Shown here: piece after piece, positions 1 through 64,000 of the stretch
Layout of the letters: each line of letters opens with the position of its first letter
Position numbering within the stretch: position 1 is the first letter of the stretch
Source of the DNA: Rugalucina vietnamica
Lineage: Eukaryota > Mollusca > Bivalvia > Lucinida > Lucinidae
Length of the DNA: 64,000 nucleotides
Assembly: GCA_964017185.1 (NCBI GenBank)
Contig: OZ024876.1
Coordinates: forward strand, 990,001 to 1,054,000
Direction of reading: 5' to 3'
Notes under the pieces: generated by a model
What the model saw: the letters and a program-made list of their open reading frames with translations, nothing else
The model's database searches: none
What the model was told of the DNA's origin: nothing
Program-made: the position numbers and the translations under genes

Positions 1-755
1 AGTATTAGGGGGTGTATAGTTTTGTTTTTTTTATTTATGAATATATTTTTGTTGGATGTAACACCATGTGAGCTATGCCACGAGAAAACCTTTCTTTGAG
101 ATCTCCAATGAGGTTGGAGATAAGATGTGGCTATATAGCACAAAATGGTTAGACACTTGCAGTTTCTGATTTAGAATGTTGCGGGGAGGGGTTGTTCCAT
201 CTGCATAGGGAAAACAGAACCTTTGATCAGCAGTTCATTTACTATTAATTTGCAGCTGATACAAGTATGCAACCAGCAGGTTTTCCTATAATACAGCTCA
301 GGTCTCGGAACTTTGTTTTTGTAATTTTCTTAAATTTTAAACAAATCTACACCAGAAGATACTTTGATGCTCTATCTTTGTAGAAGCAGACAGTACACAT
401 GGATATTCATTTGATGACTAGATGTATACCTTTTTCTGTAATCTGCATTTTGTCTCAAAGTGGTATGACCTCTGATGGCTACCACCGGGGGTATGTGAGC
501 TTTGCTCACTTTTGCTATATTTTTGATCGCACAAGCTTCTGATCATTGCTTTAATACTCTCTGGAGATCTCTAAATGCACATGACTAGGCACCATGGCGC
601 TTTGAATAGTCTGTCTGATTCATATTAAAGATGAACCAGATTTCTTTTATGAAGAGTTGACCATGAAACATTAACTACAGCCATTGTTCCTCTTCCATGG
701 AGGTGTTGCGTAATGCCCTAGTGCTAAGCTAATGAAGTAAACATTTCCACCACAG
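1..755. other. Left edge: intron of the A2M-like gene, no exon seen
   Basis: I find no exon. Positions 66-100 carry a decayed start of the palindromic MITE B (GAGCTATGCCACGAGAAAAC). The rest is AT-rich unique-looking intron. Confidence 0.55.
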
Positions 756-983
756 GTTTTCAGCAACAGTTGACCTACATGCACAGTGATGGGGGATACA
801 GTGCATTTGGTACGGCTGATGATTACAGCTCCACATGGCTCAGTGCTTTTGTCTTCAAGACCTTCCGGCAAGCCCTTGAGTTTATATACGTAGATCGTAA
901 GCAGATACAGACCAGAACCTGGGAGTTTCTGATAACCAAACAAGGGGAGGACGGCTGCTTTAATGAAGATGGAAAGGTTTTGG
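756..983 (+). CDS. A2M-like exon 1 of window (thioester domain)
   Basis: The acceptor ends CCACCACAG at 755. One base carried from the previous exon completes a Gly codon, then FQQQLTYMHSDGGYSAFG. The donor is G|GTAGGT at 984, with one base left over. The YMHSDGGYSAFG...STWLSAFVFKTFRQA stretch is the alpha-helical thioester domain just after the active site in A2M. Confidence 0.93.
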
Positions 984-3900
984 GTAGGTTAACAAAGAAT
1001 GCTATTCTGCATATTTCTTATCATAAATCCAGTTGTAAAAATTCTGTCCCAACATGACTGAAAAATTGTTGACTGGGATGTTAAGCCTCAATACAAACAA
1101 ACAAAACCAGTTGTAAAAAATGGTCTTGCCCATCCTTATCATTTTAGTGAGTCCATTTTCATATTTAGGGATATCAGGAGTTATTTTGAATTAAGTGGTA
1201 CATAAACAATGGCAGCATGTTAATGAAAAAAATTAACATAATCTTAAACTTGTTTTTTTTTTTCAGGCAAATACATGCAGGGTGGTGTAGTGAGTAGTAA
1301 GGAAAGCAAGCGGCGGGCTTTAACAGCCTATATTCTGGTGGCCATGTTGGAGTCGTTCAAAATGATGAAGGAAAAAACTCCTGTAAGTATGCTACTCCCC
1401 TCCATGCTTGTTTGGTACAATATTATGGGTTCTGGATCTTTTAACCTACTTGTATCACCTACTTGCTAATTGAGCCTTTGTGTGAGAAAACACAACCTGA
1501 ATGTTCTACCAGGCCCAACACAAACTAGGCTGTACAGCCACAGCAGCAGGCTAGAAGCTTGAAATTTCAGATTTAGAAGGAAGAGACATTGTACTGTATA
1601 TAGGATGAAAACACAGATCAGCGCCTTTGTTTTCGCCTATGCATGTTGATGGCTTTCTTATGCGGCAGCTCAATTGAGATTGTCAATGTCAATCTGTCTG
1701 TGCATTCAAGCCTTTAGCAGTGCTGTATTGCAGGGATATCATTCCACACAATGAATAGAAAATTGAAGCTGAGACTCCATGGCTTCAAGTTTATACTGTA
1801 TGGACTAGGCATGTGTTATGTAACATATCAGTTTTAACATACCATAATCAGTGTTTTCTTTTAACAAGTATAAGCTTTAACAAAAAGCTTGGTCTACGCT
1901 TCGCATATATAAACTAGAATGTCAAAGAATCTGACCGTACTCCCATTTCATCGTGGTGCATTTGACTGAACAGAAATAAAACGCTGCGCGGTGAAAGCAT
2001 CTGTACCTGACAATCGACCGTCACAATACTGTCGGTTCATTTCATTCCGTTGTGGCTTGGATAGAATGTAATTGGCTACACGGCTGGTGGCGCAGGGTCA
2101 AAGCTTTCATACCTGACCATATAGCGTCACAATACCGTCGGTTCATTTCATTCCGTTGTTGCTTAAGATAGAATGCAATCATGCACTAGTTTCACGAATT
2201 TAACAATTTGCCCCATTTTTGGTACCTACTGCACCATTGGTACAAATGTTACCAACCAAAGGGAGGTTTGCATGGGTGTTTGGGGGTGTTTACACAGTCC
2301 TTGGCGAAACGACCCGGAATCCTACTAACACGATGGTCAAGCCACTAGACTCCAACGTGCAGATGCAGTTGTAGAGAGGTGTATGAGTTGTCTTGTAAGT
2401 AGGTCAATCTCAAACCTTAGAGTAGTCTACGCGCTGGCGCGTAGACAATAAGAGGCAGCTAGAAGCCAAATTGAATGTCTCAAACTATTTTCTGGCCCAA
2501 TGCTTCTGTTGCCATTAAAATATACAGCCATGTTAAGAAATTTATGACGTCAAACACTTCCGGGGCCAGTTGTTCAAAATTAATAATGTCGAAAGTTAGC
2601 AATTTGTTAAAATTTCAAATGGCAATATCTCAAAAACACTGCTATTTTTTGTTGAATAAATGTGAGAATTCTTCGCATTACAAAGGATTCTCACATTTTT
2701 TCAACAAAATTAACAGTGTATTTGCTTTTATAGTCAATATATAGTTAACAAATTGAGAGCTTAACAACAGCGTTAAGCTATCAGAGTTTTGAACAACTGG
2801 GCCAAGGCCTCGTGCAAAATTTCTTTATGAAAATTTTGTGGTGAAATTCTTTTTTTATTTCTTCCTCTTGCAGCCATTCATAGCTCTATCAGTGAAGTGT
2901 ATAGAGGTGGAGAATTTGACAGATATTTACACCCTGGCTCTAACAACCTACGCCATGACCCTGTATAAACCTACCAGTACTTTTACTCATGCTCTGATAG
3001 AGAGGCTTAAACACACAGCTGTTATTGAAGGTAAATGAGCATTCGCGTATGAAAACAAACAGTCTGGGTTTACGACCAGGTCCGACATAAACTAGGCTGT
3101 GCAGCAATAGAAAATAGTTAGAAGCTTTAAATTTCAGATTTAGAAGAGGCATCATACTATATGTTGAGAGAAAATAAAGATGCTGAACTGCGGTTCTAAC
3201 ATGTACCCACAATCTATGTTTTGAGCAAAAATAAGAGAAATATCAAAGATTATCTACAAACTGATCATTTTTTGTGCACATGAAAAAAATTTCCATACAT
3301 TGCATGGGCAAGTTTTGTTAAGTTTGATGAAGAAGAATTTTTCCAGATGAATTGATGTACTGGCAGCGAGACACAACTTCAACAACCAGACAACACAGCG
3401 TTCCCTCGGCCGAGATAGAGATCACATCATATGCCCTGCTAGCCTTGTTGACGAGAGATAAATATGCCCCTATCAACAATGTAATGCCGATAGTGAGATG
3501 GTTAACAAAACAGAGGAATGCATATGGTGGCTTTACATCCACACAGGTTAGATTGACATTGAGCCACGGCATGAGAAAACCAACAATGGTTTCTGAACAG
3601 GTGCAACACAAACCTGTCTGTGCAGTCACAGAAGATGGCTTGAAGCTTGAAAGTGGATTTAGTAAGAAGAGGAATTGTACTATCTGTGAAGGGAAAACAA
3701 ATCACTGATCAGCTTTGCAGTTACTCATGATGCTAATCCATTGTTTTAAAGGTGTTATGATATTCTGATTTTACATCCCAGTCAACAATTTTTCAATCAT
3801 GAGTTGTATCATCCGAAGCCCACTAATTAATATCAGACAGGTTTTCTTATGTCACTGTAAATTGGGAAATGTATGTGAGAACTTAATTTTTGTGATTATT

Positions 3901-6900
3901 CGCGAGTTCAGTGTCTTGCGAGTTCAAGGTTCTCACTTATAAGAATCTCTATAGGCCATATAGACTGCACTAACACTCGTTTGAGAATTCAAAACCTCGC
4001 AAATATTTCGAAATTAGAAAATTCACGAAATAGAAGTCAAGCAAAAATTTCCAAATTTACTGTATCTCATGCTTTTATATGCTTTATTTGTGTAGGACAC
4101 AGTAGTAGGTCTACAAGCCTTGGCTGTGTTTGCTGAGAGGGTGTATGGTCGAGGGCTGGATGTTACAGTTAACATTGAGTCAGTGGTGGGGGAGAGGGTA
4201 GACTTCCTAGTGACTCAGCATAATAGGCTACGACTACAACAGCATGTCCTTAAACATCCCGACTCACAACTACAGATCACGGCTAACGGAGAAGGATGTA
4301 TATTGCTGCAGGTATGTCCTGAAACATCCCGACTCACAACTACAGGTCACGGCTAACGGAGAAGGATGTATATTGCTGCAGGTATGTCCTCAAACATCCC
4401 GACTCACAACTACAGGTCACGGCTAACGGAGAAGGATGTATATTGCTGCAGGTATGTCCTCAAACATCCCGACTCACAACTACAGGTCACGGCTAACGGA
4501 GAAGGATGTATATTGCTGCAGGTATGTCCTCAAACATCCCGACTCACAACTACAGGTCACGGCTAACGGAGAAGGATGTATATTGCTGCAGGTATGTCCT
4601 CAAACATCCCGACTCACAACTACAGGTCACGGCTAACGGAGAAGGATGTATATTGCTGCAGGTATGTCCTCAAACAACCCGACTCACAACTACAGGTCAC
4701 GGCTAACGGAGAAGGATGTATATTGCTGCAGGTATGTCCTCAAACATCCCGACTCACAACTACAGGTCACGGCTAACGGAGAAGGATGTATATTGCTGCA
4801 GGTATGTCCTCAAACAACCCGACTCACAACTACAGGTCACGGCTAATGGAGAAGGATGTATATTGCTGCAGGTATGTCCTCAAACATCCCGACTCACAAC
4901 TACAGGTCACGGCTAACGGAGAAGGATGTATATTGCTGCAGGTATGTCCTCAAACATCCCGACTCACAACTACAGGTCACGGCCAATGGAGAAGGATGTA
5001 TATTGCTGCAGGTATGTCCTCAAACACCCCGACTCACAACTACAGGTCACGGCTAACGAAGAAGGATGTAAATTACTGCAGGTATGTCCTCAAACAACCC
5101 GACTCACAACTACAGGTCACGGCTAACGGAGAAGGATGTATATTGCTGCAGGTATGTCCTCAAACACCCCGACTCACAACTACAGGTCACGGCTAACGGA
5201 GAAGGATGTATATTGCTGCAGGTATGTCCTCAAACATCCCGACTCACAACTACAGGTCACGGCTAATGGAGAAGGATGTATATTGCTGCAGGTATGTCCT
5301 CAAACATCCCGACTCACAACTACAGGTCACGGCTAATGGAGAAGGATGTATATTGCTGCAGGTATGTATGTTATGAATTGTGCCACTTCATCATGATGAA
5401 ACTGGCTTTTGGCATATGCGAAAACAAAGGTGCAGATCAGCTGTGCAGTAAATGCACAGCTCAGTAACTGCACAGCTCAGTAACTGCACAGCTCAGTAAC
5501 TGCACAGCTGATCAGTGCACCTTTGTATTCCTTACACATCTAGTACTATCCTTCTTCTTCTTAAATTCTAAATTTCAAGCTTCTATCCTCACTCTAGCTG
5601 CACAGGTCCATTTGTATCAGACCTGGTCAGTAAACAAGAAGACTAGTTTTCTCGCATCACAGCTCAATTATCAACTGTACAGGCCATATTTTAAGATCTT
5701 TATGGCTATCTCCAAGCTAGTCCCTCCTTAGTTTTCTGTTTACATCATGAGGCATCTCATTCAATTCTAGGGGAATGTGGTGGGGTAGTGGTAGAGCATC
5801 ATTCTCTTAATTGAGAGGTCCTAGGTTTCTATCCCTACTTCACTGGCAGCACTATTTTCAGTTCTTGAGCATGATGTATTCACATTAACAATGAGAATTT
5901 GTTAATATCCAGGAAGCAGTGGCTCCATGCCGACATGACTTGAAAAATTGTTGACTGGGATGTTAAACCTCAATACAAACAAACAAACAAACAAATCATT
6001 TGGTTGTATACAACATAAACTCTAAATAAAGAAGTCCTGGGCCCAGTTGTTCAAAACTTTGTTTGCTTATTTAAAGCTGTTGTTAAGCCCTCAACTTGTT
6101 AGCTATATATCAACTTCAAAAGCAAATACCACTGTTATTTTTGGTTGAAAAATGTGAGAACGCAAAGGATTCTCACATTCTCACATTTTTTCAACAAAAA
6201 ATAAGTGTATTTATTATAACCATTTGAAATTTTAATGAATCCTTAACTACCGACATTGTTAATTTTGAACAACTGGACCCTGGCTATGAACTGCACAGGG
6301 GCTGGGTTATGTCCTTGAACAAGATACATTAACTAATCATTTCAGGTTTGCCATGGTCAGGCAAATAAAGTCTGGAAAATGAAGTTTTTTCCAGGTCAAG
6401 GAAATTTAGTCAGAGATTTTTATTTTGAGTCAGTGAAAATTGCAAAAGTGGAGAAAGTCATGGAAAAGTCAAGGAATTTAAAAATTTATTTGTGCATAAA
6501 TACCTGTGTCACACGATATTAACAGCCGTTTATTAATGAAGAGAATGCCATGCATTAATATTGCAATTCACGCGCGCACATGCTGTTAATACATGGCTTT
6601 TACTTATGCTCATTACCGGGCGCCACACAAAGCCTGTGCTAGTAATGAGAAACTGAAGTCCGCCCGGAACGAGCACAAAAACGAAAGTTTTTACGTGTAT
6701 GAAAATGTGACGAGGCTGTAAAATATAGTGCACCATATTTCTTTCGTTTTTGCACCTTATTTCTTTCGTTTCTGCAGAATTCATGCAATAATAGCGATCA
6801 AAAATGATTTTGTCATTCATTAACATTCGCAAGGTCCCTTGGCTGCGCCCTCGGTTTTCAACACTCCTCTCGGGACCTAGCGAATGTTAATGAATGGAAA

Positions 6901-9900
6901 ATCATGTTTGATCCCTATATTGAAAAGTGATGTTCTTTGGCAATGTATCAATTTGTGAAATCTATTCCTTTTGAAAGTTAGATGACTTTCAGGGTCTAAG
7001 AATTTCCCAATCGGTATTCAATGCTTCGCCTTAAGCGTAAACATACCTTTTTCTGTATCCAACTTTTTTCAGTTCATTTTTATACCTATTTGTATTGCCT
7101 GCATGCTAAGATAGGTGATCTCAGGAATGGGCAACATCAACTTGTCAGAGAGTGTAATAACCCCCACCTTATATCATTAACAAAGGGAGTGGAGAGGCTG
7201 ATAAAAGGGTCTGGAAAAAAGTACAAGTAGGCAAAGATCAGGAAAAGGCGCAATCAGAAAAAGACTCCCACTCCAAAAACCAAGGTGGGAAAAAACCAAA
7301 CTGACAATCAGGTACTTATACCATGAAAACATTTCGTAAGCCGAATGAGCAGCTATTTTCCCAATAGGTGGCTACTCAGTTACCTTAACTTAACTAAAAA
7401 TATGCAAACATACATAAGGCGCCAACAGCACAAAAATATTTTAAACACCAAGACATAAAACAAAAAGAACCACCACAGAAGTATCGACTTGGAACGATCA
7501 GTAACACAAAGTTACTGGCGGCTTTAAATCGATTTTACACGGCCGTAACCTCACCCTCAGCTTCTGCAGTGGTTCATAACATTTAGTTAGTTCTTCGAAA
7601 ACTGTTTAAAGTCAGAAAGTCATGGAATTTTGAAATACAAAAGGAGTTGAAATCCTGCACAGGGTTCTGGATAGTACTCAGGAATATGGTAGCTGTGTCA
7701 TGACATGACTGAAAAATGGTTACTGTTATACTGATGAAGAAGAGGCTTTTAAAACTCTTACATTACGAAAACTTGCCCATGCAATATACAGAGATTTTTA
7801 TACCCCCCGCAAAACGAAGTTTTAGGGGGGTATACTGTTTTCAGCCTGTCCGTGATTCCGTGATTCCGTCATTCCGTGATTCCGTCATTCCGTCATTCCG
7901 TCATTCCGTCAACATTTGGACATCTTTGCTGAATAACTTGAGTAGCTTTTGCCTGATCTGTTTCAAATTTTCACCACACTTGCACCATCAGACAATACAT
8001 GTGTGGTATGAATTTAGGGGCCAAAGGGTCAGTATTGCAAGAGTTATGGGACTTTTTAAGTCTTCCTATAACATGTTTGCCATAGTACTGAAAGTACATA
8101 CTTTGTGAAATCAACTCCTCTTACAGCTTTCAATGTTTCCTTTTAATATTTTGCTGATATGTTTCAGATATATTGCAGATGTGCATGAACAATTGTGATG
8201 CTGAAAAAATCATTTTTGACAAATTTACAGCATTTTTAACTTAGCAAATTTTCTATAATTGCTTATATTCAATAATGGTTGGTAGTGCATACTTTGTGAA
8301 ATCAACTCCTCCTAGGGCTTTCAGTGTTTCTTTTCAGTACTTTGCAGACATGTTACAGACATATTGAAGATGTGCATGAAGAATTATAATGCTGAAAAAA
8401 TAATTTTTGACAAATTTACAGCATTTTTTAACTTTGCCATTTTTCGACTATTGCTTACATACATACGTTGTGAAATCAACTCCTCCTAGGGCTTTCAGTA
8501 TTTCTTTTCAGTACTTTGCAGACATGTTATAGACATATTGAAGATGTGCATGAAGAATTATAATGCTGAAAAAATATTTTTTGACAAATTTACAGCATTT
8601 TTTAACTTTGGCATTTTTCGACTATTGCTTACATACATACTTTGTGAAATCAACTCCTCCTAGGGCTTTCAGTATTTCTTTTCAGTACTTTGCAGACATG
8701 TTACAGACATATTGAAGATGTGCATGAAGAATTATAATGCTGAAAAAATAGTTTTTGACAAATTTACAGCATTTTTAAACTTAGCCATTTTTCGACTATT
8801 GCTTACATACAATAATGGATGGAAGTGCATACTTTGTGAAATCAACTCCTCCTAGGGCTTTCATTGTTTCTTTTTAATTCTTTGCAGATTTGTTCCAGAT
8901 ATATTGAAGATGTGCATGAAGAATTTTTATGCTGAAAATTTTAGTTTTGACAAATTTACAGCTTTTTAAACTTAGCCAATTTTGACCATTTCTGCTTATA
9001 TTCAATTATGGTTGATAGTACATACTTTGTGAAATCCAACTCCTCCTGGGGCTTTCAGTAATTCTTTTCAATACTTTGCAGACATGTTACAGACATGTTG
9101 AAGATGTGCATAAAGAATTTTATTGGTGAAAAAATATTTTTTGACAAATTTACAGCATTTTTCAACTTAGACATTTTTCAACCATCGCTAATATACAATA
9201 CGGCTGGTAGAGCATACTTTATGAAATCAAGTCCTCCTAGTGCTTTCATTGTTTCATTTGAATTCTTTGCACACTTGTTCCAGATATATTTCAGATGTGC
9301 ATGAATAATTCTTATGCTGAATAATTTATTTTTGACAAATTTACAGCTTTTTTTTAGCATAGCCAGTTTTTGACCATTTCTCATGATAAATAATGATCAA
9401 CAGTGTACAGTGAAATCAACAATAATTTTACTCCCTGAGCTTTCAGTATATTATTTAATACCTTACAGACATGAGTCAGACATACGGAGGATTTTCATGA
9501 AGGATTATAATGCTGAAAAGATATTTTTGACAAATGTTTTGCATGTTTGACTTAAAGGAAGTTATTAGCCTTAGATAATTTTGCGGGGGGTATACTGAAA
9601 GCCTTGCTTGCAGCCAATTTCTAGTTTTTTCACTTGTAAAAATTGAAAATTTCATCAGAAAAATTTTGATTTTTTGGGGGTATTTTAACTCAAAACATTG
9701 ATTGTGAGGCGGTTCTAAGGCGGTTCTAACAAGTCCCCACAATCCATGTTTTGGAGCAAAAATAAGAAAAATAGGTTTACCCCTGAATACCCCAGATTTG
9801 CTATATAAAAGTGGGGTATAAGGGGGTATATATTACAGGGTCATGTTTTCCTGATGACTACTAAGTAATCATACAGTGAAAATTGAGTTGACAAATCTGA

Positions 9901-12900
9901 GTATTTGCTCGACTTGTACCACATTAGAATTACTTGTCTGTGTTATGTATACTCCTACTTGTCTGTGTTATGTATACTCCTTACACCCCAGTTTTAGATA
10001 GTGACAATGAACATTTTGAGCTCACCTGTTTTCAGACTACCTACAGATACAATATACTGACCAAGGTTCTCCCTGAGTCTGGCTTCTATATCTCCATAAC
10101 GACCCCAGTTACAAGAGACATACTCGATAACAACTGCAGGTCAAGAGATCTGATTGTCTGCACAAGGTTTGTATATGAGCCTTCACATGAGAAAACTAAC
10201 AGTCTGAGCTTTGGACCAGGTCCAACACTAACCAGCTTGTACAGTAACAGAAGCAGGTTAGAAATGTGAAATTACAGATTTAGGAAGAAGTGGCATCATA
10301 TTATCTTTGGAGCGAAAACAAAGGCACTGATCAGTTTTTCAGTTACTGTGTCTTTGTTTTTGCCTATGCATGTTGTTGGTTATCTCATACGGTGGCTCAG
10401 TCATGGTATGTAGAAATATTATAGTCAAAGTCCAATGACGTCACATTACATACTCACAGATTACATTCTTAAAACCAGAAGATTTTGTCATAGTAAAGCT
10501 CAAACAGTCAATCTGCTCTATCTGATGGACATACGATACCTTATTACATATAATCGTCCGCGTAATTATACTGAGGTAACAGGCTACTAATGGTACAAAG
10601 GCTACGCTGAGCATAGGCCTTAAATTGGAAATGAGTTTTCCTGAGAATCCTATTTCTCCATTCCCTGTGGAGTTTCTAATCTCATCGGACATTTAGTTTC
10701 CTGAACTGCAACTTTTTAATAAAGGGCCTGTCGCACACTAACAAGTTGAAGCTACGACATGCTACGAGTGGTACGAGTTATAAGTCGGCGCTTGTCGCGC
10801 GAGTTGCCATGAGTTAAGTTGAAAAAAATTAGAAGCTGTCACACAGTCACAAGTTGAAGCTACGACATGTTACGAGTTAGCTCAAATCGCACGAGTTGCT
10901 ACAAGTTATAATGTCCTACATGACATTCCTTTGATATAAGTCATGGAAACTCGTGGATACTTGTTGGAATGTCGTAGTTAACTCGCGAGATGTCGTAGCA
11001 ACTGGCGAGAAGTCGCCTTGAATATTGTAGCAACTCGTAGGTAACTTGCCATATTTGACAAGACGCCGACAACGCATGACATCCCATGACATTACTACGA
11101 GTTCTGTATGATGTGCTACGATATCAGTACGACTTATGCTCCGCCCATGCCCCGCCCACTTTTAGACGGTGAGTTGCTATGAAAATTTTAAACCATTTAA
11201 AATTCTCGTAGCCTTTCCACGACAAGCTACACGTTGCTATGAGTTGAGAAGACTTGTGTATGACAACCGCCAACACATGACATTTGTACGAGTTCACCAA
11301 AAATGTGGGCAGAGCATAACTCGTAGCTCCAACTCGTGAGTGTGTGACAGGGGCTTAAAAAAATGTTAAATATTTTTCTAACTACATGTTTTTTGTAAAC
11401 GTGACAACTACAAACAATAGCATACACTTATTCATAGCATATTTTGGGATACAGATTTGAATAAGTCATTCGACTTCTTTCTGGATCCCATTAGTATCCC
11501 ATGCTTGTATTCTTGTCTATTTGTACTGCTTTACTGTTATACGAATTGTGCAAATGAAATAAAGGTTAAACCAATGACATATCACATTCACAAGTGGAGC
11601 GGTGACATCACAGCTCGAGTTGGTGACCTAGACCCCTGTATGCCCGTTTACTACATGAGCCAGGCCATGAGAAAACCATTTGTGCTCATATGAGAAAACA
11701 AAGTGCAGATCAGCTGTGCAGTAACTGCACAGCTGATCAGCACCTTTGTTTTCACTACACAGATAGTACAATTCCTCTTCTTCCTAAATCCAAAATTTCA
11801 AGCTTTTAGCCATCTTCAGTCTGTAGCTGCACAGGCAGGTTTGTGTCAGACCTGATCAGAAACCCCAAAGACCAGTTTTCTCTCATCTCAACTCACATAA
11901 AATTGGGAAATAAGAGGGTTTACATTTCAGAGACATGATTTCCTGATTCTACTTGTAGATACACAGGACCAGATCAGGCCTCGGCTATGTCAGTTGTGCA
12001 GGTCAATATGGTCAGTGGCTGGATCCCGGATGTAAGCTCACTGCGCAGTCTGATCAACTCCAGTGATATAGCGGTGAAGAGATATGACATAGACTGGAAA
12101 CAACCAGATCAGCTCAACTTCTACTTTGATCAGGTAATATGTGCAGCCCCACCAGAACACAAACAATCTGCATCTATATATATATATATGCAAAACGAAG
12201 GATGCAGATCAGTGCCTTTCTTTTCGCTTCAAGGATAGCACAATTCCTCTTCTTTCTAAATCTAAAATTTACAGCCTCTAGCCATCTCCTGTGCTTGTAC
12301 AGCTGAATTTGTGTCAGACCTGTTCAGAAGCCACAATCTTTGTTTTCTCAAGATGTGGCTCATATGTGCTGCGATATGAGAAAACTGGGCTTCAGGGTTT
12401 TCAATCAGGTCTGCCACAAGCAAGCCTCTGTAGCCACAGCTTTAAATTTCCAATTTAAAAAGAATAGGGATTGTAGTTACGAAGTGAAAACAAAGGTGCT
12501 GATCAGTAGTGCAGTTACTGCACAGCTGATATGCATCTTTGTTTTCCTGTCGGCAAAAAATCTGTTTATTTGTTTTTTTTATTACATACAATTTAACCCA
12601 CAGTGGAGGGTGGGGGCTGATCTAGAATTTCTTAAAAGGGAAATTTCACAAATATTTTACTTTCACCAGATTTTCCCTTGAATTTCCCAGTAAATATTAT
12701 ACAGTAGAAATCCCCGAATCGGCCACCTTTATAAGAGCTCCACCTTCGTAAGAGCGCCAGTTCAAACATTCCCGACTGCTTTCCCTATAAAATGTCTCTT
12801 TATAAGAGCGCCACCTCGGTATAATCGCCATCGGCCAGTTTTTACATTCCCAAAACGCCAATTGTTCTTCATAAGACGGCCGCATTATTACCTGAGCAAA

Positions 12901-15900
12901 TCTCCAATTATCAATAATGATCCATAATCGTTGATCAACCACAAAGTTTACAAAACAATCCAATCACGTCGGCGTAAACGTGTGAAATTGTTATTGTGTC
13001 TAAAATACCTTGGGGGGAAAAACCTGTTGTCCTTGGCTACACACTCACGCGAAGTCTCGCATAATCTCGTGTGTAGTTGTTTTATTTTGGTTTCATTCAT
13101 TGAAGACACATATCATGTTTTTGGGCCAAAAATCAAATCGGTAAGTAATTTTGCGATCTCTGATTATCAATCGATTCCAAAATATGTAATTCCAACTTTT
13201 CATCCGAATGCGGAATCCTGGGCCGAACTCCCTGCGATGCGAAAATCGCGTCGGAGTTTCGTCTTTTTTGTCTGTGAAAAAACAATTGATCAGTGATTTG
13301 TGGCGATCGTATGGAACATTAAGGGGTTTTGATATGATTTGTGAGTTTTGCGCTGCGAAATATGCTTGTATATGAACCTTTTCCCATTTTTTACGCGATC
13401 GGAGCGTGAAATATGGAGTGTTTCGGCCTTGTTAAATTCTGTCATTAAAAACTGCACAAGTACAAAATTGCTGCAAAAAGCATCCAATATGAAGGCGTTG
13501 CAAAAAAAAAAAAGAAAAAAAATGTCCAGGTACAAAATTACTGCAAAAAAAAATATGCCCAGGTACAATGTTTTAAATGTTTTGATGTTTTAAATACCAT
13601 TGTTAAAATATGCATTCAGATATTGGAAAATGGTGATATTATTTTGCCATATGCTGGCCTTTCTGACTGACCCTTGATAAGACAGCCACCTGTGTATAAC
13701 AGCCAGTTTAGCTTACTCCCAAAGGTGGCGCTCTTATAGAGGTTTGACTGTAGTATTTGGTTCCAGGATGAGATTTGAGCATACCTGCTCTTAACCTATC
13801 ACTGTTCAACAGAGACCTTCTTGAGTGGACAGTTTCTTATGTGGTATTCATATTTCTTGCACACCAGATAGAGAAATTCTATGATTTACCCTGTGTGAGA
13901 AATTCTTTTCTTGCACACCAGATAGAGAAATTCTATGATTTACCCTGTGTGAGAAATTCTTTTCTTGCACACCAGATAAAGAAATCATATGTTCTACCCT
14001 GTGTGAGAAATTCTTATCTCACCCTTGTTATCATACCCCAGGTGCACTACTTCTCGTGTTCCTTATTATACCCCCCGCAAAACGAAGTTTTAGGAGGGTA
14101 TACTGTTTTCAGCCTGTCCGTGATTCCGTGATTCCGTGATTCCGTCAACATTTGGACATCTTTGCTGAATAACTTGAGTAGCTTTTGCCTGATTTGTTTC
14201 AAATTTTCACCACACTTGCACCATCAGACAATACATGTGTGGTATGAATTTAGGGGCCAAAGGGTCAGTATTGCAAGAGTTATGGGACTTTTTAAGTCTT
14301 CCTATAACATGTTTGCCATAGTACTGAAAGTACATACTTTGTGAAATCAACTCCTCTTACAGCTTTCAATGTTTCCTTTTAATATTTTGCTGAAATGTTT
14401 CAGATATATTGCAGATGTGCATGAACAATTGTCATGCTGAAAAAAATCATTTTTGACAAATTTAAAGCATTTTTAACTTAGCAAATTTTCTATAATTGCT
14501 TATATTCAATAATGGTTGGTAGTGCATACTTTGTGAAATCAACTCCTCCTAGGGCTTTCAGTGTTTCTTTTCAGTACTTTGCAGACATGTTACAGACATA
14601 TTGAAGATGTGCATGAAGAATTATAATGCTGAAAAAATAATTTTTGACAAATTTAAAGCATTTTCTAACTTTGCCATTTTTCGACTATTGCTTTAATACA
14701 TACATACTTTGTGAAATCAACTCCTCCTAGGGCTTTCAGTATTTCTTTTCGGTACTTTTCAGACATGTTACAGACATATTGAAGATGTGCATGAAGAATT
14801 ATAATGCTGAAAAAATAATTTTTGACAAATTTACAGCATTTTTTAACTTTGCCATTTTTCGACTATTGGTTACATACATACTTTGTGAAATCAACTCCTC
14901 CTAGGGCTTTCAGTATTTCTTTTCAGTACTTTGCAGACATGTTACAGACATATTGAAGATGTGCATGAAGAATTATAATGCTGAAAAAATAATTTTTGAC
15001 AAATTTACAGCATTTTTTAACTTAGCCATTTTTCGACTATTGGTTACATACATACTTTGTGAAATCAACTCCTCCTAGGGCTTTCAGTATTTCTTTTCAG
15101 TACTTTGCAGACATGTTACAGACATATTGAAGATGTGCATGAAGAATTATAATGCTGAAAAAATAATTTTTGACAAATTTACAGCATTTTTTAACTTAGC
15201 CATTTTTCGACTATTGCTTACATACAATTATGGTTGGTAGTGCATACTTTGTGAAATCAACTCCTCCTAGGGCTTTCATTGTTTCTTTTTAATTCATTGC
15301 AGATTTGTTCCAGATATATTGAAGATGTGCATGAAGAATTTTTATGCTGAAAATTTTAGTTTTGACAATTTCGACCATTTCTGCTTATATTCAATTATGG
15401 TTGATAGTACATACTTTGTGAAATCCAACTCCTCCTGGGGCTTTCAGTAATTCTTTTCAATACTTTGCAGACATGTTACAGACATATTGAAGATGTGCAT
15501 AAAGAATTTTATTGGTGAAAAATAATTTTTGACAAATTTACAGCATTTTTCAACTTAGACATTTTTCAACCATCAATAATATACAATACGGCTGGTAGTG
15601 CATACTTTATGAAATCAAGTCCTCCTAGTGCTTTTATTGTTTTATTTGAATTCTTTGCACACTTGTTCCAGATATATTTCAGATGTGCATGAAGAATTCT
15701 TATGCTGAATAATTTATTTTTGACAAATTTACAGCTTTTTTTTAGCATAGCCAATTTTTGACCATTTCTCATGATAAATAATGATCAACAGTGTACAGTG
15801 AAATCAACAATAATTTTACTCCCTGGGCTTTCAGTATATTATTAATTATATTATCAGAAATACGGAGGATTTTCATGAAGGATTACAATGCTGAAAAGAT

Positions 15901-18900
15901 ATTTTTGACAAATTTTCTGCATGTTTCACTTAAAGGCCTTTAAGTTATTGGCCTTAGATAATTTTGCGGGGGGTATACTGAAAGCCTTGCTTGCAGCCAA
16001 TTTCTAGTTAACATTGGTTGTATAGGATGTGACGTAACTTGGTTGTTAAGCGTACACGTCACGAAGATGTCAGAAACTTTTCTGTTTCAAAATGGAGGCC
16101 GTGATTGCAGTGTTTTTTTTTTCAATGTAAATGCTATGAATATCAAGCATCAGTGTATAAAGGCATGCAAGATTAAGAATCTATCATGCGTGTCAGGGAT
16201 GGATAGACAAATCTGTGCAAACCTCGGGTCACAGTTTTGCATCACTTGGCGAGCCTCATAATGCCAAAGTGACCCTCGGGACAGATTTGTCTATCCATTC
16301 CTGACACTCATGTAAGATTCTTATAATCATCAAATGAGAGATGAAAACCTGACTTAGGGTTTTCCCACCAGGTCTGACTCAAGCCAGTGAATAGTCACAG
16401 AAGAGGGTGTAAGACTTGAAATTTCAGATTAGAGATGAAGAGGGGCTGTTACTATTGGCTTAGCAAAAACATTATGAAAATTTGCCCTTGCAATATACAC
16501 CTGGACCTCTTTATAACATGCTTCCTTGCAACACGATTTTGGATATAACACTGATCACTGTTGGACCCCAATTGCTCATTTCAGATTATTTTTGCTTTAT
16601 ATCTATACATTTAACTCTCGTTATAACATGGTTTGGATAGCTAACATGGAAATTGGCCTGGACCCCAACTGATATTTTTGATATTATTGCTCAAAATGAG
16701 GCGGTTCTAACAAGTACCCACAATCTATGTTTTGCATCAAAAATAAGAAAAATAGGGATACCCCTCCTACCCCAGTTTTGCTATATAATAGTGGGGTTCA
16801 AGGGGGTATACATGTCAGGGACATGTTATCCTGATGGGTGCTGATTGGCTGTGCAGTCCCTGTAAAACCACAATGATCCTTGTGTAGCCATAATTTTGTT
16901 TTCAGATTTCTCCGGAAGACCTCTGTTTTGCCTTCAGTGTTGTCTTGGAAACAAGAGTAACCAATCAACAGCCAGCACTAGCTAAAGTATTTGAGTACTA
17001 TGAGTCCAGTAGGTATTACTTGTTTCCTTTCCAAATCATTTTTAAACTATGTTTATAATTTACTGTTAAGTAAACTATGCTTTATTTGGGTCCATTGCAG
17101 ATTGATGATATGGTAAGAGTTATCTCACAAGGAAACCAAATTTTTCATATGCGAAAACAAAGATGCAGACCAGCTGTGCCGTTACTGCACAGCTGATCAG
17201 CACCTTTGATTTCGCTAACAGATAGCACAATCCCTCTTATTAAATACAGAGGTTTAAGCTTCTAGCCATCTTCTGTGTTCACACAGGCTGATTTGTGTCA
17301 GACCTGGTCAGAAACCCTGAAGACGGGTTTTCTCGCTTTGTGGCTCATGTTATCTTTGTAACCACAGTGGCATACCTCTAGTCAAATCACCCGTTCTTCA
17401 GTGACTAATGGCATATAATCGTTTAACAGTGAGCAGTAAAATTTGTGACAAAAACCCAAGACAAACAAGTCGCCTCGTGGGAAAACCAACAATTTGGTAT
17501 CCAACCAGGTCGGACACAAATCAGGCTTCACAGTCACAGAAGCAGACTAGAAGCTTGGAATTTCGGATTTAAGAAGAAGAGGAATGGTACTATCCATGTT
17601 GCGAAAACAAAGGCGCTGATAAGCTTCGCGGTTACCGCGAAGCTGATCTGCGCCTTTGTTTTCGCATATGCAGATTGTTGGTTTTCTCATGAGGCGGCTC
17701 AAATGCAGGTTATTATACTTAACCAGAGAAGAGAGTTAACACTTTTTGTTTGTATCCTACTCGTAAGAAACCTATCCTAGAACTAAAGACTAATGTTTAT
17801 TTGAATATCAGGAGAACAAAGACAATTCCTATAGAAAATTCATTAATCAAACTTCAAACATGAGGTTACGAGGTCAAAAATGGCTTTTTATACCCCGCCA
17901 CTTAAAAAAGTGCGGGTACCCTCCCAAAAAAATTGCGTTTGAGTGTCCGTCCGTCTGTCCGTCCGTCCGTCCGTCTGTCCGTCCGTCCGTCAGCGTTTCG
18001 TTTCCGGGCTCTATCTTGAGCATTTATTGACCGATTTTCTTTAAACTTTGTATAGGAGTTCATATCAGGAAGGAGTGGTTTGGGATTGAAGATGGGTAAA
18101 TTTCGTCAAATAAGTACAGAGTTATGGCCCTTGATTTAAGTTAAAATTTTGTTTCCATGCTCTATCTTGAGTATTTATTGACCGATTTTCTTCAAACTTT
18201 GTATAGGAGTTCATACCATGAAGGAGTGGTCTGGGATTGAAGATATGTAAATTCGTCAAATAAGTGCAGAGTTATGGCCCTTGATTTACGTTAAAATTTC
18301 ATTTCCGGGCTCTATCTTGAGCATTTATTGACCGATTTTCTTCAAACTTTGTATAGGAGTTCATATCAACAAAGAGTGGTCTGGGATTGAAGATGGGTAA
18401 GTTTCGTCAAATATGTACAGAGTTATAGCCCTTGATTTACGTTAAAATTTTGTTTCCGGGCTCTATCTTGAGCATTTTATTGACCGATTTTCTTCAAACT
18501 TTGTATAGGAGTTCATATCAAGAAGGAGTGGTCTGGCATTGAAGATGGGTAAATTTCGTCAAATATGTACAAAGTTATGGCCCTTGATTTACGTTAAAAT
18601 TTTGTTTCCATGCTCTATCTTGAGCATTTATTGACCGATTTTCTTCAAACTTTGTATAGGAGTTCATATCAAGGAGTGGTCTGGGATTGAGGATGGGTGA
18701 ATTTCGTCAAATAAGTACAGAGTTATGGCCCTTGATTTACGTTAAAATTTTGTTTCCGGGCTCTATCTTGAGCATTTATTGACCAATTTTCTTCAAACTT
18801 TGTAATGGAGTTCATACTAGGAAGGAGTGATTTGGGATTGAAGATGGGTAAATTTCGTCAAATAAGTACAGAGTTATGGCCCTTGATTTACGTTGAAATT

Positions 18901-21900
18901 TTGTTTCCGTACTCTATCTTGAGCATTTATTGACCGATTTTCTCCAAACTTTGTATAGGAGTTGAGAGGTTTGGGATTGAAAACGAATAAATTTCGTTAA
19001 ATAAGTACGGAGTTATGGCCCTTGATTTACGTTAAAATTTCGTTTCCTGCCTCTGTTTTGTGCATTTATCAACCAATTTTCTTCAAACTTTGTATAAAAG
19101 TTCAAATCAGGAAGTAGTGGTTTGGGATTGAAGATGGGTACATTTTATGGATGTATACAGAGTTATGGTCCTTCATTAATTTCAAAATTTTGTTCTGCTC
19201 TTTATCTTGAGAATTTATTGACAAACATTTTTGCTAAATTAAATTTGCATGGCGGGGTATCATGCATGCCTGCACCGCTTTTATTTGACATTTTCTGCCC
19301 ATCAGGAAAACATGTCCGTGTAATGTGTACCCCCTTGAACCCCACTTTTATATAGTAAAACTGGGGTATGTAGGGGTATACCTATTTTTCTTATTTTTGC
19401 TCCAAAACATAGATTGTGGGTACTCGTTAGAACCGCCTCGCCGAGGTGGTTCTAACGTGTACCCACAATCTATGTTTTGAGCAAAAATTAGAAAAATATC
19501 AAATTTTTTCTACTTAAAATTTTCATTTTTTACTACTTTAAAAATTTATGTATATTGCATGGGTGTGTTTTCGTAATGCCTGGGTGTTGGAATAAACTTT
19601 TTTCATGTCAATAATGCCAATACCAGTGTTGACAAAAGTGTACTTTAACATTTTGCAATTGCTTACTGTAGTGTTTGATGTCAGTTGTTGACGTCATGAT
19701 ATACATATGGGCCAACAAACTGCATAGGCGAAAACAAAGGGGCAATTCCGCTTCGCAGTAACTGCAAAGCTGATCAGCGCCTTTGTTTTCGCTACTCGGA
19801 TTGTACAGTTCCTCTTCTACTTAAATCCGAAATTTCAAGCTTCTAGCTCTTTTCTGTGACTGTACAAGTCGGTTTGTGTCGGACCTGTTCGGAAACCACA
19901 TTGTTGGTTTTCCCACGAGGTGGCTCATATGGTTCTGATGGAGGTGGCTAAATATTTGTTTTATTGTTATTTAATATTATACTATAGTTCTCTTCTACTT
20001 AGGTCCAATATTTCAAGCTTCTAGCCGTTTTCTATGACTGCTCAGAACGGTTTCTGTCCGACCTGGTCAGAAACCCTAAGACCAGTTTTCTTGAGCAATG
20101 GCTCATTTATAGGTATAAAAGCCATATTTTCGTAGGTCTAGAAGCCACGTCTGTATATTCAGGATATTTTTGTAGGTCTAGAAGCCATGTGTCTGTATAT
20201 GCTGGATATTTTTGTAGGTCTAGAAGCCACATGCCTGTATGAGCTGTCTGAGTGTTCAGAAGAGGCTCTGGTACTTCCAGACAACAACCTGGCTGACACA
20301 GACCTGTATCTTGAGAGTCCTGACCTTGAGAATCACACTACATTGACCTTGGACCAAGGTGTGTTTAATCCTCAGATTAATTTTTGACACTTTTTTTTGC
20401 AATTTTAACTTAGTCATTTTTGCTGACATTTTGACAATGAAAGTGAATGGACAGTGGGTACCTTGTGCAAGCAACTCCTCCTACAGTTATATTCAGATTC
20501 TTTTGAAACTTTACAGATGTCTTGACCATGCTTTGAAGATATGCATGTGATTTGGATATAATCCTCAGATTAATTTTTGACACTTTTTTCGCAATTTTAA
20601 CTTAGTCATTTTTTCTGACATTTTGACAATGAAAGTGAATGGACAGTGGGTACCTTGTGCAAGCAACTCCTCCTACAGTTATATTCAGATTCTTTTGATA
20701 CTTTACAGATGTCTTGATCATGCTTTGAAGATTTGCATGTGGTTTGGATATAATCCTCAGATTAATTTTTGACACTTTTTTCGCAATTTCAACTTACTCA
20801 CTTTTTCAACATTTACACAATGAAAGTGAATGGACAGTGGGTCCCTTGTGCAAACAACTTCTCCTACAGTTATATTAGGATTCTTTTGAAACTTTACAGA
20901 TGTCTTGACCATACTTTAAAGATATGCATGTGGTTTGGATGTATTCCTCACTTTAATTTTTGTCACTTTTTTGAAATTTGAACTTAAGTCATTTTTCAGG
21001 CATTTACCCATACACTAAGAAAGTGTATGTGGTTTGGATATATGTTATTCTAAGATTATATTTGTGTAACTAAACTATCAAGGCGGGGGACATAAATTCT
21101 CTGAATTTGCTTGTTCTAATATAAAAGGCACAAAAATGCTTTAAATTGCATGGTGTCTACGAGCCGCTTGACAGGATGAAAAAAACATGTTACGCCTTGA
21201 TCAAAACGCAACTGACCGCATCAGAACGTAACAGGCCGTAACAGAATGTGCTAATAATCGTGATAGATTGTGGATAATCGTAACGTTCCTTAGTGCCTCC
21301 ATGACACACCGGCTTATTACTACCACGGTTTGTTACAGGTATCGTAATCCAAGGTAAGAAAACGTAACAAGACGTAATAGATCTTGAAAAAACAGAGAAA
21401 TATATGACCAAAATTCCACGGTACGCTACGGGGACATAGTGTAAACGCAGTATTAAGAAAGGCCTCATATAAATCCAGGACGAACATTTATCCTTTGGAT
21501 ATTTCAGCCACAGTACAGACAGAATCAGAGCTTGGAGAGAATGATGCACCTCATGGTGCCGATGTTGCCCCTGCCCCCCGTTTAGATCCCGCCTGTCCCC
21601 TCTGTGTTACCACGGGAACTGTCAATGTCCTACAGGATATATGCCTTAAACAAGGTACAGTAATTTCCTGAAACTGTTGAACTGTAGCCAAATACACCTT
21701 AAAATACTATGTCATCAAGGGTTGCCAAGTTTTCAAACTGAATAAGAGCAAAATTTTGTCGGTGCATGGTCCATCAGTGTCGCTATGCTCGATAGATGGA
21801 CGTCATGGAGCTTGGTCCATTGATGTCACATTACACAATTAGGCAGATGGCTGAAAATTTTGACAAATTACAGCCATTTTCTGCATCATCCCAAAATCAA

Positions 21901-23429
21901 ATGGATACTTCAGTTGAGCTATGGGTACGAGTTGATTCGGGTGCAAAAATCTGTAGTTAAGATAACTGGGCATAGTTCTGGTAATTTGTGTGCTCTGGTA
22001 AATCACAATATGAGCAGTCATGAGAAAACTAACATGGTTTCGGAACAGGTCGGACACAAACCAAGCTATACAAACTCAGAAGATGGCTAGAGGCTGGAAA
22101 TTTTAGATTTAGAAAGAAGAGAAATTGTACTACCCCTGCAGCGAAAACAAAGCTGATCAGCTTCAGTTACTGTCAAGCTGATCTGTGCTTTTGTTTTCGC
22201 ATTTGCAAAATATTGGTTTTCTCATGATGCCACTGTTAGATCTAGTTAGATGGACATGTTAGTCTGTTTCATCTGCTTGCAGTGTGGACATTAGAGGTAA
22301 CCGGACAGGAGTTGAGTATACATGTGGTTGCATCGGATAGTATCAGTCCAGGAATTACTGTCCCTGTACCAGTGCTACTAGAAAATTGCCGTCAGTGTAA
22401 GGAATTGGTGGGGAAAGGTTGGCATCTTTACTTAGTTTCATTAATTGAACATTGGAAAAAGAAAAAAATAAGTAATGTCATAATTTTTCACAAGGTTGAA
22501 CATGAATGTGGTTGCCAAAATGCCAAGTGATTGATAAATCAGGTTCCAGATCGGTTTGTCTCGACTGGCAGTGGGTTTTTGTCTTTGATTAAGACATACT
22601 CTCTGTGATACTGGCCCCGAGGTTATACAACTTTTTTCATGCTCAGCACAGCTGAGACTAAAATTTATGCTGCTCATAAATGTCACTTGTTGGCATTTTA
22701 ATATTTATGACCAGGATAAATTACAGGGTTTGGCATTCTAAACCTTCAATTTCAATATATTTGGGCCATTTTCATATTCATAAGTTTAAATTTTATGCTC
22801 AGCTGAGTTGAGCATGATTTTTTTTTATAATTTTGGGGCTCGGTTGATACCATGGAAGTGTTGGCTCTGTCCCAAGATGATTGAAATATTAATGACTGGA
22901 TGTTAAACCACAAAAAAACATGTTGGAAAACTGACACCCTCAGTGGTGGGGTGTGGGGGTACAGTAGTGGTTATGCTACTTAGCTACCCCTAGTCTTAAA
23001 CCAGGGGCATGAGTTTGATCCATGGGGGTATGGTAGCCTAATGGTGACACAGAATAGTGAGACCCTAGGTTCAAGCCCTGATGGGGCACCAAGATTTGTC
23101 CTTGAACTTCCTGTACAAAGAAAAGGGTGGCTCAGTCGTGACACAAATGAAAAACTGTTAAATTACTGGAATGTGAAACCAGAACCTTTAAAAAACTGAG
23201 TTTCATACAGTTGAAACATCTGATTTCTTCCCTTTCTTTTGTTTGTTTTATCATCCAATCTGTAACAATGAATTACCTATTTGCAGGGCAGAAGAATCTC
23301 ATGTTCCTGGATGTTGTTGATTGGTCAGATCTAGCATCCAATATTATCCAATCAGAGACAGTTATTCTTCCATGGACGCTGCCCTTGCAGGAGTTGGTAC
23401 AGGAGACATTGAAACATTGTCCCTCATAA
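756..23429 (+). CDS. Alpha-2-macroglobulin / thioester-protein family gene, 3' part (12 exons)
   Basis: Exons 756-983, 1267-1382, 2874-3030, 3347-3546, 4096-4311, 10036-10166, 11959-12133, 16906-17008, 20218-20358, 21508-21654, 22283-22417 and 23287-23429 join in one frame for 629 codons plus TAA. In order they encode the rest of the thioester domain (GGYSAFG, TWLSAFVFKTF), a SAEIEITSYALLALL helix, GGFTSTQDTVVGLQAL, a CUB remainder with NRLRLQQ and GEGCILLQ, the receptor-binding domain (VNMVSGWIPD, VFEYYES), an acidic linker, and a Cys-rich NTR-like end. Family members are secreted or surface-bound, trap proteases or opsonise through a reactive thioester, and bind receptors through the receptor-binding domain. 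The thioester (GCGEQ) and bait exons lie left of the window. The thioester part resembles vertebrate A2M more than C3, but an NTR end is a C3/C4/C5-type trait, so orthology is open. Confidence 0.93.
1048..1105 (+). repeat. SINE tail fragment
   Basis: ACATGACTGAAAAATTGTTG followed by GACTGGGATGTTAAGCCTCA and a CAAA-type tail. The same 3' block ends the tRNA-derived SINE at 5766-5995. Confidence 0.75.
1267..1382 (+). CDS. A2M-like exon 2 of window
   Basis: The acceptor follows a T-rich tract (TTTTTTTTCAG). The exon encodes GKYMQGGVVSSKESKRRALTAYILVAMLES, equivalent to the GGVEDEVTLSAYITIALLE segment of A2M. Donor GTAAGT at 1383, phase 0. Confidence 0.92.
1471..1676. mobile_element. MITE family B copy
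   Basis: Carries GTGAGAAAACACAACCTGA, AGCTTGAAATTTCAGATTTA and CGCCTTTGTTTTCGCC and ends TTTCTTATGCGGCAGCTCAA, the pattern of the intact copy at 44570-44808. Confidence 0.85.
1990..2170. repeat. 107-bp tandem duplication in an intron
   Basis: Two copies of a block ending GTCGGTTCATTTCATTCCGT lie 107 bp apart (about 1993-2058 and 2100-2164) with modest divergence. No function seen. Confidence 0.8.
2562..2812. mobile_element. Palindromic MITE family C, copy 1
   Basis: Terminal inverted repeats GGCCAGTTGTTCAAAA and TTTTGAACAACTGGGCC. The centre has TGTGAGAATTC...GGATTCTCACA and TTTTTCAACAAAA. The same layout recurs at 6038-6292. Confidence 0.88.
2874..3030 (+). CDS. A2M-like exon 3 of window
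   Basis: Acceptor CTCTTGCAG. The exon encodes thioester-domain helices (YTLALTTYAMTLYKP). Donor G|GTAAAT at 3031 leaves one base. Confidence 0.92.
3036..3320. mobile_element. Intron built almost wholly of two MITE fragments (B then A)
   Basis: The 316-bp intron 3031-3346 starts five bases after the donor with a MITE B fragment (3036-3188: ACCAGGTCCGACATAAACTA, TAGAAGCTTTAAATTTCAGA). This runs directly into a MITE A half (3190-3320: CGGTTCTAACATGTACCCAC, ATTGCATGGGCAAG). Only about 30 bases before the acceptor are not recognisably transposon. Confidence 0.82.
3347..3546 (+). CDS. A2M-like exon 4 of window
   Basis: Acceptor TTTTTCCAG. The exon encodes MYWQRDTT, SAEIEITSYALLALL and TKQRNAYGGFTSTQ, close to the matching A2M segments. 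Donor CAG|GTTAGA, phase 0. The STQ|DTVV junction appears to be an old intron position in this family. Confidence 0.94.
3561..3735. mobile_element. MITE family B copy
   Basis: Begins GAGCCACGGCATGAGAAAAC 15 bases after the exon 4 donor, contains GATGGCTTGAAGCTTGAAA and ends in a truncated central hairpin (CTGATCAGCTTTGCAGTTAC). Confidence 0.85.
3850..4075. mobile_element. MITE family D (foldback), with an older SINE tail just upstream
   Basis: Ends CACTGTAAATTGGGAAATG and CAAAAATTTCCAAATTTACTG are inverted, with GCGAGTTC/GAGAATTC blocks between. A related decayed copy is at 24650-24835. At 3770-3815 the SINE tail CCCAGTCAACAATTTTTCAA is present in reverse. Confidence 0.7.
4096..4311 (+). CDS. 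A2M-like exon 5 of window (end of thioester domain / CUB)
   Basis: Starts DTVVGLQALAVFAERVYG after the acceptor GTGTAG and ends NGEGCILLQ with donor CAG|GTATGT at 4312 (phase 0). This is the only donor of the repeated set that keeps the full reading frame open. Reading on into the second repeat meets TAA at 4354-4356. The last 70 bases (4242-4311) are the founder of the 16-copy array. Confidence 0.93.
4242..5361 (+). repeat. 70-bp minisatellite of an exon end plus splice donor, 16 copies
   Basis: Sixteen units repeat at exactly 70 bp. The last CAG of the first and last copies ends at 4311 and 5361, which is 15 x 70 apart. Each unit holds the 3' end of A2M-like exon 5 (TANGEGCILLQ) and the donor CAG|GTATGT. 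Copy 1 is coding and differs from the rest at a few bases (CAGATC against CAGGTC). The exon sequence CAGCATGTCC resembles the donor CAGGTATGTC, so the first duplication probably joined at this short similarity. All copies keep GTATGT. Later copies vary mainly at CAAACATCCC, CAAACAACCC or CAAACACCCC and at TAACGG or TAATGG. Confidence 0.97.
5376..5668. mobile_element. MITE family B copy with expanded centre
   Basis: Reverse-oriented copy starting 15 bases after the last repeated donor. The palindrome centre has expanded into about four copies of the 16-bp CTGCACAGCTCAGTAA at 5450-5515. Ends TTTTCTCGCATCACAGCTCA. Confidence 0.88.
5766..5995 (+). mobile_element. tRNA-derived SINE
   Basis: A degenerate A box (GGGGTAGTGGTAGAGC) and B box (AGGTTTCTATCCC) are followed by a body and the tail TTGTTGACTGGGATGTTAAA ending in (CAAA)n. 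The tail recurs at 1048, 3770 (reverse), 22868 and 23140. Confidence 0.75.
6038..6292. mobile_element. Palindromic MITE family C, copy 2
   Basis: TIRs GGCCCAGTTGTTCAAAAC and TTTTGAACAACTGGACCC. Same central TGTGAGAA...TTCTCACA stem as the copy at 2562. Confidence 0.9.
6490..6925. repeat. Foldback region with a strong inverted repeat
   Basis: TTCATTAACATTCGCAAGGT near 6818 pairs with ACCTAGCGAATGTTAATGAA near 6877, flanked by GATCAAAAATGATTTT and AAATCATGTTTGATC. Probably a hairpin-type MITE with GC-rich loop. Confidence 0.75.
7215..7577 (-). mobile_element. 366-bp interspersed element, copy 1 (reverse)
   Basis: The reverse complement starts ATGAACCACTGCAGAAGCTG and ends CTACTTGTACTTTTTT. 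Near-identical copies are at 54957-55322 (+) and, older, 35260-35838. It has no ORF and no clear A/B boxes. The T-run end suggests a SINE-like or MITE-like element of unassigned class. Confidence 0.87.
7799..9627 (+). mobile_element. Hairpin-headed tandem-repeat element HTR1, copy 1
   Basis: Starts with a hairpin (TATACCCCCC...AAAAC GAA GTTTT...GGGGGGTATA), then a (TGATTCCGTCATTCCG)n tract, then about eight tandem units of 172-193 bp. Each unit carries GAAATCAACTCCTCCTAGGG and TTTTTGACAAATTTACAGC. It ends TTTGCGGGGGGTATACTGAA, about 30 bp and CTAG before a T. Copy 2 at 14067-16007 shares both ends. No protein is encoded. Confidence 0.9.
9630..9860 (-). mobile_element. MITE family A copy
   Basis: Carries GGCGGTTCTAACAAGTCCCC, GCAAAAATAAGAAAAATAGG, AAGTGGGGTATAAGGGGGTA and CATGTTTTCCTGATGA, the reverse of the copy at 19303-19585. 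Next to it (9931-9980) ACTTGTCTGTGTTATGTATA is tandemly duplicated. Confidence 0.85.
10036..10166 (+). CDS. A2M-like exon 6 of window (receptor-binding domain start)
   Basis: Acceptor TGTTTTCAG. The exon encodes TTYRYNILTKVLPESGFYIS, matching the SLKYNIL strand of A2M. Donor CAAG|GTTTGT leaves two bases, which the next exon completes to Arg. Confidence 0.92.
10177..10398. mobile_element. MITE family B copy
   Basis: Starts GAGCCTTCACATGAGAAAAC about 11 bases after the exon 6 donor and ends GGTTATCTCATACGGTGGCT. Contains CCAGGTCCAACACTAACCAG. Confidence 0.87.
10400..10720. other. Intron stretch with no recognisable feature
   Basis: AT-rich intron between MITE B and MITE F. A short open frame on the - strand has no family resemblance and no splice context. 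Confidence 0.5.
10721..11357. mobile_element. 637-bp MITE family F rich in CTACGA/ACGAGTT motifs
   Basis: Inverted ends AAAGGGCCTGTCGCACACTA and TGTGTGACAGGGGCTT enclose a body full of short variants of CTACGACATG and TACGAGTT on both strands. Subterminal repeats of this kind can be transposase-binding sites. No ORF for a transposase. Confidence 0.82.
11655..11890. mobile_element. MITE family B copy
   Basis: TIR-like GAGCCAGGCCATGAGAAAAC start, central CAGCTGTGCAGTAACTGCAC palindrome, body with TTTCAAGCTTTTAGCC and CAGACCTGATCAGAAACC, end GTTTTCTCTCATCTCA. Confidence 0.87.
11959..12133 (+). CDS. A2M-like exon 7 of window (receptor-binding domain)
   Basis: Acceptor ACTTGTAG. The exon encodes YTGPDQASAMSVVQVNMVSG, the counterpart of YTGSRSASNMAIVDVKMVSG in A2M. 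It ends FYFDQ with donor GTAATA, phase 0. Confidence 0.95.
12142..12362. mobile_element. MITE family B copy with (TA)n
   Basis: Starts about 8 bases after the exon 7 donor. It contains a (TA)n run at 12176-12190, then the reverse-oriented body (TGTGTCAGACCTGTTCAGAA) and TTTTCTCAAGATGTGGCTCA. Confidence 0.82.
12363..12570. mobile_element. MITE family B copy, abutting the previous one
   Basis: GATATGAGAAAACTGGGCTT start, CAATCAGGTCTGCCACAAGC body, GTGCAGTTACTGCACAGCTG centre. It sits head-on against the 12142 copy, making a larger inverted arrangement. Confidence 0.82.
12702..13750. mobile_element. Tigger/pogo-like non-autonomous DNA transposon
   Basis: Ends CAGTAGAAATCCCCGAATCG and (reverse complement of right end) CAGTCAAACCTCTATAAGAG, each next to TA, the expected target duplication for Tc1/mariner/pogo elements. 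GCGCCACCT...TATAAGAGCGCC motifs recur near both ends. No intact transposase frame. It lies in the intron between exons 7 and 8. Confidence 0.82.
13852..14013. repeat. 54-bp tandem repeat, 3 copies
   Basis: CTTGCACACCAGATAGAGAA recurs at 13857, 13911 and (as AGATAAAGAA) 13965. The period is a multiple of three, so an 18-residue motif appears in one frame, but it lies inside an intron and lacks splice support. Confidence 0.93.
14067..16007 (+). mobile_element. Hairpin-headed tandem-repeat element HTR1, copy 2
   Basis: Same head hairpin, CCGTGATTCCG tract, tandem ~175-193-bp units and CTAG-ending tail as the copy at 7799. The two differ mainly by unit number and small indels, so they are recent relatives. 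Both lie in introns of the A2M-like gene in the gene's orientation. Confidence 0.92.
16165..16330. repeat. Hairpin MITE
   Basis: AAGAATCTATCATGCGTGTC and GGATGGATAGACAAATCTGT on the left pair with ACAGATTTGTCTATCCATTC and CTGACACTCATGTAAGATTC on the right around a GC-rich loop. Confidence 0.87.
16340..16475. mobile_element. MITE family B half copy
   Basis: Left half only: GAGAGATGAAAACCTGACTT, CCACCAGGTCTGACTCAAGC, ACTTGAAATTTCAGATTAGA, then broken off at TTAGCAAAAAC. Confidence 0.78.
16655..16835 (-). mobile_element. MITE family A partial copy
   Basis: GAGGCGGTTCTAACAAGTAC, CCACAATCTATGTTTTGCAT, AGTGGGGTTCAAGGGGGTAT and GGGACATGTTATCCTGATG place it as a reverse copy. Confidence 0.82.
16906..17008 (+). 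CDS. A2M-like exon 8 of window (receptor-binding domain end)
   Basis: Acceptor TTGTTTTCAG. The exon encodes ISPEDLCFAFSVVLETRVTN and ends PALAKVFEYYES, like PAIVKVYDYYE of A2M. Two overlapping donors exist. GTAGGT at 17009 leaves one base and joins exon 9 in frame; GTATTA at 17013 would break the frame. I chose 17008 for that reason. Confidence 0.87.
17140..17345. mobile_element. MITE family B copy
   Basis: ATATGCGAAAACAAAGATGC start, GCTGTGCCGTTACTGCACAG centre, TGTGTCAGACCTGGTCAGAA body, end GTTTTCTCGCTTTGTGGCTC. Confidence 0.85.
17465..17702. mobile_element. MITE family B, well preserved copy
   Basis: CGTGGGAAAACCAACAATTT start; CCAGGTCGGACACAAATCAG and AGAAGCTTGGAATTTCGGAT body; a ~64-nt hairpin 17601-17665 (GCGAAAACAAAGGCGCTGAT against GATCTGCGCCTTTGTTTTCG) with loop around GCGGTTACCGC; end TTTTCTCATGAGGCGGCTCA. 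Confidence 0.92.
17889..19280 (+). mobile_element. Hairpin-headed tandem-repeat element HTR2
   Basis: Head hairpin TATACCCCGCCACTT / AAGTGCGGGTACC, a (GTCC)n-type tract (GTCCGTCCGTCCGTCTGTCC), then about eight units of ~150 bp containing CTCTATCTTGAGCATTTATT, TTCAAACTTTGTATAGGAGT and ACAGAGTTATGGCCCTTGAT. The tail restores half of the head stem (GGCGGGGTATCATGCATGCC). Same architecture as HTR1 and HTR3 with different sequence. Confidence 0.9.
19303..19585 (+). mobile_element. MITE family A, well preserved copy
   Basis: CAGGAAAACATGTCCGTGTA start; ACTTTTATATAGTAAAACTG; a central palindrome GTTAGAACCGCCTCG / CGAGGTGGTTCTAAC flanked by CATAGATTGTGGGTAC and GTACCCACAATCTATG; end GCATGGGTGTGTTTTCGTAA. 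Confidence 0.9.
19708..19930. mobile_element. MITE family B copy
   Basis: GCATAGGCGAAAACAAAGGG start, ATTTCAAGCTTCTAGCTC body, GTGTCGGACCTGTTCGGAAA, end TTTTCCCACGAGGTGGCTCA. Confidence 0.87.
19985..20106. mobile_element. MITE family B half copy
   Basis: Right half only: TTTCAAGCTTCTAGCCGTTT, TGTCCGACCTGGTCAGAAAC, end GTTTTCTTGAGCAATGGCTC, directly upstream of the repeated acceptors. Confidence 0.8.
20131..20226 (+). repeat. Splice-acceptor tandem repeat, 3 copies
   Basis: The block TTTYGTAGGTCTAGAAGCCA occurs three times (its TGTAGG/CGTAGG cores start at about 20131, 20171 and 20213), 40-42 bp apart. The third copy is the in-frame acceptor and start of exon 9. The two upstream copies are extra acceptors with the same AG|GTCTAGAAGCC context. 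Confidence 0.9.
20218..20358 (+). CDS. A2M-like exon 9 of window (acidic linker)
   Basis: Begins after ATTTTTGTAG and encodes LEATCLYELSECSEEALVLP then a Glu/Asp-rich stretch. Donor CAAG|GTGTGT leaves one base. The region links the receptor-binding domain to the NTR-like end. Use of the third acceptor copy is required for the frame I propose. Confidence 0.85.
20366..20995 (+). repeat. 192-bp tandem repeat beginning 8 bases into an intron
   Basis: Units start TAATCCTCAGATTAATTTTT at 20366, 20559 and 20751, with a decayed fourth near 20944. Each holds GAATGGACAGTGGGTACC and AAGCAACTCCTCCTACAGTT. The units align loosely with those of HTR1 (ACTTAGTCATTTTT against ACTTAGCCATTTTT; AACTCCTCCT shared), so this is probably a headless, diverged relative. 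Confidence 0.9.
21150..21480. other. Intron stretch rich in short GTAAC/CGTAA motifs
   Basis: Motifs such as AACGTAAC, CCGTAAC and TCGTAAC recur on both strands. It may be a decayed transposon body. I see no TIRs and no ORF worth reporting. Confidence 0.4.
21508..21654 (+). CDS. A2M-like exon 10 of window (NTR-like start)
   Basis: Acceptor GGATATTTCAG. The exon encodes an acidic stretch, then ACPLCVTTGTVNVLQDICLK. The C-x2-C...C spacing fits the opening of a netrin/C345C module. Donor CAAG|GTACAG leaves one base. Confidence 0.87.
22010..22235. mobile_element. MITE family B copy
   Basis: GAGCAGTCATGAGAAAACTA start, ACAGGTCGGACACAAACCAA body, truncated centre AGCTGATCAGCTTCAGTTAC, end GTTTTCTCATGATGCCACTG. 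Confidence 0.87.
22283..22417 (+). CDS. A2M-like exon 11 of window (NTR-like)
   Basis: Acceptor CTGCTTGCAG. The exon encodes VWTLEVTGQELSIHVVAS and ends VLLENCRQCKELVGKG, resembling the CREALKLEEKKHYL turn of the C3 NTR domain. Donor AAAG|GTTGGC leaves one base. Confidence 0.87.
22610..22835. mobile_element. MITE family E (TGCTCAGCTGAG-type)
   Basis: ATGCTCAGCACAGCTGAGAC and ATGCTCAGCTGAGTTGAGCA flank a body with CTGCTCATAAATGTCAC. A related copy is at 44335-44465. Confidence 0.65.
22868..23190 (+). mobile_element. Cluster of tRNA-derived SINE fragments
   Basis: A tail (AATGACTGGATGTTAAACCA) at 22893 is followed by a decayed tRNA-like head at 22955-23030. A second head follows with A box TAGCCTAATGGTGAC and B box AGGTTCAAGCCCT at about 23035-23080, then a tail near 23150. 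Confidence 0.65.
23287..23429 (+). CDS. A2M-like last exon (NTR-like end, stop)
   Basis: Acceptor CCTATTTGCAG. The exon encodes GQKNLMFLDVVDWSDLASNI, then ILPWTLPLQELVQETLKHC-PS and TAA at 23427. The pattern of a long loop, a W and a final Cys fits the last helix of complement-type NTR domains. The 3' UTR runs into a MITE. AATAAA at 23794-23799 (inside that MITE) and 24617-24622 are candidate poly(A) signals of transposon origin. Confidence 0.9.
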
Positions 23430-23714
23430 TGATACTGGAGTTTAGCCACATTATGAGAAAACATGATTTTGCTTAATTGTTCGGTTCTTAAAGAAGCTCC
23501 CTGGCTTGTTAATGATCCATCACAGAAAACAGCATTGTAAACACTGTAATGAAGCAGAAACAAGGACTCGGGTGTAACACTGAAATACCAGAGACAAAGA
23601 AACCTAAATTATAATCTGTCTACTTTCTAAACTGAAACTTGTTGGTACCTGGTATAGATTCTCATGATGTGGCATTTGAAAACTCAACCATCTAAAGGAT
23701 CACTCATTGTTTTC

Positions 23715-23970
23715 ATACTAGCCTTGGCATTAGAAAACCAACAATATTGGTTTCTGACCAAGGTATGATACAAACCAGGCTGTACATGCACCAAATAAAT
23801 TAGAAGCTTGAACTTTTGGATTTTGATTTAAGAAGAATTAGGGATTGTACTACCCGTGTGGCAAAAACGAAGGCACTGACCAGCTGTGCAGTGACTGCAC
23901 AGCTGATCTGCCCCTTTCATCTTGCATATGCAAGCTGTTGGGTTTCTGGTGTGGTGGCTTATATTTCTGT
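23715..23970. mobile_element. MITE family B copy in the A2M-like 3' region
   Basis: GCATTAGAAAACCAACAATA start, GTGCAGTGACTGCACAGCTG centre, GTTGGGTTTCTGGTGTGGTG end. It carries AATAAA at 23794. Confidence 0.83.
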
Positions 23971-24041
23971 GCCATAACTAGATTGTGTATGTTGGAAATG
24001 TTCATGAGGAACATATTTTTTGCTAATTTCAGTATACTCCA

Positions 24042-24647
24042 CAAAAAATTTTAAGGGCCACTATTTTTTTGTCTCCATATATCACAATGTTAAGGCACCA
24101 AAATTAAACCCATATAATGAACATCCCAAAGGATGCAGAATAGCCCTTTCATTTGCATTATTTTAGGTATTGTCCCAAAATAACTGACTACAAGACATTT
24201 GAAAAAGGAAACGTCATGCCATAGCATAGAACAGTTTTGGCAATTTTCGAAAATCATGAAATTATGGCATTTTTCTGAAATTCGGTAGATTCACAAAAAT
24301 TCAACTCAAGTTTGATTTTTCCTGAAAGGTTAGTCTAAAATGCATTGCGGCAAATGTTGTTTGTGTAAAATTCATTTTTGTTAATGATGGTCATGTTTGA
24401 GCTAATTTTGAAAAAAATGCAAATTTGTAGCAAAATTTAAGATTTACGAAAACATCTATCTGGACTTTGACATGGCATTTCCGGTTTCAAAGTTCTTATA
24501 GTCAGTAACTTCGGGGCATTATTCAAAATAATGCAAATGAAGAAGGGAATTGGTCCATGGGGATTGGCATTAATCTTTAGTTGAACTGGGATTGCATTAC
24601 ACTACGATATATGGAAAATAAATACAGTGGCCCTTAGAATTTTTTGA
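24042..24647. mobile_element. 605-bp MITE family G
   Basis: Inverted ends CAAAAAATTTTAAGGGCCAC and GTGGCCCTTAGAATTTTTTG, with inner mirrored CCATATATC and GATATATGG. Sub-terminal GCATTATTTTAGG / CAAAATAATGCAAATG also pair. No ORF. Confidence 0.83.
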
Positions 24648-24894
24648 GAAGTATATATGCGATTTTAATGCCTTGTAAATTCAAAGTTTTTGCTACTAAA
24701 GACTTACTACAGCTTTTTAAACTGCACTTGTATTCACATGCAAATTCAAGAATTCAATAGGAAATTCGCAAAATAAAAGTCTCAAGAAAATTTTCGAATT
24801 GACACATTTTTACTGTTGTAAAACTGGGAAGATTGCTGTAGCAGCAGATAATAAATATTACAAAAAGAAATGGTATTCTTTTATCTTAACCTGC

Positions 24895-25003
24895 CAAAAG
24901 ATGTCAGTAGGTGCTAGGACATGGCATAGTAGTTAAACATCTCATCTTGTAACCAGTGGTCATAAGTTCAAGCTGGTGCTTCTAAGGCTCATGTGTCCAT
25001 ATA
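24895..25003 (+). mobile_element. Decayed tRNA-like SINE head
   Basis: GGCATAGTAGTTAAACATCT (A-box-like) and CATAAGTTCAAGCTGGT (B-box-like) precede GCTCATGTGTCC, which grades into the 28-bp array. Confidence 0.55.
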
Positions 25004-25553
25004 TGACCTTAGCTGAGTTCCTATGTCTATATGACCTTAGCCTAGTTCCTATCTCTATATGACCTTAGCCTAGTTCCTATCTCTATATGACCTTAGCCCA
25101 GTTCATATCTCTATATGACCTTAGCCCAGTTCATATCTCTATATGACCTTAGCCCAGTTCATATCTCTATATGACCTTAGCCCAGTTCATATCTCTATAT
25201 GACATTTAGCTGAGTTTATATCTCTATATGACCTTAGCCCAGTTCATATCTCTATATGACCTTAGCCCAGTTCATATCTCTATATGACCTTAGCCCAGTT
25301 CATATCTCTATATGACCTTAGCCCAGTTCATATCTCTATATGACCTTAGCCCAGTTCATATCTCTATATGACCTTAGCCCAGTTCATATCTCTATATGAC
25401 CTTAGCCCAGTTCCTATCTCTATATGACCTAAGCCCAGTTCATATCTCTATATGACCTTAGCCCAGTTCCTATCTCTATATGACCTTAGCCCAGTTCATA
25501 TCTCTATATGACCTTAGCCCAGTTCATATCTCTATATGACATTTAGCTGAGTT
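25003..25553. repeat. 28-bp minisatellite
   Basis: About 19 units of the type CTCTATATGACCTTAGCCCA + GTTCATAT with a period of 28 bp. Two units carry the variant GACATTTAGCTGAGTT. There are no spacers, so it is not a CRISPR array. The right end joins the 38-bp array. Confidence 0.95.
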
Positions 25554-25614
25554 ACCAGGGTTGTCTATGTTGACAGTTATTGAATAAGGTTACCAGGATT
25601 CAATAGCTATCAAC
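25548..25614. repeat. Left remnant of the 38-bp minisatellite
   Basis: GTTACCAGGGTTGTCTATGT...TTATTGAATAAGGTTACCAG is the array unit in opposite orientation to the main block at 32291-32992. It is followed by ATTCAATAGCTATCAAC in the same orientation as the main block. The last piece continues seamlessly into 32291 (ATAGACAACCCC) if the retrotransposon is removed. Confidence 0.88.
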
Positions 25615-26090
25615 GCTTGCATGAGGAGAAGGACGTGTTTCGGTGTTGGGACGTAGATTTTAGAATTTTATGTGGTTTTAGGGACTGAAATCATATTTTA
25701 ACAACTGTAGATAGAAGCAAGAAGTTTTAATGTGAATTATCTGTGTTCTTATACCAAAATTCTGGATATTTGTTGTATTTTTAAAGAGATTTTAATTGAA
25801 ATATTGTCTGAAAGAAAGGAATCCATATGCGTGGAAAATAGTCCGGAAACTTTTACATTTTTAATGTCTGAACTTTTAAATGAAAGAGGAATCTAGATCA
25901 GTTTTACACATGCTTCTTGATTCTTAATTTGCTGTACATAATTGGTGAAAGTTACATTGTGAATTTTATCAAAAAAAAAGCTGTGAAAACAATTGTGAAA
26001 ATTCCTACGCGGTGAAGATTGGCGTGGGTGTGCTGCGGCTTCCATATCAAACGACACGCTTCATTGATCCCCTGGTATTTGGTAAACAAC

Positions 26091-28576
26091 ATGGCCGCCT
26101 CCTGTGAATCCCAAATTGACAATTCCCAAAATCCTCCAAATGCCTCAAATAGACAGATTCTTACTGCCACAAATTATACCCTCAATATTGATAGAACATT
26201 GAAAAAGAAACTTCAGAGCTGTAATGAGGTCATGGTAGATTATGAATATACAAGTGGTGGAATTAGGGGCAAACTTGATACAGCAACATTTGAATTACTT
26301 GATGATGCTTGCCTGGCCCTGTACAAGAATAGGTTACTGTATTTTCACAAGTACTGAAGATAAGCAGGGAGACACTATTGTTCAACATACTTTTAAAGTA
26401 CGGTGTTATATTGACAATGGTTGTGCTGTTGGTTATACACTGAACATGTATCTGACAAATAATACACTATTGCGGAATGGCAAGGACCTCGATAGGTTTA
26501 TGGATGCACATTTACCAGTTTTACATGAAATTATGTGCATTTCAGTCGCAAAATTCCGTAGTATCCCTACGCTAAATAATTTGCTGGCTGATCGAATGCA
26601 GCAGCTACTAGAACAGCGTGTAAATGCCCGCAACCTGGATGTTAACACCTCAGTACACGAGAACCAAAGATCTGTTTCGCAATTCAATGACAGTATTGGT
26701 GATATTGGCTCAGCTGATGATAATGACATAAACCAATGCAGCCCTGTGCGTTCCCCAGCTGTAGCATCGCGTGTTGGTGATACTGATCCTACAAACATTA
26801 TTTGCCTACTTGTACCTTTTTGTACCAAATGCAAACGCGCTTGTAAAACTCGTGCTGCTGTCTGTCAAATCGGTAATCATTGGATTCATTATCATTGCGA
26901 TAGACTTTCAAGTGACGAGATTGATAGGTTGCACAAAGATACTAGGTATATATACAACTGTAAAGACTGTTTGCAGCATAATACATGTGTGAAAGCTGTG
27001 GCCAATCGTGACACTTCAAGATCTCCCGTTCAGAGACCTAATCTAACTAAACCTCAAAACGCGTCGAAGCAGTCTATGAAAAGGTGCACATCTGCCTCTC
27101 AACTTAAATTGCCTAAATTAAGTCATGAGCGAGCATCTAATCGAGAATCTGCGGCGAACGACCTGTTGTTGGAGGAAGTAGATCAGCTGTGTAATGTTTG
27201 TGGCCGCACTATAACTGAAGATGACATCGCGTGCATAAAATGTAACCTGATAAGTCATTTAAACTGTATGGACCAAAATAATTCAGATGAATGTCTTGCA
27301 TGTGCAGCGGTGGAAAGTCAGCAAAATCAAAATAAAGATTGTGAAAATAAACTGGCGAATAGTCAAGGAACCAATGCACAAATATCGATGGTCGAACAAT
27401 TGCCCAAAATTGAATTCAATAGACATGAATCAGTATTACCAAGTGCCAAAGCAACAACACAGCAGTCAATGACAATTCAATCGCCTGTTACACCACTACC
27501 TGTGGATGATTCGGTAATGTCTAAGAACAAAAAGCCAACGGCCAAATCAGATACGGAGAGTGACGCGAATGTGAAACATAAAGATTTGCGGCAACTGGAG
27601 AGTAAACTGAAAAGATGGGAAAATGAGTTGAAGTTAAAGGAGGCCAAGATAAGCGAGGACGTGAACGAAACTAGGCGCCTTCGCGATTATATCCAGAAGG
27701 TTGAGGCTCGTAACCATGAGTTAGAAACTACTATAAAGACCTTAAATCGTAAAATAAACCTATTAGAGACAGAAAACCATACTCCCAATGCGTTCTCAAC
27801 CCAAACTAACTCTTATGCCGCCACATCTAATACAGATAAACTGATAATCGGTGTGCATGACCAGGTGACACGGTTTATAATGGGTAAAGTGGCAAGGCAG
27901 ATTACCGAGATGGAATCACGTGAGAACCTCGATAGCCCTATAACAACTCAAAGCTACCCTGCTACAACGCAGAACATGTGTAACAGACATGAAGGGACCA
28001 ATGAGTTACCAATGTATAGGGATATACCTAACATATTGTCTCAACCCCCTAACAATTCTAATCAGCACGTCGTGACTGAGGTTCCCAACTTTCGAGGCCC
28101 AGGGTCGCAGCAAACCATTGCTGGATATACTTGAACGCATACAGACAATCGTCGTCACATGACATACGAGCAAAACTCTACAAATAATTTGATGCATACA
28201 AGCAGAAATCAAGGGTCACAGGGGCCCAATGTCCAATCGAATTCTCAGTGTATGCAGTCTACAATGTTCAGTTCTCAGCAGTCAACTGGACCACCACCTC
28301 AGAGACAGAGTATGCAACCCCCCCCCCCCCCCCCAATTACAGGGATCTTATCACCAAGGTCATGTGTCTTCGTCTCAACTAGATAGACAGATACCAAGTA
28401 TGCTTGTCCCAACATACCATTGTCCTACTTATCAACAAGCAAATTATCTGGTAAACAAGAATGCTGTACCGCTAGTCATGGGCCAACCATTATTTCGTAA
28501 CCAACATCGTAGTCATGCAACTGGTGAACCGAAGTCTTTTTTAGAGCGGAGCGGGCCCAACCAGGGCTGGACCTAG
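26091..28576 (+). pseudogene. LINE ORF1 (PHD-finger protein), frameshifted
   Basis: ATG at 26091 in a good context (AACATGG). The frame shifts near 26350 and continues to a TGA at 28132. The same frame runs on to a C16 tract at about 28319-28334, after which a shifted frame carries on to 28576. Zn fingers: CTKCKRACKTRAAVCQIG...HYHC...YNCKDC at about 26817-26965 and CNVCGRTITEDDIACIKC...CMDQ...CLAC at 27192-27305, both PHD-like C4HC3 patterns. A Lys/Glu-rich coiled coil follows (27585-27775: LESKLKRWENELKLKEAKI). The C-terminus is Gln/Pro-rich. In such elements ORF1 proteins bind RNA and assemble particles. Confidence 0.82.
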
Positions 28577-31500
28577 CCACACCATTACAGAAAGCTACAA
28601 GTATAACAGAGGAGTCAGAGTCAAACATAGCCCATCAGATTTGTGCTACATCCTTCAACTGTAAAAATATTAATACCTCTAAACACGCCACTGCGAAATT
28701 GTCAAAAAACTCAGATTTTATATTGCTGCAGGAACATTGGCTGTTTCAATGTCAACTCTCTACCCTAAAAGAAATTCACGAGACCTTTACGGGTACCGGT
28801 AAGGCAGTGGACTCTGACGACCCTATTACACCTGTCCAGATGCCCAAAGTTATGGTGGGGTGGGGATTCTCTGGAAAAAAGATATTGACCATCTAGTTAC
28901 AGTCCTGCCGGACGGCGGAAATCGTATCCAGTGTGTGACAATCAGATCTCAAAAACCCATTCTTCTGATATCAACATATATGCCTTGTAAGGGTGTATCC
29001 GACAACTATGAAGCCTTTTCTGACTGTCTAGACCAACTTAATGAAATATTATTGAAGTATGGGACCTCGCATGATGTCATAGTGGGAGGGGACTTTAACG
29101 AAGATCTTTCACAAGGCACATCCAGGCGTACAGTCCTACTTCGAGAATTTCTAACAGATCATAGCTTAGATAGGACCAGAACTGACAAGACATTTATTCA
29201 TCCAAATGGTGTGGATTCTACTACTATCGACTATCTCTTCTACCCGAAGTCTCTGGCAAAGGATGTTTCACCAGTGAGAAGGCTAGACATGATCGAAAAC
29301 AACTCGGACCACTATCCTGTTAGCTGTACCATCTACCGTTGCTTGGACAGAGCCATGAAAAAGAGTAATAAGAATGTAGCAATCTCCCAGAAGGTGAATT
29401 GGAAGAGAATTGATCATGAGACATACAGAGCGAACCTGGCACAACTGCTGAGTGACTACGACGTAACTCCAGTCTCCGTCAGTTGCATTGATAATAGTAT
29501 TATCAAAATCAATAGTATCCTCAAGAAAGCAGCCACATTAGCCGGTCATGGTACAGTAAGACGTATGAGGAAACCAAAACTAGTAATGTGGAGCCCAGAA
29601 ATCCGTCACAGTCTCTCTGAAAAGAAATTAGCATTCAATGAGTGGAAGAGAGGAGGTATGCCAAATGATCCCAACCACCCACTGTGGATTGCTAAACATG
29701 AGAAAAGACAGGAACTGCGGCGGGTCTGTAGGAACCAGATTGCATTGAAGCACAATGGAGACAGGAAATTCTAAATGCTAAGTCTGAAAATACCCAGTTA
29801 TTTCACAAACTCATACGGAAGCAAAGAGGTAACCTAGCAAGCTGCGTTGACGAACTTCATGTCTCTGGAGAGGTATACAGAGGTGAAAATGTACTATCTG
29901 GATGGTTTGAACACTTTAAGTCACTCGCCTCAGCATCAGAGGACCCCTCGTTTGATGAGGATTATCATCATCTTGTTCAGATGGACGCCAATGAGATAGA
30001 AGATATCTGTCGGGCCCAAGGTCAACTGGCTGCCCAGGTAACAAAGAAGGAAGTCTAGACAGCCATCAAAGAACTTAACAGAGGAAAAGCTGCTGATGCC
30101 CTGGGAATAACTGCTGAGCATTTTGTATATGCTGAAGATGTAATCATAGATATCCTTTGTCTACTCAACAAGCTTTTCGAAACAGGACAAATTACAGAAA
30201 CAATGAAGATAGGCCTGGTTACTCCGGTTTTTAAGAAAAAAGGAAGCAACACCGACTCCAAGAACTACAGAGGCATAACTGTTATACCAATATTCACCAA
30301 AGTATTGGAGCTTGTCATCAGAGCCAGACTAAAACAACTCATACTCGAGAAGCAAAATAAACTCCAACGAGGCTTCACTGAAAACTCTTCACCAATGAAT
30401 ACAGCACTTATATTAGAGGAATTTATCCGGGATTGTCGAGATAGCCAGTCTCCAGCCTACATAGCCTTCCTTGATGCGAGGTCTGCCTTTGATGTTGTAT
30501 CACATAGAAGTCTGATGAGAAAACTCTTCAATATTGGGATAGAAGGAAATATGTGGACTCTCATTAACAGTCTTCATCAGGATGCCAAGTCAGCAGTAAA
30601 GTGGCAGGGTGAAATATCAGAGCAATTCAGAGTGGATCAGGGGGTGAGACAAGGAGGGATTTTAAGCACAGACCTTTATAAAGTATACAATGATAGCCTA
30701 CTTGATCGTTTAACCATAGCAGAAAATGCCACAAAGATTGGGCCTATTGTCTGTGTCGCCCCAACTTGCGCTGATGATTGTGCTATTGGTGCTGACAGCC
30801 CCGGGATCCTACAGTCACTGCTTGATATTGGAGTCGACCATAGTAAAATGGAGAGATTTATCCTTCAGCCAGTTAAAAGTGTAGTGCTGGAAATACTGAA
30901 CAAACTTAGGAAAAGTAAGGTCAAATCAAGCAACTCCTGGGACCTGGATGGGGTGAAAATGCCGACAGTGGATAAGACCATGCATGTGGGAATCTGCCGC
31001 TCTGCTGATACAGATGAGACGGCTGTAGCTGAAAACATAAAGAAGGCCAGGAGAACCATGTATAGCCTCATGTCAGCTGGTTTGCATGGGGAGAACGGCT
31101 TAGACCCAGAAACATCACTCCATTTATATCAAATCTATGTACTCCCGGTCCTGCTGTATGGAATGGAGGTGGTATTCACTCGACAGAAGTTTGTGGATGA
31201 CCTGGATAAGTTCAACAAGCATAGTCTAAAGCATCTGCTATCCTTGCCTGTTACCACAGCTGACCCAGCAATCTATGTGCTGTCTGGAACTATTCCTATA
31301 GAAGCAATGATTCATCAACAGGTGCTGACTTTTTATGGAAACATCAGTCGCCTGCCAGATACTTCTGTGGAAAAAAGGCTCGCCGAAAGACAACTATCAA
31401 TAAAATCACTAGACAGTCATAGTTGGTTTGTGGGTGTGAAAAAGTTATGCATCATGTACGGGCTCCCAGACTGTTCAGAGATTCTTGAGAAGCCGCAGTC

Positions 31501-32071
31501 AAAACATTCCTGGAAAGCTACTGTGGAAAAAGTTATCAATCGATACTGGTGTGACAGATTACCAACTGTGATTCCGCTGTACCCTAGTCTCCAGCGGTTA
31601 GTTTTTGATACGACAAAGTTCTCAACACGTCATCCGTTGATCGAGTCTACAGGGAACCTGCGTGAAGTACCACGTATAGCAGTACACCTAAAGATCACTA
31701 CAGGGACGTATATTCTGCAAACTACCAGAGCTACGTTTAACCAAAATGCAGTAGACCCAACGTGTTTGTTGTGTAATGCTAGTGCAGAGACTTTGAGTCA
31801 CTTCTTATTAGACTGTACCACCCTCGAAAATATAAGGCAGCCAATACTTAGAGACATTAAGATAGTTCTGAAAGACAGTGATATAGACTTAAGCAATAAC
31901 CAGACTCTAATCCAGTTATTAACTGATTGTTCTGCCATTGTTGACGAAAAGACTGTTCATGAGATTATCTTTCACGCCTGGAGACTGTGTTACGCGTTAC
32001 ATGTTGAGAGGTACAAGAGACTGTCTATAATACCCCGAAGAAAAAGAAAATCTAAAAAGACTGGCTATTGA
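28560..32071 (+). pseudogene. LINE ORF2 (APE endonuclease + reverse transcriptase), broken
   Basis: Endonuclease motifs: SFNCKNIN, DFILLQEHW, then after a frameshift near 28857 GILWKKD, STYMPCKG, VGGDFNED and SDHYPVSC. A second frameshift near 29765 and an in-frame TAG at 30056 lie before the RT. RT blocks: KNYRGITVIP, FLDARSAFDVVSH, GVRQGGILS and CADDCAI (ADD catalytic pair kept, with Cys where Tyr or Phe is usual). C-terminal CLLCNASAETLSHFLLDC is a CCHC-like knuckle. The last 622 codons from 30203 are uninterrupted. Confidence 0.88.
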
Positions 32072-32290
32072 AATTTAAAGACAATACGTTGTAAATATGG
32101 AAGCCGTGGTCCACCTTAGCTAATCCAGGGTTTTTCAAGACATTCTTAGGTTGTAAAATAGGGTGGTGGATGTGTCATCATTTTAAACCTGGAACTGTAT
32201 ATACTTAATACAAGACTTACGTTACATTATACCTACTCTTCAAGAGGTGCGTCGAGTTCGGCGGAAATTATATCAACCAACCAACCAACC

Positions 32291-32992
32291 ATAGACAACC
32301 CCTGGCAACTTAAAAATCATTTTAGACAATCCTGTTAATTTTATTCAACAGCTACCAGCATAGACAATCCTGGTTACTTTATTCAATAGCTATCAATTTA
32401 GACAGTCCTGAACTTTATTCAATAGCTATCAACATAGAGTGATAGACAATCTTGGTAATGTTATTCAATAACTATCAACATAGACAATCCTGGTAACTTT
32501 ATTCAATAGCTATCAACATAGACAATCCTGTTAACTTTATTCAATAGCTATTAATGTAGAAAAACCTGGTATTGTTATATTCAATAGCTGCCTTGCAACT
32601 AAATTTAATAGCTGTCAATGTAGACAATCATCTTAATGTTATTCAATAGCTATCAACATAGACAATCCTTGTAACTTTATTCTATAGTTATCAAAATAAA
32701 CAATCCTGGTAATGTTATTCAATAGCAGTTTATGTAGACAATCCTTGTAACTATTCAATACCTATCAAAGTAGACAATCCTGGTAATGTTATTCAATAGC
32801 TATCGACATAGACAATCCTGGTAACTTTATTCATAGCTATCAAAGTAGACAATCCTGGCAACGTTATTCAATAGCTATCAACACAGATTATCCTGGTAAC
32901 TTTATTCAACAGCTGTCAACAAAGACAATCCTGGTAACATTATTCAATAGCTATCAACATAGACAATCCTGGTTATTTTCCCTGCTCTAACT
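32291..32992 (-). repeat. 38-bp minisatellite founded on the end of SKA1
   Basis: About 18 degenerate units, in SKA1 sense GTTACCAGGATTGTCTATGT + TGATAGCTATTGAATAAA. The unit nearest the gene (32944-32985) encodes the last SKA1 residues ITRIVYVDSY and its TGA. Many units keep the TGA and many contain AATAAA. The array was later split by a LINE. Confidence 0.93.
32901..32906 (-). promoter_or_regulatory. First poly(A) signal after SKA1 stop
   Basis: AATAAA on the - strand, about 38 bases past the stop, in the second minisatellite unit. Further AATAAA copies follow at roughly 38-bp steps where the unit reads TTGAATAAAG. Confidence 0.6.
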
Positions 32993-33101
32993 TCTCTCAT
33001 CCTCTTACAATGTCTGAGTATTGTCTTTATAGAACGAGCAACACTGTCTATTTTAAGGTTACCAAAATCACGAAGGTCATCTTCAGTCACAAAATAAGAA
33101 C
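32944..33101 (-). CDS. SKA1: SKA1 exon 6 (winged helix end, stop)
   Basis: Acceptor TTGTTTACAG; encodes SYFVTEDDLRDFGNLKIDSV, ILRHCKRMREVRAGKITRI and VYVDSY before TGA at 32946-32944. The final residues are shared with the downstream minisatellite unit. Confidence 0.93.
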
Positions 33102-36100
33102 CTGTAAACAACAAGAAGACATCAGGATAACATCTGTGAAATGAAGACCCCGACACCTCAATTTGGTACAGTAAAATGGGGTGAACAGGGGTATATTTTT
33201 AGCTCACCTGAGCCGAAGGCTCATAGGTGAGCTTATAGTATACCCATGCTCCGTCGTCCGTCGTTCACAATTTCAAAGATCTTCTTCTCTGAAACCGCTG
33301 GGCCGATTGTTCTCATATTACACATACACCATCTACAGGTAGGGGGAAAGAATACTTGTGTTTTTTGTTTCGATCGGATAAGGACTCTGGTTGCTATGGC
33401 AACTTATGCTTCCCATAGACTTATAATGGAAAAAAGTGAAAATTGCCAGTTTTTGCTGTCTAGTTGGAGATATTTGAATTTTGTTTTTGCAGAAATGTTT
33501 ATTGAGTAGTCCTCTACGTTTCATGTGACTTTTGTCCTAATCCTTCATTTTGATTGGTTGCAGGGGCCCCGTATAGGGCAAAATTTCAAAAAACATTCAA
33601 AAATCTTTTTCTCAGAAACTGTCAAGGGGATTAAGCCTATACTTTGTATACATGTTCCTGACAGTGGCCTCTACATAATTTGTGTTTTTTATTCCAGGCG
33701 GATAAGAACTCTGGTTGCTATGGCAACTTAAAGTTTCCATAGACTTATAATGGGAAAAGTGGAAATCGGCTATTTTTCCGCTAAAATTGCAGACATTTGA
33801 ATTTTGTTTATGCAGAAATGTTTATTGAGTAGTGTTTGACGTTTCTTGTGAGTTTAATCCTAATCCTTTATTTTGATTGGTTGCTGGGGCCCCATATAGG
33901 GCAAAATTTTGAAAAAAAAAAACATTCAAAAATCTTCTCCTCAGAAACTGCCAAGTGGATGAATCCTGTACTTTGTATACATGTTCCTGACAGTAGCCTC
34001 TACATAATTTGTGTTTTTTATTCCAGTCGGATAAGAACTCTGGTTGCTATGGTAACTTTAAGTTTCCAAATACTTATAATGGGAAAAGTGGAAATTAGCT
34101 ATTTTTTGAAAACTACTGCAGCCTGAGATCTGAAAAGTGGTAGATGCAAACAACTAATGGATTAGATGAAGGTATATGATTAATTTAGGTCAAGGTCATC
34201 TCTTGACCTTGGCCGGTCTGTCGTCCATACACACTTTTCAAAGGTTTTTTTCTCTGAAACCAATTGGCCAATCAAAGCCAAATTTTATATGAAGCATCTA
34301 TAGGAAGTGGGAACCAATGTATATATAAATAATCCAGGTCACATGACCAAGATGGCCGCCATGCCCATATATGGTAAAAACCCTTAAAATATCTTCTTCT
34401 CCAAAACTGGTGAACCGATTTCAACGAAACTTTGCATGAAGTATGGATGACACAAGTACTACAATGTATATACAAAACATGACCCTGTGGTGACCTTGAC
34501 CTATTTTATGGCAAGGTCAACATAGGTCATCAATGCATTTGAATGTGGAAAACTTTTAAAATGTCATTTTAAGTGAAAAGTCTTGCAGGAAATGGGCAGT
34601 AGGACTGAAATTTAATGATTCTGAAACGAAAATGGACTCCAGGGGCTCATCTGCTTTTAAAATGTTATTTGAAGGGGAAAATCAGCAGGAAATTGGCAAA
34701 TGGACAGAATATTGATTATTCTGAAAAAAGAAAATGGCCCAAGGGCTTCATCTGCCCCTGCAATGGGGTTAAATACCATAATATTCAAATATGTTGATTG
34801 GTATATGAAGCAGATCTCAGGTGAGTGTTTACAGGACCATTGGTCCTCTGGTTTTCTTAATTTTGATACAAAGCATAGATTGTGGGTACCCAGGCAGTTC
34901 TTACACACACATTCAAAACATTCCTACTGAAAATTATTCTTTTTAACAGCTGAAAAAATTATAAATAAATCAATGCAACAGTCCCCATGCTTATTGATTA
35001 ACCTAATCATAGTTGATTACTGTTCTGCTATCTTTAAATGCACACCAGTCAGTAGTGTGTCAGATTCACAGGAATCGGACTTAAAGCTATTCATTTTAGT
35101 TGGTTGACTTTCCAGGGATCTCCAGTCACTGGGCAGCATTTTATATCTGTGAGTCCTTGTTATGATTCATCATGGTGGTCATCATAATTCAAACTGTTTG
35201 CCTATGATGATTCATTGACTAGTTAAAGATTCACCATGAGGACAGAAGAAACAAAATGTTGTGAACCACTGCTGAAGCTGAGGGTGAGGTTAGGTTCCTG
35301 TAAAACAGGTTTAAGGTCCCCAGTTATTTTACATTACTGACCATTATAAGATGATACTTCTGTTTACGTTCTAATTATTTTATGTTTTGGTAATAAATTT
35401 CCATAGTGTTTGCACATTTTATGTGCTTTTTCATATGTTTAGTTAAGTCTAGGTAACTGAGTGGCTGCTTATTGGAAAACAGCTGCTCATTTTGCGTATG
35501 ATATGTACCACCAATGTCACTTGAGCCGCTGCTTGGGAAAACCAAAAATCTGAGTATGTGAAAACAAAGACAGATCAGCTTAGGAGTAACTGCGAAGATG
35601 ATCAGTGTCTTTGTTTTCGCTACATTGATAGTGCAATTTCTCTTGTACACACCAGTAAATCCAAAACTTTCAAGCTTCTAGCCTGCTCCCGTGACTGTAC
35701 AGGTTGGTTAATCAGAAACCCAAATTTTGTTTTCTCATGCACAGGCTCACTTTAGTTTTTCCCACCTCAGTTTTTGGAGTAGGACTCATTCTAATTGTCA
35801 GCTTCCTACCCTCTACTTTCATTTACCTTTTCATAGGCATGTGTTTGTAATGCACTTGTCATTTGTAACCAAGCCCCCCCCCCCCAGGCCAGGGGAATAG
35901 CGGGGACTTTGGCTTTTGGTCCAGCAAATCCCCACTAAAAGCCCCACCCTGCTGAGACTGCTCGTTCGTAAAACCACTGCTGTTTTCCCCCGCAGCCTGC
36001 TATCTTTTCATTCACGGCCCTTTTTGCATATATAAAGCACACCCAAGGTATTTCCCCCACACTGCTGTGTCAAAACTTTGGTCAAAGCCCCGCTCATTTC

Positions 36101-39100
36101 CATAGCTATCCCCCACCCTCCCCAGGCCTGGGGGGGCCATGGTTACAAATGACTAGTGCATAATGGTACCAATCACCTACCTGCAGTATCCTTTGTTTCT
36201 TGACTCTTGTAATTTTCATATCTCTTCCTGTTAGCATCATTTAGTGAGGATTTTTTCTGTTTCAGCAACTTGTATTTTGAGAGGTAGGCAGCATTGATAC
36301 CGTCTATGAACTTGTTTATCTGGTCATAGGTTATCCTGCCTTTCAGATATCTGAAATTAGCATTGATGTTTAACTGACTCATCAGGAAAACATGTGCATG
36401 AAATGTATACCCCTCAGATCCCACTTTCAGGCTGTCAACCAAGTCTTCTAAAAAATATAGGAGTTTATATAGGATTTTTTTCTAAGAAATATAGGAGGTT
36501 TTAGCTAATTTTGAGGAAAAATATAGGAGTTTTCTCGTGAAAATCGCTTCATTCTATGCTCTTATACTAACAATCCTTACCTTCACAGTTCACACTCACT
36601 TTTTCCACATTAATTAATGTCTAAAATATCTAGATAAAGTAACCATTCAGTTCCACATCAACACAATCCAGACAGGTGACCATTCATGTGATGATGAAGT
36701 GTGCTGAAGCATTATGCAGGATGGTGATACTACACAGGCCCATTAGCTGACTCTCAGAATACAAAGGCATTCTGTTGGCATGCAAACAAAGGCTTTTTCA
36801 TTGAAAAATATATATACAGAGAATAAAGCGAAGATTAAGGTCACCTTTTTAGCTCACCTGAGCCGAAGGCTCACAGGTGAGCTTATAGTATACCCATGCT
36901 CCGGCGTCCGTCGTCGTCCGTCGTCGTCCGTCGTCCGTCGTCCGTCGTTCACAATTTCAAAGATCTTCTCCTCTGAAACCACAAGGCCAATCGAAGCCAA
37001 ACTTCACGTGGAGCATCCTTAGGAAGGGGGAACGAAAGTTTGTATAAATGGTCCAGGTCACATGACCAAGATGGCTGCCATGGCTATAAATAGCAAAAAC
37101 CTTTAAAAATCTTCTCCTCCAGAACCAGAAGGCCTATGATTTTGAAACTTGGCATGAAGCATCAGGCAATAGAGCTCTACAAAGTTTGTATAAATCATGA
37201 CCCTGGGATGACCTTGACCTTTTCTACGGCAAGGTCAACTTAGGCCGCCCAAGCATTTGAATGGGAAAAAGTAGAAAAATGTCATTTAGTGGCAGAAAAC
37301 TTGCTAGGAATGAGCAAATGGACAGAATATTCATGTTTATGAAAATATTTTGGGCCCAGAGGGTTGTCTGCCCCTGCCCCGGTGCTATATACATGTGTAT
37401 GACCACAATATTCAAACATCTTCTTCTCTGAAACCGCTTGGCCAATCAAAGCCAAACTTTATGTGGAGCATTCTTAGGAAGAGTGAATGAAAGTTTGTAT
37501 AAATGGTCAAGGTCACATGACCAAGATGGCCGCCATGGCTATAAATAGCAAAAACCTTTAAAAATCTTCTTCTCCAGAACCAGAAGGCCTATGATTTTGA
37601 ACCTTGGCATGAAGCATCAGGCAATTGAGCTCTACAAAGTTTATATAAATCATGACCCTGGGATGACCTTGACCTGTTTTACGGCAAGGTCAACTTAGGC
37701 CGCCCATGCATTTGAATGGGAAAAAATAGAAAAATGTCATTTAATGGCAGGAAACTTGCTAGGAATGAGCAAATGGACAGAATATTCATGTTTATGAAAA
37801 TATTTTGGGCCCAGAGGGTTGTCTGCCCCTGCCCCGGTGCTATATACATGTGTATGACCATAATATTCAAACATCTTCTTCTCTGAAACCGCTTGGCCAA
37901 TCAAAGCCAAACTTTATGTGGAGCATTCTTAGGAAGAGTGAATGAAAGTTTGTATAAATGGTCAAGGTCACATGACCAAGATGGCCGCCATGGCTATAAA
38001 TAGCAAAAACCTTTAAAAATCTTCTTCTCCAGAACCAGAAGGCCTATGATTTTGAAACTTGGCATGAAGCATCAGGCAATGGAGCTTTACAAAGTTTGTA
38101 TAAATCATGACCCTGGGATGACCTTGACCTTTTTACGGCAAGGTCAACTTAGGCCGCCGATGCATTTGAATGGGAAAAAATAGAAAAATGTCATTTAGTG
38201 GCAGAAAACTTGCTAGGAATGAGCAAATGGACAGAATATTCATATTTATGAAAATATTTTGGACCCAGAGGGTTGTCTGCCCCTGCCCTGGGGCTATATA
38301 AATGTGTATGACCATAATATTCAAACATCTTCTCTGAAACCGCTTGGCCAATCAAAGCCAAACTTTATGCGGAGCATTCTTAGGAAGAGTGAATGAAAGT
38401 TTGTATAAATGGTCAAGGTCACATGACCAAGATGGCCGCCATGGCTATAAATAGCAAAAACCTTTAAAAATCTTCTTCTCCAGAACCAGAAGGCCAATGA
38501 TTTTGAAACTTGGCATGAAGCATCAGGCAATGGAGCTTTACAAAGTTTGTATAAATCATGACCCTGGGATGACCTTGACCTTTTTACGGCAAGGTCAACT
38601 TAGGCCGCCGATGCATTTGAATGGGAAAAAATAGAAAAATGTCATTTAGTGGCAGAAAACTTGCTAGGAATGAGCAAATGGACAGAATATTCATATTTAT
38701 GAAAATATTTTGGACCCAGAGGGTTGTCTGCCCCTGCCCTGGGGCTATATAAATGTGTATGACCATAATATTCAAACATCTTCTCTGAAACCGCTTGGCC
38801 AATCAAAGCCAAACTTTATGTGGAGCATTCTTAGGAAGAGTGAATGAAAGTTTGTATAAATGGTCAAGGTCACATGACCAAGATGGCTGCCATGGCTATA
38901 AATAGTAAAAACCTTTAAAATCTTCTTCTCTAGAACCAGAAGGCCTATGATTTTGAAACTTGGCATGAAGATCAGGCAATGGAGCTTTACAAAGTTTGTA
39001 TAAATCATGACCCTGGGATGACCTTGACCTTTTTTACAGCAAGGTCAACTTAGGTTGCCCACGCATTTGAATGGGAGAAAATTGTTAGGGCAAAACTTGC

Positions 39101-42100
39101 AGTAAATTGGCAAATGGACTGAATCTTTATGATTTAAAAAAGAAATTGTCTCCAGAGGTTGCTCTGGGGTTATATACATGTATATTACCATTCTAGTCAA
39201 ACAAATTTATTGGTATATATTATAGGTCTCAGGTGAGCGTTTACAGGACCATTGGTCCTCTGGTTTCTACTTCTAAACTTAGACCTACTTTTATTTTTCA
39301 CTAAAAGTAACAAATATGAAAAAAAATTCATAGTGAGAGGGTGAGTTATCATATTCTTTCTCAAAGGTAAAATAAATCTACAACTCTGAATCTTAGGGGA
39401 AATTCCTAAGTCTATCATATAGAAAAGAATGTTTATTAATACATGTACCGTTTGTAATAATCCGGTGAAATCAGGCAGGGGTCTGGGGGCCTACGCGGCC
39501 CCCAGAAGCTCTAGGGTACATACCTTTGTCTCACGTGATCTCAGCCTTTCCTGGGATCAATTGTACACTGTACAGTTGCATTAATTTACAACAATATTAA
39601 GGCATAGGAAGAAAGAAAATAGATTAAAAAAAGATACAATATAAAAAAAACATGGCAACTTTGATGGAAACTAGGATATATAATTCATTAATTGTTATGA
39701 AAATGGGACATGCTTTGGACTTAAAAGTAACCCTGACTAAGGAGTAAGGGGTAACATAATGACCATTTATGCACTATATAATATACAGTATGAATACGAT
39801 TTTATTTAAAAAATAAAGAATGAAGAATAAATAGGCAGTTTCAGAGCACTACTATTTGCTATATATATGATCATTCATCGACAACAAATTTTCCTGAAAA
39901 TATAGGAAATATTTTAAAAATATAGGAGATATTATAGGAATATAGGAGGTGCTTAAAAATATAGGATTTGGACCCAAAATATAGGAGTTTAATAGGAATA
40001 TAGGAATTGGTTGACAGCCTGCACTTTTATATAGTAAAACTGGGGTTTACAGGGGTATACCTATTTTTCTTTTTTTTTTTATCCAAAACATTGATTGTGA
40101 CTTCTCGTTAGAATGTGTACACACAATGTTTTGAGCACAAATGTTAAAAATATCAAAATTTTTCCAATGGAATTTTAAATTTTACAACTGAAAAAAAATC
40201 TCAGTAAATTGCATGGGCAAGTGTTCATAATAATTAGTTCTTATGACGAAAATTCTCTTCTCCCCTCTCATCAAGAACATGTCTAATTGTGTCTAATTGA
40301 AGTCAAAGACATGACATTTTTAGTTCATATTTTGAAAAATATCCTATAAACAAATATGCATGTACCAGGCATATTTTTCTGATTCTGACAAATTTCAGGT
40401 TGTATTTTTTTCTTCTTCTTTTTTTTCATGTCAAAAACTTTTTCAGAAATTCCTGAATTTCATCTAGAGGTTAAAAATTGCAGTTTTTGGCAAGTGGTCA
40501 TTTAGTAGCTTGTATGACAATAGTTCATGAAAAGCCCAATCTCATTACTGTTCGTCATGGACCATTTTGTCCCCTGAGGACAGGGGGAGACAATCTAGGG
40601 TTTTCATAAGTTTAAAATTTTACTTTGATTAGTCAGGTAATTGAAAAGATCTATGAAAATGGAGACAAATCACACCTTTTTGAGGCATATATCTTTATAA
40701 TATTATGCTGTTAACATTAATTTACATTTTAAAAACATCACGAAAACATGTCTGTATAATGTATACCCCTTTAAACCCCACTTTTATATACTAAAACTGG
40801 GGTTTATAGGGGTATACCTATTTTTCTTATTTTCGCTCCAAAACCTAGTTTGTGTGTGGCGGTTCTAATGTGTACCAACAGTCTTTGTTTCGAGCAAAAA
40901 TATTAAAAATATCACATTTTATCCAATGAAATTTTTAATTTTTACATGTGAAAAAAATCTTTGTAATGTAGCATGGACATGTTTTCGTAATGAGATGACA
41001 AGACCCTTCATTATAGCTCTTACTTTGGAACGTCTTGAGGCATTATCATTAATTTACATTTGAGCTGCATCATGAGAAAAACATTGTTTTGCCTATGCGA
41101 TAACAAAAGTGCAGATCATTATAGCTCTTACTTTGGAACATCTTGGAACTCATCCACTTTGAGATATTCTATTTCTGGAAAGTATGTGTTTTGCTGCTTT
41201 CCACTGATTGGTTGGCTTGATGATGTGGGTTGGGCTGTCTGTGAGGAAGATTTTCGATTGGCTGATGCAGACTTTGCTGGTTTCTGATTGGTTTGTGTAG
41301 TGTCTCCAGCTCCCTTATCTGTACCTGAAGGTTCACTATAAAACAAATGAGAAGCATAGTGTATGTGCTGTTTTATGGTCAGAGCTCATAAGCAATCAAG
41401 TATAAATATTAAGTCAAGTAAAAATTTGTTTAACAGTCAAAGGACATTTAATGATAAAGCTTTAAGCTGCTTTTCGAGTCAATACAGCCCAGTTTGTGTC
41501 AAATCTGTTTGGAAACCCTGAATACATGGTCCGTACAGCCCAGTTTGTGTCAAATAAAATATGTTTAGAAACCCTGACTACACGAGTCCATACAGCCTGG
41601 ATTATGTCAAATCTGTTTGGAAACCCTGAATACATGGGTCCATACAGTCCATGTCAAATTTAATACAATCTTTCCTATGACTCTGATGGTTGGTAGGTTG
41701 TGCCGATGTTTTATGTCCCACTAAAACATCTACGGTCATTTAAAGACAGGAGCTCTCATAAAAAAGATTGGAGGAGCTCAAAATGTAAGTCACCACTCCT
41801 GATTTACACAACCTCATGATAAAACCAGTTTTTCGTATAATATCAGTAACTGCACAGTTGAGCAGCGCCTGTATACATGTACATGTATCTTATAATGCCT
41901 CTTCTTCAATCCTAATTGCAAGCTTATAACCGTATACTGTGAGTGTACAGGCCGGTTTGTGTCAAACCTGATTAGTTAGAAACTAAATGTCTGGTTTTCT
42001 GGCAAAGCGGCTCCTACTGTACCTGTCCTGTTGTCTAGGTAATCTCTCTGGGATATTATCTACTGTGTAGGTCAGTTGAGTGTTTAGTTTCTTCAGGTAC

Positions 42101-45035
42101 TCATTTCTCTCCTGAAACAGTACGAACTAAATGAGCCATGACGAGAGGAAAACGGTCTATGAGATTTCCGACCAGGTCTGATGCAAACCAGACTATACAC
42201 ACAGAAGAAAACTAGAATCTTGAAATTTTGGGTGTAAGTAGAGGAGGAATTGTACTCTCTGTGTAGCAAAAACAAAGGCACTGATCAGCAATGCAATTAC
42301 TGCACAGCTGATCTGCTGCTTTGTTTTCGCATAATCAAAAATCTGGTTTTCATATGACGCAGCTCAAATCTGCTTTTACATGCAGAAACAATACAAAAAC
42401 CGGTTTTACAATTAATTGTAAAAGTTTGAAGTAGTTGTACATACATGTAGTGTGTAGTGTATTCTTGAGCACTATGTGAAGATTATGCTTCACTTTCTTC
42501 AGTTCTAATTAGTCTAAAACCTTGCCTTCATGATAATGGTTTTTCGCAGAAAATTTGTGTATGGGGGACAATAGGAAAATTATTTTCATGTCAAAATCTT
42601 GATCTTAGTTTGTCCTTTATAGGACAAAAAAAAATGAAAATAGGTGAACAGATAAAGTTTTTATGGTCAAAATGAATTTTGAATAGGGACTTTGCATTGG
42701 CAAGGGAGATAATCGATGCTCATGAAAATGCATATTTTTTCGAAAATTTTTACTTGATCATAAAGATTAAGTCTCAGGTTTGCCATTTGTGTCATTTCAT
42801 AATGTTTTTCAGCAATCATGACTTAATACTAGGAATTTAAAATTTCTGCGGGAAAATGTTTACATCCCTTCCATGAGATTTTTGTACAGGGAATCCCTAT
42901 TCAAATATGTATTTGACCAGAACTTTTTTATTTGTCTACCGATTTTCAAAATTTTTGCTGCACATTTTGCGACAAACTAGATGCTGACTCAATGCTCAAT
43001 TGTGCAAAGAAAATATTTCATCTACATTTGAACAGTTGTAAAATATTGCCAAAAACCATTATCAGTCAATGGGAAACACACTTCAGAAAGAAATCATTAT
43101 CAGGAATTGGATACAAATTCTAGAAAAGAATATAATATAACGGCCACATTACGTCAATGAATTTCAATTAAATTAAAGTTTCAGTTAAATTCACGAAGCA
43201 ATAAATGAAACTTAACAGGACTTTTATGCAAAGTTTTGAAACACTCATCATATATACCTGTAACCTGGTGACTTTCTCTTTGTGTAGCTGTATATCTCTA
43301 TTGTAATCTGCCATCAAGTTTTGAATGCTGTCCATTTCTGATTCGAAACTCTAAGAAACAAAATGAGCCTATGCATGAGAAAACCAACAATTTAGTTTCC
43401 GAACATGTCCAATATAAACCAGCCTGTACAGTCAGAGAAGCAGGCTTGAGCCTTGATATTTTTGCTATATATCTAGAGGAGGAATTGCACTATTGGTGAG
43501 CAAAACCAAAGGTGCTGATCAGCTGTGCAGTTACTGCAAAGCTGATCTGCCTCTTTGTTTTTCGCCTATGCATGTGGTCGGTTTTCTTATGCGATGGCTA
43601 AAATCATATCAATATTGCTTTTCTCAGATTTATCATATTATTAAAACAAACAGTGCAGAGGGGAATAAGTGTCCTCATTGTTTGACTTTTTTCTTCAGAT
43701 AATAATTTGGTCCATGCTTAATGGGGCTTGTAAGGCCATTATTATGGTATTCAAAAAGAATGGTCACAAATAAGCCGAGAAATTGTTCTAAAAACTTCTT
43801 AAATGAGCCTCCACATGAGAAAACCAGGTTTGACATATACCAGGCTGTACAGCCACAGTAGGCTAGAAGCTTGGATCTGAATCTGAATGATTTACTGGTG
43901 ATACGCCAAATCGACAATACTTCACCAGGGGGGTGCGCCAAGAGGGAAATTAGTCCAAGATTGTCAAGTTTAGAAAGAAGAGACAATGTTCTCACTATGG
44001 GGTGACAACAAAGGTGCTGATCAGCTGTGCAATCGAGTCCTCCGTCAAACCACCCATCATTAGTATTCATCTCTATATTGACCATTCAAATCAGCACATT
44101 AGCTTATGGTCAATGGATTATGATGGTTATACAACAAGGCGGTTAGACAAACAAACCAACACATGCTTTTTACAAGAAAATATAGGTGCAAAAACACAAT
44201 GTTTGTTTAAGGACATTGGGGTGGGCGTGGTTATACCTTGCTGGCGGAGGAGTCAATTACTGAAAGAAATGCATATGGAAATGTAGAATAAGATATGAGC
44301 CACAGTAATGTGTCTGTCTAGAGTGCTTTTTCTTAGATAATGCTCAGCTAAGTTGAGCATAAAAATATTTTTATAACCTCAAGGCCTGGTCCTGAGGTTT
44401 TAAAATATTTTTCTTGCTCAACTCAGCCGAGCATGAAATTTTAACTGCTCACAAACACTGCATTTAGAAATAACCAAAATTGGTACATGTAGTTATTTCT
44501 GGCTTAGATATCCAAAGGCAGTCATTTATCCTGCTGGTAAATGTTAAATGATAACAACAGTTAAAACATTTGAGCCGCGACGCGAGAAAACCGGTCTTCG
44601 GGATTTCCGACCAGGTCCGACACAAACCGGGCTGTACAAGCTCAGGAGCAGGCTAGAAGCTTGAAATTTCGGATATAAGAAGAAGAGGAAATATACTATC
44701 CGTGTAGCGAAAACAAAGGTGCTGATCAGCTTCGCGGTTACCGCGAAGCTGATCTGCGCCTTTGTTTTCGCCTAGGCAAAAATCCAGTTTTCTCACGATG
44801 CGGCTCATCTATAAACAGGTTAAACTTAAGTCTTATTTGAGTTAAGCATTAAAAAGGATTTATAACCTTGGGACATGGTGACTAACCTGCAAATGTTCCA
44901 GACATTCACTGTCATCTCTGATTGCTAGTTTTATGTCCAGCAAGTTCTGAAGATCAGAAACCTTGGTTGAAAAATGTTGTAGAAGCCCTCGGGAGTTGGT
45001 TGAATTCATCTTGAATCAAACATCTAATAGAATGC
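32944..45035 (-). CDS. SKA1: SKA1, spindle and kinetochore-associated protein 1 (complete, 6 coding exons)
   Basis: Coding exons on the - strand are 45009-44887, 43350-43258, 42111-42023, 41335-41132, 36350-36181 and 33101-32944, joining in one frame for 278 residues plus TGA (human SKA1 is 255). Residues 1-102 are coiled-coil-rich (SKA core assembly). About 103-165 is a Ser/Gln/Lys-rich linker. The remainder is the winged-helix microtubule-binding domain: YLKGRITYDQINKFI, SKYKLLKQKKSSLN, SQETKDTAG, ILRHCKRMREVRAGKITRI. The Arg residues matching human Arg236 and Arg245 (LRH and EVR) are kept. The family acts at outer kinetochores with SKA2 and SKA3 to hold depolymerising microtubules. It is convergent with the A2M-like gene. 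Confidence 0.95.
33160..34915. mobile_element. MITE A split by HTR3
   Basis: AAAATGGGGTGAACAGGGGT ends at 33200 and CTTAATTTTGATACAAAGCA resumes at 34856 and runs to about 34915. Joined they read like the MITE A at 19303 (GGGGTATACCTATTTTTCTT). The inserted HTR3 is therefore younger. Confidence 0.8.
33201..34851 (+). mobile_element. Hairpin-headed tandem-repeat element HTR3, copy 1
   Basis: Head hairpin AGCTCACCTGAGCC GAA GGCTCATAGGTGAGCT, then CCGTCGTCCGTCG and tandem-type blocks (CTGAAACCGCTGGGCCGATT, GACTTATAATGGAAAAAGTG). The tail is CAGGTGAGTGTTTACAGGAC followed by hairpin GGACCATTGGTCC and CTCTGG before T. A terminal hairpin next to CTRR is the classic Helitron 3' signature. Phrases such as TGACCTTGACC and AAGATGGCCGCC are typical of the family. 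Confidence 0.88.
34916..35255. other. SKA1 intron stretch with no assigned element
   Basis: Contains an inverted pair around TATGATTCATCATGG / TATGATGATTCATTG near 35160-35215. Nothing else recognised. Confidence 0.45.
35260..35838 (+). mobile_element. 366-bp interspersed element, copy 2, split by MITE B
   Basis: GTGAACCACTGCTGAAGCTG start and CCCACCTCAGTTTTTGGAGT near the end match the copies at 7215 and 54957. It is older and interrupted at 35525-35757. Confidence 0.85.
35525..35757. mobile_element. MITE family B nested in the 366-bp element
   Basis: GAGCCGCTGCTTGGGAAAAC start, AACTTTCAAGCTTCTAGCCT body, end TTTTCTCATGCACAGGCTCA. Confidence 0.85.
35851..36160. mobile_element. 310-bp C/G-rich MITE family H
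   Basis: TIRs of about 36 bp: TGCACTTGTCATTTGTAACC and (reverse of right) TGCACTAGTCATTTGTAACC, each followed by a poly-C/CAGGCC tract. Flanked by TAA/AT. It ends 20 bases from SKA1 exon 5. Confidence 0.9.
36181..36350 (-). CDS. SKA1: SKA1 exon 5 (winged helix)
   Basis: Acceptor GCTAATTTCAG; encodes YLKGRITYDQINKFIDGINA, SKYKLLKQKKSSL and YKSQETKDTAG, near-collinear with human YMKSRLTYNQINDVIKEINK and EETKDTKG. Donor GCAG|GTAGGT leaves one base. Confidence 0.95.
36429..40020. mobile_element. hAT-like non-autonomous element carrying an HTR3
   Basis: Ends AGGCTGTCAACC and GGTTGACAGCCT are exact inverted copies flanked by CCACTTTC and GCACTTTT, an 8-bp target duplication with two differences. 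Both ends carry ATATAGGAGTTT-type subterminal repeats. No transposase. It holds HTR3 copy 2 in its middle. Confidence 0.85.
36851..39263 (+). mobile_element. Hairpin-headed tandem-repeat element HTR3, copy 2
   Basis: Head hairpin as in copy 1, then GTCGTCCGTCGTCGTCCGTC, then five tandem units of about 450 bp (CTTCTCTGAAACCGCTTGGC at about 37420, 37875, 38327, 38778). The units at about 37.9-38.8 kb are nearly identical, indicating recent amplification. Tail hairpin GGACCATTGGTCC then CTCTGG|T. Open frames of 70-odd codons on the - strand are repeat artefacts. Confidence 0.92.
40735..41000 (+). mobile_element. MITE family A copy
   Basis: CACGAAAACATGTCTGTATA, ACTTTTATATACTAAAACTG, GGCGGTTCTAATGTGTACCA, TAGCATGGACATGTTTTCGT. 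Confidence 0.87.
41010..41146 (-). repeat. Duplicated donor end of SKA1 exon 4 around a MITE B remnant
   Basis: ATTATAGCTCTTACTTTGGA-AC(G/A)TCTTG occurs at 41010-41037 and 41119-41146. The second copy contains the true donor. About 80 bp between hold a deleted MITE B (GAGCTGCATCATGAGAAAAA, GCGATAACAAAAGTGCAGAT). Confidence 0.87.
41132..41335 (-). CDS. SKA1: SKA1 exon 4 (linker)
   Basis: Acceptor TTTTATAG; encodes a low-complexity Ser/Thr/Gln linker ending PEIEYLKVDEFQDVPK, matching the EFNGVPSY approach to the human winged helix. Donor AA|GTAAGA leaves two bases. Confidence 0.92.
41475..41660. repeat. Tandem fragments of MITE B body
   Basis: CAGTTTGTGTCAAATCTGTT and GGAAACCCTGAATACATGG recur three times with a period of roughly 60-66 bp, derived from the TTTGTGTCAGACCTGGTCAG part of MITE B. 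Confidence 0.8.
41820..42015. mobile_element. MITE family B copy
   Basis: Body GTGTCAAACCTGATTAGTTA, end GGTTTTCTGGCAAAGCGGCT, about 9 bases from SKA1 exon 3. Confidence 0.8.
42023..42111 (-). CDS. SKA1: SKA1 exon 3
   Basis: Acceptor TGTTTCAG; encodes ERNEYLKKLNTQLTYTVDNI and PERLPRQQD, similar to the VPSHLPQ region of human SKA1. Donor AG|GTACAG leaves two bases. MITE B copies sit within about 20 bp on both sides. Confidence 0.9.
42132..42366. mobile_element. MITE family B copy
   Basis: GAGCCATGACGAGAGGAAAA start about 21 bases from SKA1 exon 3, ACCAGGTCTGATGCAAACCA body, GCAATTACTGCACAGCTGAT centre, end TTTTCATATGACGCAGCTCA. Confidence 0.88.
42530..43068. mobile_element. Foldback element
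   Basis: ATGATAATGGTTTTT on the left pairs with AAAAACCATTATC on the right. GGTCAAAATGAATTTTGAAT and GGTGAACAGATAAAG pair with ATTCAAATATGTATTTGACC and TATTTGTCTACC. About 540 bp, no ORF. Confidence 0.75.
43258..43350 (-). CDS. SKA1: SKA1 exon 2 (coiled coil)
   Basis: Acceptor TTTCTTAG; encodes SFESEMDSIQNLMADYNRDI then QLHKEKVTRLQ; donor CAG|GTATAT. 31 codons, phase 0, heptad-like. Confidence 0.9.
43364..43602. mobile_element. MITE family B copy
   Basis: GAGCCTATGCATGAGAAAAC start 14 bases from SKA1 exon 2, TGCAGTTACTGCAAAGCTGA centre, end GGTTTTCTTATGCGATGGCT. Confidence 0.88.
43804..44035. mobile_element. MITE family B copy with foreign centre insert
   Basis: GAGCCTCCACATGAGAAAAC start, GGCTGTACAGCCACAGTAGG, then about 95 bp of unrelated sequence (TGATTTACTGGTGATACGCC), then GTTTAGAAAGAAGAGACAAT and GGTGCTGATCAGCTGTGC where it stops. 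Confidence 0.78.
44335..44465. mobile_element. MITE family E copy
   Basis: ATGCTCAGCTAAGTTGAGCA and TGCTCAACTCAGCCGAGCAT flank mirrored CCTCAAGGCC/GGTCCTGAGG. Confidence 0.72.
44570..44808. mobile_element. MITE family B, reference copy
   Basis: Nearly intact: TIRs GAGCCGCGACGCGAGAAAAC and GTTTTCTCACGATGCGGCTC; body ACCAGGTCCGACACAAACCG, TAGAAGCTTGAAATTTCGGA; central 64-nt hairpin about 44705-44770 with GCGGTTACCGC at its tip. About 239 bp, no coding capacity. Confidence 0.95.
44887..45009 (-). CDS. SKA1: SKA1 exon 1 (start codon)
   Basis: ATG at 45009-45007, then NSTNSRGLLQHFSTKVSDLQ and NLLDIKLAIRDD, a helical start like the human N-terminus. Donor TTGCAG|GTTAGT, 41 codons, phase 0. A 5' UTR piece runs to 45035, where TTTTCTTTTACAG marks an acceptor, so an upstream non-coding exon is expected but not identified. 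Confidence 0.9.
45010..45035 (-). other. SKA1: SKA1 5' UTR piece with splice acceptor
   Basis: Reading - strand, TTTTCTTTTACAG precedes 26 bases of leader before the ATG. A non-coding first exon and promoter should lie at higher coordinates. I could not place them between here and the repeat starting near 45520. Confidence 0.6.
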
Positions 45036-45520
45036 CTGTAAAAGAAAACAGCATCTCAAAATCTCTCATTTTCAAAGCAGTGGCCTTATAGTTAACAGTA
45101 AGCAAAATCATACATGATTTAAAATACTTTAATATTCCTGGGTCTATTTCAGATTAATGGAAATAATTACGTGATTCAATGGCCAAGGAGCAAGACTGTT
45201 GGTCTCATGTGCTTTTTTTTAGATAATGCCTTGAAGTTTCTGACTACAAGAAATTTGAAACAGTAGAAGTCCTACCATAGCCAATTGCACATTCTTTGCA
45301 TTTTTCTTAAAGTCCACAGGTGCATGACAATTCAACTTGAAATTGATTTCTGGCAGATGTGTGCAGTTCAGGATAAAAGGTTGATTGCAATGAGTGTGTG
45401 GGCTAATTTTCTAAAGAACGACTGTTTTTGTCAAAATTTAAATTTTAGAAGAAACGTCCCTTGGTCTTCGGTAGGACATTGTTTTAAAGTCGGTAGCTAG
45501 AAGACAGCTTCTACCAAAAG

Positions 45521-45580
45521 TAGCCCAAGGGCAACAATTGCTCACCTGAGAGTCAACAAGTACAGTCACTGGACAAAGTT

Positions 45581-45625
<45 letters not shown>

Positions 45626-48176
45626 CTGATCAAAATTGAAGATGCTGGAGTGGCCACAACACTAAAAATTGATTTTTCAAACATTCAAGGGCAGCTAACT
45701 CCGCAGTCCAGGGTCACATCTGGCTCAAATTCGAACTCATCCAAAACGTTATGGTTATCCTTGTTTCTTCCAAGAATGAAGAAGATCTGATTAGAGTGGC
45801 AACACTAAAGGGCAGCTAACTCCGCAGTCAGAGGTCGGATCTGGCTGAAATTTGACATCATCTGAGACATTGTAGTTATTCTTGTTTCCTGCAAGAATGA
45901 AGAAGATCCACTGAAAAACAAAGATGCTAGAGTGGCCACAACACAAAATATTGATTTTTCAAACACTCAAGGGCAGATAACTCCGCAGTCAGAGGTCGGA
46001 TCTGGTCAAAATTCGAACTCATTCAAGATATTGTAGATATCCTTGTTAGCTAATCCTTGTTACCTTTCTTTATTTCTTTCTCACCTGCAAGAATGAAGAA
46101 GATCCACTGAGAAACAAAGATGCTAGAGTGGCCACAACACAAAATATTGATTTTTCAAACACTCAAGGGCAGATAACTCCGCAGTCAGAGATCGGATCTG
46201 GTCGAAATTCGAACTCATCCGAGATATTATGGATGTCCTATTTACTTCCAAGAATAAAGAAGATCCAAATAAAAATGAAGGCGCTAGAGTGGCCACAACA
46301 CTAAATATTGATTTTTCACACAGTCAAGGGCAGATAACTCTGCAGTCAGAGGTCGGATCTGGCTGAAATTCGAATTCGAACTCATCCGAGATGTTATGAC
46401 TATCCTTGTTCTTTCCAAGTATGAAGAAGATCCAATCAAAATTGAAGGCGCTAGAGTGGCCACAACACAAAATAATGATTTTTCAAACACTCAAGGGCAG
46501 CTAACTCCACAGTCAAAGGTCGGATCTAGCTGAAATTCAAATCCATTATAGTTGTCCTTGTTACCTGCAAGAATGAAGACGATCCACTGAAAAATAATGG
46601 TGCTTGAGTGGCCACAACATTTTTCCCATTATTTATATAAGTCTATGGGGATTTTTCCAGACGCTCAAGGGCAGCTAACTCCGCAATCTGAGGTCGAACC
46701 TAGCCGAAATTCGAACTCATCCTAGATGTAATGGTTGTCCTTGTTATTCCCAAGAATGAAGAAGATCCAATCAAAAATGAAGTTGCTAGAGTGGCCACAA
46801 CATTTTCCCAATTATAACTCAATGGGAGCTATCTGTTGTCATGGAAACCAGAGTTCTGATCCGACCTGGCCCAAAACCTAATGCAACCTTTCCAAGGATT
46901 TTTTTGGCAATTTTGGGAAGGGGCCCTAGGGCCTTTCCGATTGGGAAAATTAGCGACGTAAACCCTGAATTTGGGAAATTTTCAGAATATTTAAAATTGA
47001 TATTATTACCAAGTTGACATAGTTTATCAAGCTTATGCATTCAGAATCATTTAATAATAACATAATAGCATTTCAAACAGCAGAACTTATATTTCACAAG
47101 GAATTGAACTTTTGAAAATAATTTTCAGCTGTGATTGGGAATTTTTTTCTACAAATTGGGAAAAAATTCTCCTAACTCTCATTGGGAATGGGGCCTTATT
47201 TCGGCCCCTGAGACACCCGAAAAAAATCCCTGCTTTCCCCCTCCTCAATGATGCTTCAGATAAAATTTGATTGCGATTGGACTTCTTGTCTTAGAGATAT
47301 TCAAGATTGAAATTGTGAACGCATGGACGGACGTCGGCTCGACTACTATACTATAAGCTCACATTGTGAGCCTTCGGCTCAGGTGCAGCGAAGTAGATAA
47401 CGATGCGTACTGCGTATGTACGCACGATTTTTCGCTCTGTACGCATTAAAAATTCAGACCTATGCGTACCATGTACGCAGTAAAAATCATCGGTACGCAA
47501 ACAGTTTTCGGCTTTATGCGTACTCAGATGAAATACCTTTAAAATTGTAAAAAAAAAAAAAAAAAAAAAAAAACCAAAAAACTTTTCAACTTGTTTTGTC
47601 TGGCTGCTTTGTCAACGATCAAGAAGTAGTTACAATATTAATGTAGCCTTTGATCGTTCCGTATTACATATCATGGAATATATTATGTACCTTCAGTAGT
47701 TATAGCATATACCTGCTCTCCGTCCAGTGCCTCGGCCAGACAAATTGTTTACCTAAGATGTATTTATGACTTTGGTACATAGAATAGGCGTTTTGCATCG
47801 GTTTCTGGTAATTGTTTTTAATTTAAAACTTGACGTATTCCATGTTCTACAGCCATTCCAGTTTATCATTTTCCTCATTTTTTTCTTATTGTTTATGCAA
47901 GGGGCAAATATTTGGTTAAACATGCCTAAACAATAGAATAACATTTAATTACAGGATTATCTACCAGATTACTTCAACAATTTTCATATTTGAATGACTT
48001 GCCTTATTCATACGTGTACACATATCTGTAATTTCGATTCTGGATGAGAGGTTACAACAAGAATCCTCAGAAAACGGGTACACGGTTGTATTGTCGGTAC
48101 GCACTGTACATTTATTTTGATGCGTACAGTACGCATTGTGAAAAATAATTATCTACATCACTGAGGTGAGCTAAAA
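45521..48176 (-). mobile_element. Hairpin-headed tandem-repeat element HTR4, split by a MITE
   Basis: Reverse orientation. The head TTTTAGCTCACCT...CACCTGAGCCGAAGGCTCAC is broken at 47396-48163. The body has about nine units of 160-190 bp (AGGGCAGATAACTCCGCAGT, CTAGAGTGGCCACAACAC, GAATGAAGAAGATCCA). The tail is CTCTCAGGTGAGCAATTGTT then GCCCTTGGGC. A T39 run (about 45582-45620) lies inside. It shares the head stem with HTR3 but not the unit sequence. Confidence 0.87.
47396..48163. mobile_element. 768-bp MITE family I with TGCGTAC-rich ends
   Basis: TIRs CAGCGAAGTAGATAA and CAGTGATGTAGATAA (reverse of right end), flanked by AGGTG on both sides. Ends are packed with ATGCGTACTG/GTACGCA motifs. 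An A-run lies at 47551. Termini and TSD fit hAT-like elements loosely. No ORF. Confidence 0.85.
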
Positions 48177-48185
48177 AGCAAATGA

Positions 48186-48375
48186 GACCATTCTTGCTCC
48201 TTTTTGTTTTTTTTTACTGTCTACTCAGTCGATCAATTTCTGACCATTACCTCAGGAGCTGTGGAAATGTGACTTGCTCAAGGCCACAACAAAAGGCGCC
48301 CCGGCTGAGGATTGAACCTGGGACCTCTGGGACTGGAGTCAACCACTCTATCCCTGCCCCGGTCGGCTCATTGGG
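48186..48375 (-). mobile_element. tRNA-derived SINE with LINE-like tail, copy 1
   Basis: On the - strand: AGGGATAGAGTGGTTGACTC (A-box region), CCAGGTTCAATCCT (B box), a GC-rich body, then CCTGAGGTAATGGTCAGAAA and TTGATCGACTGAGTA and an A-rich end. The tail matches 53236-53275 downstream of the LINE at 49.3 kb. Confidence 0.83.
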
Positions 48376-48499
48376 GATTACCATTTAATTTTGGTCAAAC
48401 TCTGGATGTTTTATACTTTGCTGTATGAAGAATGATACTTTGATGCTTATCAAATTTTTAGCAGTATATTAAAAAATGGTAGTTGGCCGGGTGGTGGTG

Positions 48500-48690
48500 T
48501 TTTTGTTTTTTTTTGTTTGTTTTTTGTTGTTTTTTTGGGGTTCTTTACTGTTTACTGAGTCAATCAATTTCTGACCATTACCACAGGTGCTGTGGAAATG
48601 TGTTTTGCACAAGGCCACATCGAAAGGCGCCCCGGAATGAATCTGGGACCTCTGCGACCGGACAACCACTCTATCCCTGAGCCAGTCCGC
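48500..48690 (-). mobile_element. tRNA-derived SINE with LINE-like tail, copy 2
   Basis: Same order on the - strand: AGGGATAGAGTGGTTGTCC, degenerate B box CCAGATTCATTCC, GGTAATGGTCAGAAATTGAT and TGACTCAGTAAACAG, with an A-rich end. Confidence 0.82.
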
Positions 48691-48837
48691 TCCAAATCAT
48701 GTTACAAAAATGTAAAAAATGTTAGAGGGGCTAGCTTCGACTTGCTTAAAATTCTAGTCCTAAGTAACCATAACTAAGGCATCATTTATACCGTTAAATG
48801 AAGTCAGCTAATTAGCTCTATCCTACAATTCCTAGTC

Positions 48838-48955
48838 AGTGTCTAGGTGCGTGAATTCACTGTTTGTCGGTCAGTTGTACGCCGATAAATCAATCGCGCT
48901 GCGCGCTCGTGATTTGATCTGCTTTACAACTGACCCTCAAACAGTGAATTATTAC
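48838..48955. repeat. Palindromic hairpin element
   Basis: GAATTCACTGTTTG...GGTCAGTTGTA on the left pairs with TACAACTGACC...CAAACAGTGAATT on the right. The tip is GC-rich (ATCGCGCTGCGCGCTCGTGA). Confidence 0.82.
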
Positions 48956-48960
48956 TCAAC

Positions 48961-49200
48961 AATGGAAGCGAGATAGCCGAGTGGTTAGTGCACTGGCTTC
49001 TTGTGCTAGAGGTCCCGGGTTCGATCCCCGCTGGCGGCGAGGAAAATGTGTTGGTCCGAACTTGCTTCCCTTCGTGTCATTTGCAGGAATGACATGATAC
49101 AGTGTGCCGTCCTTCGGATCGGGGCGTTAACTGGAGGCCCCCTGTGCAGGGACAGTCATCCCCTGTGCAGGTTAACAGGCTCAGGACAAGTCAAAATTTA
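48961..49200 (+). mobile_element. tRNA-derived SINE (second type)
   Basis: A box ATAGCCGAGTGGTTAGTGCA and B box GGGTTCGATCCCC at 49018-49030 form a tRNA-like head without a full cloverleaf. The body includes GTCCTTCGGATCGGGGCGTT and CCCCTGTGCAGGG. The middle looks like the conserved central domain of some mollusc SINEs, a tentative match. Confidence 0.78.
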
Positions 49201-49318
49201 GCTACAGAGCTCGATTTAGCTATTGTAGTTAAAAGGAGCTTTAAAAATGTGTATATTTCATATTATGTTTTATTAAACTTAAACATTGTGAAAAAATTGC
49301 AGGCAAACACTCGATGTA

Positions 49319-52300
49319 GTGTCGTTGTTTGACACTACAGCTTCTCTTGAGATATCCAACAGATTTGAGTCCCTTTCATCCCTGTCCGAGCCTGACAGTC
49401 CGATACCAGACAATATTGGCCCCCCCAATGCAGCTTCTTCGCCTATTGTGCAAACAAAAGAAGCAAAACCCAGGACCAAAAGGGCGGTCCTGAACCATCC
49501 CTTGAGAATTTTGATCATGAATTGTCAGTCAATTAAAAATAAAAAGGCTGAAATTCACACTGTCATAGAATCGGCTAAACCTGACATCATATTGGGGAAT
49601 GAGTCATGGTTAACCCCAGACATTAAAAACTCAGAGATTTTTCCAGATTCCTTTGATGCTATCCGGAAAGACAGAGCTAGTGATGCGCATGGTGGTGTCT
49701 TCATTGCTTTTAGGCGTGATCTTCTCTGTACTGAAGCTCCGGAATTGGACACCAAGTGCGAAATAATTTGGTGTAAGTTGAACATTATTGGATGTAGGAC
49801 TTTGTACCTTGGATCATTCTATCGTCCCCCTAGGTTCCCAACTCAGGAGCTTGAACTGAAATATCTTGAGGATTTTAATACTTCACTTTCTCGGATTATG
49901 TCAAATAAAAATGCCCATGTTCTTGTAGGCGGTGACTTCAATTGTGGTGATATTGAGTGGAGCACAATGCAGGTACCCGAGGGGGTCAAAAAGAGGCCAG
50001 TTCAGACTAAACTTGTGGACATAATACAGGATCACTGCCTCTCCAAAATGGTAAATATACACACCCGAGAAGACAAGACCCTTGATTTACTCTTCACTAA
50101 CTCGCCATCCCCAATTAACCGTGTTAAAGGGATGCCCCCGATCGGCAAAGCAGATCATGACATTGTCTATATTGAATATGACATAAAGGCTAAACAGATT
50201 CAGCAGGCCCCGCGTAAGATTTTCCTATATAAACGAGCGGATATGGACGGTCTCCATGACCATCTAGCGCGCTATAGGGATTCGTTCCTTTCAACTGACC
50301 ATAGTCAGGTGTCAGTCAATGACATGTGGGTCAGTTTTAAGTCGGAGGTTCTCTCGGCTATTGAAAGGTTTATTCCATCAAAAATGACCAAGACAAAATA
50401 TAGCTTACCATGGATCGATAGCTCGATCAAACGCTTGATAAGGAAACGTGATAAACTTTACTTTCGTGCTCGCAAGTCAAGCAGCCCTGACATTAAGAAC
50501 CATTACAAACGGTTCAGAGCACATGTTCAAAAGAGCATTAGAGATGCATATTGGAAGCATATTACCAATATCTTCTCCTTTGAAAATGATAACCCTGATC
50601 CCGATTGTCCCCGAAAAAATGAAAAGGCAAAAAAGTTTTGGTCATTTGTCAAGTCCCTTAAGAAAGACGCGTCTGGGATCAATACTCTTAGAGAAAATGG
50701 TATCTTGAAGACTGACACTTTGGATAAGGCTAATATTTGTAATAGGCAGTTTCAGTCAGCCTTCACTCGCGAATCAGATGATGAAATCCCCTCTAAAGGC
50801 ACAAGTCCTTTCACCGCTATGGGTGAAATTACAGTTGACCCCAATGGGGTCATTAAACTGTTGAATAATTTGAATATACATAAGGCGCCTGGGCCAGATG
50901 GCCTGAGTGCTAGGGTGTTGAAGGAATGTAGTTCTGAAATTGCTCCTGTACTGACCTATATCTTCAATGAGTCGCTTGCTCAGGGTGCTGTACCAGACGA
51001 TTGGCGACAGGCAAATGTAGCCCCGGTATTTAAGAAAGGTGAGAAATACGATGCAGCTAATTATCGACCGGTGTCGCTTACTTGTATCTGTTGCAAAACT
51101 CTAGAGCATATAATAGTCAGCAACATAAACAAACACTTGGCTCTTGAAAACATTCTTGCTGACTGTCAGCATGGGTTCCGAAGTCAAAGGTCTTGCGAAA
51201 CCCAGTTAGTTCAGTTTTATCATGATTTGGTTAGTAATCTGGACCGAGCAGTGGGTCGTGGCCACAGGCAGACGGATGTGATTGTCATGGATTTCGCTAA
51301 GGCCTTTGACAAGGTCCCACATAAAAGGTTATTATACAAACTTGACTTCTACGGGATTAGAGGATCTACACATAAGTGGATCGACTCGTGGCTCTCTGAG
51401 CGCTCTCAAAAAGTGGTATTAGATGGCCGTGCCTCAGATCCAGTCCCGGTTCTTTCTGGTGTCCCACAAGGATCGGTCTTAGGACCGGTCCTATTTCTTA
51501 TTTTCATTAATGATCTTCCTGACAACATCAGGTCATCTGTACGGCTATTTGCTGATGATTGTGTTTTATACAGAAATGTCAAGTCACCATTGGATTGTCA
51601 AATTTTACAAGATGACCTGAATAGCTTGGCCAAATGGGAAATGGATTGGCAAATGAAATTCAATGTTAGCAAATGTCATTCAATGAGGGTGACGCGGCTA
51701 CATCCAAGCAGGCATATAGATTTCAATTACACACTGCATCAGCAAACATTAGAACAGGTTCAGTCCGCTAAATACCTCGGTTTAACTATCACAGATGATC
51801 TTGATTGGGGTCAACACATTTCTGAAATTACGTGCAAGGCAACTAAGACTTTGGGTTTTCTTCGGCGCAACTTGGCACTGGCACCTAGGCATACTAAGGA
51901 AGTTGCATACAAAACATTGGTTCGGCCTCAACTTGAGTATGCAGCTCCTATTTGGCATCCCTATCATGAAACTCAGATTGAGATGGTGGAGAAGGTGCAG
52001 AGGACTGCTGCCCGGTGGACCTGCAGGCGATGGAGGAACACCAGTAGCGTCGGTGAAATGCTAGACGAACTTGAGTGGCCATCCCTGGAGTCTCGCAGGG
52101 AGCGGTCCTCCTTAACCTTCTTCTACAAGATACACTCCGGTACAGTGTCTCTTGATAAAGACAAATACCTGACCCCGGCACCCAATCTAAGGCATACTCG
52201 GGCATCACATGAATCACAATACACAAGACCATTTGCCTATAGTGATGCCCTGAAAAATTCCTTTTTCCCCAGAACTATTCCGGTTTGGAATAGTCTCCCT

Positions 52301-52465
52301 TCTTCAGTGGTCCTATCTAAGACCATTGAGGAATTTGACACTGGCTATCCGCACGACGGTCGTGCCGATAACGCCGCTTATAGGCACGACTGTCGTGCGG
52401 ATAAGCGGCGTTATCCGCACGACAGGGAATTCGATATCCAAATGTTAAGTATGTTTAGAAATTGA
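49319..52465 (+). CDS. LINE endonuclease-reverse transcriptase, 1048 codons
   Basis: An uninterrupted frame. A Ser/Pro-rich start is followed by APE-type endonuclease motifs MNCQSIKNKK, NESWLTPD, GSFYRPPR, VGGDFNCGDIEW and KADHDIVY. RT blocks are KAPGPDGLSARVL, NYRPVSLTCICCK, HGFRSQRSCETQL, VMDFAKAFDKVPHK, GVPQGSVLGPVLF and LFADDCVLY (FADD near residue 743). The thumb/C-terminal part (KYLGLTITDDLDWGQHI, LEYAAPIWHPY, TIPVWNSLPSSVVL) is typical of CR1/jockey elements. Residues after ..SKTIEEF come from the inserted TIR element and replace an original KASI-stop. It copies the element's own RNA by target-primed reverse transcription. Confidence 0.93.
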   Translation: MSLFDTTASLEISNRFESLSSLSEPDSPIPDNIGPPNAASSPIVQTKEAKPRTKRAVLNHPLRILIMNCQSIKNKKAEIHTVIESAKPDIILGNESWLTPDIKNSEIFPDSFDAIRKDRASDAHGGVFIAFRRDLLCTEAPELDTKCEIIWCKLNIIGCRTLYLGSFYRPPRFPTQELELKYLEDFNTSLSRIMSNKNAHVLVGGDFNCGDIEWSTMQVPEGVKKRPVQTKLVDIIQDHCLSKMVNIHTREDKTLDLLFTNSPSPINRVKGMPPIGKADHDIVYIEYDIKAKQIQQAPRKIFLYKRADMDGLHDHLARYRDSFLSTDHSQVSVNDMWVSFKSEVLSAIERFIPSKMTKTKYSLPWIDSSIKRLIRKRDKLYFRARKSSSPDIKNHYKRFRAHVQKSIRDAYWKHITNIFSFENDNPDPDCPRKNEKAKKFWSFVKSLKKDASGINTLRENGILKTDTLDKANICNRQFQSAFTRESDDEIPSKGTSPFTAMGEITVDPNGVIKLLNNLNIHKAPGPDGLSARVLKECSSEIAPVLTYIFNESLAQGAVPDDWRQANVAPVFKKGEKYDAANYRPVSLTCICCKTLEHIIVSNINKHLALENILADCQHGFRSQRSCETQLVQFYHDLVSNLDRAVGRGHRQTDVIVMDFAKAFDKVPHKRLLYKLDFYGIRGSTHKWIDSWLSERSQKVVLDGRASDPVPVLSGVPQGSVLGPVLFLIFINDLPDNIRSSVRLFADDCVLYRNVKSPLDCQILQDDLNSLAKWEMDWQMKFNVSKCHSMRVTRLHPSRHIDFNYTLHQQTLEQVQSAKYLGLTITDDLDWGQHISEITCKATKTLGFLRRNLALAPRHTKEVAYKTLVRPQLEYAAPIWHPYHETQIEMVEKVQRTAARWTCRRWRNTSSVGEMLDELEWPSLESRRERSSLTFFYKIHSGTVSLDKDKYLTPAPNLRHTRASHESQYTRPFAYSDALKNSFFPRTIPVWNSLPSSVVLSKTIEEFDTGYPHDGRADNAAYRHDCRADKRRYPHDREFDIQMLSMFRN

Positions 52466-53087
52466 TACATTTTAAGTTGAAAAATATATTACACTGGCTT
52501 CAAAACTGAAACAGAATATTGCACATGCAGGATTTTTTTGCCTTTTAATTAACAAAAGTGTTATTTTGCTGAAATTGGCTTACCTGTAAATTTACCTGTA
52601 AAAATCAGTCATGCGTATGCGTAAATAAGAAAGTAACATTTTATCGTTACCTAAATAATAAAATAATGTGGTAATCCAAAAGACTTAACAGCCTTTGATT
52701 TTATCAATGGAGTATGGATCGAAACATTTCAGTAATACAATTAAAAAATGCAATGATTATATTTTTATCCGCTGTTACAAATCTATTGTGATTACATCAG
52801 CTGGATTAATCAAGTCAAACTAGTTTTCATATTCATAATTAACAAAAATGTTAATTTTGAATGTATTTCAATAGCTAAACACATAATTATTTTATTTAAT
52901 GACAAATTGAAAGTTTAATGCATACGTAAGCTTGTTAGAAAATTTTATACTCCCGTCGTGCCGATAGCCAATACCTGTAGCATTGGCTATCCGCACGACA
53001 GTCGGGCCGATTACGCCGCTTATCGGCACGACCGTCGTGCGGATAACGCCGCTTATCGGCACGACCGTCGTGCGGATAGCCTCAGCC
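52337..53087. mobile_element. 751-bp TIR element with 9-bp target duplication (MULE-like)
   Basis: GAGGAATTT occurs at 52328-52336 and 53088-53096. Inverted ends share GGCTATCCGCACGACGGTCG and TGCCGATAA. Several GC-rich sub-repeats (GTCGTGCGGATAACGCCGCT and inverse) crowd both ends. The 500-bp middle is AT-rich and non-coding. A 9-bp duplication is typical of Mutator-like elements. Confidence 0.92.
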
Positions 53088-53555
53088 GAGGAATTTAAGG
53101 CTTCTATTTAAATCATTAGCCCAGAGGCATGCGTTTTAGTATGCCTCCCATCTATATCTTGTAAATAGTTTTAATGGTCCACCCCAAATGTTTTATTTTC
53201 CCTTGACTAAATTCTAAATTTAGCCACCCACCCCACACCTGAGGTGATGATCAGAAATTGATCGACTCAGTATCAGAAGATAGATAGATTAAAACTGTTA
53301 ACAACTTTAAATATGTTATGTAAACAACATTTTGGGGATGCCTCATGCATGTAGGCTCATCCTGCAAACACACCGGAGTGTACAATGTACACCTCCCAAG
53401 AATAATCAGAAATTGATTGATGGGAGTAACAGGAAAACAAAAAACAAACTGCTAAAGCTGATCTATTCTTAAAATCTACTTTCGGTTTCAAATCAGCCGC
53501 CGAAGGGACTATTTGTATAGGCCCCGTGTTTAAGTAACAGGTTATTTCGAGCCAT

Positions 53556-53882
53556 ATGTATGTATGTATGTAGTGTTCCGCCGTTGACTTATCGGCGCAC
53601 CTCGTTTTAACCCCGAGTAATGGTATTACCATCACCAGACTCCAATGATAGAACTACGCTGCCCGCCACCAACCATCACCTTAACATATTTACTGTATTC
53701 CCATCATTGAAGTTATCTTTTTGAGAGAAGAGAAGCCAGTGCTTGCCTTATGAATGCTGTGCGCCAAGCAAGGTAGCCACTGGTACCATTTTTAACGTCT
53801 TTGGTATGACGCGGCCCGGGTTCGAACCCGCGCCTCCCGCTTCCGAAGCGGACGCTCTAACCATTATGCTATCGGGATTGTT
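53556..53882 (-). mobile_element. tRNA-derived SINE (third type)
   Basis: On the - strand: ATAGCATAATGGTTAGAGCG (A box), a CCGC-TTCGGAA-GCGG anticodon-like stem-loop, GCGGGTTCGAACCCGG (B box), then AAAGACGTTAAAAATGGTAC and CTACCTTGCTTGGCGCACAG. T- and D-stems mismatch, so it is not a functional tRNA. Confidence 0.8.
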
Positions 53883-54956
53883 TGGTTCGTCGTGATCGAA
53901 AGTGAAACGGTGGCGGCGTTTGTATGTTTATCAGAAGTGACATTCCATTTTCACACAGACACGACCTTAGCTCAGATGACCTTGAAATTCTTTGTTGTGA
54001 CATACTATTGCCAAAGACTAGACCCATTTTAGTGGGCGCTTGTTACAGACCACGAAAACAAAATGACTATATTGATAAACTTGAAGAATTGCTTTTCAAA
54101 GTTAGAACTGACTCTGAAATATACTTTCTGGGCGATTTTAACATATGTTGTTTTTTTTTCAAAAATGCTCAAATTTATTCAAAAAGTATCTTGAAGTTTT
54201 GAAAATGTTTAATTTAACTCAATTAATTACAGAAGCAACAAGGGTCACGTGTGGCTCTTCTTCTCTTATTGATCACATTCTTATCAATAGTTGCGAAAAA
54301 ATATGCCAGTCTGGAACTATAAGGATTAAGCGATCACTTTTTGACATATATGACTAGAAAAATTGTAAAAGGGCAAATATGTAAGCACAACTTTGTAAAA
54401 ATAAGGTCAATGAAGCACTATAACATGGAAGATTTTAAGTTGAAATTATCTACTCAGAATTGGGAATCGGTTTTAACATGTTTTGATGTTGAAATGACCT
54501 GGGATAGTTTTAAAAATATCTTTCATTCGGTTTTGGATATTGTGGCCGCTTTGAAGGAAGTAAGATTGAAACAAAGAACTGAACCTTGGATGAACTCTGA
54601 TATTTTACAGAACATTAGACATAGGGATGAAACTTTGAATAAATTCAGAAAAAAGCAAAACCCCAGATTTGTATAAGGAATATTGTAAACTTAGGAATAT
54701 TGTGCAGAGGGAAACTAGGATTTCAAAAAGAGACTATTTGGCAAATAAAATTGAAGAGAATGTTGGAAATTCAAAAAAAAACTTTGGACTCAGCTGAAAA
54801 AACTAGGATATAGCAACAAAAAGAAAGAAAGTAGTAATGTTGTACTGGAAATTGACGGTGAAACTTGCTTTGACCCGAAAAAAGTGGCAAATTGTTTTAA
54901 TAATTTCTTCACAACAGTGGCTTCTAACTTGGTCGATAAATTACCTTCTAGTTTTA

Positions 54957-55322
54957 TGAACCACGGCAGAAGCTGAGGGTGAGGTTATGGCCATGTAAAA
55001 TCGATTTAAACCCGCCAGTAAGTTTGTGTTACTGTTCGTTCCAAGTCGATACTTCTGTGGTGGTTCTTTTTGTTTTATGTCTTGGTGTTTAAAATATTTT
55101 TGTGCTGTTGGCGCCTTATGTATGTTTTCATATTTTCAGTTAAGTTTAGGTAACTGAGTGGCCACCTATTGGGAAAATAGCTGCTCATTCGGCTTACGAA
55201 ATGTTTTCATGGTATAAGTACCTGATTGTTAGTTTGGTTTTTTCCCACCTCGGTTTTTGGAGTTGGAATCTTTTTCTGATTGCGCCTTTTCCTGATCTTT
55301 GCCTACTTGTACCTTTTTTTTT
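54957..55322 (+). mobile_element. 366-bp interspersed element, copy 3, inside a LINE
   Basis: ATGAACCACGGCAGAAGCTG start and CCTACTTGTACCTTTTTTTT end. It separates LSDKLPSSF-type and FNSDSSKFQEFYAG-type coding of the LINE. It is near-identical to the reverse copy at 7215. Confidence 0.9.
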
Positions 55323-55339
55323 AATCTATTTAACTCAGA

Positions 55340-56960
55340 TTCTTCAAAATTTCAGGAATTTTACGCCGGCAAAAATGTTGAACCTGATGAATTCATGTTG
55401 GTCTCAGTAAGTGAAGATTTTATCTATAAAGAGTTGTGCAAATTTAATCCTTCTAAAAGTGCAGGGACAGATAATATTCCTGCTAGATTTGTAAAAGATG
55501 CAGCTTCAGTTCTTACAAAACCCATTTTGCATATTATAAACCTCTCAATTGAACAGAATTCGGTCCCAAATGATTTGAAAAGTGCAAGAGTTGTCCCTTT
55601 ATTCAAGAAAAATAAAAGATGTGATGTTGGAAATTATAGACCAGTGTGTTATCGGTTGTGTCTAAAATCTTGGAAAGGGCTGTTTATACACAATTGGAAG
55701 ATTATCTTACGAAGAAAAAACTTCTGTTTGACTTTCAGTCTGGTTTTCGAAACAAATTCTCAACTGACTCATGCTTAACCTATTTGACGGATTATATAAA
55801 AACTCAACTTCTAAATGTTGATACACTGGTATGCTCATGTTGGACCTCCAAAAAGCTTTCGATACGGTGGATCATGATATCTTGTGCAAAAAGTTAAAAG
55901 CTATGGGTGTCAAATCTGTTGATTGGTTTAGATCTTATTTATCTCATCGAAACCAGGTTGTTCACGTCAATGATACAGTGTCTGATCCTTCACTTGTAAC
56001 TTGTGGCGTTCCTCAAGGTAGTATATTGGGTCCTCTTCTTTTTCTTTGTTATATAAATGATATGGAACTTAGCATTAGTCCAGAAAGCAAACTTATGTTA
56101 TACGCAGATGATAGTGCAATTTTGTATTCGCACAAGGATCCTAAGGTCATATCGGAAAAACTTGGTTTTGAACTCGAGATGTGCAGTAAATGGTTAATTG
56201 ATAATAAACTTTCTTTGCATATGGGGAAAACAGAGTGTATACTCTTTGGGCCGAAAAGAAAACTGAGAAAGATTGGCGATTTTTCGATTGAGTGCAATGG
56301 TCATACGATTAAGGCTCAACGCTCGGTAAAATATCTTGGACTCAGTTTGGATTATCAGTTAACAGGGGAAGCAATTGTTAATAGTATTGTGCAAAAGGTA
56401 AATGGTAGACTTAAATTTCTGTACAGGCAATGCAGCTTTTTGGAAGAGAAACTTAGGAAGTCAATATGTTCGGCACTTATTCAATGTCATTTAGATTATT
56501 CATGTTCGTCATGGTACTCTGGTTTGAATAAACATCTTAAGAAAAAACTTCAGATTTGTCAAAATAAAACTGTGCGGTTCATTAAAAACTTCACACATTG
56601 GTTTCTCGGAACTTTGATAGTTTGAATATGTTGAATGTTGATTTTAGGGTAAAGCAATTACGACTGAGTCATGCGCATAAAATATTCAATGAAACTGGCC
56701 CATCATACTTGTCTGAATATTTCGTCAAAACATCAGATGTTCATCAGCATTTCACTAGGAGTAGCATTGGTAATTTTGTCATACCTTCTGTCAGTGGCGC
56801 AGCAGCAACAACTTTTTATTACAGTGGAATTAAAGATTGGAATTCTTTACCCTTGGACGTCAAACAAAAGCGTAGTTTCAATGGATTCAAATGTGCTGCA
56901 AAACAATATCTTAGAACTCAACTGCAACTTATGGGATCAGATCAATTCATTTATTATTAA
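55340..56960 (+). pseudogene. LINE reverse transcriptase remnant
   Basis: KFNPSKSAGTDNIPARFVKD, frameshifts near 55640 and 55830, then MLDLQKAFDTVDHDILCKKL, CGVPQGSILGPLLFLCYIND, LMLYADDSAILY (YADD near 56098), KYLGLSLDYQ. A last frameshift near 56600 leads to GIKDWNSLPLDVKQKRSFNG and a stop at 56958. A different lineage from the other two elements by motif detail. Inactive. Confidence 0.88.
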
Positions 56961-57119
56961 TTGACTATTTTAGTATTTGCAATATCATGTTAGGATCGGT
57001 TTTTGTTTTCGCCTTTTTTGTCTGGTGGCTAGTCTTGGATCTAACCAACAGGACCCCATTGGAAATAAGCTTTCGGGCTTTCATGGGCTATCCTGGGTTA
57101 TTTCAACACGCATACATCA

Positions 57120-57340
57120 TACAAATTTTTAAACTGTATTATTTTTTTTTTCATTTCAGTTCCCTCCGTTTTCATCTCTCACACTCTTGGACACCGTTCT
57201 GCTGGCGGCACCAGGCTTGGTCACCTCCAGAGATGGTGGGTGTAGGCGAAGAAGCTTTTCGTGACGCTTTGCTACACGATCCTTTCTTGGATCTTTCCCT
57301 CGGTCCGGGAGTGTGAGGCATGATTTAAGTTCTTTAAAGT
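57120..57340. other. Unclassified possible exon or ORF start
   Basis: On + a T-rich tract and TTTCATTTCAG precede GC-richer sequence. On - an ATG at about 57320 opens MPHTPGPRERSKKGSCSKAS and runs 49 codons. GC content and codon look differ from the surroundings. No family recognised; it could be a LINE ORF1 start or a terminal exon. Confidence 0.3.
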
Positions 57341-57804
57341 GGCCAAAACTTGCACTCTTAACGTAGGTAAATGCATCCGATGTCTCTGTGATATTTTTAT
57401 GACAGTTTATGATTTAATGCACCCGATTTCTCTGTGATATTTTATGATAGTTTATAATTTAATGCACCCGATGTCCCTGTGATATTTTTAAAATATAAAT
57501 TTACGTTGTATTTGAAATATTTAACCATTTTGTGAGGTGTCATTCTACACTACACTTGTTGTAGCCATAGCGGATCTGTAGATGATCCGGATCAAAAATA
57601 GTTTCGAAAGAATTTTACAAAAATATGAAACAAGATTTTTTTTACATTTATCAATTACCCGAAATTGCGCAATATAGTCCATACTATCTCCCTTTGAATG
57701 TTTTTGCTGCTTCCAAAGGATCAAACCTTTATATTTTATTTCCTACATTTATCAACCCGCTAAATATGTGTAATTATGGATTCGTGAAATGCGCATTCGT
57801 TCAT

Positions 57805-57832
57805 TCATTTCTTTCTTTCTTTTCTTTTCTTT

Positions 57833-57896
<64 letters not shown>

Positions 57897-57897
57897 A
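57805..57897. repeat. (TTTC)n microsatellite
   Basis: About 20 TTTC units, mostly perfect. Confidence 0.97.
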
Positions 57898-57974
57898 TAT
57901 GCGATATATGAAATCCTTGACGACAAAAAAAAAATAAATTGAGATAATTCTCAATGAAAATGGAAATGGCAAGT

Positions 57975-58125
57975 TTCCGCGTCTTTGTTTTCGCTTCATA
58001 GATAGTAAATCCCTCTTCTTCTTAAATACGAAATTTCAAACTTCTAGCCCGCTTCTGTGACTGTACAGGCCGGTTTGTGCCTGACCTGGTCGGAAACCAA
58101 ACTTGTTTTCTCATGCGAAGGCTCA
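57975..58125. mobile_element. MITE family B half copy
   Basis: GCGTCTTTGTTTTCGCTTCA start, CTTCTAGCCCGCTTCTGTGA, GTGCCTGACCTGGTCGGAAA, end TTTTCTCATGCGAAGGCTCA. Confidence 0.87.
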
Positions 58126-58750
58126 TTTGGTATTTTATTCTTGTACATGCGATTGTTTCTTGACCTGCCTTAGAAAATAAACCGTTTGCATTATTGAGGC
58201 ATGTCAGGTTTACACCGTATGATGCTTTAACAAAACAAAAATGTAGTTTAATTAAACATGAAATTTCGTTTTAAGAATCTAGATCTCTACATGCAGACTT
58301 GGCTAAGAGTAGCCTGCCAGATATGCTGAATCAGTTTTGTCTGTCAAAACAGCTTTTCTATGACGCTGCCAAATTATCATGTGAGAATGTTTTTATAAGA
58401 AGCGTGACTTCAATACCTTGCGGCAACAGCCTAAATACGCTGGATCCCCCGATCTAGTCATCCATGATGATCGTTTTAACTACCTTATAATCAGCAAAGC
58501 GTGAAAACCTACTTTCTGCTCGGCATTTCTGACCATGTCAGACAAAGACCAGATTGGTTATCATTAAAACTGTATCAAGGTTGAACTGCATACTTGGATA
58601 AGAATAACCGGTCTTACGGAAAATGGTGTTTCAGCGCTGTGCAGGTCATCACCGCCTATACGCCGCCCGGTTGAGTATAGATGTGAAGAATTTAATTCGA
58701 TATATATCTTTCATGATATATAGACTGTGAATATCTAAGTTTTTTTTACC
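58126..58750. other. Intergenic stretch with no gene seen
   Basis: Only a weak MITE B trace at 58500-58565 (GCGTGAAAACCTACTTTCTG, GACCATGTCAGACAAAGACC). Confidence 0.5.
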
Positions 58751-58754
58751 CAGC

Positions 58755-59020
58755 CATTAGGAAAACATGTCCGTGCAATGAATACCCCCTTAAATCCCAC
58801 TTTTATACAGAAAAACTGGGGTTTGCAGGGTTATACCTATTTTCCTTATTTTTGACCTAAAACATAGATTGTGGGTACTCGTTAGAACCGCCTGGGCGAG
58901 GCGGTTCTAATGTGTACCCACAATCTATGTTTTGAGCAAAAATTAGAAAATATCAAAAATTTTCGTCTGATAATTTTCAAGTTTTACAACTAAACAAATT
59001 TCTGAATATTGCAAAATATT
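58755..59020 (+). mobile_element. MITE family A copy
   Basis: TAGGAAAACATGTCCGTGCA, ACTTTTATACAGAAAAACTG, TTAGAACCGCCTGGGCGAGG, TACCCACAATCTATGTTTTG. Confidence 0.9.
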
Positions 59021-59727
59021 TCTAATTTCATTTATTTGGCGCGAATTACATTTAATTTATATATAAAGGAAAACGTATTTATTTTATATTTGATATGTGT
59101 CTTTCACATTCGGATCCTGATAGCCTTCTAAATTTATTTTTAACAATATGATTACTCCTGCGCAAATATTTTGAAAAGGGGAACAACACGTTTTGTATCC
59201 ATATAAGGTTACAAACAATTAAAGAAGTCTATTGAAATAATATATGCAGCTTCTTAAATCATCTTGAAAATGCAAAGGCGTGTCCGCGTCTGCACGACGA
59301 ATGATTTTGTTTACGTTGGTTCTCTGTTATATCCTATATAAAATCATCCGAAGTGACATGGGGGTAGCAGATGAATACCCCCGGTCCCTGCGTCATGCAT
59401 TTAGTCTTTTAACATGTCAACTGGGCTTAATTAAAATCAAGTTTTCACGCAGAGAAAGCTGCAGAGAAAACTGTTAGAATAAAGCGATGAAATCTTTAAT
59501 CCCTACAACAATTGTCCCCAGGCAACACTGACACATTACCTGGACAGATTAGCCGAATGATAATCGAATATCGCCGGCCAATATCGGATATTATCGGAAA
59601 GTCTCCGTAAATTTACCTGAGCGCTAGTAAAATCGATTGCTTGCTTATGTGCCTATATTGAAAAACGACTATTGTTCCGGTTGAACGAACTTGGCCACTT
59701 GACTCTTGATTCAAACATGTTTCGTTC

Positions 59728-62700
59728 TAGTTAAGACAGAAAATGAGAAAAGACGCTTCGTTATGAAGGTACAGGCATTTTGTGAGGAAAAGGGTTTGAG
59801 ATCATTTTCAGAGGTATTCAGGTATGCTGAATCCAAAAAGCAATGTTGGCAAGCTGAGAAATGGCTCCTTCACCATCTGATTTGCATATTTCCAAGATGG
59901 CCGCCAAAATTAAGAAAAACACCGATTGCTGCAAATTAATATATGTTTAGGATTCCAAACTGCTACAAAATAATGAAAATAACATTTTATAATGATTAGA
60001 AGGTCTTCAATGAATAAAAAAAAATCTCAAAAGTTAAAAGGCTGAGGTGGGGGTGCGGAGGGGGCAGGGGTGTGGGCTTTTGTACTTGTACCTACAAAAG
60101 TGATCATAGTTCCACTGTAACAAGTCCTAGATCACTGCACCTGGTCTCACTGTAAAGCATAGATATAGCCTTTTGATCATTTGGTAAGTAATGCAAAGTA
60201 TCGAATTTTCATATTCATGAATTTTAATAAAAATATTAAAAACGGCTTTGAAATCCATAAGTAAACAATTTTCAGGCAGAAAGAAGCTATCATTATGACA
60301 ACTTGTTATTGCATCAGTAATATCATATATGACAAATACATTGATGTCAATGGTCAATATGAAACTCATCTCATTAGCATATTCATGAATATTAATTGAA
60401 ATATCAAAACAAAGGGGCAAAAACCAGGGAAAAACAATTGCCATTGAAAGGTTTTTGGTGCGTTATATGATCGTTTTTGCATTTTAAGAAAAATTTTCAT
60501 GGCTGCCAGTTTGGTCAGTTGTGCCAATTAAATGCCATAAAAAGTTGTCTTCAACAATGAACACATTCGCATGATGTAAACATCATATTGTTTCCACAAC
60601 CACCCCTAGTGTGATTCTATAGAATGGGATGAACTTACAAAAATACCCATGTCCCACCAAAAGCATACTTTAGAATACTATGATTGGTCTGGTAGTATTG
60701 CATTGACATAGCAATTTAACCTTCATACCTAATATTGAAATCATTGAATTTACATATATTCATGAATATTAATAAAAATCATAATGGGAGAAAAATCGTG
60801 GAAAAAATAGGGGGTATACGTACAAAAACACCTGTACTCAGGCTGTTAATGAACCTATGATGCCGAAAGAGATATCAAATGAATGCTGTGGCAATGTACT
60901 ATAACTCCGAAATATGATATAAGAATAATCGGATTTGTAATTTCATGTATATTAATGAAATCTTTAAAAACATGACAGAAAAAATGGAAAAAGTAAATGG
61001 GTAAATGTAAGAAATGGCTTGTACCTTGGCAACCCAAAGCCCTAAAGTGCTGAATGATGATCAAATGGTTGTAAAGGCAATATTATGCCATCCTATATTA
61101 CAATTTATAAGTCATTTGATTTTTATTTTCATGAATATTAATAACATCTTTAGGAATCGGGGTAAAAATGCTGAAAGCATAAGGTGGTATACACGTAAAA
61201 ACGTGCATATCATGCTTATAGATAGACATAGAGAGCTGAAATTGGTATCAAAAAATTGCTTAAACATTGTTCTATAAATGCATGATCTGCTATTTGCTTT
61301 GTTTGAAATATTTGTGTATGAATGTTAATAAAATCTTTATAAATAAAAGAAAAAATGACCAGAAAATGATGGGGTTTACCAATAAAATTGCTTATATCTA
61401 GACTGCAAATAGACTTAGAGAGTTCAAAGTGGCATCAAATTATTGCTAGTACACGTACAATTTATCATTGCCATATGTTCAGATTTATAAAGCATACATG
61501 TATTTGTTAGCAACCAAGATACAAGCAATTTTGTTCGAGCACAACCTTCAACTTTATGTATGTAATTTTAAACAATTTTTCATAGCATTCATGGCTTTTG
61601 ATAAGCTATGGTTTATCTATCAGACTACATAGTTTTAATCAGATGCTGTTTATCTATCGGACTGCATTGTCCTAACATTCTATGGGTACCATTTTCATCC
61701 CTCTAAGGGTATTAGCAGTGGAGATAAAAGCAACTTTGTTGGTATACCGCCTTTACTTTTCGGTGATATTTCTTTAATTTAAAAGATCTCATTAATATCC
61801 ATACAACAAAAAATATCTAGATGTCTTATATATCAGATCATATGGTTATAGAACATTGTCATAGCAGTCATTTGATTTCAACTACGACTCTTTAGTTCCT
61901 TAAGTAGCCAAGATACGCACATGTGTTTAGATGTATACCTCCTAATTTTTCTGCATTTTACCCCAATTCCTAAAGATTTTATTAATATTCATGAAAATGA
62001 AACTCAAATAACTTATCTATTACAGTATGGATGGTATAATATTGCCCTAGCAACCATTTGATTCCATTTTCAACACATTGGCGCTTTTAGTTGCTAAGAT
62101 ATAAGTGTATTTGAAGGTGTATCTGTTTAATCTTTTTCTATTTTTTTTTCTCTCAATTTCATAAGTTTTCATTGATATACATGAAATTGAAAATAATTTT
62201 TTCTTATATCACACTTCAAAGAGATAATACGATACCTTATCATTTATTTGATACCATTTTCAACGTCCTATGTTTATTTACAGCCCAGGTACAAGTGATT
62301 TTGTAGGTACACCCCACATTTTTCCATGATTTTTTCCTTCCATTTCTTACGATTTTCATTAATATTCATGATCATGAATATGCAAATTCAATGATTTGAA
62401 TATTAGGATTACCATTAAATCGTTATGTCAAACCACTACTATCAGGTCAATCATAGTATTCTTGAGCATGCTATTGGTAGGATATGGGCATTTTAGTAAG
62501 TGCACCCCATTATATTGAATCACACAATGGATAGCGTGGAAATAATATTTTTACATCATGCAAATATATATGTTCATTCTTGAGGAAAATATTTTAAGGC
62601 ATTTAAGTGGCCCCTCTGACCAAACTGGCAGCCATGAAAATTTGTCCTAAAATGCAAGAAAGATCTTATAACCTACCAAAACCTTTAATGGCAATAGTTT

Positions 62701-63451
62701 TCCCCTGGTTTTCAAATGGCCCCAGTTTTCAACATTATACATGTAATTAATATTCATAAATATGCAAATGAGATAAAATGACATCAATATATTTGTCAAA
62801 TGAGATAAAATGACATCAATATATTTGTCACATGATATATTACTTGTGCAATAACAGTGTCATAATGATGGTTTGGGCCTGAAAATTGTTTATTTATGGA
62901 TTTTAAACCATTTTTAATGTTTTCATTACAATTCATGAATATGCAAATTAGATAAATTGCATTACTTACCACAGGAGAAAAGGGATATGTCTGAGCTTAA
63001 CAACAAGACCACGCTCAGCGGCATAGGATGAGCAACAGTGGCGATATGATCAATTTTGTAGCTACACCCCTCCGCAAGAAACACATTTATAGTTGCCATG
63101 GGAACCATATCCGTTATTTTCATAGTGTAATCGAGTTTATCTTTGCGGGCTAAAATTCTTTGCATTTGAATTTATGTAATTTAGTCAAGCAATCATCTAA
63201 CAATATATTTTAAGTGATTTTAGGCTCAGATCATGACAAACAAATGAAACGTTTCATTAATATAACAGATTCTAGATATTTTGGCGGCCATTTTGAAAAT
63301 ATGCAAATTAGGACATGAAGACGTCATTTCTCAACTTGCCAACATTGGTTTTTGGATTCAGCACACCAAATTACACCTAGTTCAAGTGTCAAACCCTTTT
63401 CCTCACAAAATGCCTGTACTTGTTAACTTTTCTCAATTCCTGTCTTAACTA
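59728..63451. mobile_element. 3.7-kb foldback element with mirrored 186-bp tandem arms
   Basis: TAGTTAAGACAG at 59728 pairs with CTGTCTTAACTA ending 63451. Inside, GTACAGGCATTTTGTGAGGA pairs with TCCTCACAAAATGCCTGTAC, and matching continues inward to a centre near 61.57 kb. The left arm carries TTCATGAATATTAAT-type blocks at about 60215, 60387, 60762, 60945, 61131 and 61318 (186-bp steps). The right arm has the mirror ATTAATATTCATGA at about 61981, 62170, 62353, 62748 and 62932. No ORF. Confidence 0.88.
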
Positions 63452-63529
63452 TTCCATGGTCAATGATCGTGGATAATGACGTCAACATCTTGTTCACGTC
63501 AATGGTCCCGGCTCATATACAGAAACACG

Positions 63530-63592
63530 ATGGAAAAAGCGTTCTTTTACACACGGCGGTTCGCCGAATTTCCCGAAATTGAAAGTTACCAT
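63530..63592 (+). CDS. Possible first coding exon of a downstream gene
   Basis: ATG at 63530 in context ACACGATGG opens 21 codons (MEKAFFYTRRFAEFPEIESY-H) ending exactly at a consensus donor CAT|GTAAGT. The stretch is GC-richer than its surroundings and lies just outside the foldback. I do not recognise the protein. The rest of the window (to 64000) shows no second exon. Confidence 0.4.
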
Positions 63593-63599
63593 GTAAGTT

Positions 63600-64000
63600 A
63601 TCTTTCGATTTTTGTTGCTAATATGTTTTCCAATTATTTTCTGTCATTTTGACGAAGTTTCCGTCCTAAAATCGAATATTGCGACATATTTAATTAGAAA
63701 CTTTGAAACGGTGGCATTGTAGTTACTCCGGATCACGTTTAACCGCATACTGTCATTTAATGCTCTCAAAGGACTTGGATTGTTTGATGTTTGTAACTAA
63801 AGGTATATTTTTACATTCTGGGTGTTTATATTATAAAATTGAGTGTAAACAATGAAATAATCTGCGTTTTTAACAAGCATCATATACTATTCCGACGCTA
63901 TTCAGATCACACATGGAACATCGTGTCTTCTGTGGGGGTGGGGTTGAGCAAACATAGCTGTGGGAAAATGCCGCCGAAAAATGCACATATTTTGGTCCTA
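63600..64000. other. Right edge: probable first intron
   Basis: AT-rich, no repeats of the families above, no exon identified before the window ends. Confidence 0.4.

Follow-up and report, generated by a model that had tools for sequence, protein, structure and literature searches.

Tandem arrays of splice donors at exon borders of a predicted alpha-2-macroglobulin gene in the bivalve Rugalucina vietnamica

A minisatellite whose every unit repeats an exon's 3' end and the donor that follows it was found in a predicted alpha-2-macroglobulin (A2M) gene of Rugalucina vietnamica; its presence in the DNA sequence was confirmed as real and far beyond chance. A second donor array and a short acceptor array were located in the same gene. 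The explanation preferred here, with moderate confidence, is that these are minisatellites born of tandem duplication and tolerated through use of the outermost splice site, with leakage into decay-prone transcripts.

The host gene and donor array 1

The window, by which the whole analysed stretch of 64,000 bp is meant, represents C8:990001-1054000 of an assembly of 1.09 Gb in 47 contigs. The part of the gene within it spans 756..23428 on the forward strand, and its exon borders were placed by hand from AG/GT and the reading frame:

756-983, 1267-1382, 2874-3030, + strand: exons 1-3 of the C-terminal half of the A2M gene
3347-3546, 4096-4311, 10036-10166, + strand: exons 4-6
11959-12133, 16906-17008, 20218-20358, + strand: exons 7-9
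21508-21654, 22283-22417, 23287-23428, + strand: exons 10-12

The 12 window exons, joined at AG/GT borders, give an open frame of 629 codons which closes at a stop. The Pfam families TED_complement (PF07678, 1.1e-68) and A2M_recep (PF07677, 2.8e-20) were detected in the window model, MG3 (PF17791, 1.3e-21) and MG4 (PF17789, 1e-6) were detected upstream of the window, and the thioester stretch PTGCGEQN was present in the upstream pieces of the gene. MG domains, TED with the thioester stretch and a receptor-binding domain follow one another in the order of the A2M family, and the nearest solved proteins were alpha-2-macroglobulin-like 1 and alpha-2-macroglobulin. Judged from its predicted protein, the host gene is an A2M gene, nearest to bivalve proteins. 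It extends over ~50 kb with ~28 recognisable exons, 16 of which lie upstream of the window with approximate borders. The best protein match among those listed, P0050 (66% identity over 75% of the model), has 1,744 aa on a 5.7-kb contig and is therefore probably derived from a transcript. Further relatives among the matches listed were P0051 (50% identity) and proteins of Mactra antiquata (49%) and Dreissena polymorpha (45%); a Mya arenaria protein was 46% identical to the A2M model. Exons 4096-4311 and 10036-10166 are backed by the open model, the AG/GT borders, the Pfam domains and colinear relatives.

The C-terminal tail (CPLC..ENCRQC..W, encoded in 21508-23428) is conserved in Mya arenaria and matched no Pfam family at E 0.001. 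Elsewhere in the genome ~16 further A2M/TEP loci were recognised by grouping 52 PF07678 exon matches; these loci are on contigs C1 (eight loci), C2, C3, C5, C6, C8 (at 58.56M), C9 and C17.

The features of array 1 and its surroundings are as follows, with a bar in a motif marking the splice border:

4096..4311, + strand: founder exon of array 1, 72 codons, phase 0 at both ends, ending in NGEGCILLQ
4242..5361, + strand: donor array 1, 16 x 70 bp, exon end plus CAG|GTATGT in each unit
4311|4312, + strand: first donor of array 1, the 3' border of exon 4096-4311
4354..4356, + strand: TAA stop, reached from any of donors 2-16 (15/15)
5362..5367, + strand: last donor, GTATGT with AT behind it, pairing best with U1 (-10.2 kcal/mol)
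10036..10166, + strand: next exon, first residues TTYRYNIL, spliced to 4311 in the model

Tandem Repeats Finder reported array 1 at 4244-5367 with a period of 70, 16.1 copies, 97% matches, 0% indels and a score of 2136. When phased from GT to CAG it divides into 16 units of exactly 70 bp. The sequence-only reading had described 16 exact 70-bp copies; the unit length and number stood, but only 6/16 units (copies 3, 4, 5, 6, 8 and 10) are identical to the consensus, the other ten carrying 1-4 differences. Copy 1 (4242-4311) is exonic and has three differences from the consensus, one of them at the duplication joint. The further description of the minisatellite as built from the end of an exon and the adjoining 5' splice site was borne out by the anatomy of the units, as both the exon end and CAG|GTATGT are present in 16/16, giving a nine-base donor word common to all. 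When units 1-4 were used to search the genome, with the best candidates alone scored and very common words skipped, a match was returned at the array's own locus only.

Duplication origin and donor choice in array 1

On the exon side the array starts with CAGCATGTCC, on the intron side it ends with CAGGTATGTATG, and each joint between units reads CAGGTATGTCC. The joint CAG-GT-ATGTCC is fully accounted for by exonic CATGTCC and intronic GTATGTATG, and one tandem duplication at the shared ATGT would yield the start, end and joint sequences exactly. The only intron bases inside the unit are GT, while in the inner donors positions +3 to +6 derive from the exonic ATGT; for this reason we infer from the duplication joint that the last donor (5362-5367) is the ancestral one. 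A further trace of history lies in a codon that reads ATC (Ile) in copy 1 and GTC (Val) in copies 2-16. At this codon Val was found in 5/7 relatives (the four best included), Ile in 1/7 and Leu in 1/7. Since Val prevails in the relatives and copy 1 alone among the units has Ile, the older codon state seems to have been retained in the inner copies; array 1 would then be older than the Val to Ile change in copy 1, unless that change is a polymorphism.

Seven relatives, taken from the top of lists that held 120 proteins of 3,757 matches, were aligned across the junction between the array 1 exon and exon 10036-10166, and all seven run through it without an insert. The first donor would thus be the one yielding the normal protein. 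From each of the later donors (15/15) VCPETSRLTTTGHG is added, followed by the TAA at 4354-4356. These results uphold the earlier claims that reading on into copy 2 meets a stop, that only the first donor gives full protein, and that downstream donors give a truncated one, a single stop being common to all 15. As the relatives lack an insert and the later donors lead to a stop, full-length protein would need the first donor, whether it is spliced at once or restored by excision of the units. Termination at 4354-4356 would cost the protein its receptor-binding domain and C-terminal tail, and because seven exons follow the stop-bearing exon, nonsense-mediated decay is expected.

The donors were also compared for strength. 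The calculated U1 pairing of the last donor (-10.2 kcal/mol) exceeds that of the other 15 array 1 donors (-8.3), and the 11 authentic donors of the window range from -5.4 to -10.0 kcal/mol. Local RNA accessibility was 0.0001-0.0011 for donors 1-15 and 0.0023 for donor 16, and 0.0002 to 0.1683 for 10 other donors in the gene. Masking of the later donors by RNA structure was rejected, as accessibility had no special value for the first donor.

Further splice-site arrays and the explanations considered

Two further arrays of splice sites were located, one of donors and one of acceptors:

C8:970080-971248 (L008:80-1248), outside the window, 24 kb upstream: donor array 2, ~71 bp, 16.4 copies
20124..20240, + strand: acceptor array, ~42 bp x 2.8, with TTT(T/C)GTAG|GTCTAGAAGCC three times
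20218..20358, + strand: exon 9, starting at the last of the three acceptors in the model

Array 2 belongs to the same A2M gene, at the end of the MG3 exon, because the Pfam domains MG3 and MG4 were recognised there. Its unit comprises the end of an exon coding ..CKPRLHLLVNVTEKNTG and 19 intron bases, and it presents 17 donors of the form CT(G/A)|GTAAACAT at spacings of 69-76 nt, with the last one 49 nt on. The joints read TG|GT in 16 copies and TA|GT in one, compared with CAGGT at each joint of array 1; the single CTA|GT donor pairs poorly with U1 (-1.8 vs -5.3). All six relatives that cover the MG3 junction cross it without an insert, and the frame read on past the first donor closes after three codons. 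Kinship of the two donor arrays was rejected, the best local alignment of their units being 6 bp with a score equalled in 368/500 shuffles. As the units are without similarity, arrays 1 and 2 arose independently. In the acceptor array the three acceptors lie before 20136, 20176 and 20218; the first would lead to a stop and the middle one would add 14 amino acids in frame, and 7/7 relatives match the last, without an insert.

Four arrays with a period of 20-140 and at least 8 copies occur in the 120 kb that surround the gene, and the donor arrays account for two of them. The probability that a random founding unit spans a donor is ~0.016, and that two of four do so ~0.0015, a post hoc estimate based on an approximate count of 27 donors. 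No array with a period of 20-145 and at least 4 copies was found in a 200-kb sample (20/20 10-kb pieces, all from C8), the 9 entries listed there having periods of 146-456. Arrays as such are dense in this region, occupying 12.3 kb within the 64-kb window and, in that sample, 29.3 kb.

Other repeats were observed in the region. A 455-bp satellite-like unit is present at 36956-39082 and at C8:981380-982610, in both places behind a TCCG-type simple repeat. A longer element has two copies (7801-9600 and 14065-16010) in two introns of the A2M gene, each containing a TCCGT(C/G)AT run with tandem units of 174 bp behind it. A dispersed MITE-like element (TGAGCC..CATGAGAAAACCAACA end) starts within ~25 nt past four donors of the gene (window 3570 and 10186; L007:9257; L008:4405), these being 4/12 of the strict end matches in 120 kb; the post hoc chance estimate of this placement, for 11 such ends, was < 1e-6. 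Elements landing directly behind donors may merit attention.

The preferred explanation would proceed as follows. A segment that began within the exon and took in two bases of the intron was presumably duplicated in tandem across the shared ATGT, the joint would have restored GTATGT behind each copy, and expansion would have led to 16 units. The spliceosome would act mainly on the first donor, 4311|4312, so that copies 2-16 are spliced out as part of the intron, leaving the protein as it was. When a later donor is chosen, as would happen at times, the transcript would gain a multiple of 70 nt together with the stop at 4354, and such leaked transcripts would probably decay or else encode a chain without the receptor-binding domain. 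A like event would have taken place independently at the MG3 exon, with an acceptor-side counterpart at exon 9. To the observed anatomy, stops, colinear relatives and second array, this account adds a presumed donor choice in the animal, presumed decay of leaked transcripts and presumed near-neutrality.

Use of the first donor with low leakage is favoured by the open frame, by the relatives and by the precedent reported for human IFI6. The near-neutral reading is supported by the variable columns of the units, which show no avoidance of the donor, as an absence of selection would lead one to expect. The exon would measure 216 nt via the first donor and 1,266 nt via the last, and exon definition could favour the former. 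Against use of the first donor stands the last donor, which lies nearest the intron and also pairs best with U1, and so does the local RNA accessibility, which does not set the first donor apart. By analogy, DOK7 may also speak against it: of two competing donors there the intron-proximal one is preferred, but it is also the stronger one, in the available part of the report (PMC5585400). That one gene should hold two long donor arrays of independent origin is, by a post hoc judgement, unexpected of a purely random process.

Regulated competition among the donors is the first alternative and an unlikely one. The near-equal donors would form a splice rheostat, unit number being under selection in a protease inhibitor; its output, an equally improbable proposition, would be the share of full-length A2M against a decaying or receptor-domain-less form. 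The coincidence of two unrelated donor arrays of 16-17 copies and an acceptor array in one gene favours this view, as do the truncation that follows each leaked choice in array 1 and the lack of a comparable array in the 200-kb sample of the same contig. The donor columns, however, gave no sign of selection. In 15 units per array (copy 1 of each and the truncated last unit of array 2 being excluded), 0/7 variable columns of array 1 lay among the 9 columns of the donor (chance probability P = 0.36), and 1/21 variable columns of array 2 fell within the donor, P 0.23. Selection on these columns was accordingly not significant, and the suggestion of the sequence-only reading that the conserved GTATGT may reflect selection on the donor was not sustained. 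In addition, 1/17 array 2 donors is weakened, and among the matches listed none of the 13 other A2M/TEP loci on C1-C6 coincides with an array of CAGGTANGT words.

In a broader version of the rheostat, all the splice-site arrays (16 + 17 donors and one acceptor array) would constitute a dosage device with unit number as a fast-mutating, selectable knob, which we doubt; that the arrays jointly set the share of transcripts escaping truncating splicing is as hard to credit. A weaker form holds that donor-anchored minisatellites may recur as a class across this genome. Over the whole assembly, three CAGGTANGT words spaced 40-70 nt apart gave 348 matches vs 143 for the pattern reversed, counts of overlapping matches rather than arrays, between which a few long arrays could account for the difference. 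The 100/348 matches listed were grouped by eye into 18 arrays. The pattern does not match the array 2 donor.

Recursive splicing is less probable again. Its ratchet sites juxtapose AG|GT within an intron, with a pyrimidine tract before the AG as a further feature. Array 1 would on this view be removed stepwise as 70-nt mini-introns, CAG|GTATGT being rebuilt at each step and the protein left intact. AG|GT does stand at every array 1 joint, the unit contains CTAAC with a branch-like A 25 nt before the CAG end, and joining unit to unit would leave the message unchanged. However, in the 18 nt before the unit AG the pyrimidine fraction is 0.44 with a longest run of 2, which ranks it at the 43rd percentile among the window's 3,610 AGs, whereas the gene's 12 acceptors average 0.69; the authentic acceptor at 3347 also has a fraction of 0.44, yet with a run of 7. 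A CTAAC-like word near an AG is estimated to be not rare by chance, and array 2 lacks AG|GT at 17/17 joints. The recursive-splicing layout proposed from the sequence was therefore weakly supported. Array 1 alone resembles ratchet sites in its AG|GT juxtaposition repeated in an intron, and differs from them in having no pyrimidine tract and in the crowding of its sites at the intron start.

That the gene is decaying or unused, so that splice-site damage is tolerated, is very unlikely; several splice-site arrays in one gene would fit such a state, but 629 codons are open in the window, PTGCGEQN and the MG3, MG4, TED and receptor domains are recognisable, and identity to P0050 is 66% over the aligned part. 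Least probable of all is an assembly artefact by expansion or mis-joining, for although near-identical repeats are a known hazard and the exact unit number of array 1 could be wrong, private and shared single-base variants are scattered among the array 1 copies, array 2 contains indel variants, and 1.09 Gb in 47 contigs suggests long reads.

Relation to known systems

Studies of how the spliceosome picks one of several similar donors usually rely on minigenes that carry two sites. A natural series is offered here, 16 donors sharing a nine-base word in one gene and 17 in an unrelated second array. A single choice in array 1 would give full protein, and the ancestral, best-pairing and intron-proximal donor would be a wrong one; if full-length protein is made, position must outweigh U1 pairing as well as proximity to the intron. 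With three splice-site arrays in a single gene, the question also arises whether certain genes readily undergo, or tolerate, tandem duplication at exon-intron borders.

Intron gain via tandem duplication is in print, to judge from the available parts of two reports (PMC4974935; PMC3629103). The duplications concerned (ATP2A1, fission yeast, potato RdRp) are described there as tandem duplications that, like array 1, lie at a splice border or span it and have AGGT within the unit, and the fission-yeast cases involve tandem 24-nt units (PMC4974935; PMC3629103). They differ in that here the donor of an existing intron has been multiplied, and the copies show no new intron between them. For human duplicated genes, the accessible portion of PMC2812944 reports internal tandem repeats at exon-intron boundaries, with repeat-retaining alternative transcripts. 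These are minisatellites at exon-intron borders as array 1 is; they represent variation between recent paralogs, with units of ~30 bp and 4 copies on average, compared with 70 bp and 16 here (PMC2812944, same portion). An earthworm metallothionein paper, as far as its available text goes, concerns repeats inside an intron. The literature results listed contained no mollusc splice-site minisatellite, which is not proof of absence, and no match for recursive splicing combined with a tandem repeat. From the source portions available, multi-donor minisatellites (IFI6), duplication-born introns and boundary repeats in human duplicated genes are known in print; the unit length and copy number, the dependence on the first donor and the presence of three splice-site arrays in one gene were not seen in the literature searched.

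A minisatellite with multiple splice donors was reportedly described in human IFI6 (6-16, G1P3) by Turri, Cuin and Porter in 1995 (Nucleic Acids Res 23:1854). A tandem array at the 3' end of an exon with a donor in every unit, the arrangement of the IFI6 type, was found here in 16/16 units of array 1 and with 17 donors in array 2. In IFI6 two downstream repeat units are used as donors, giving three mRNA species, according to the available part of PMC4526556; on the same partial source, IFI6 and array 1 share an exon-intron border minisatellite whose units serve as splice donors, a role that is predicted from sequence in the present case. Unlike IFI6, the present case is in an invertebrate A2M gene, the later donors of array 1 all truncate, and two unrelated donor arrays are joined by an acceptor array in one gene.
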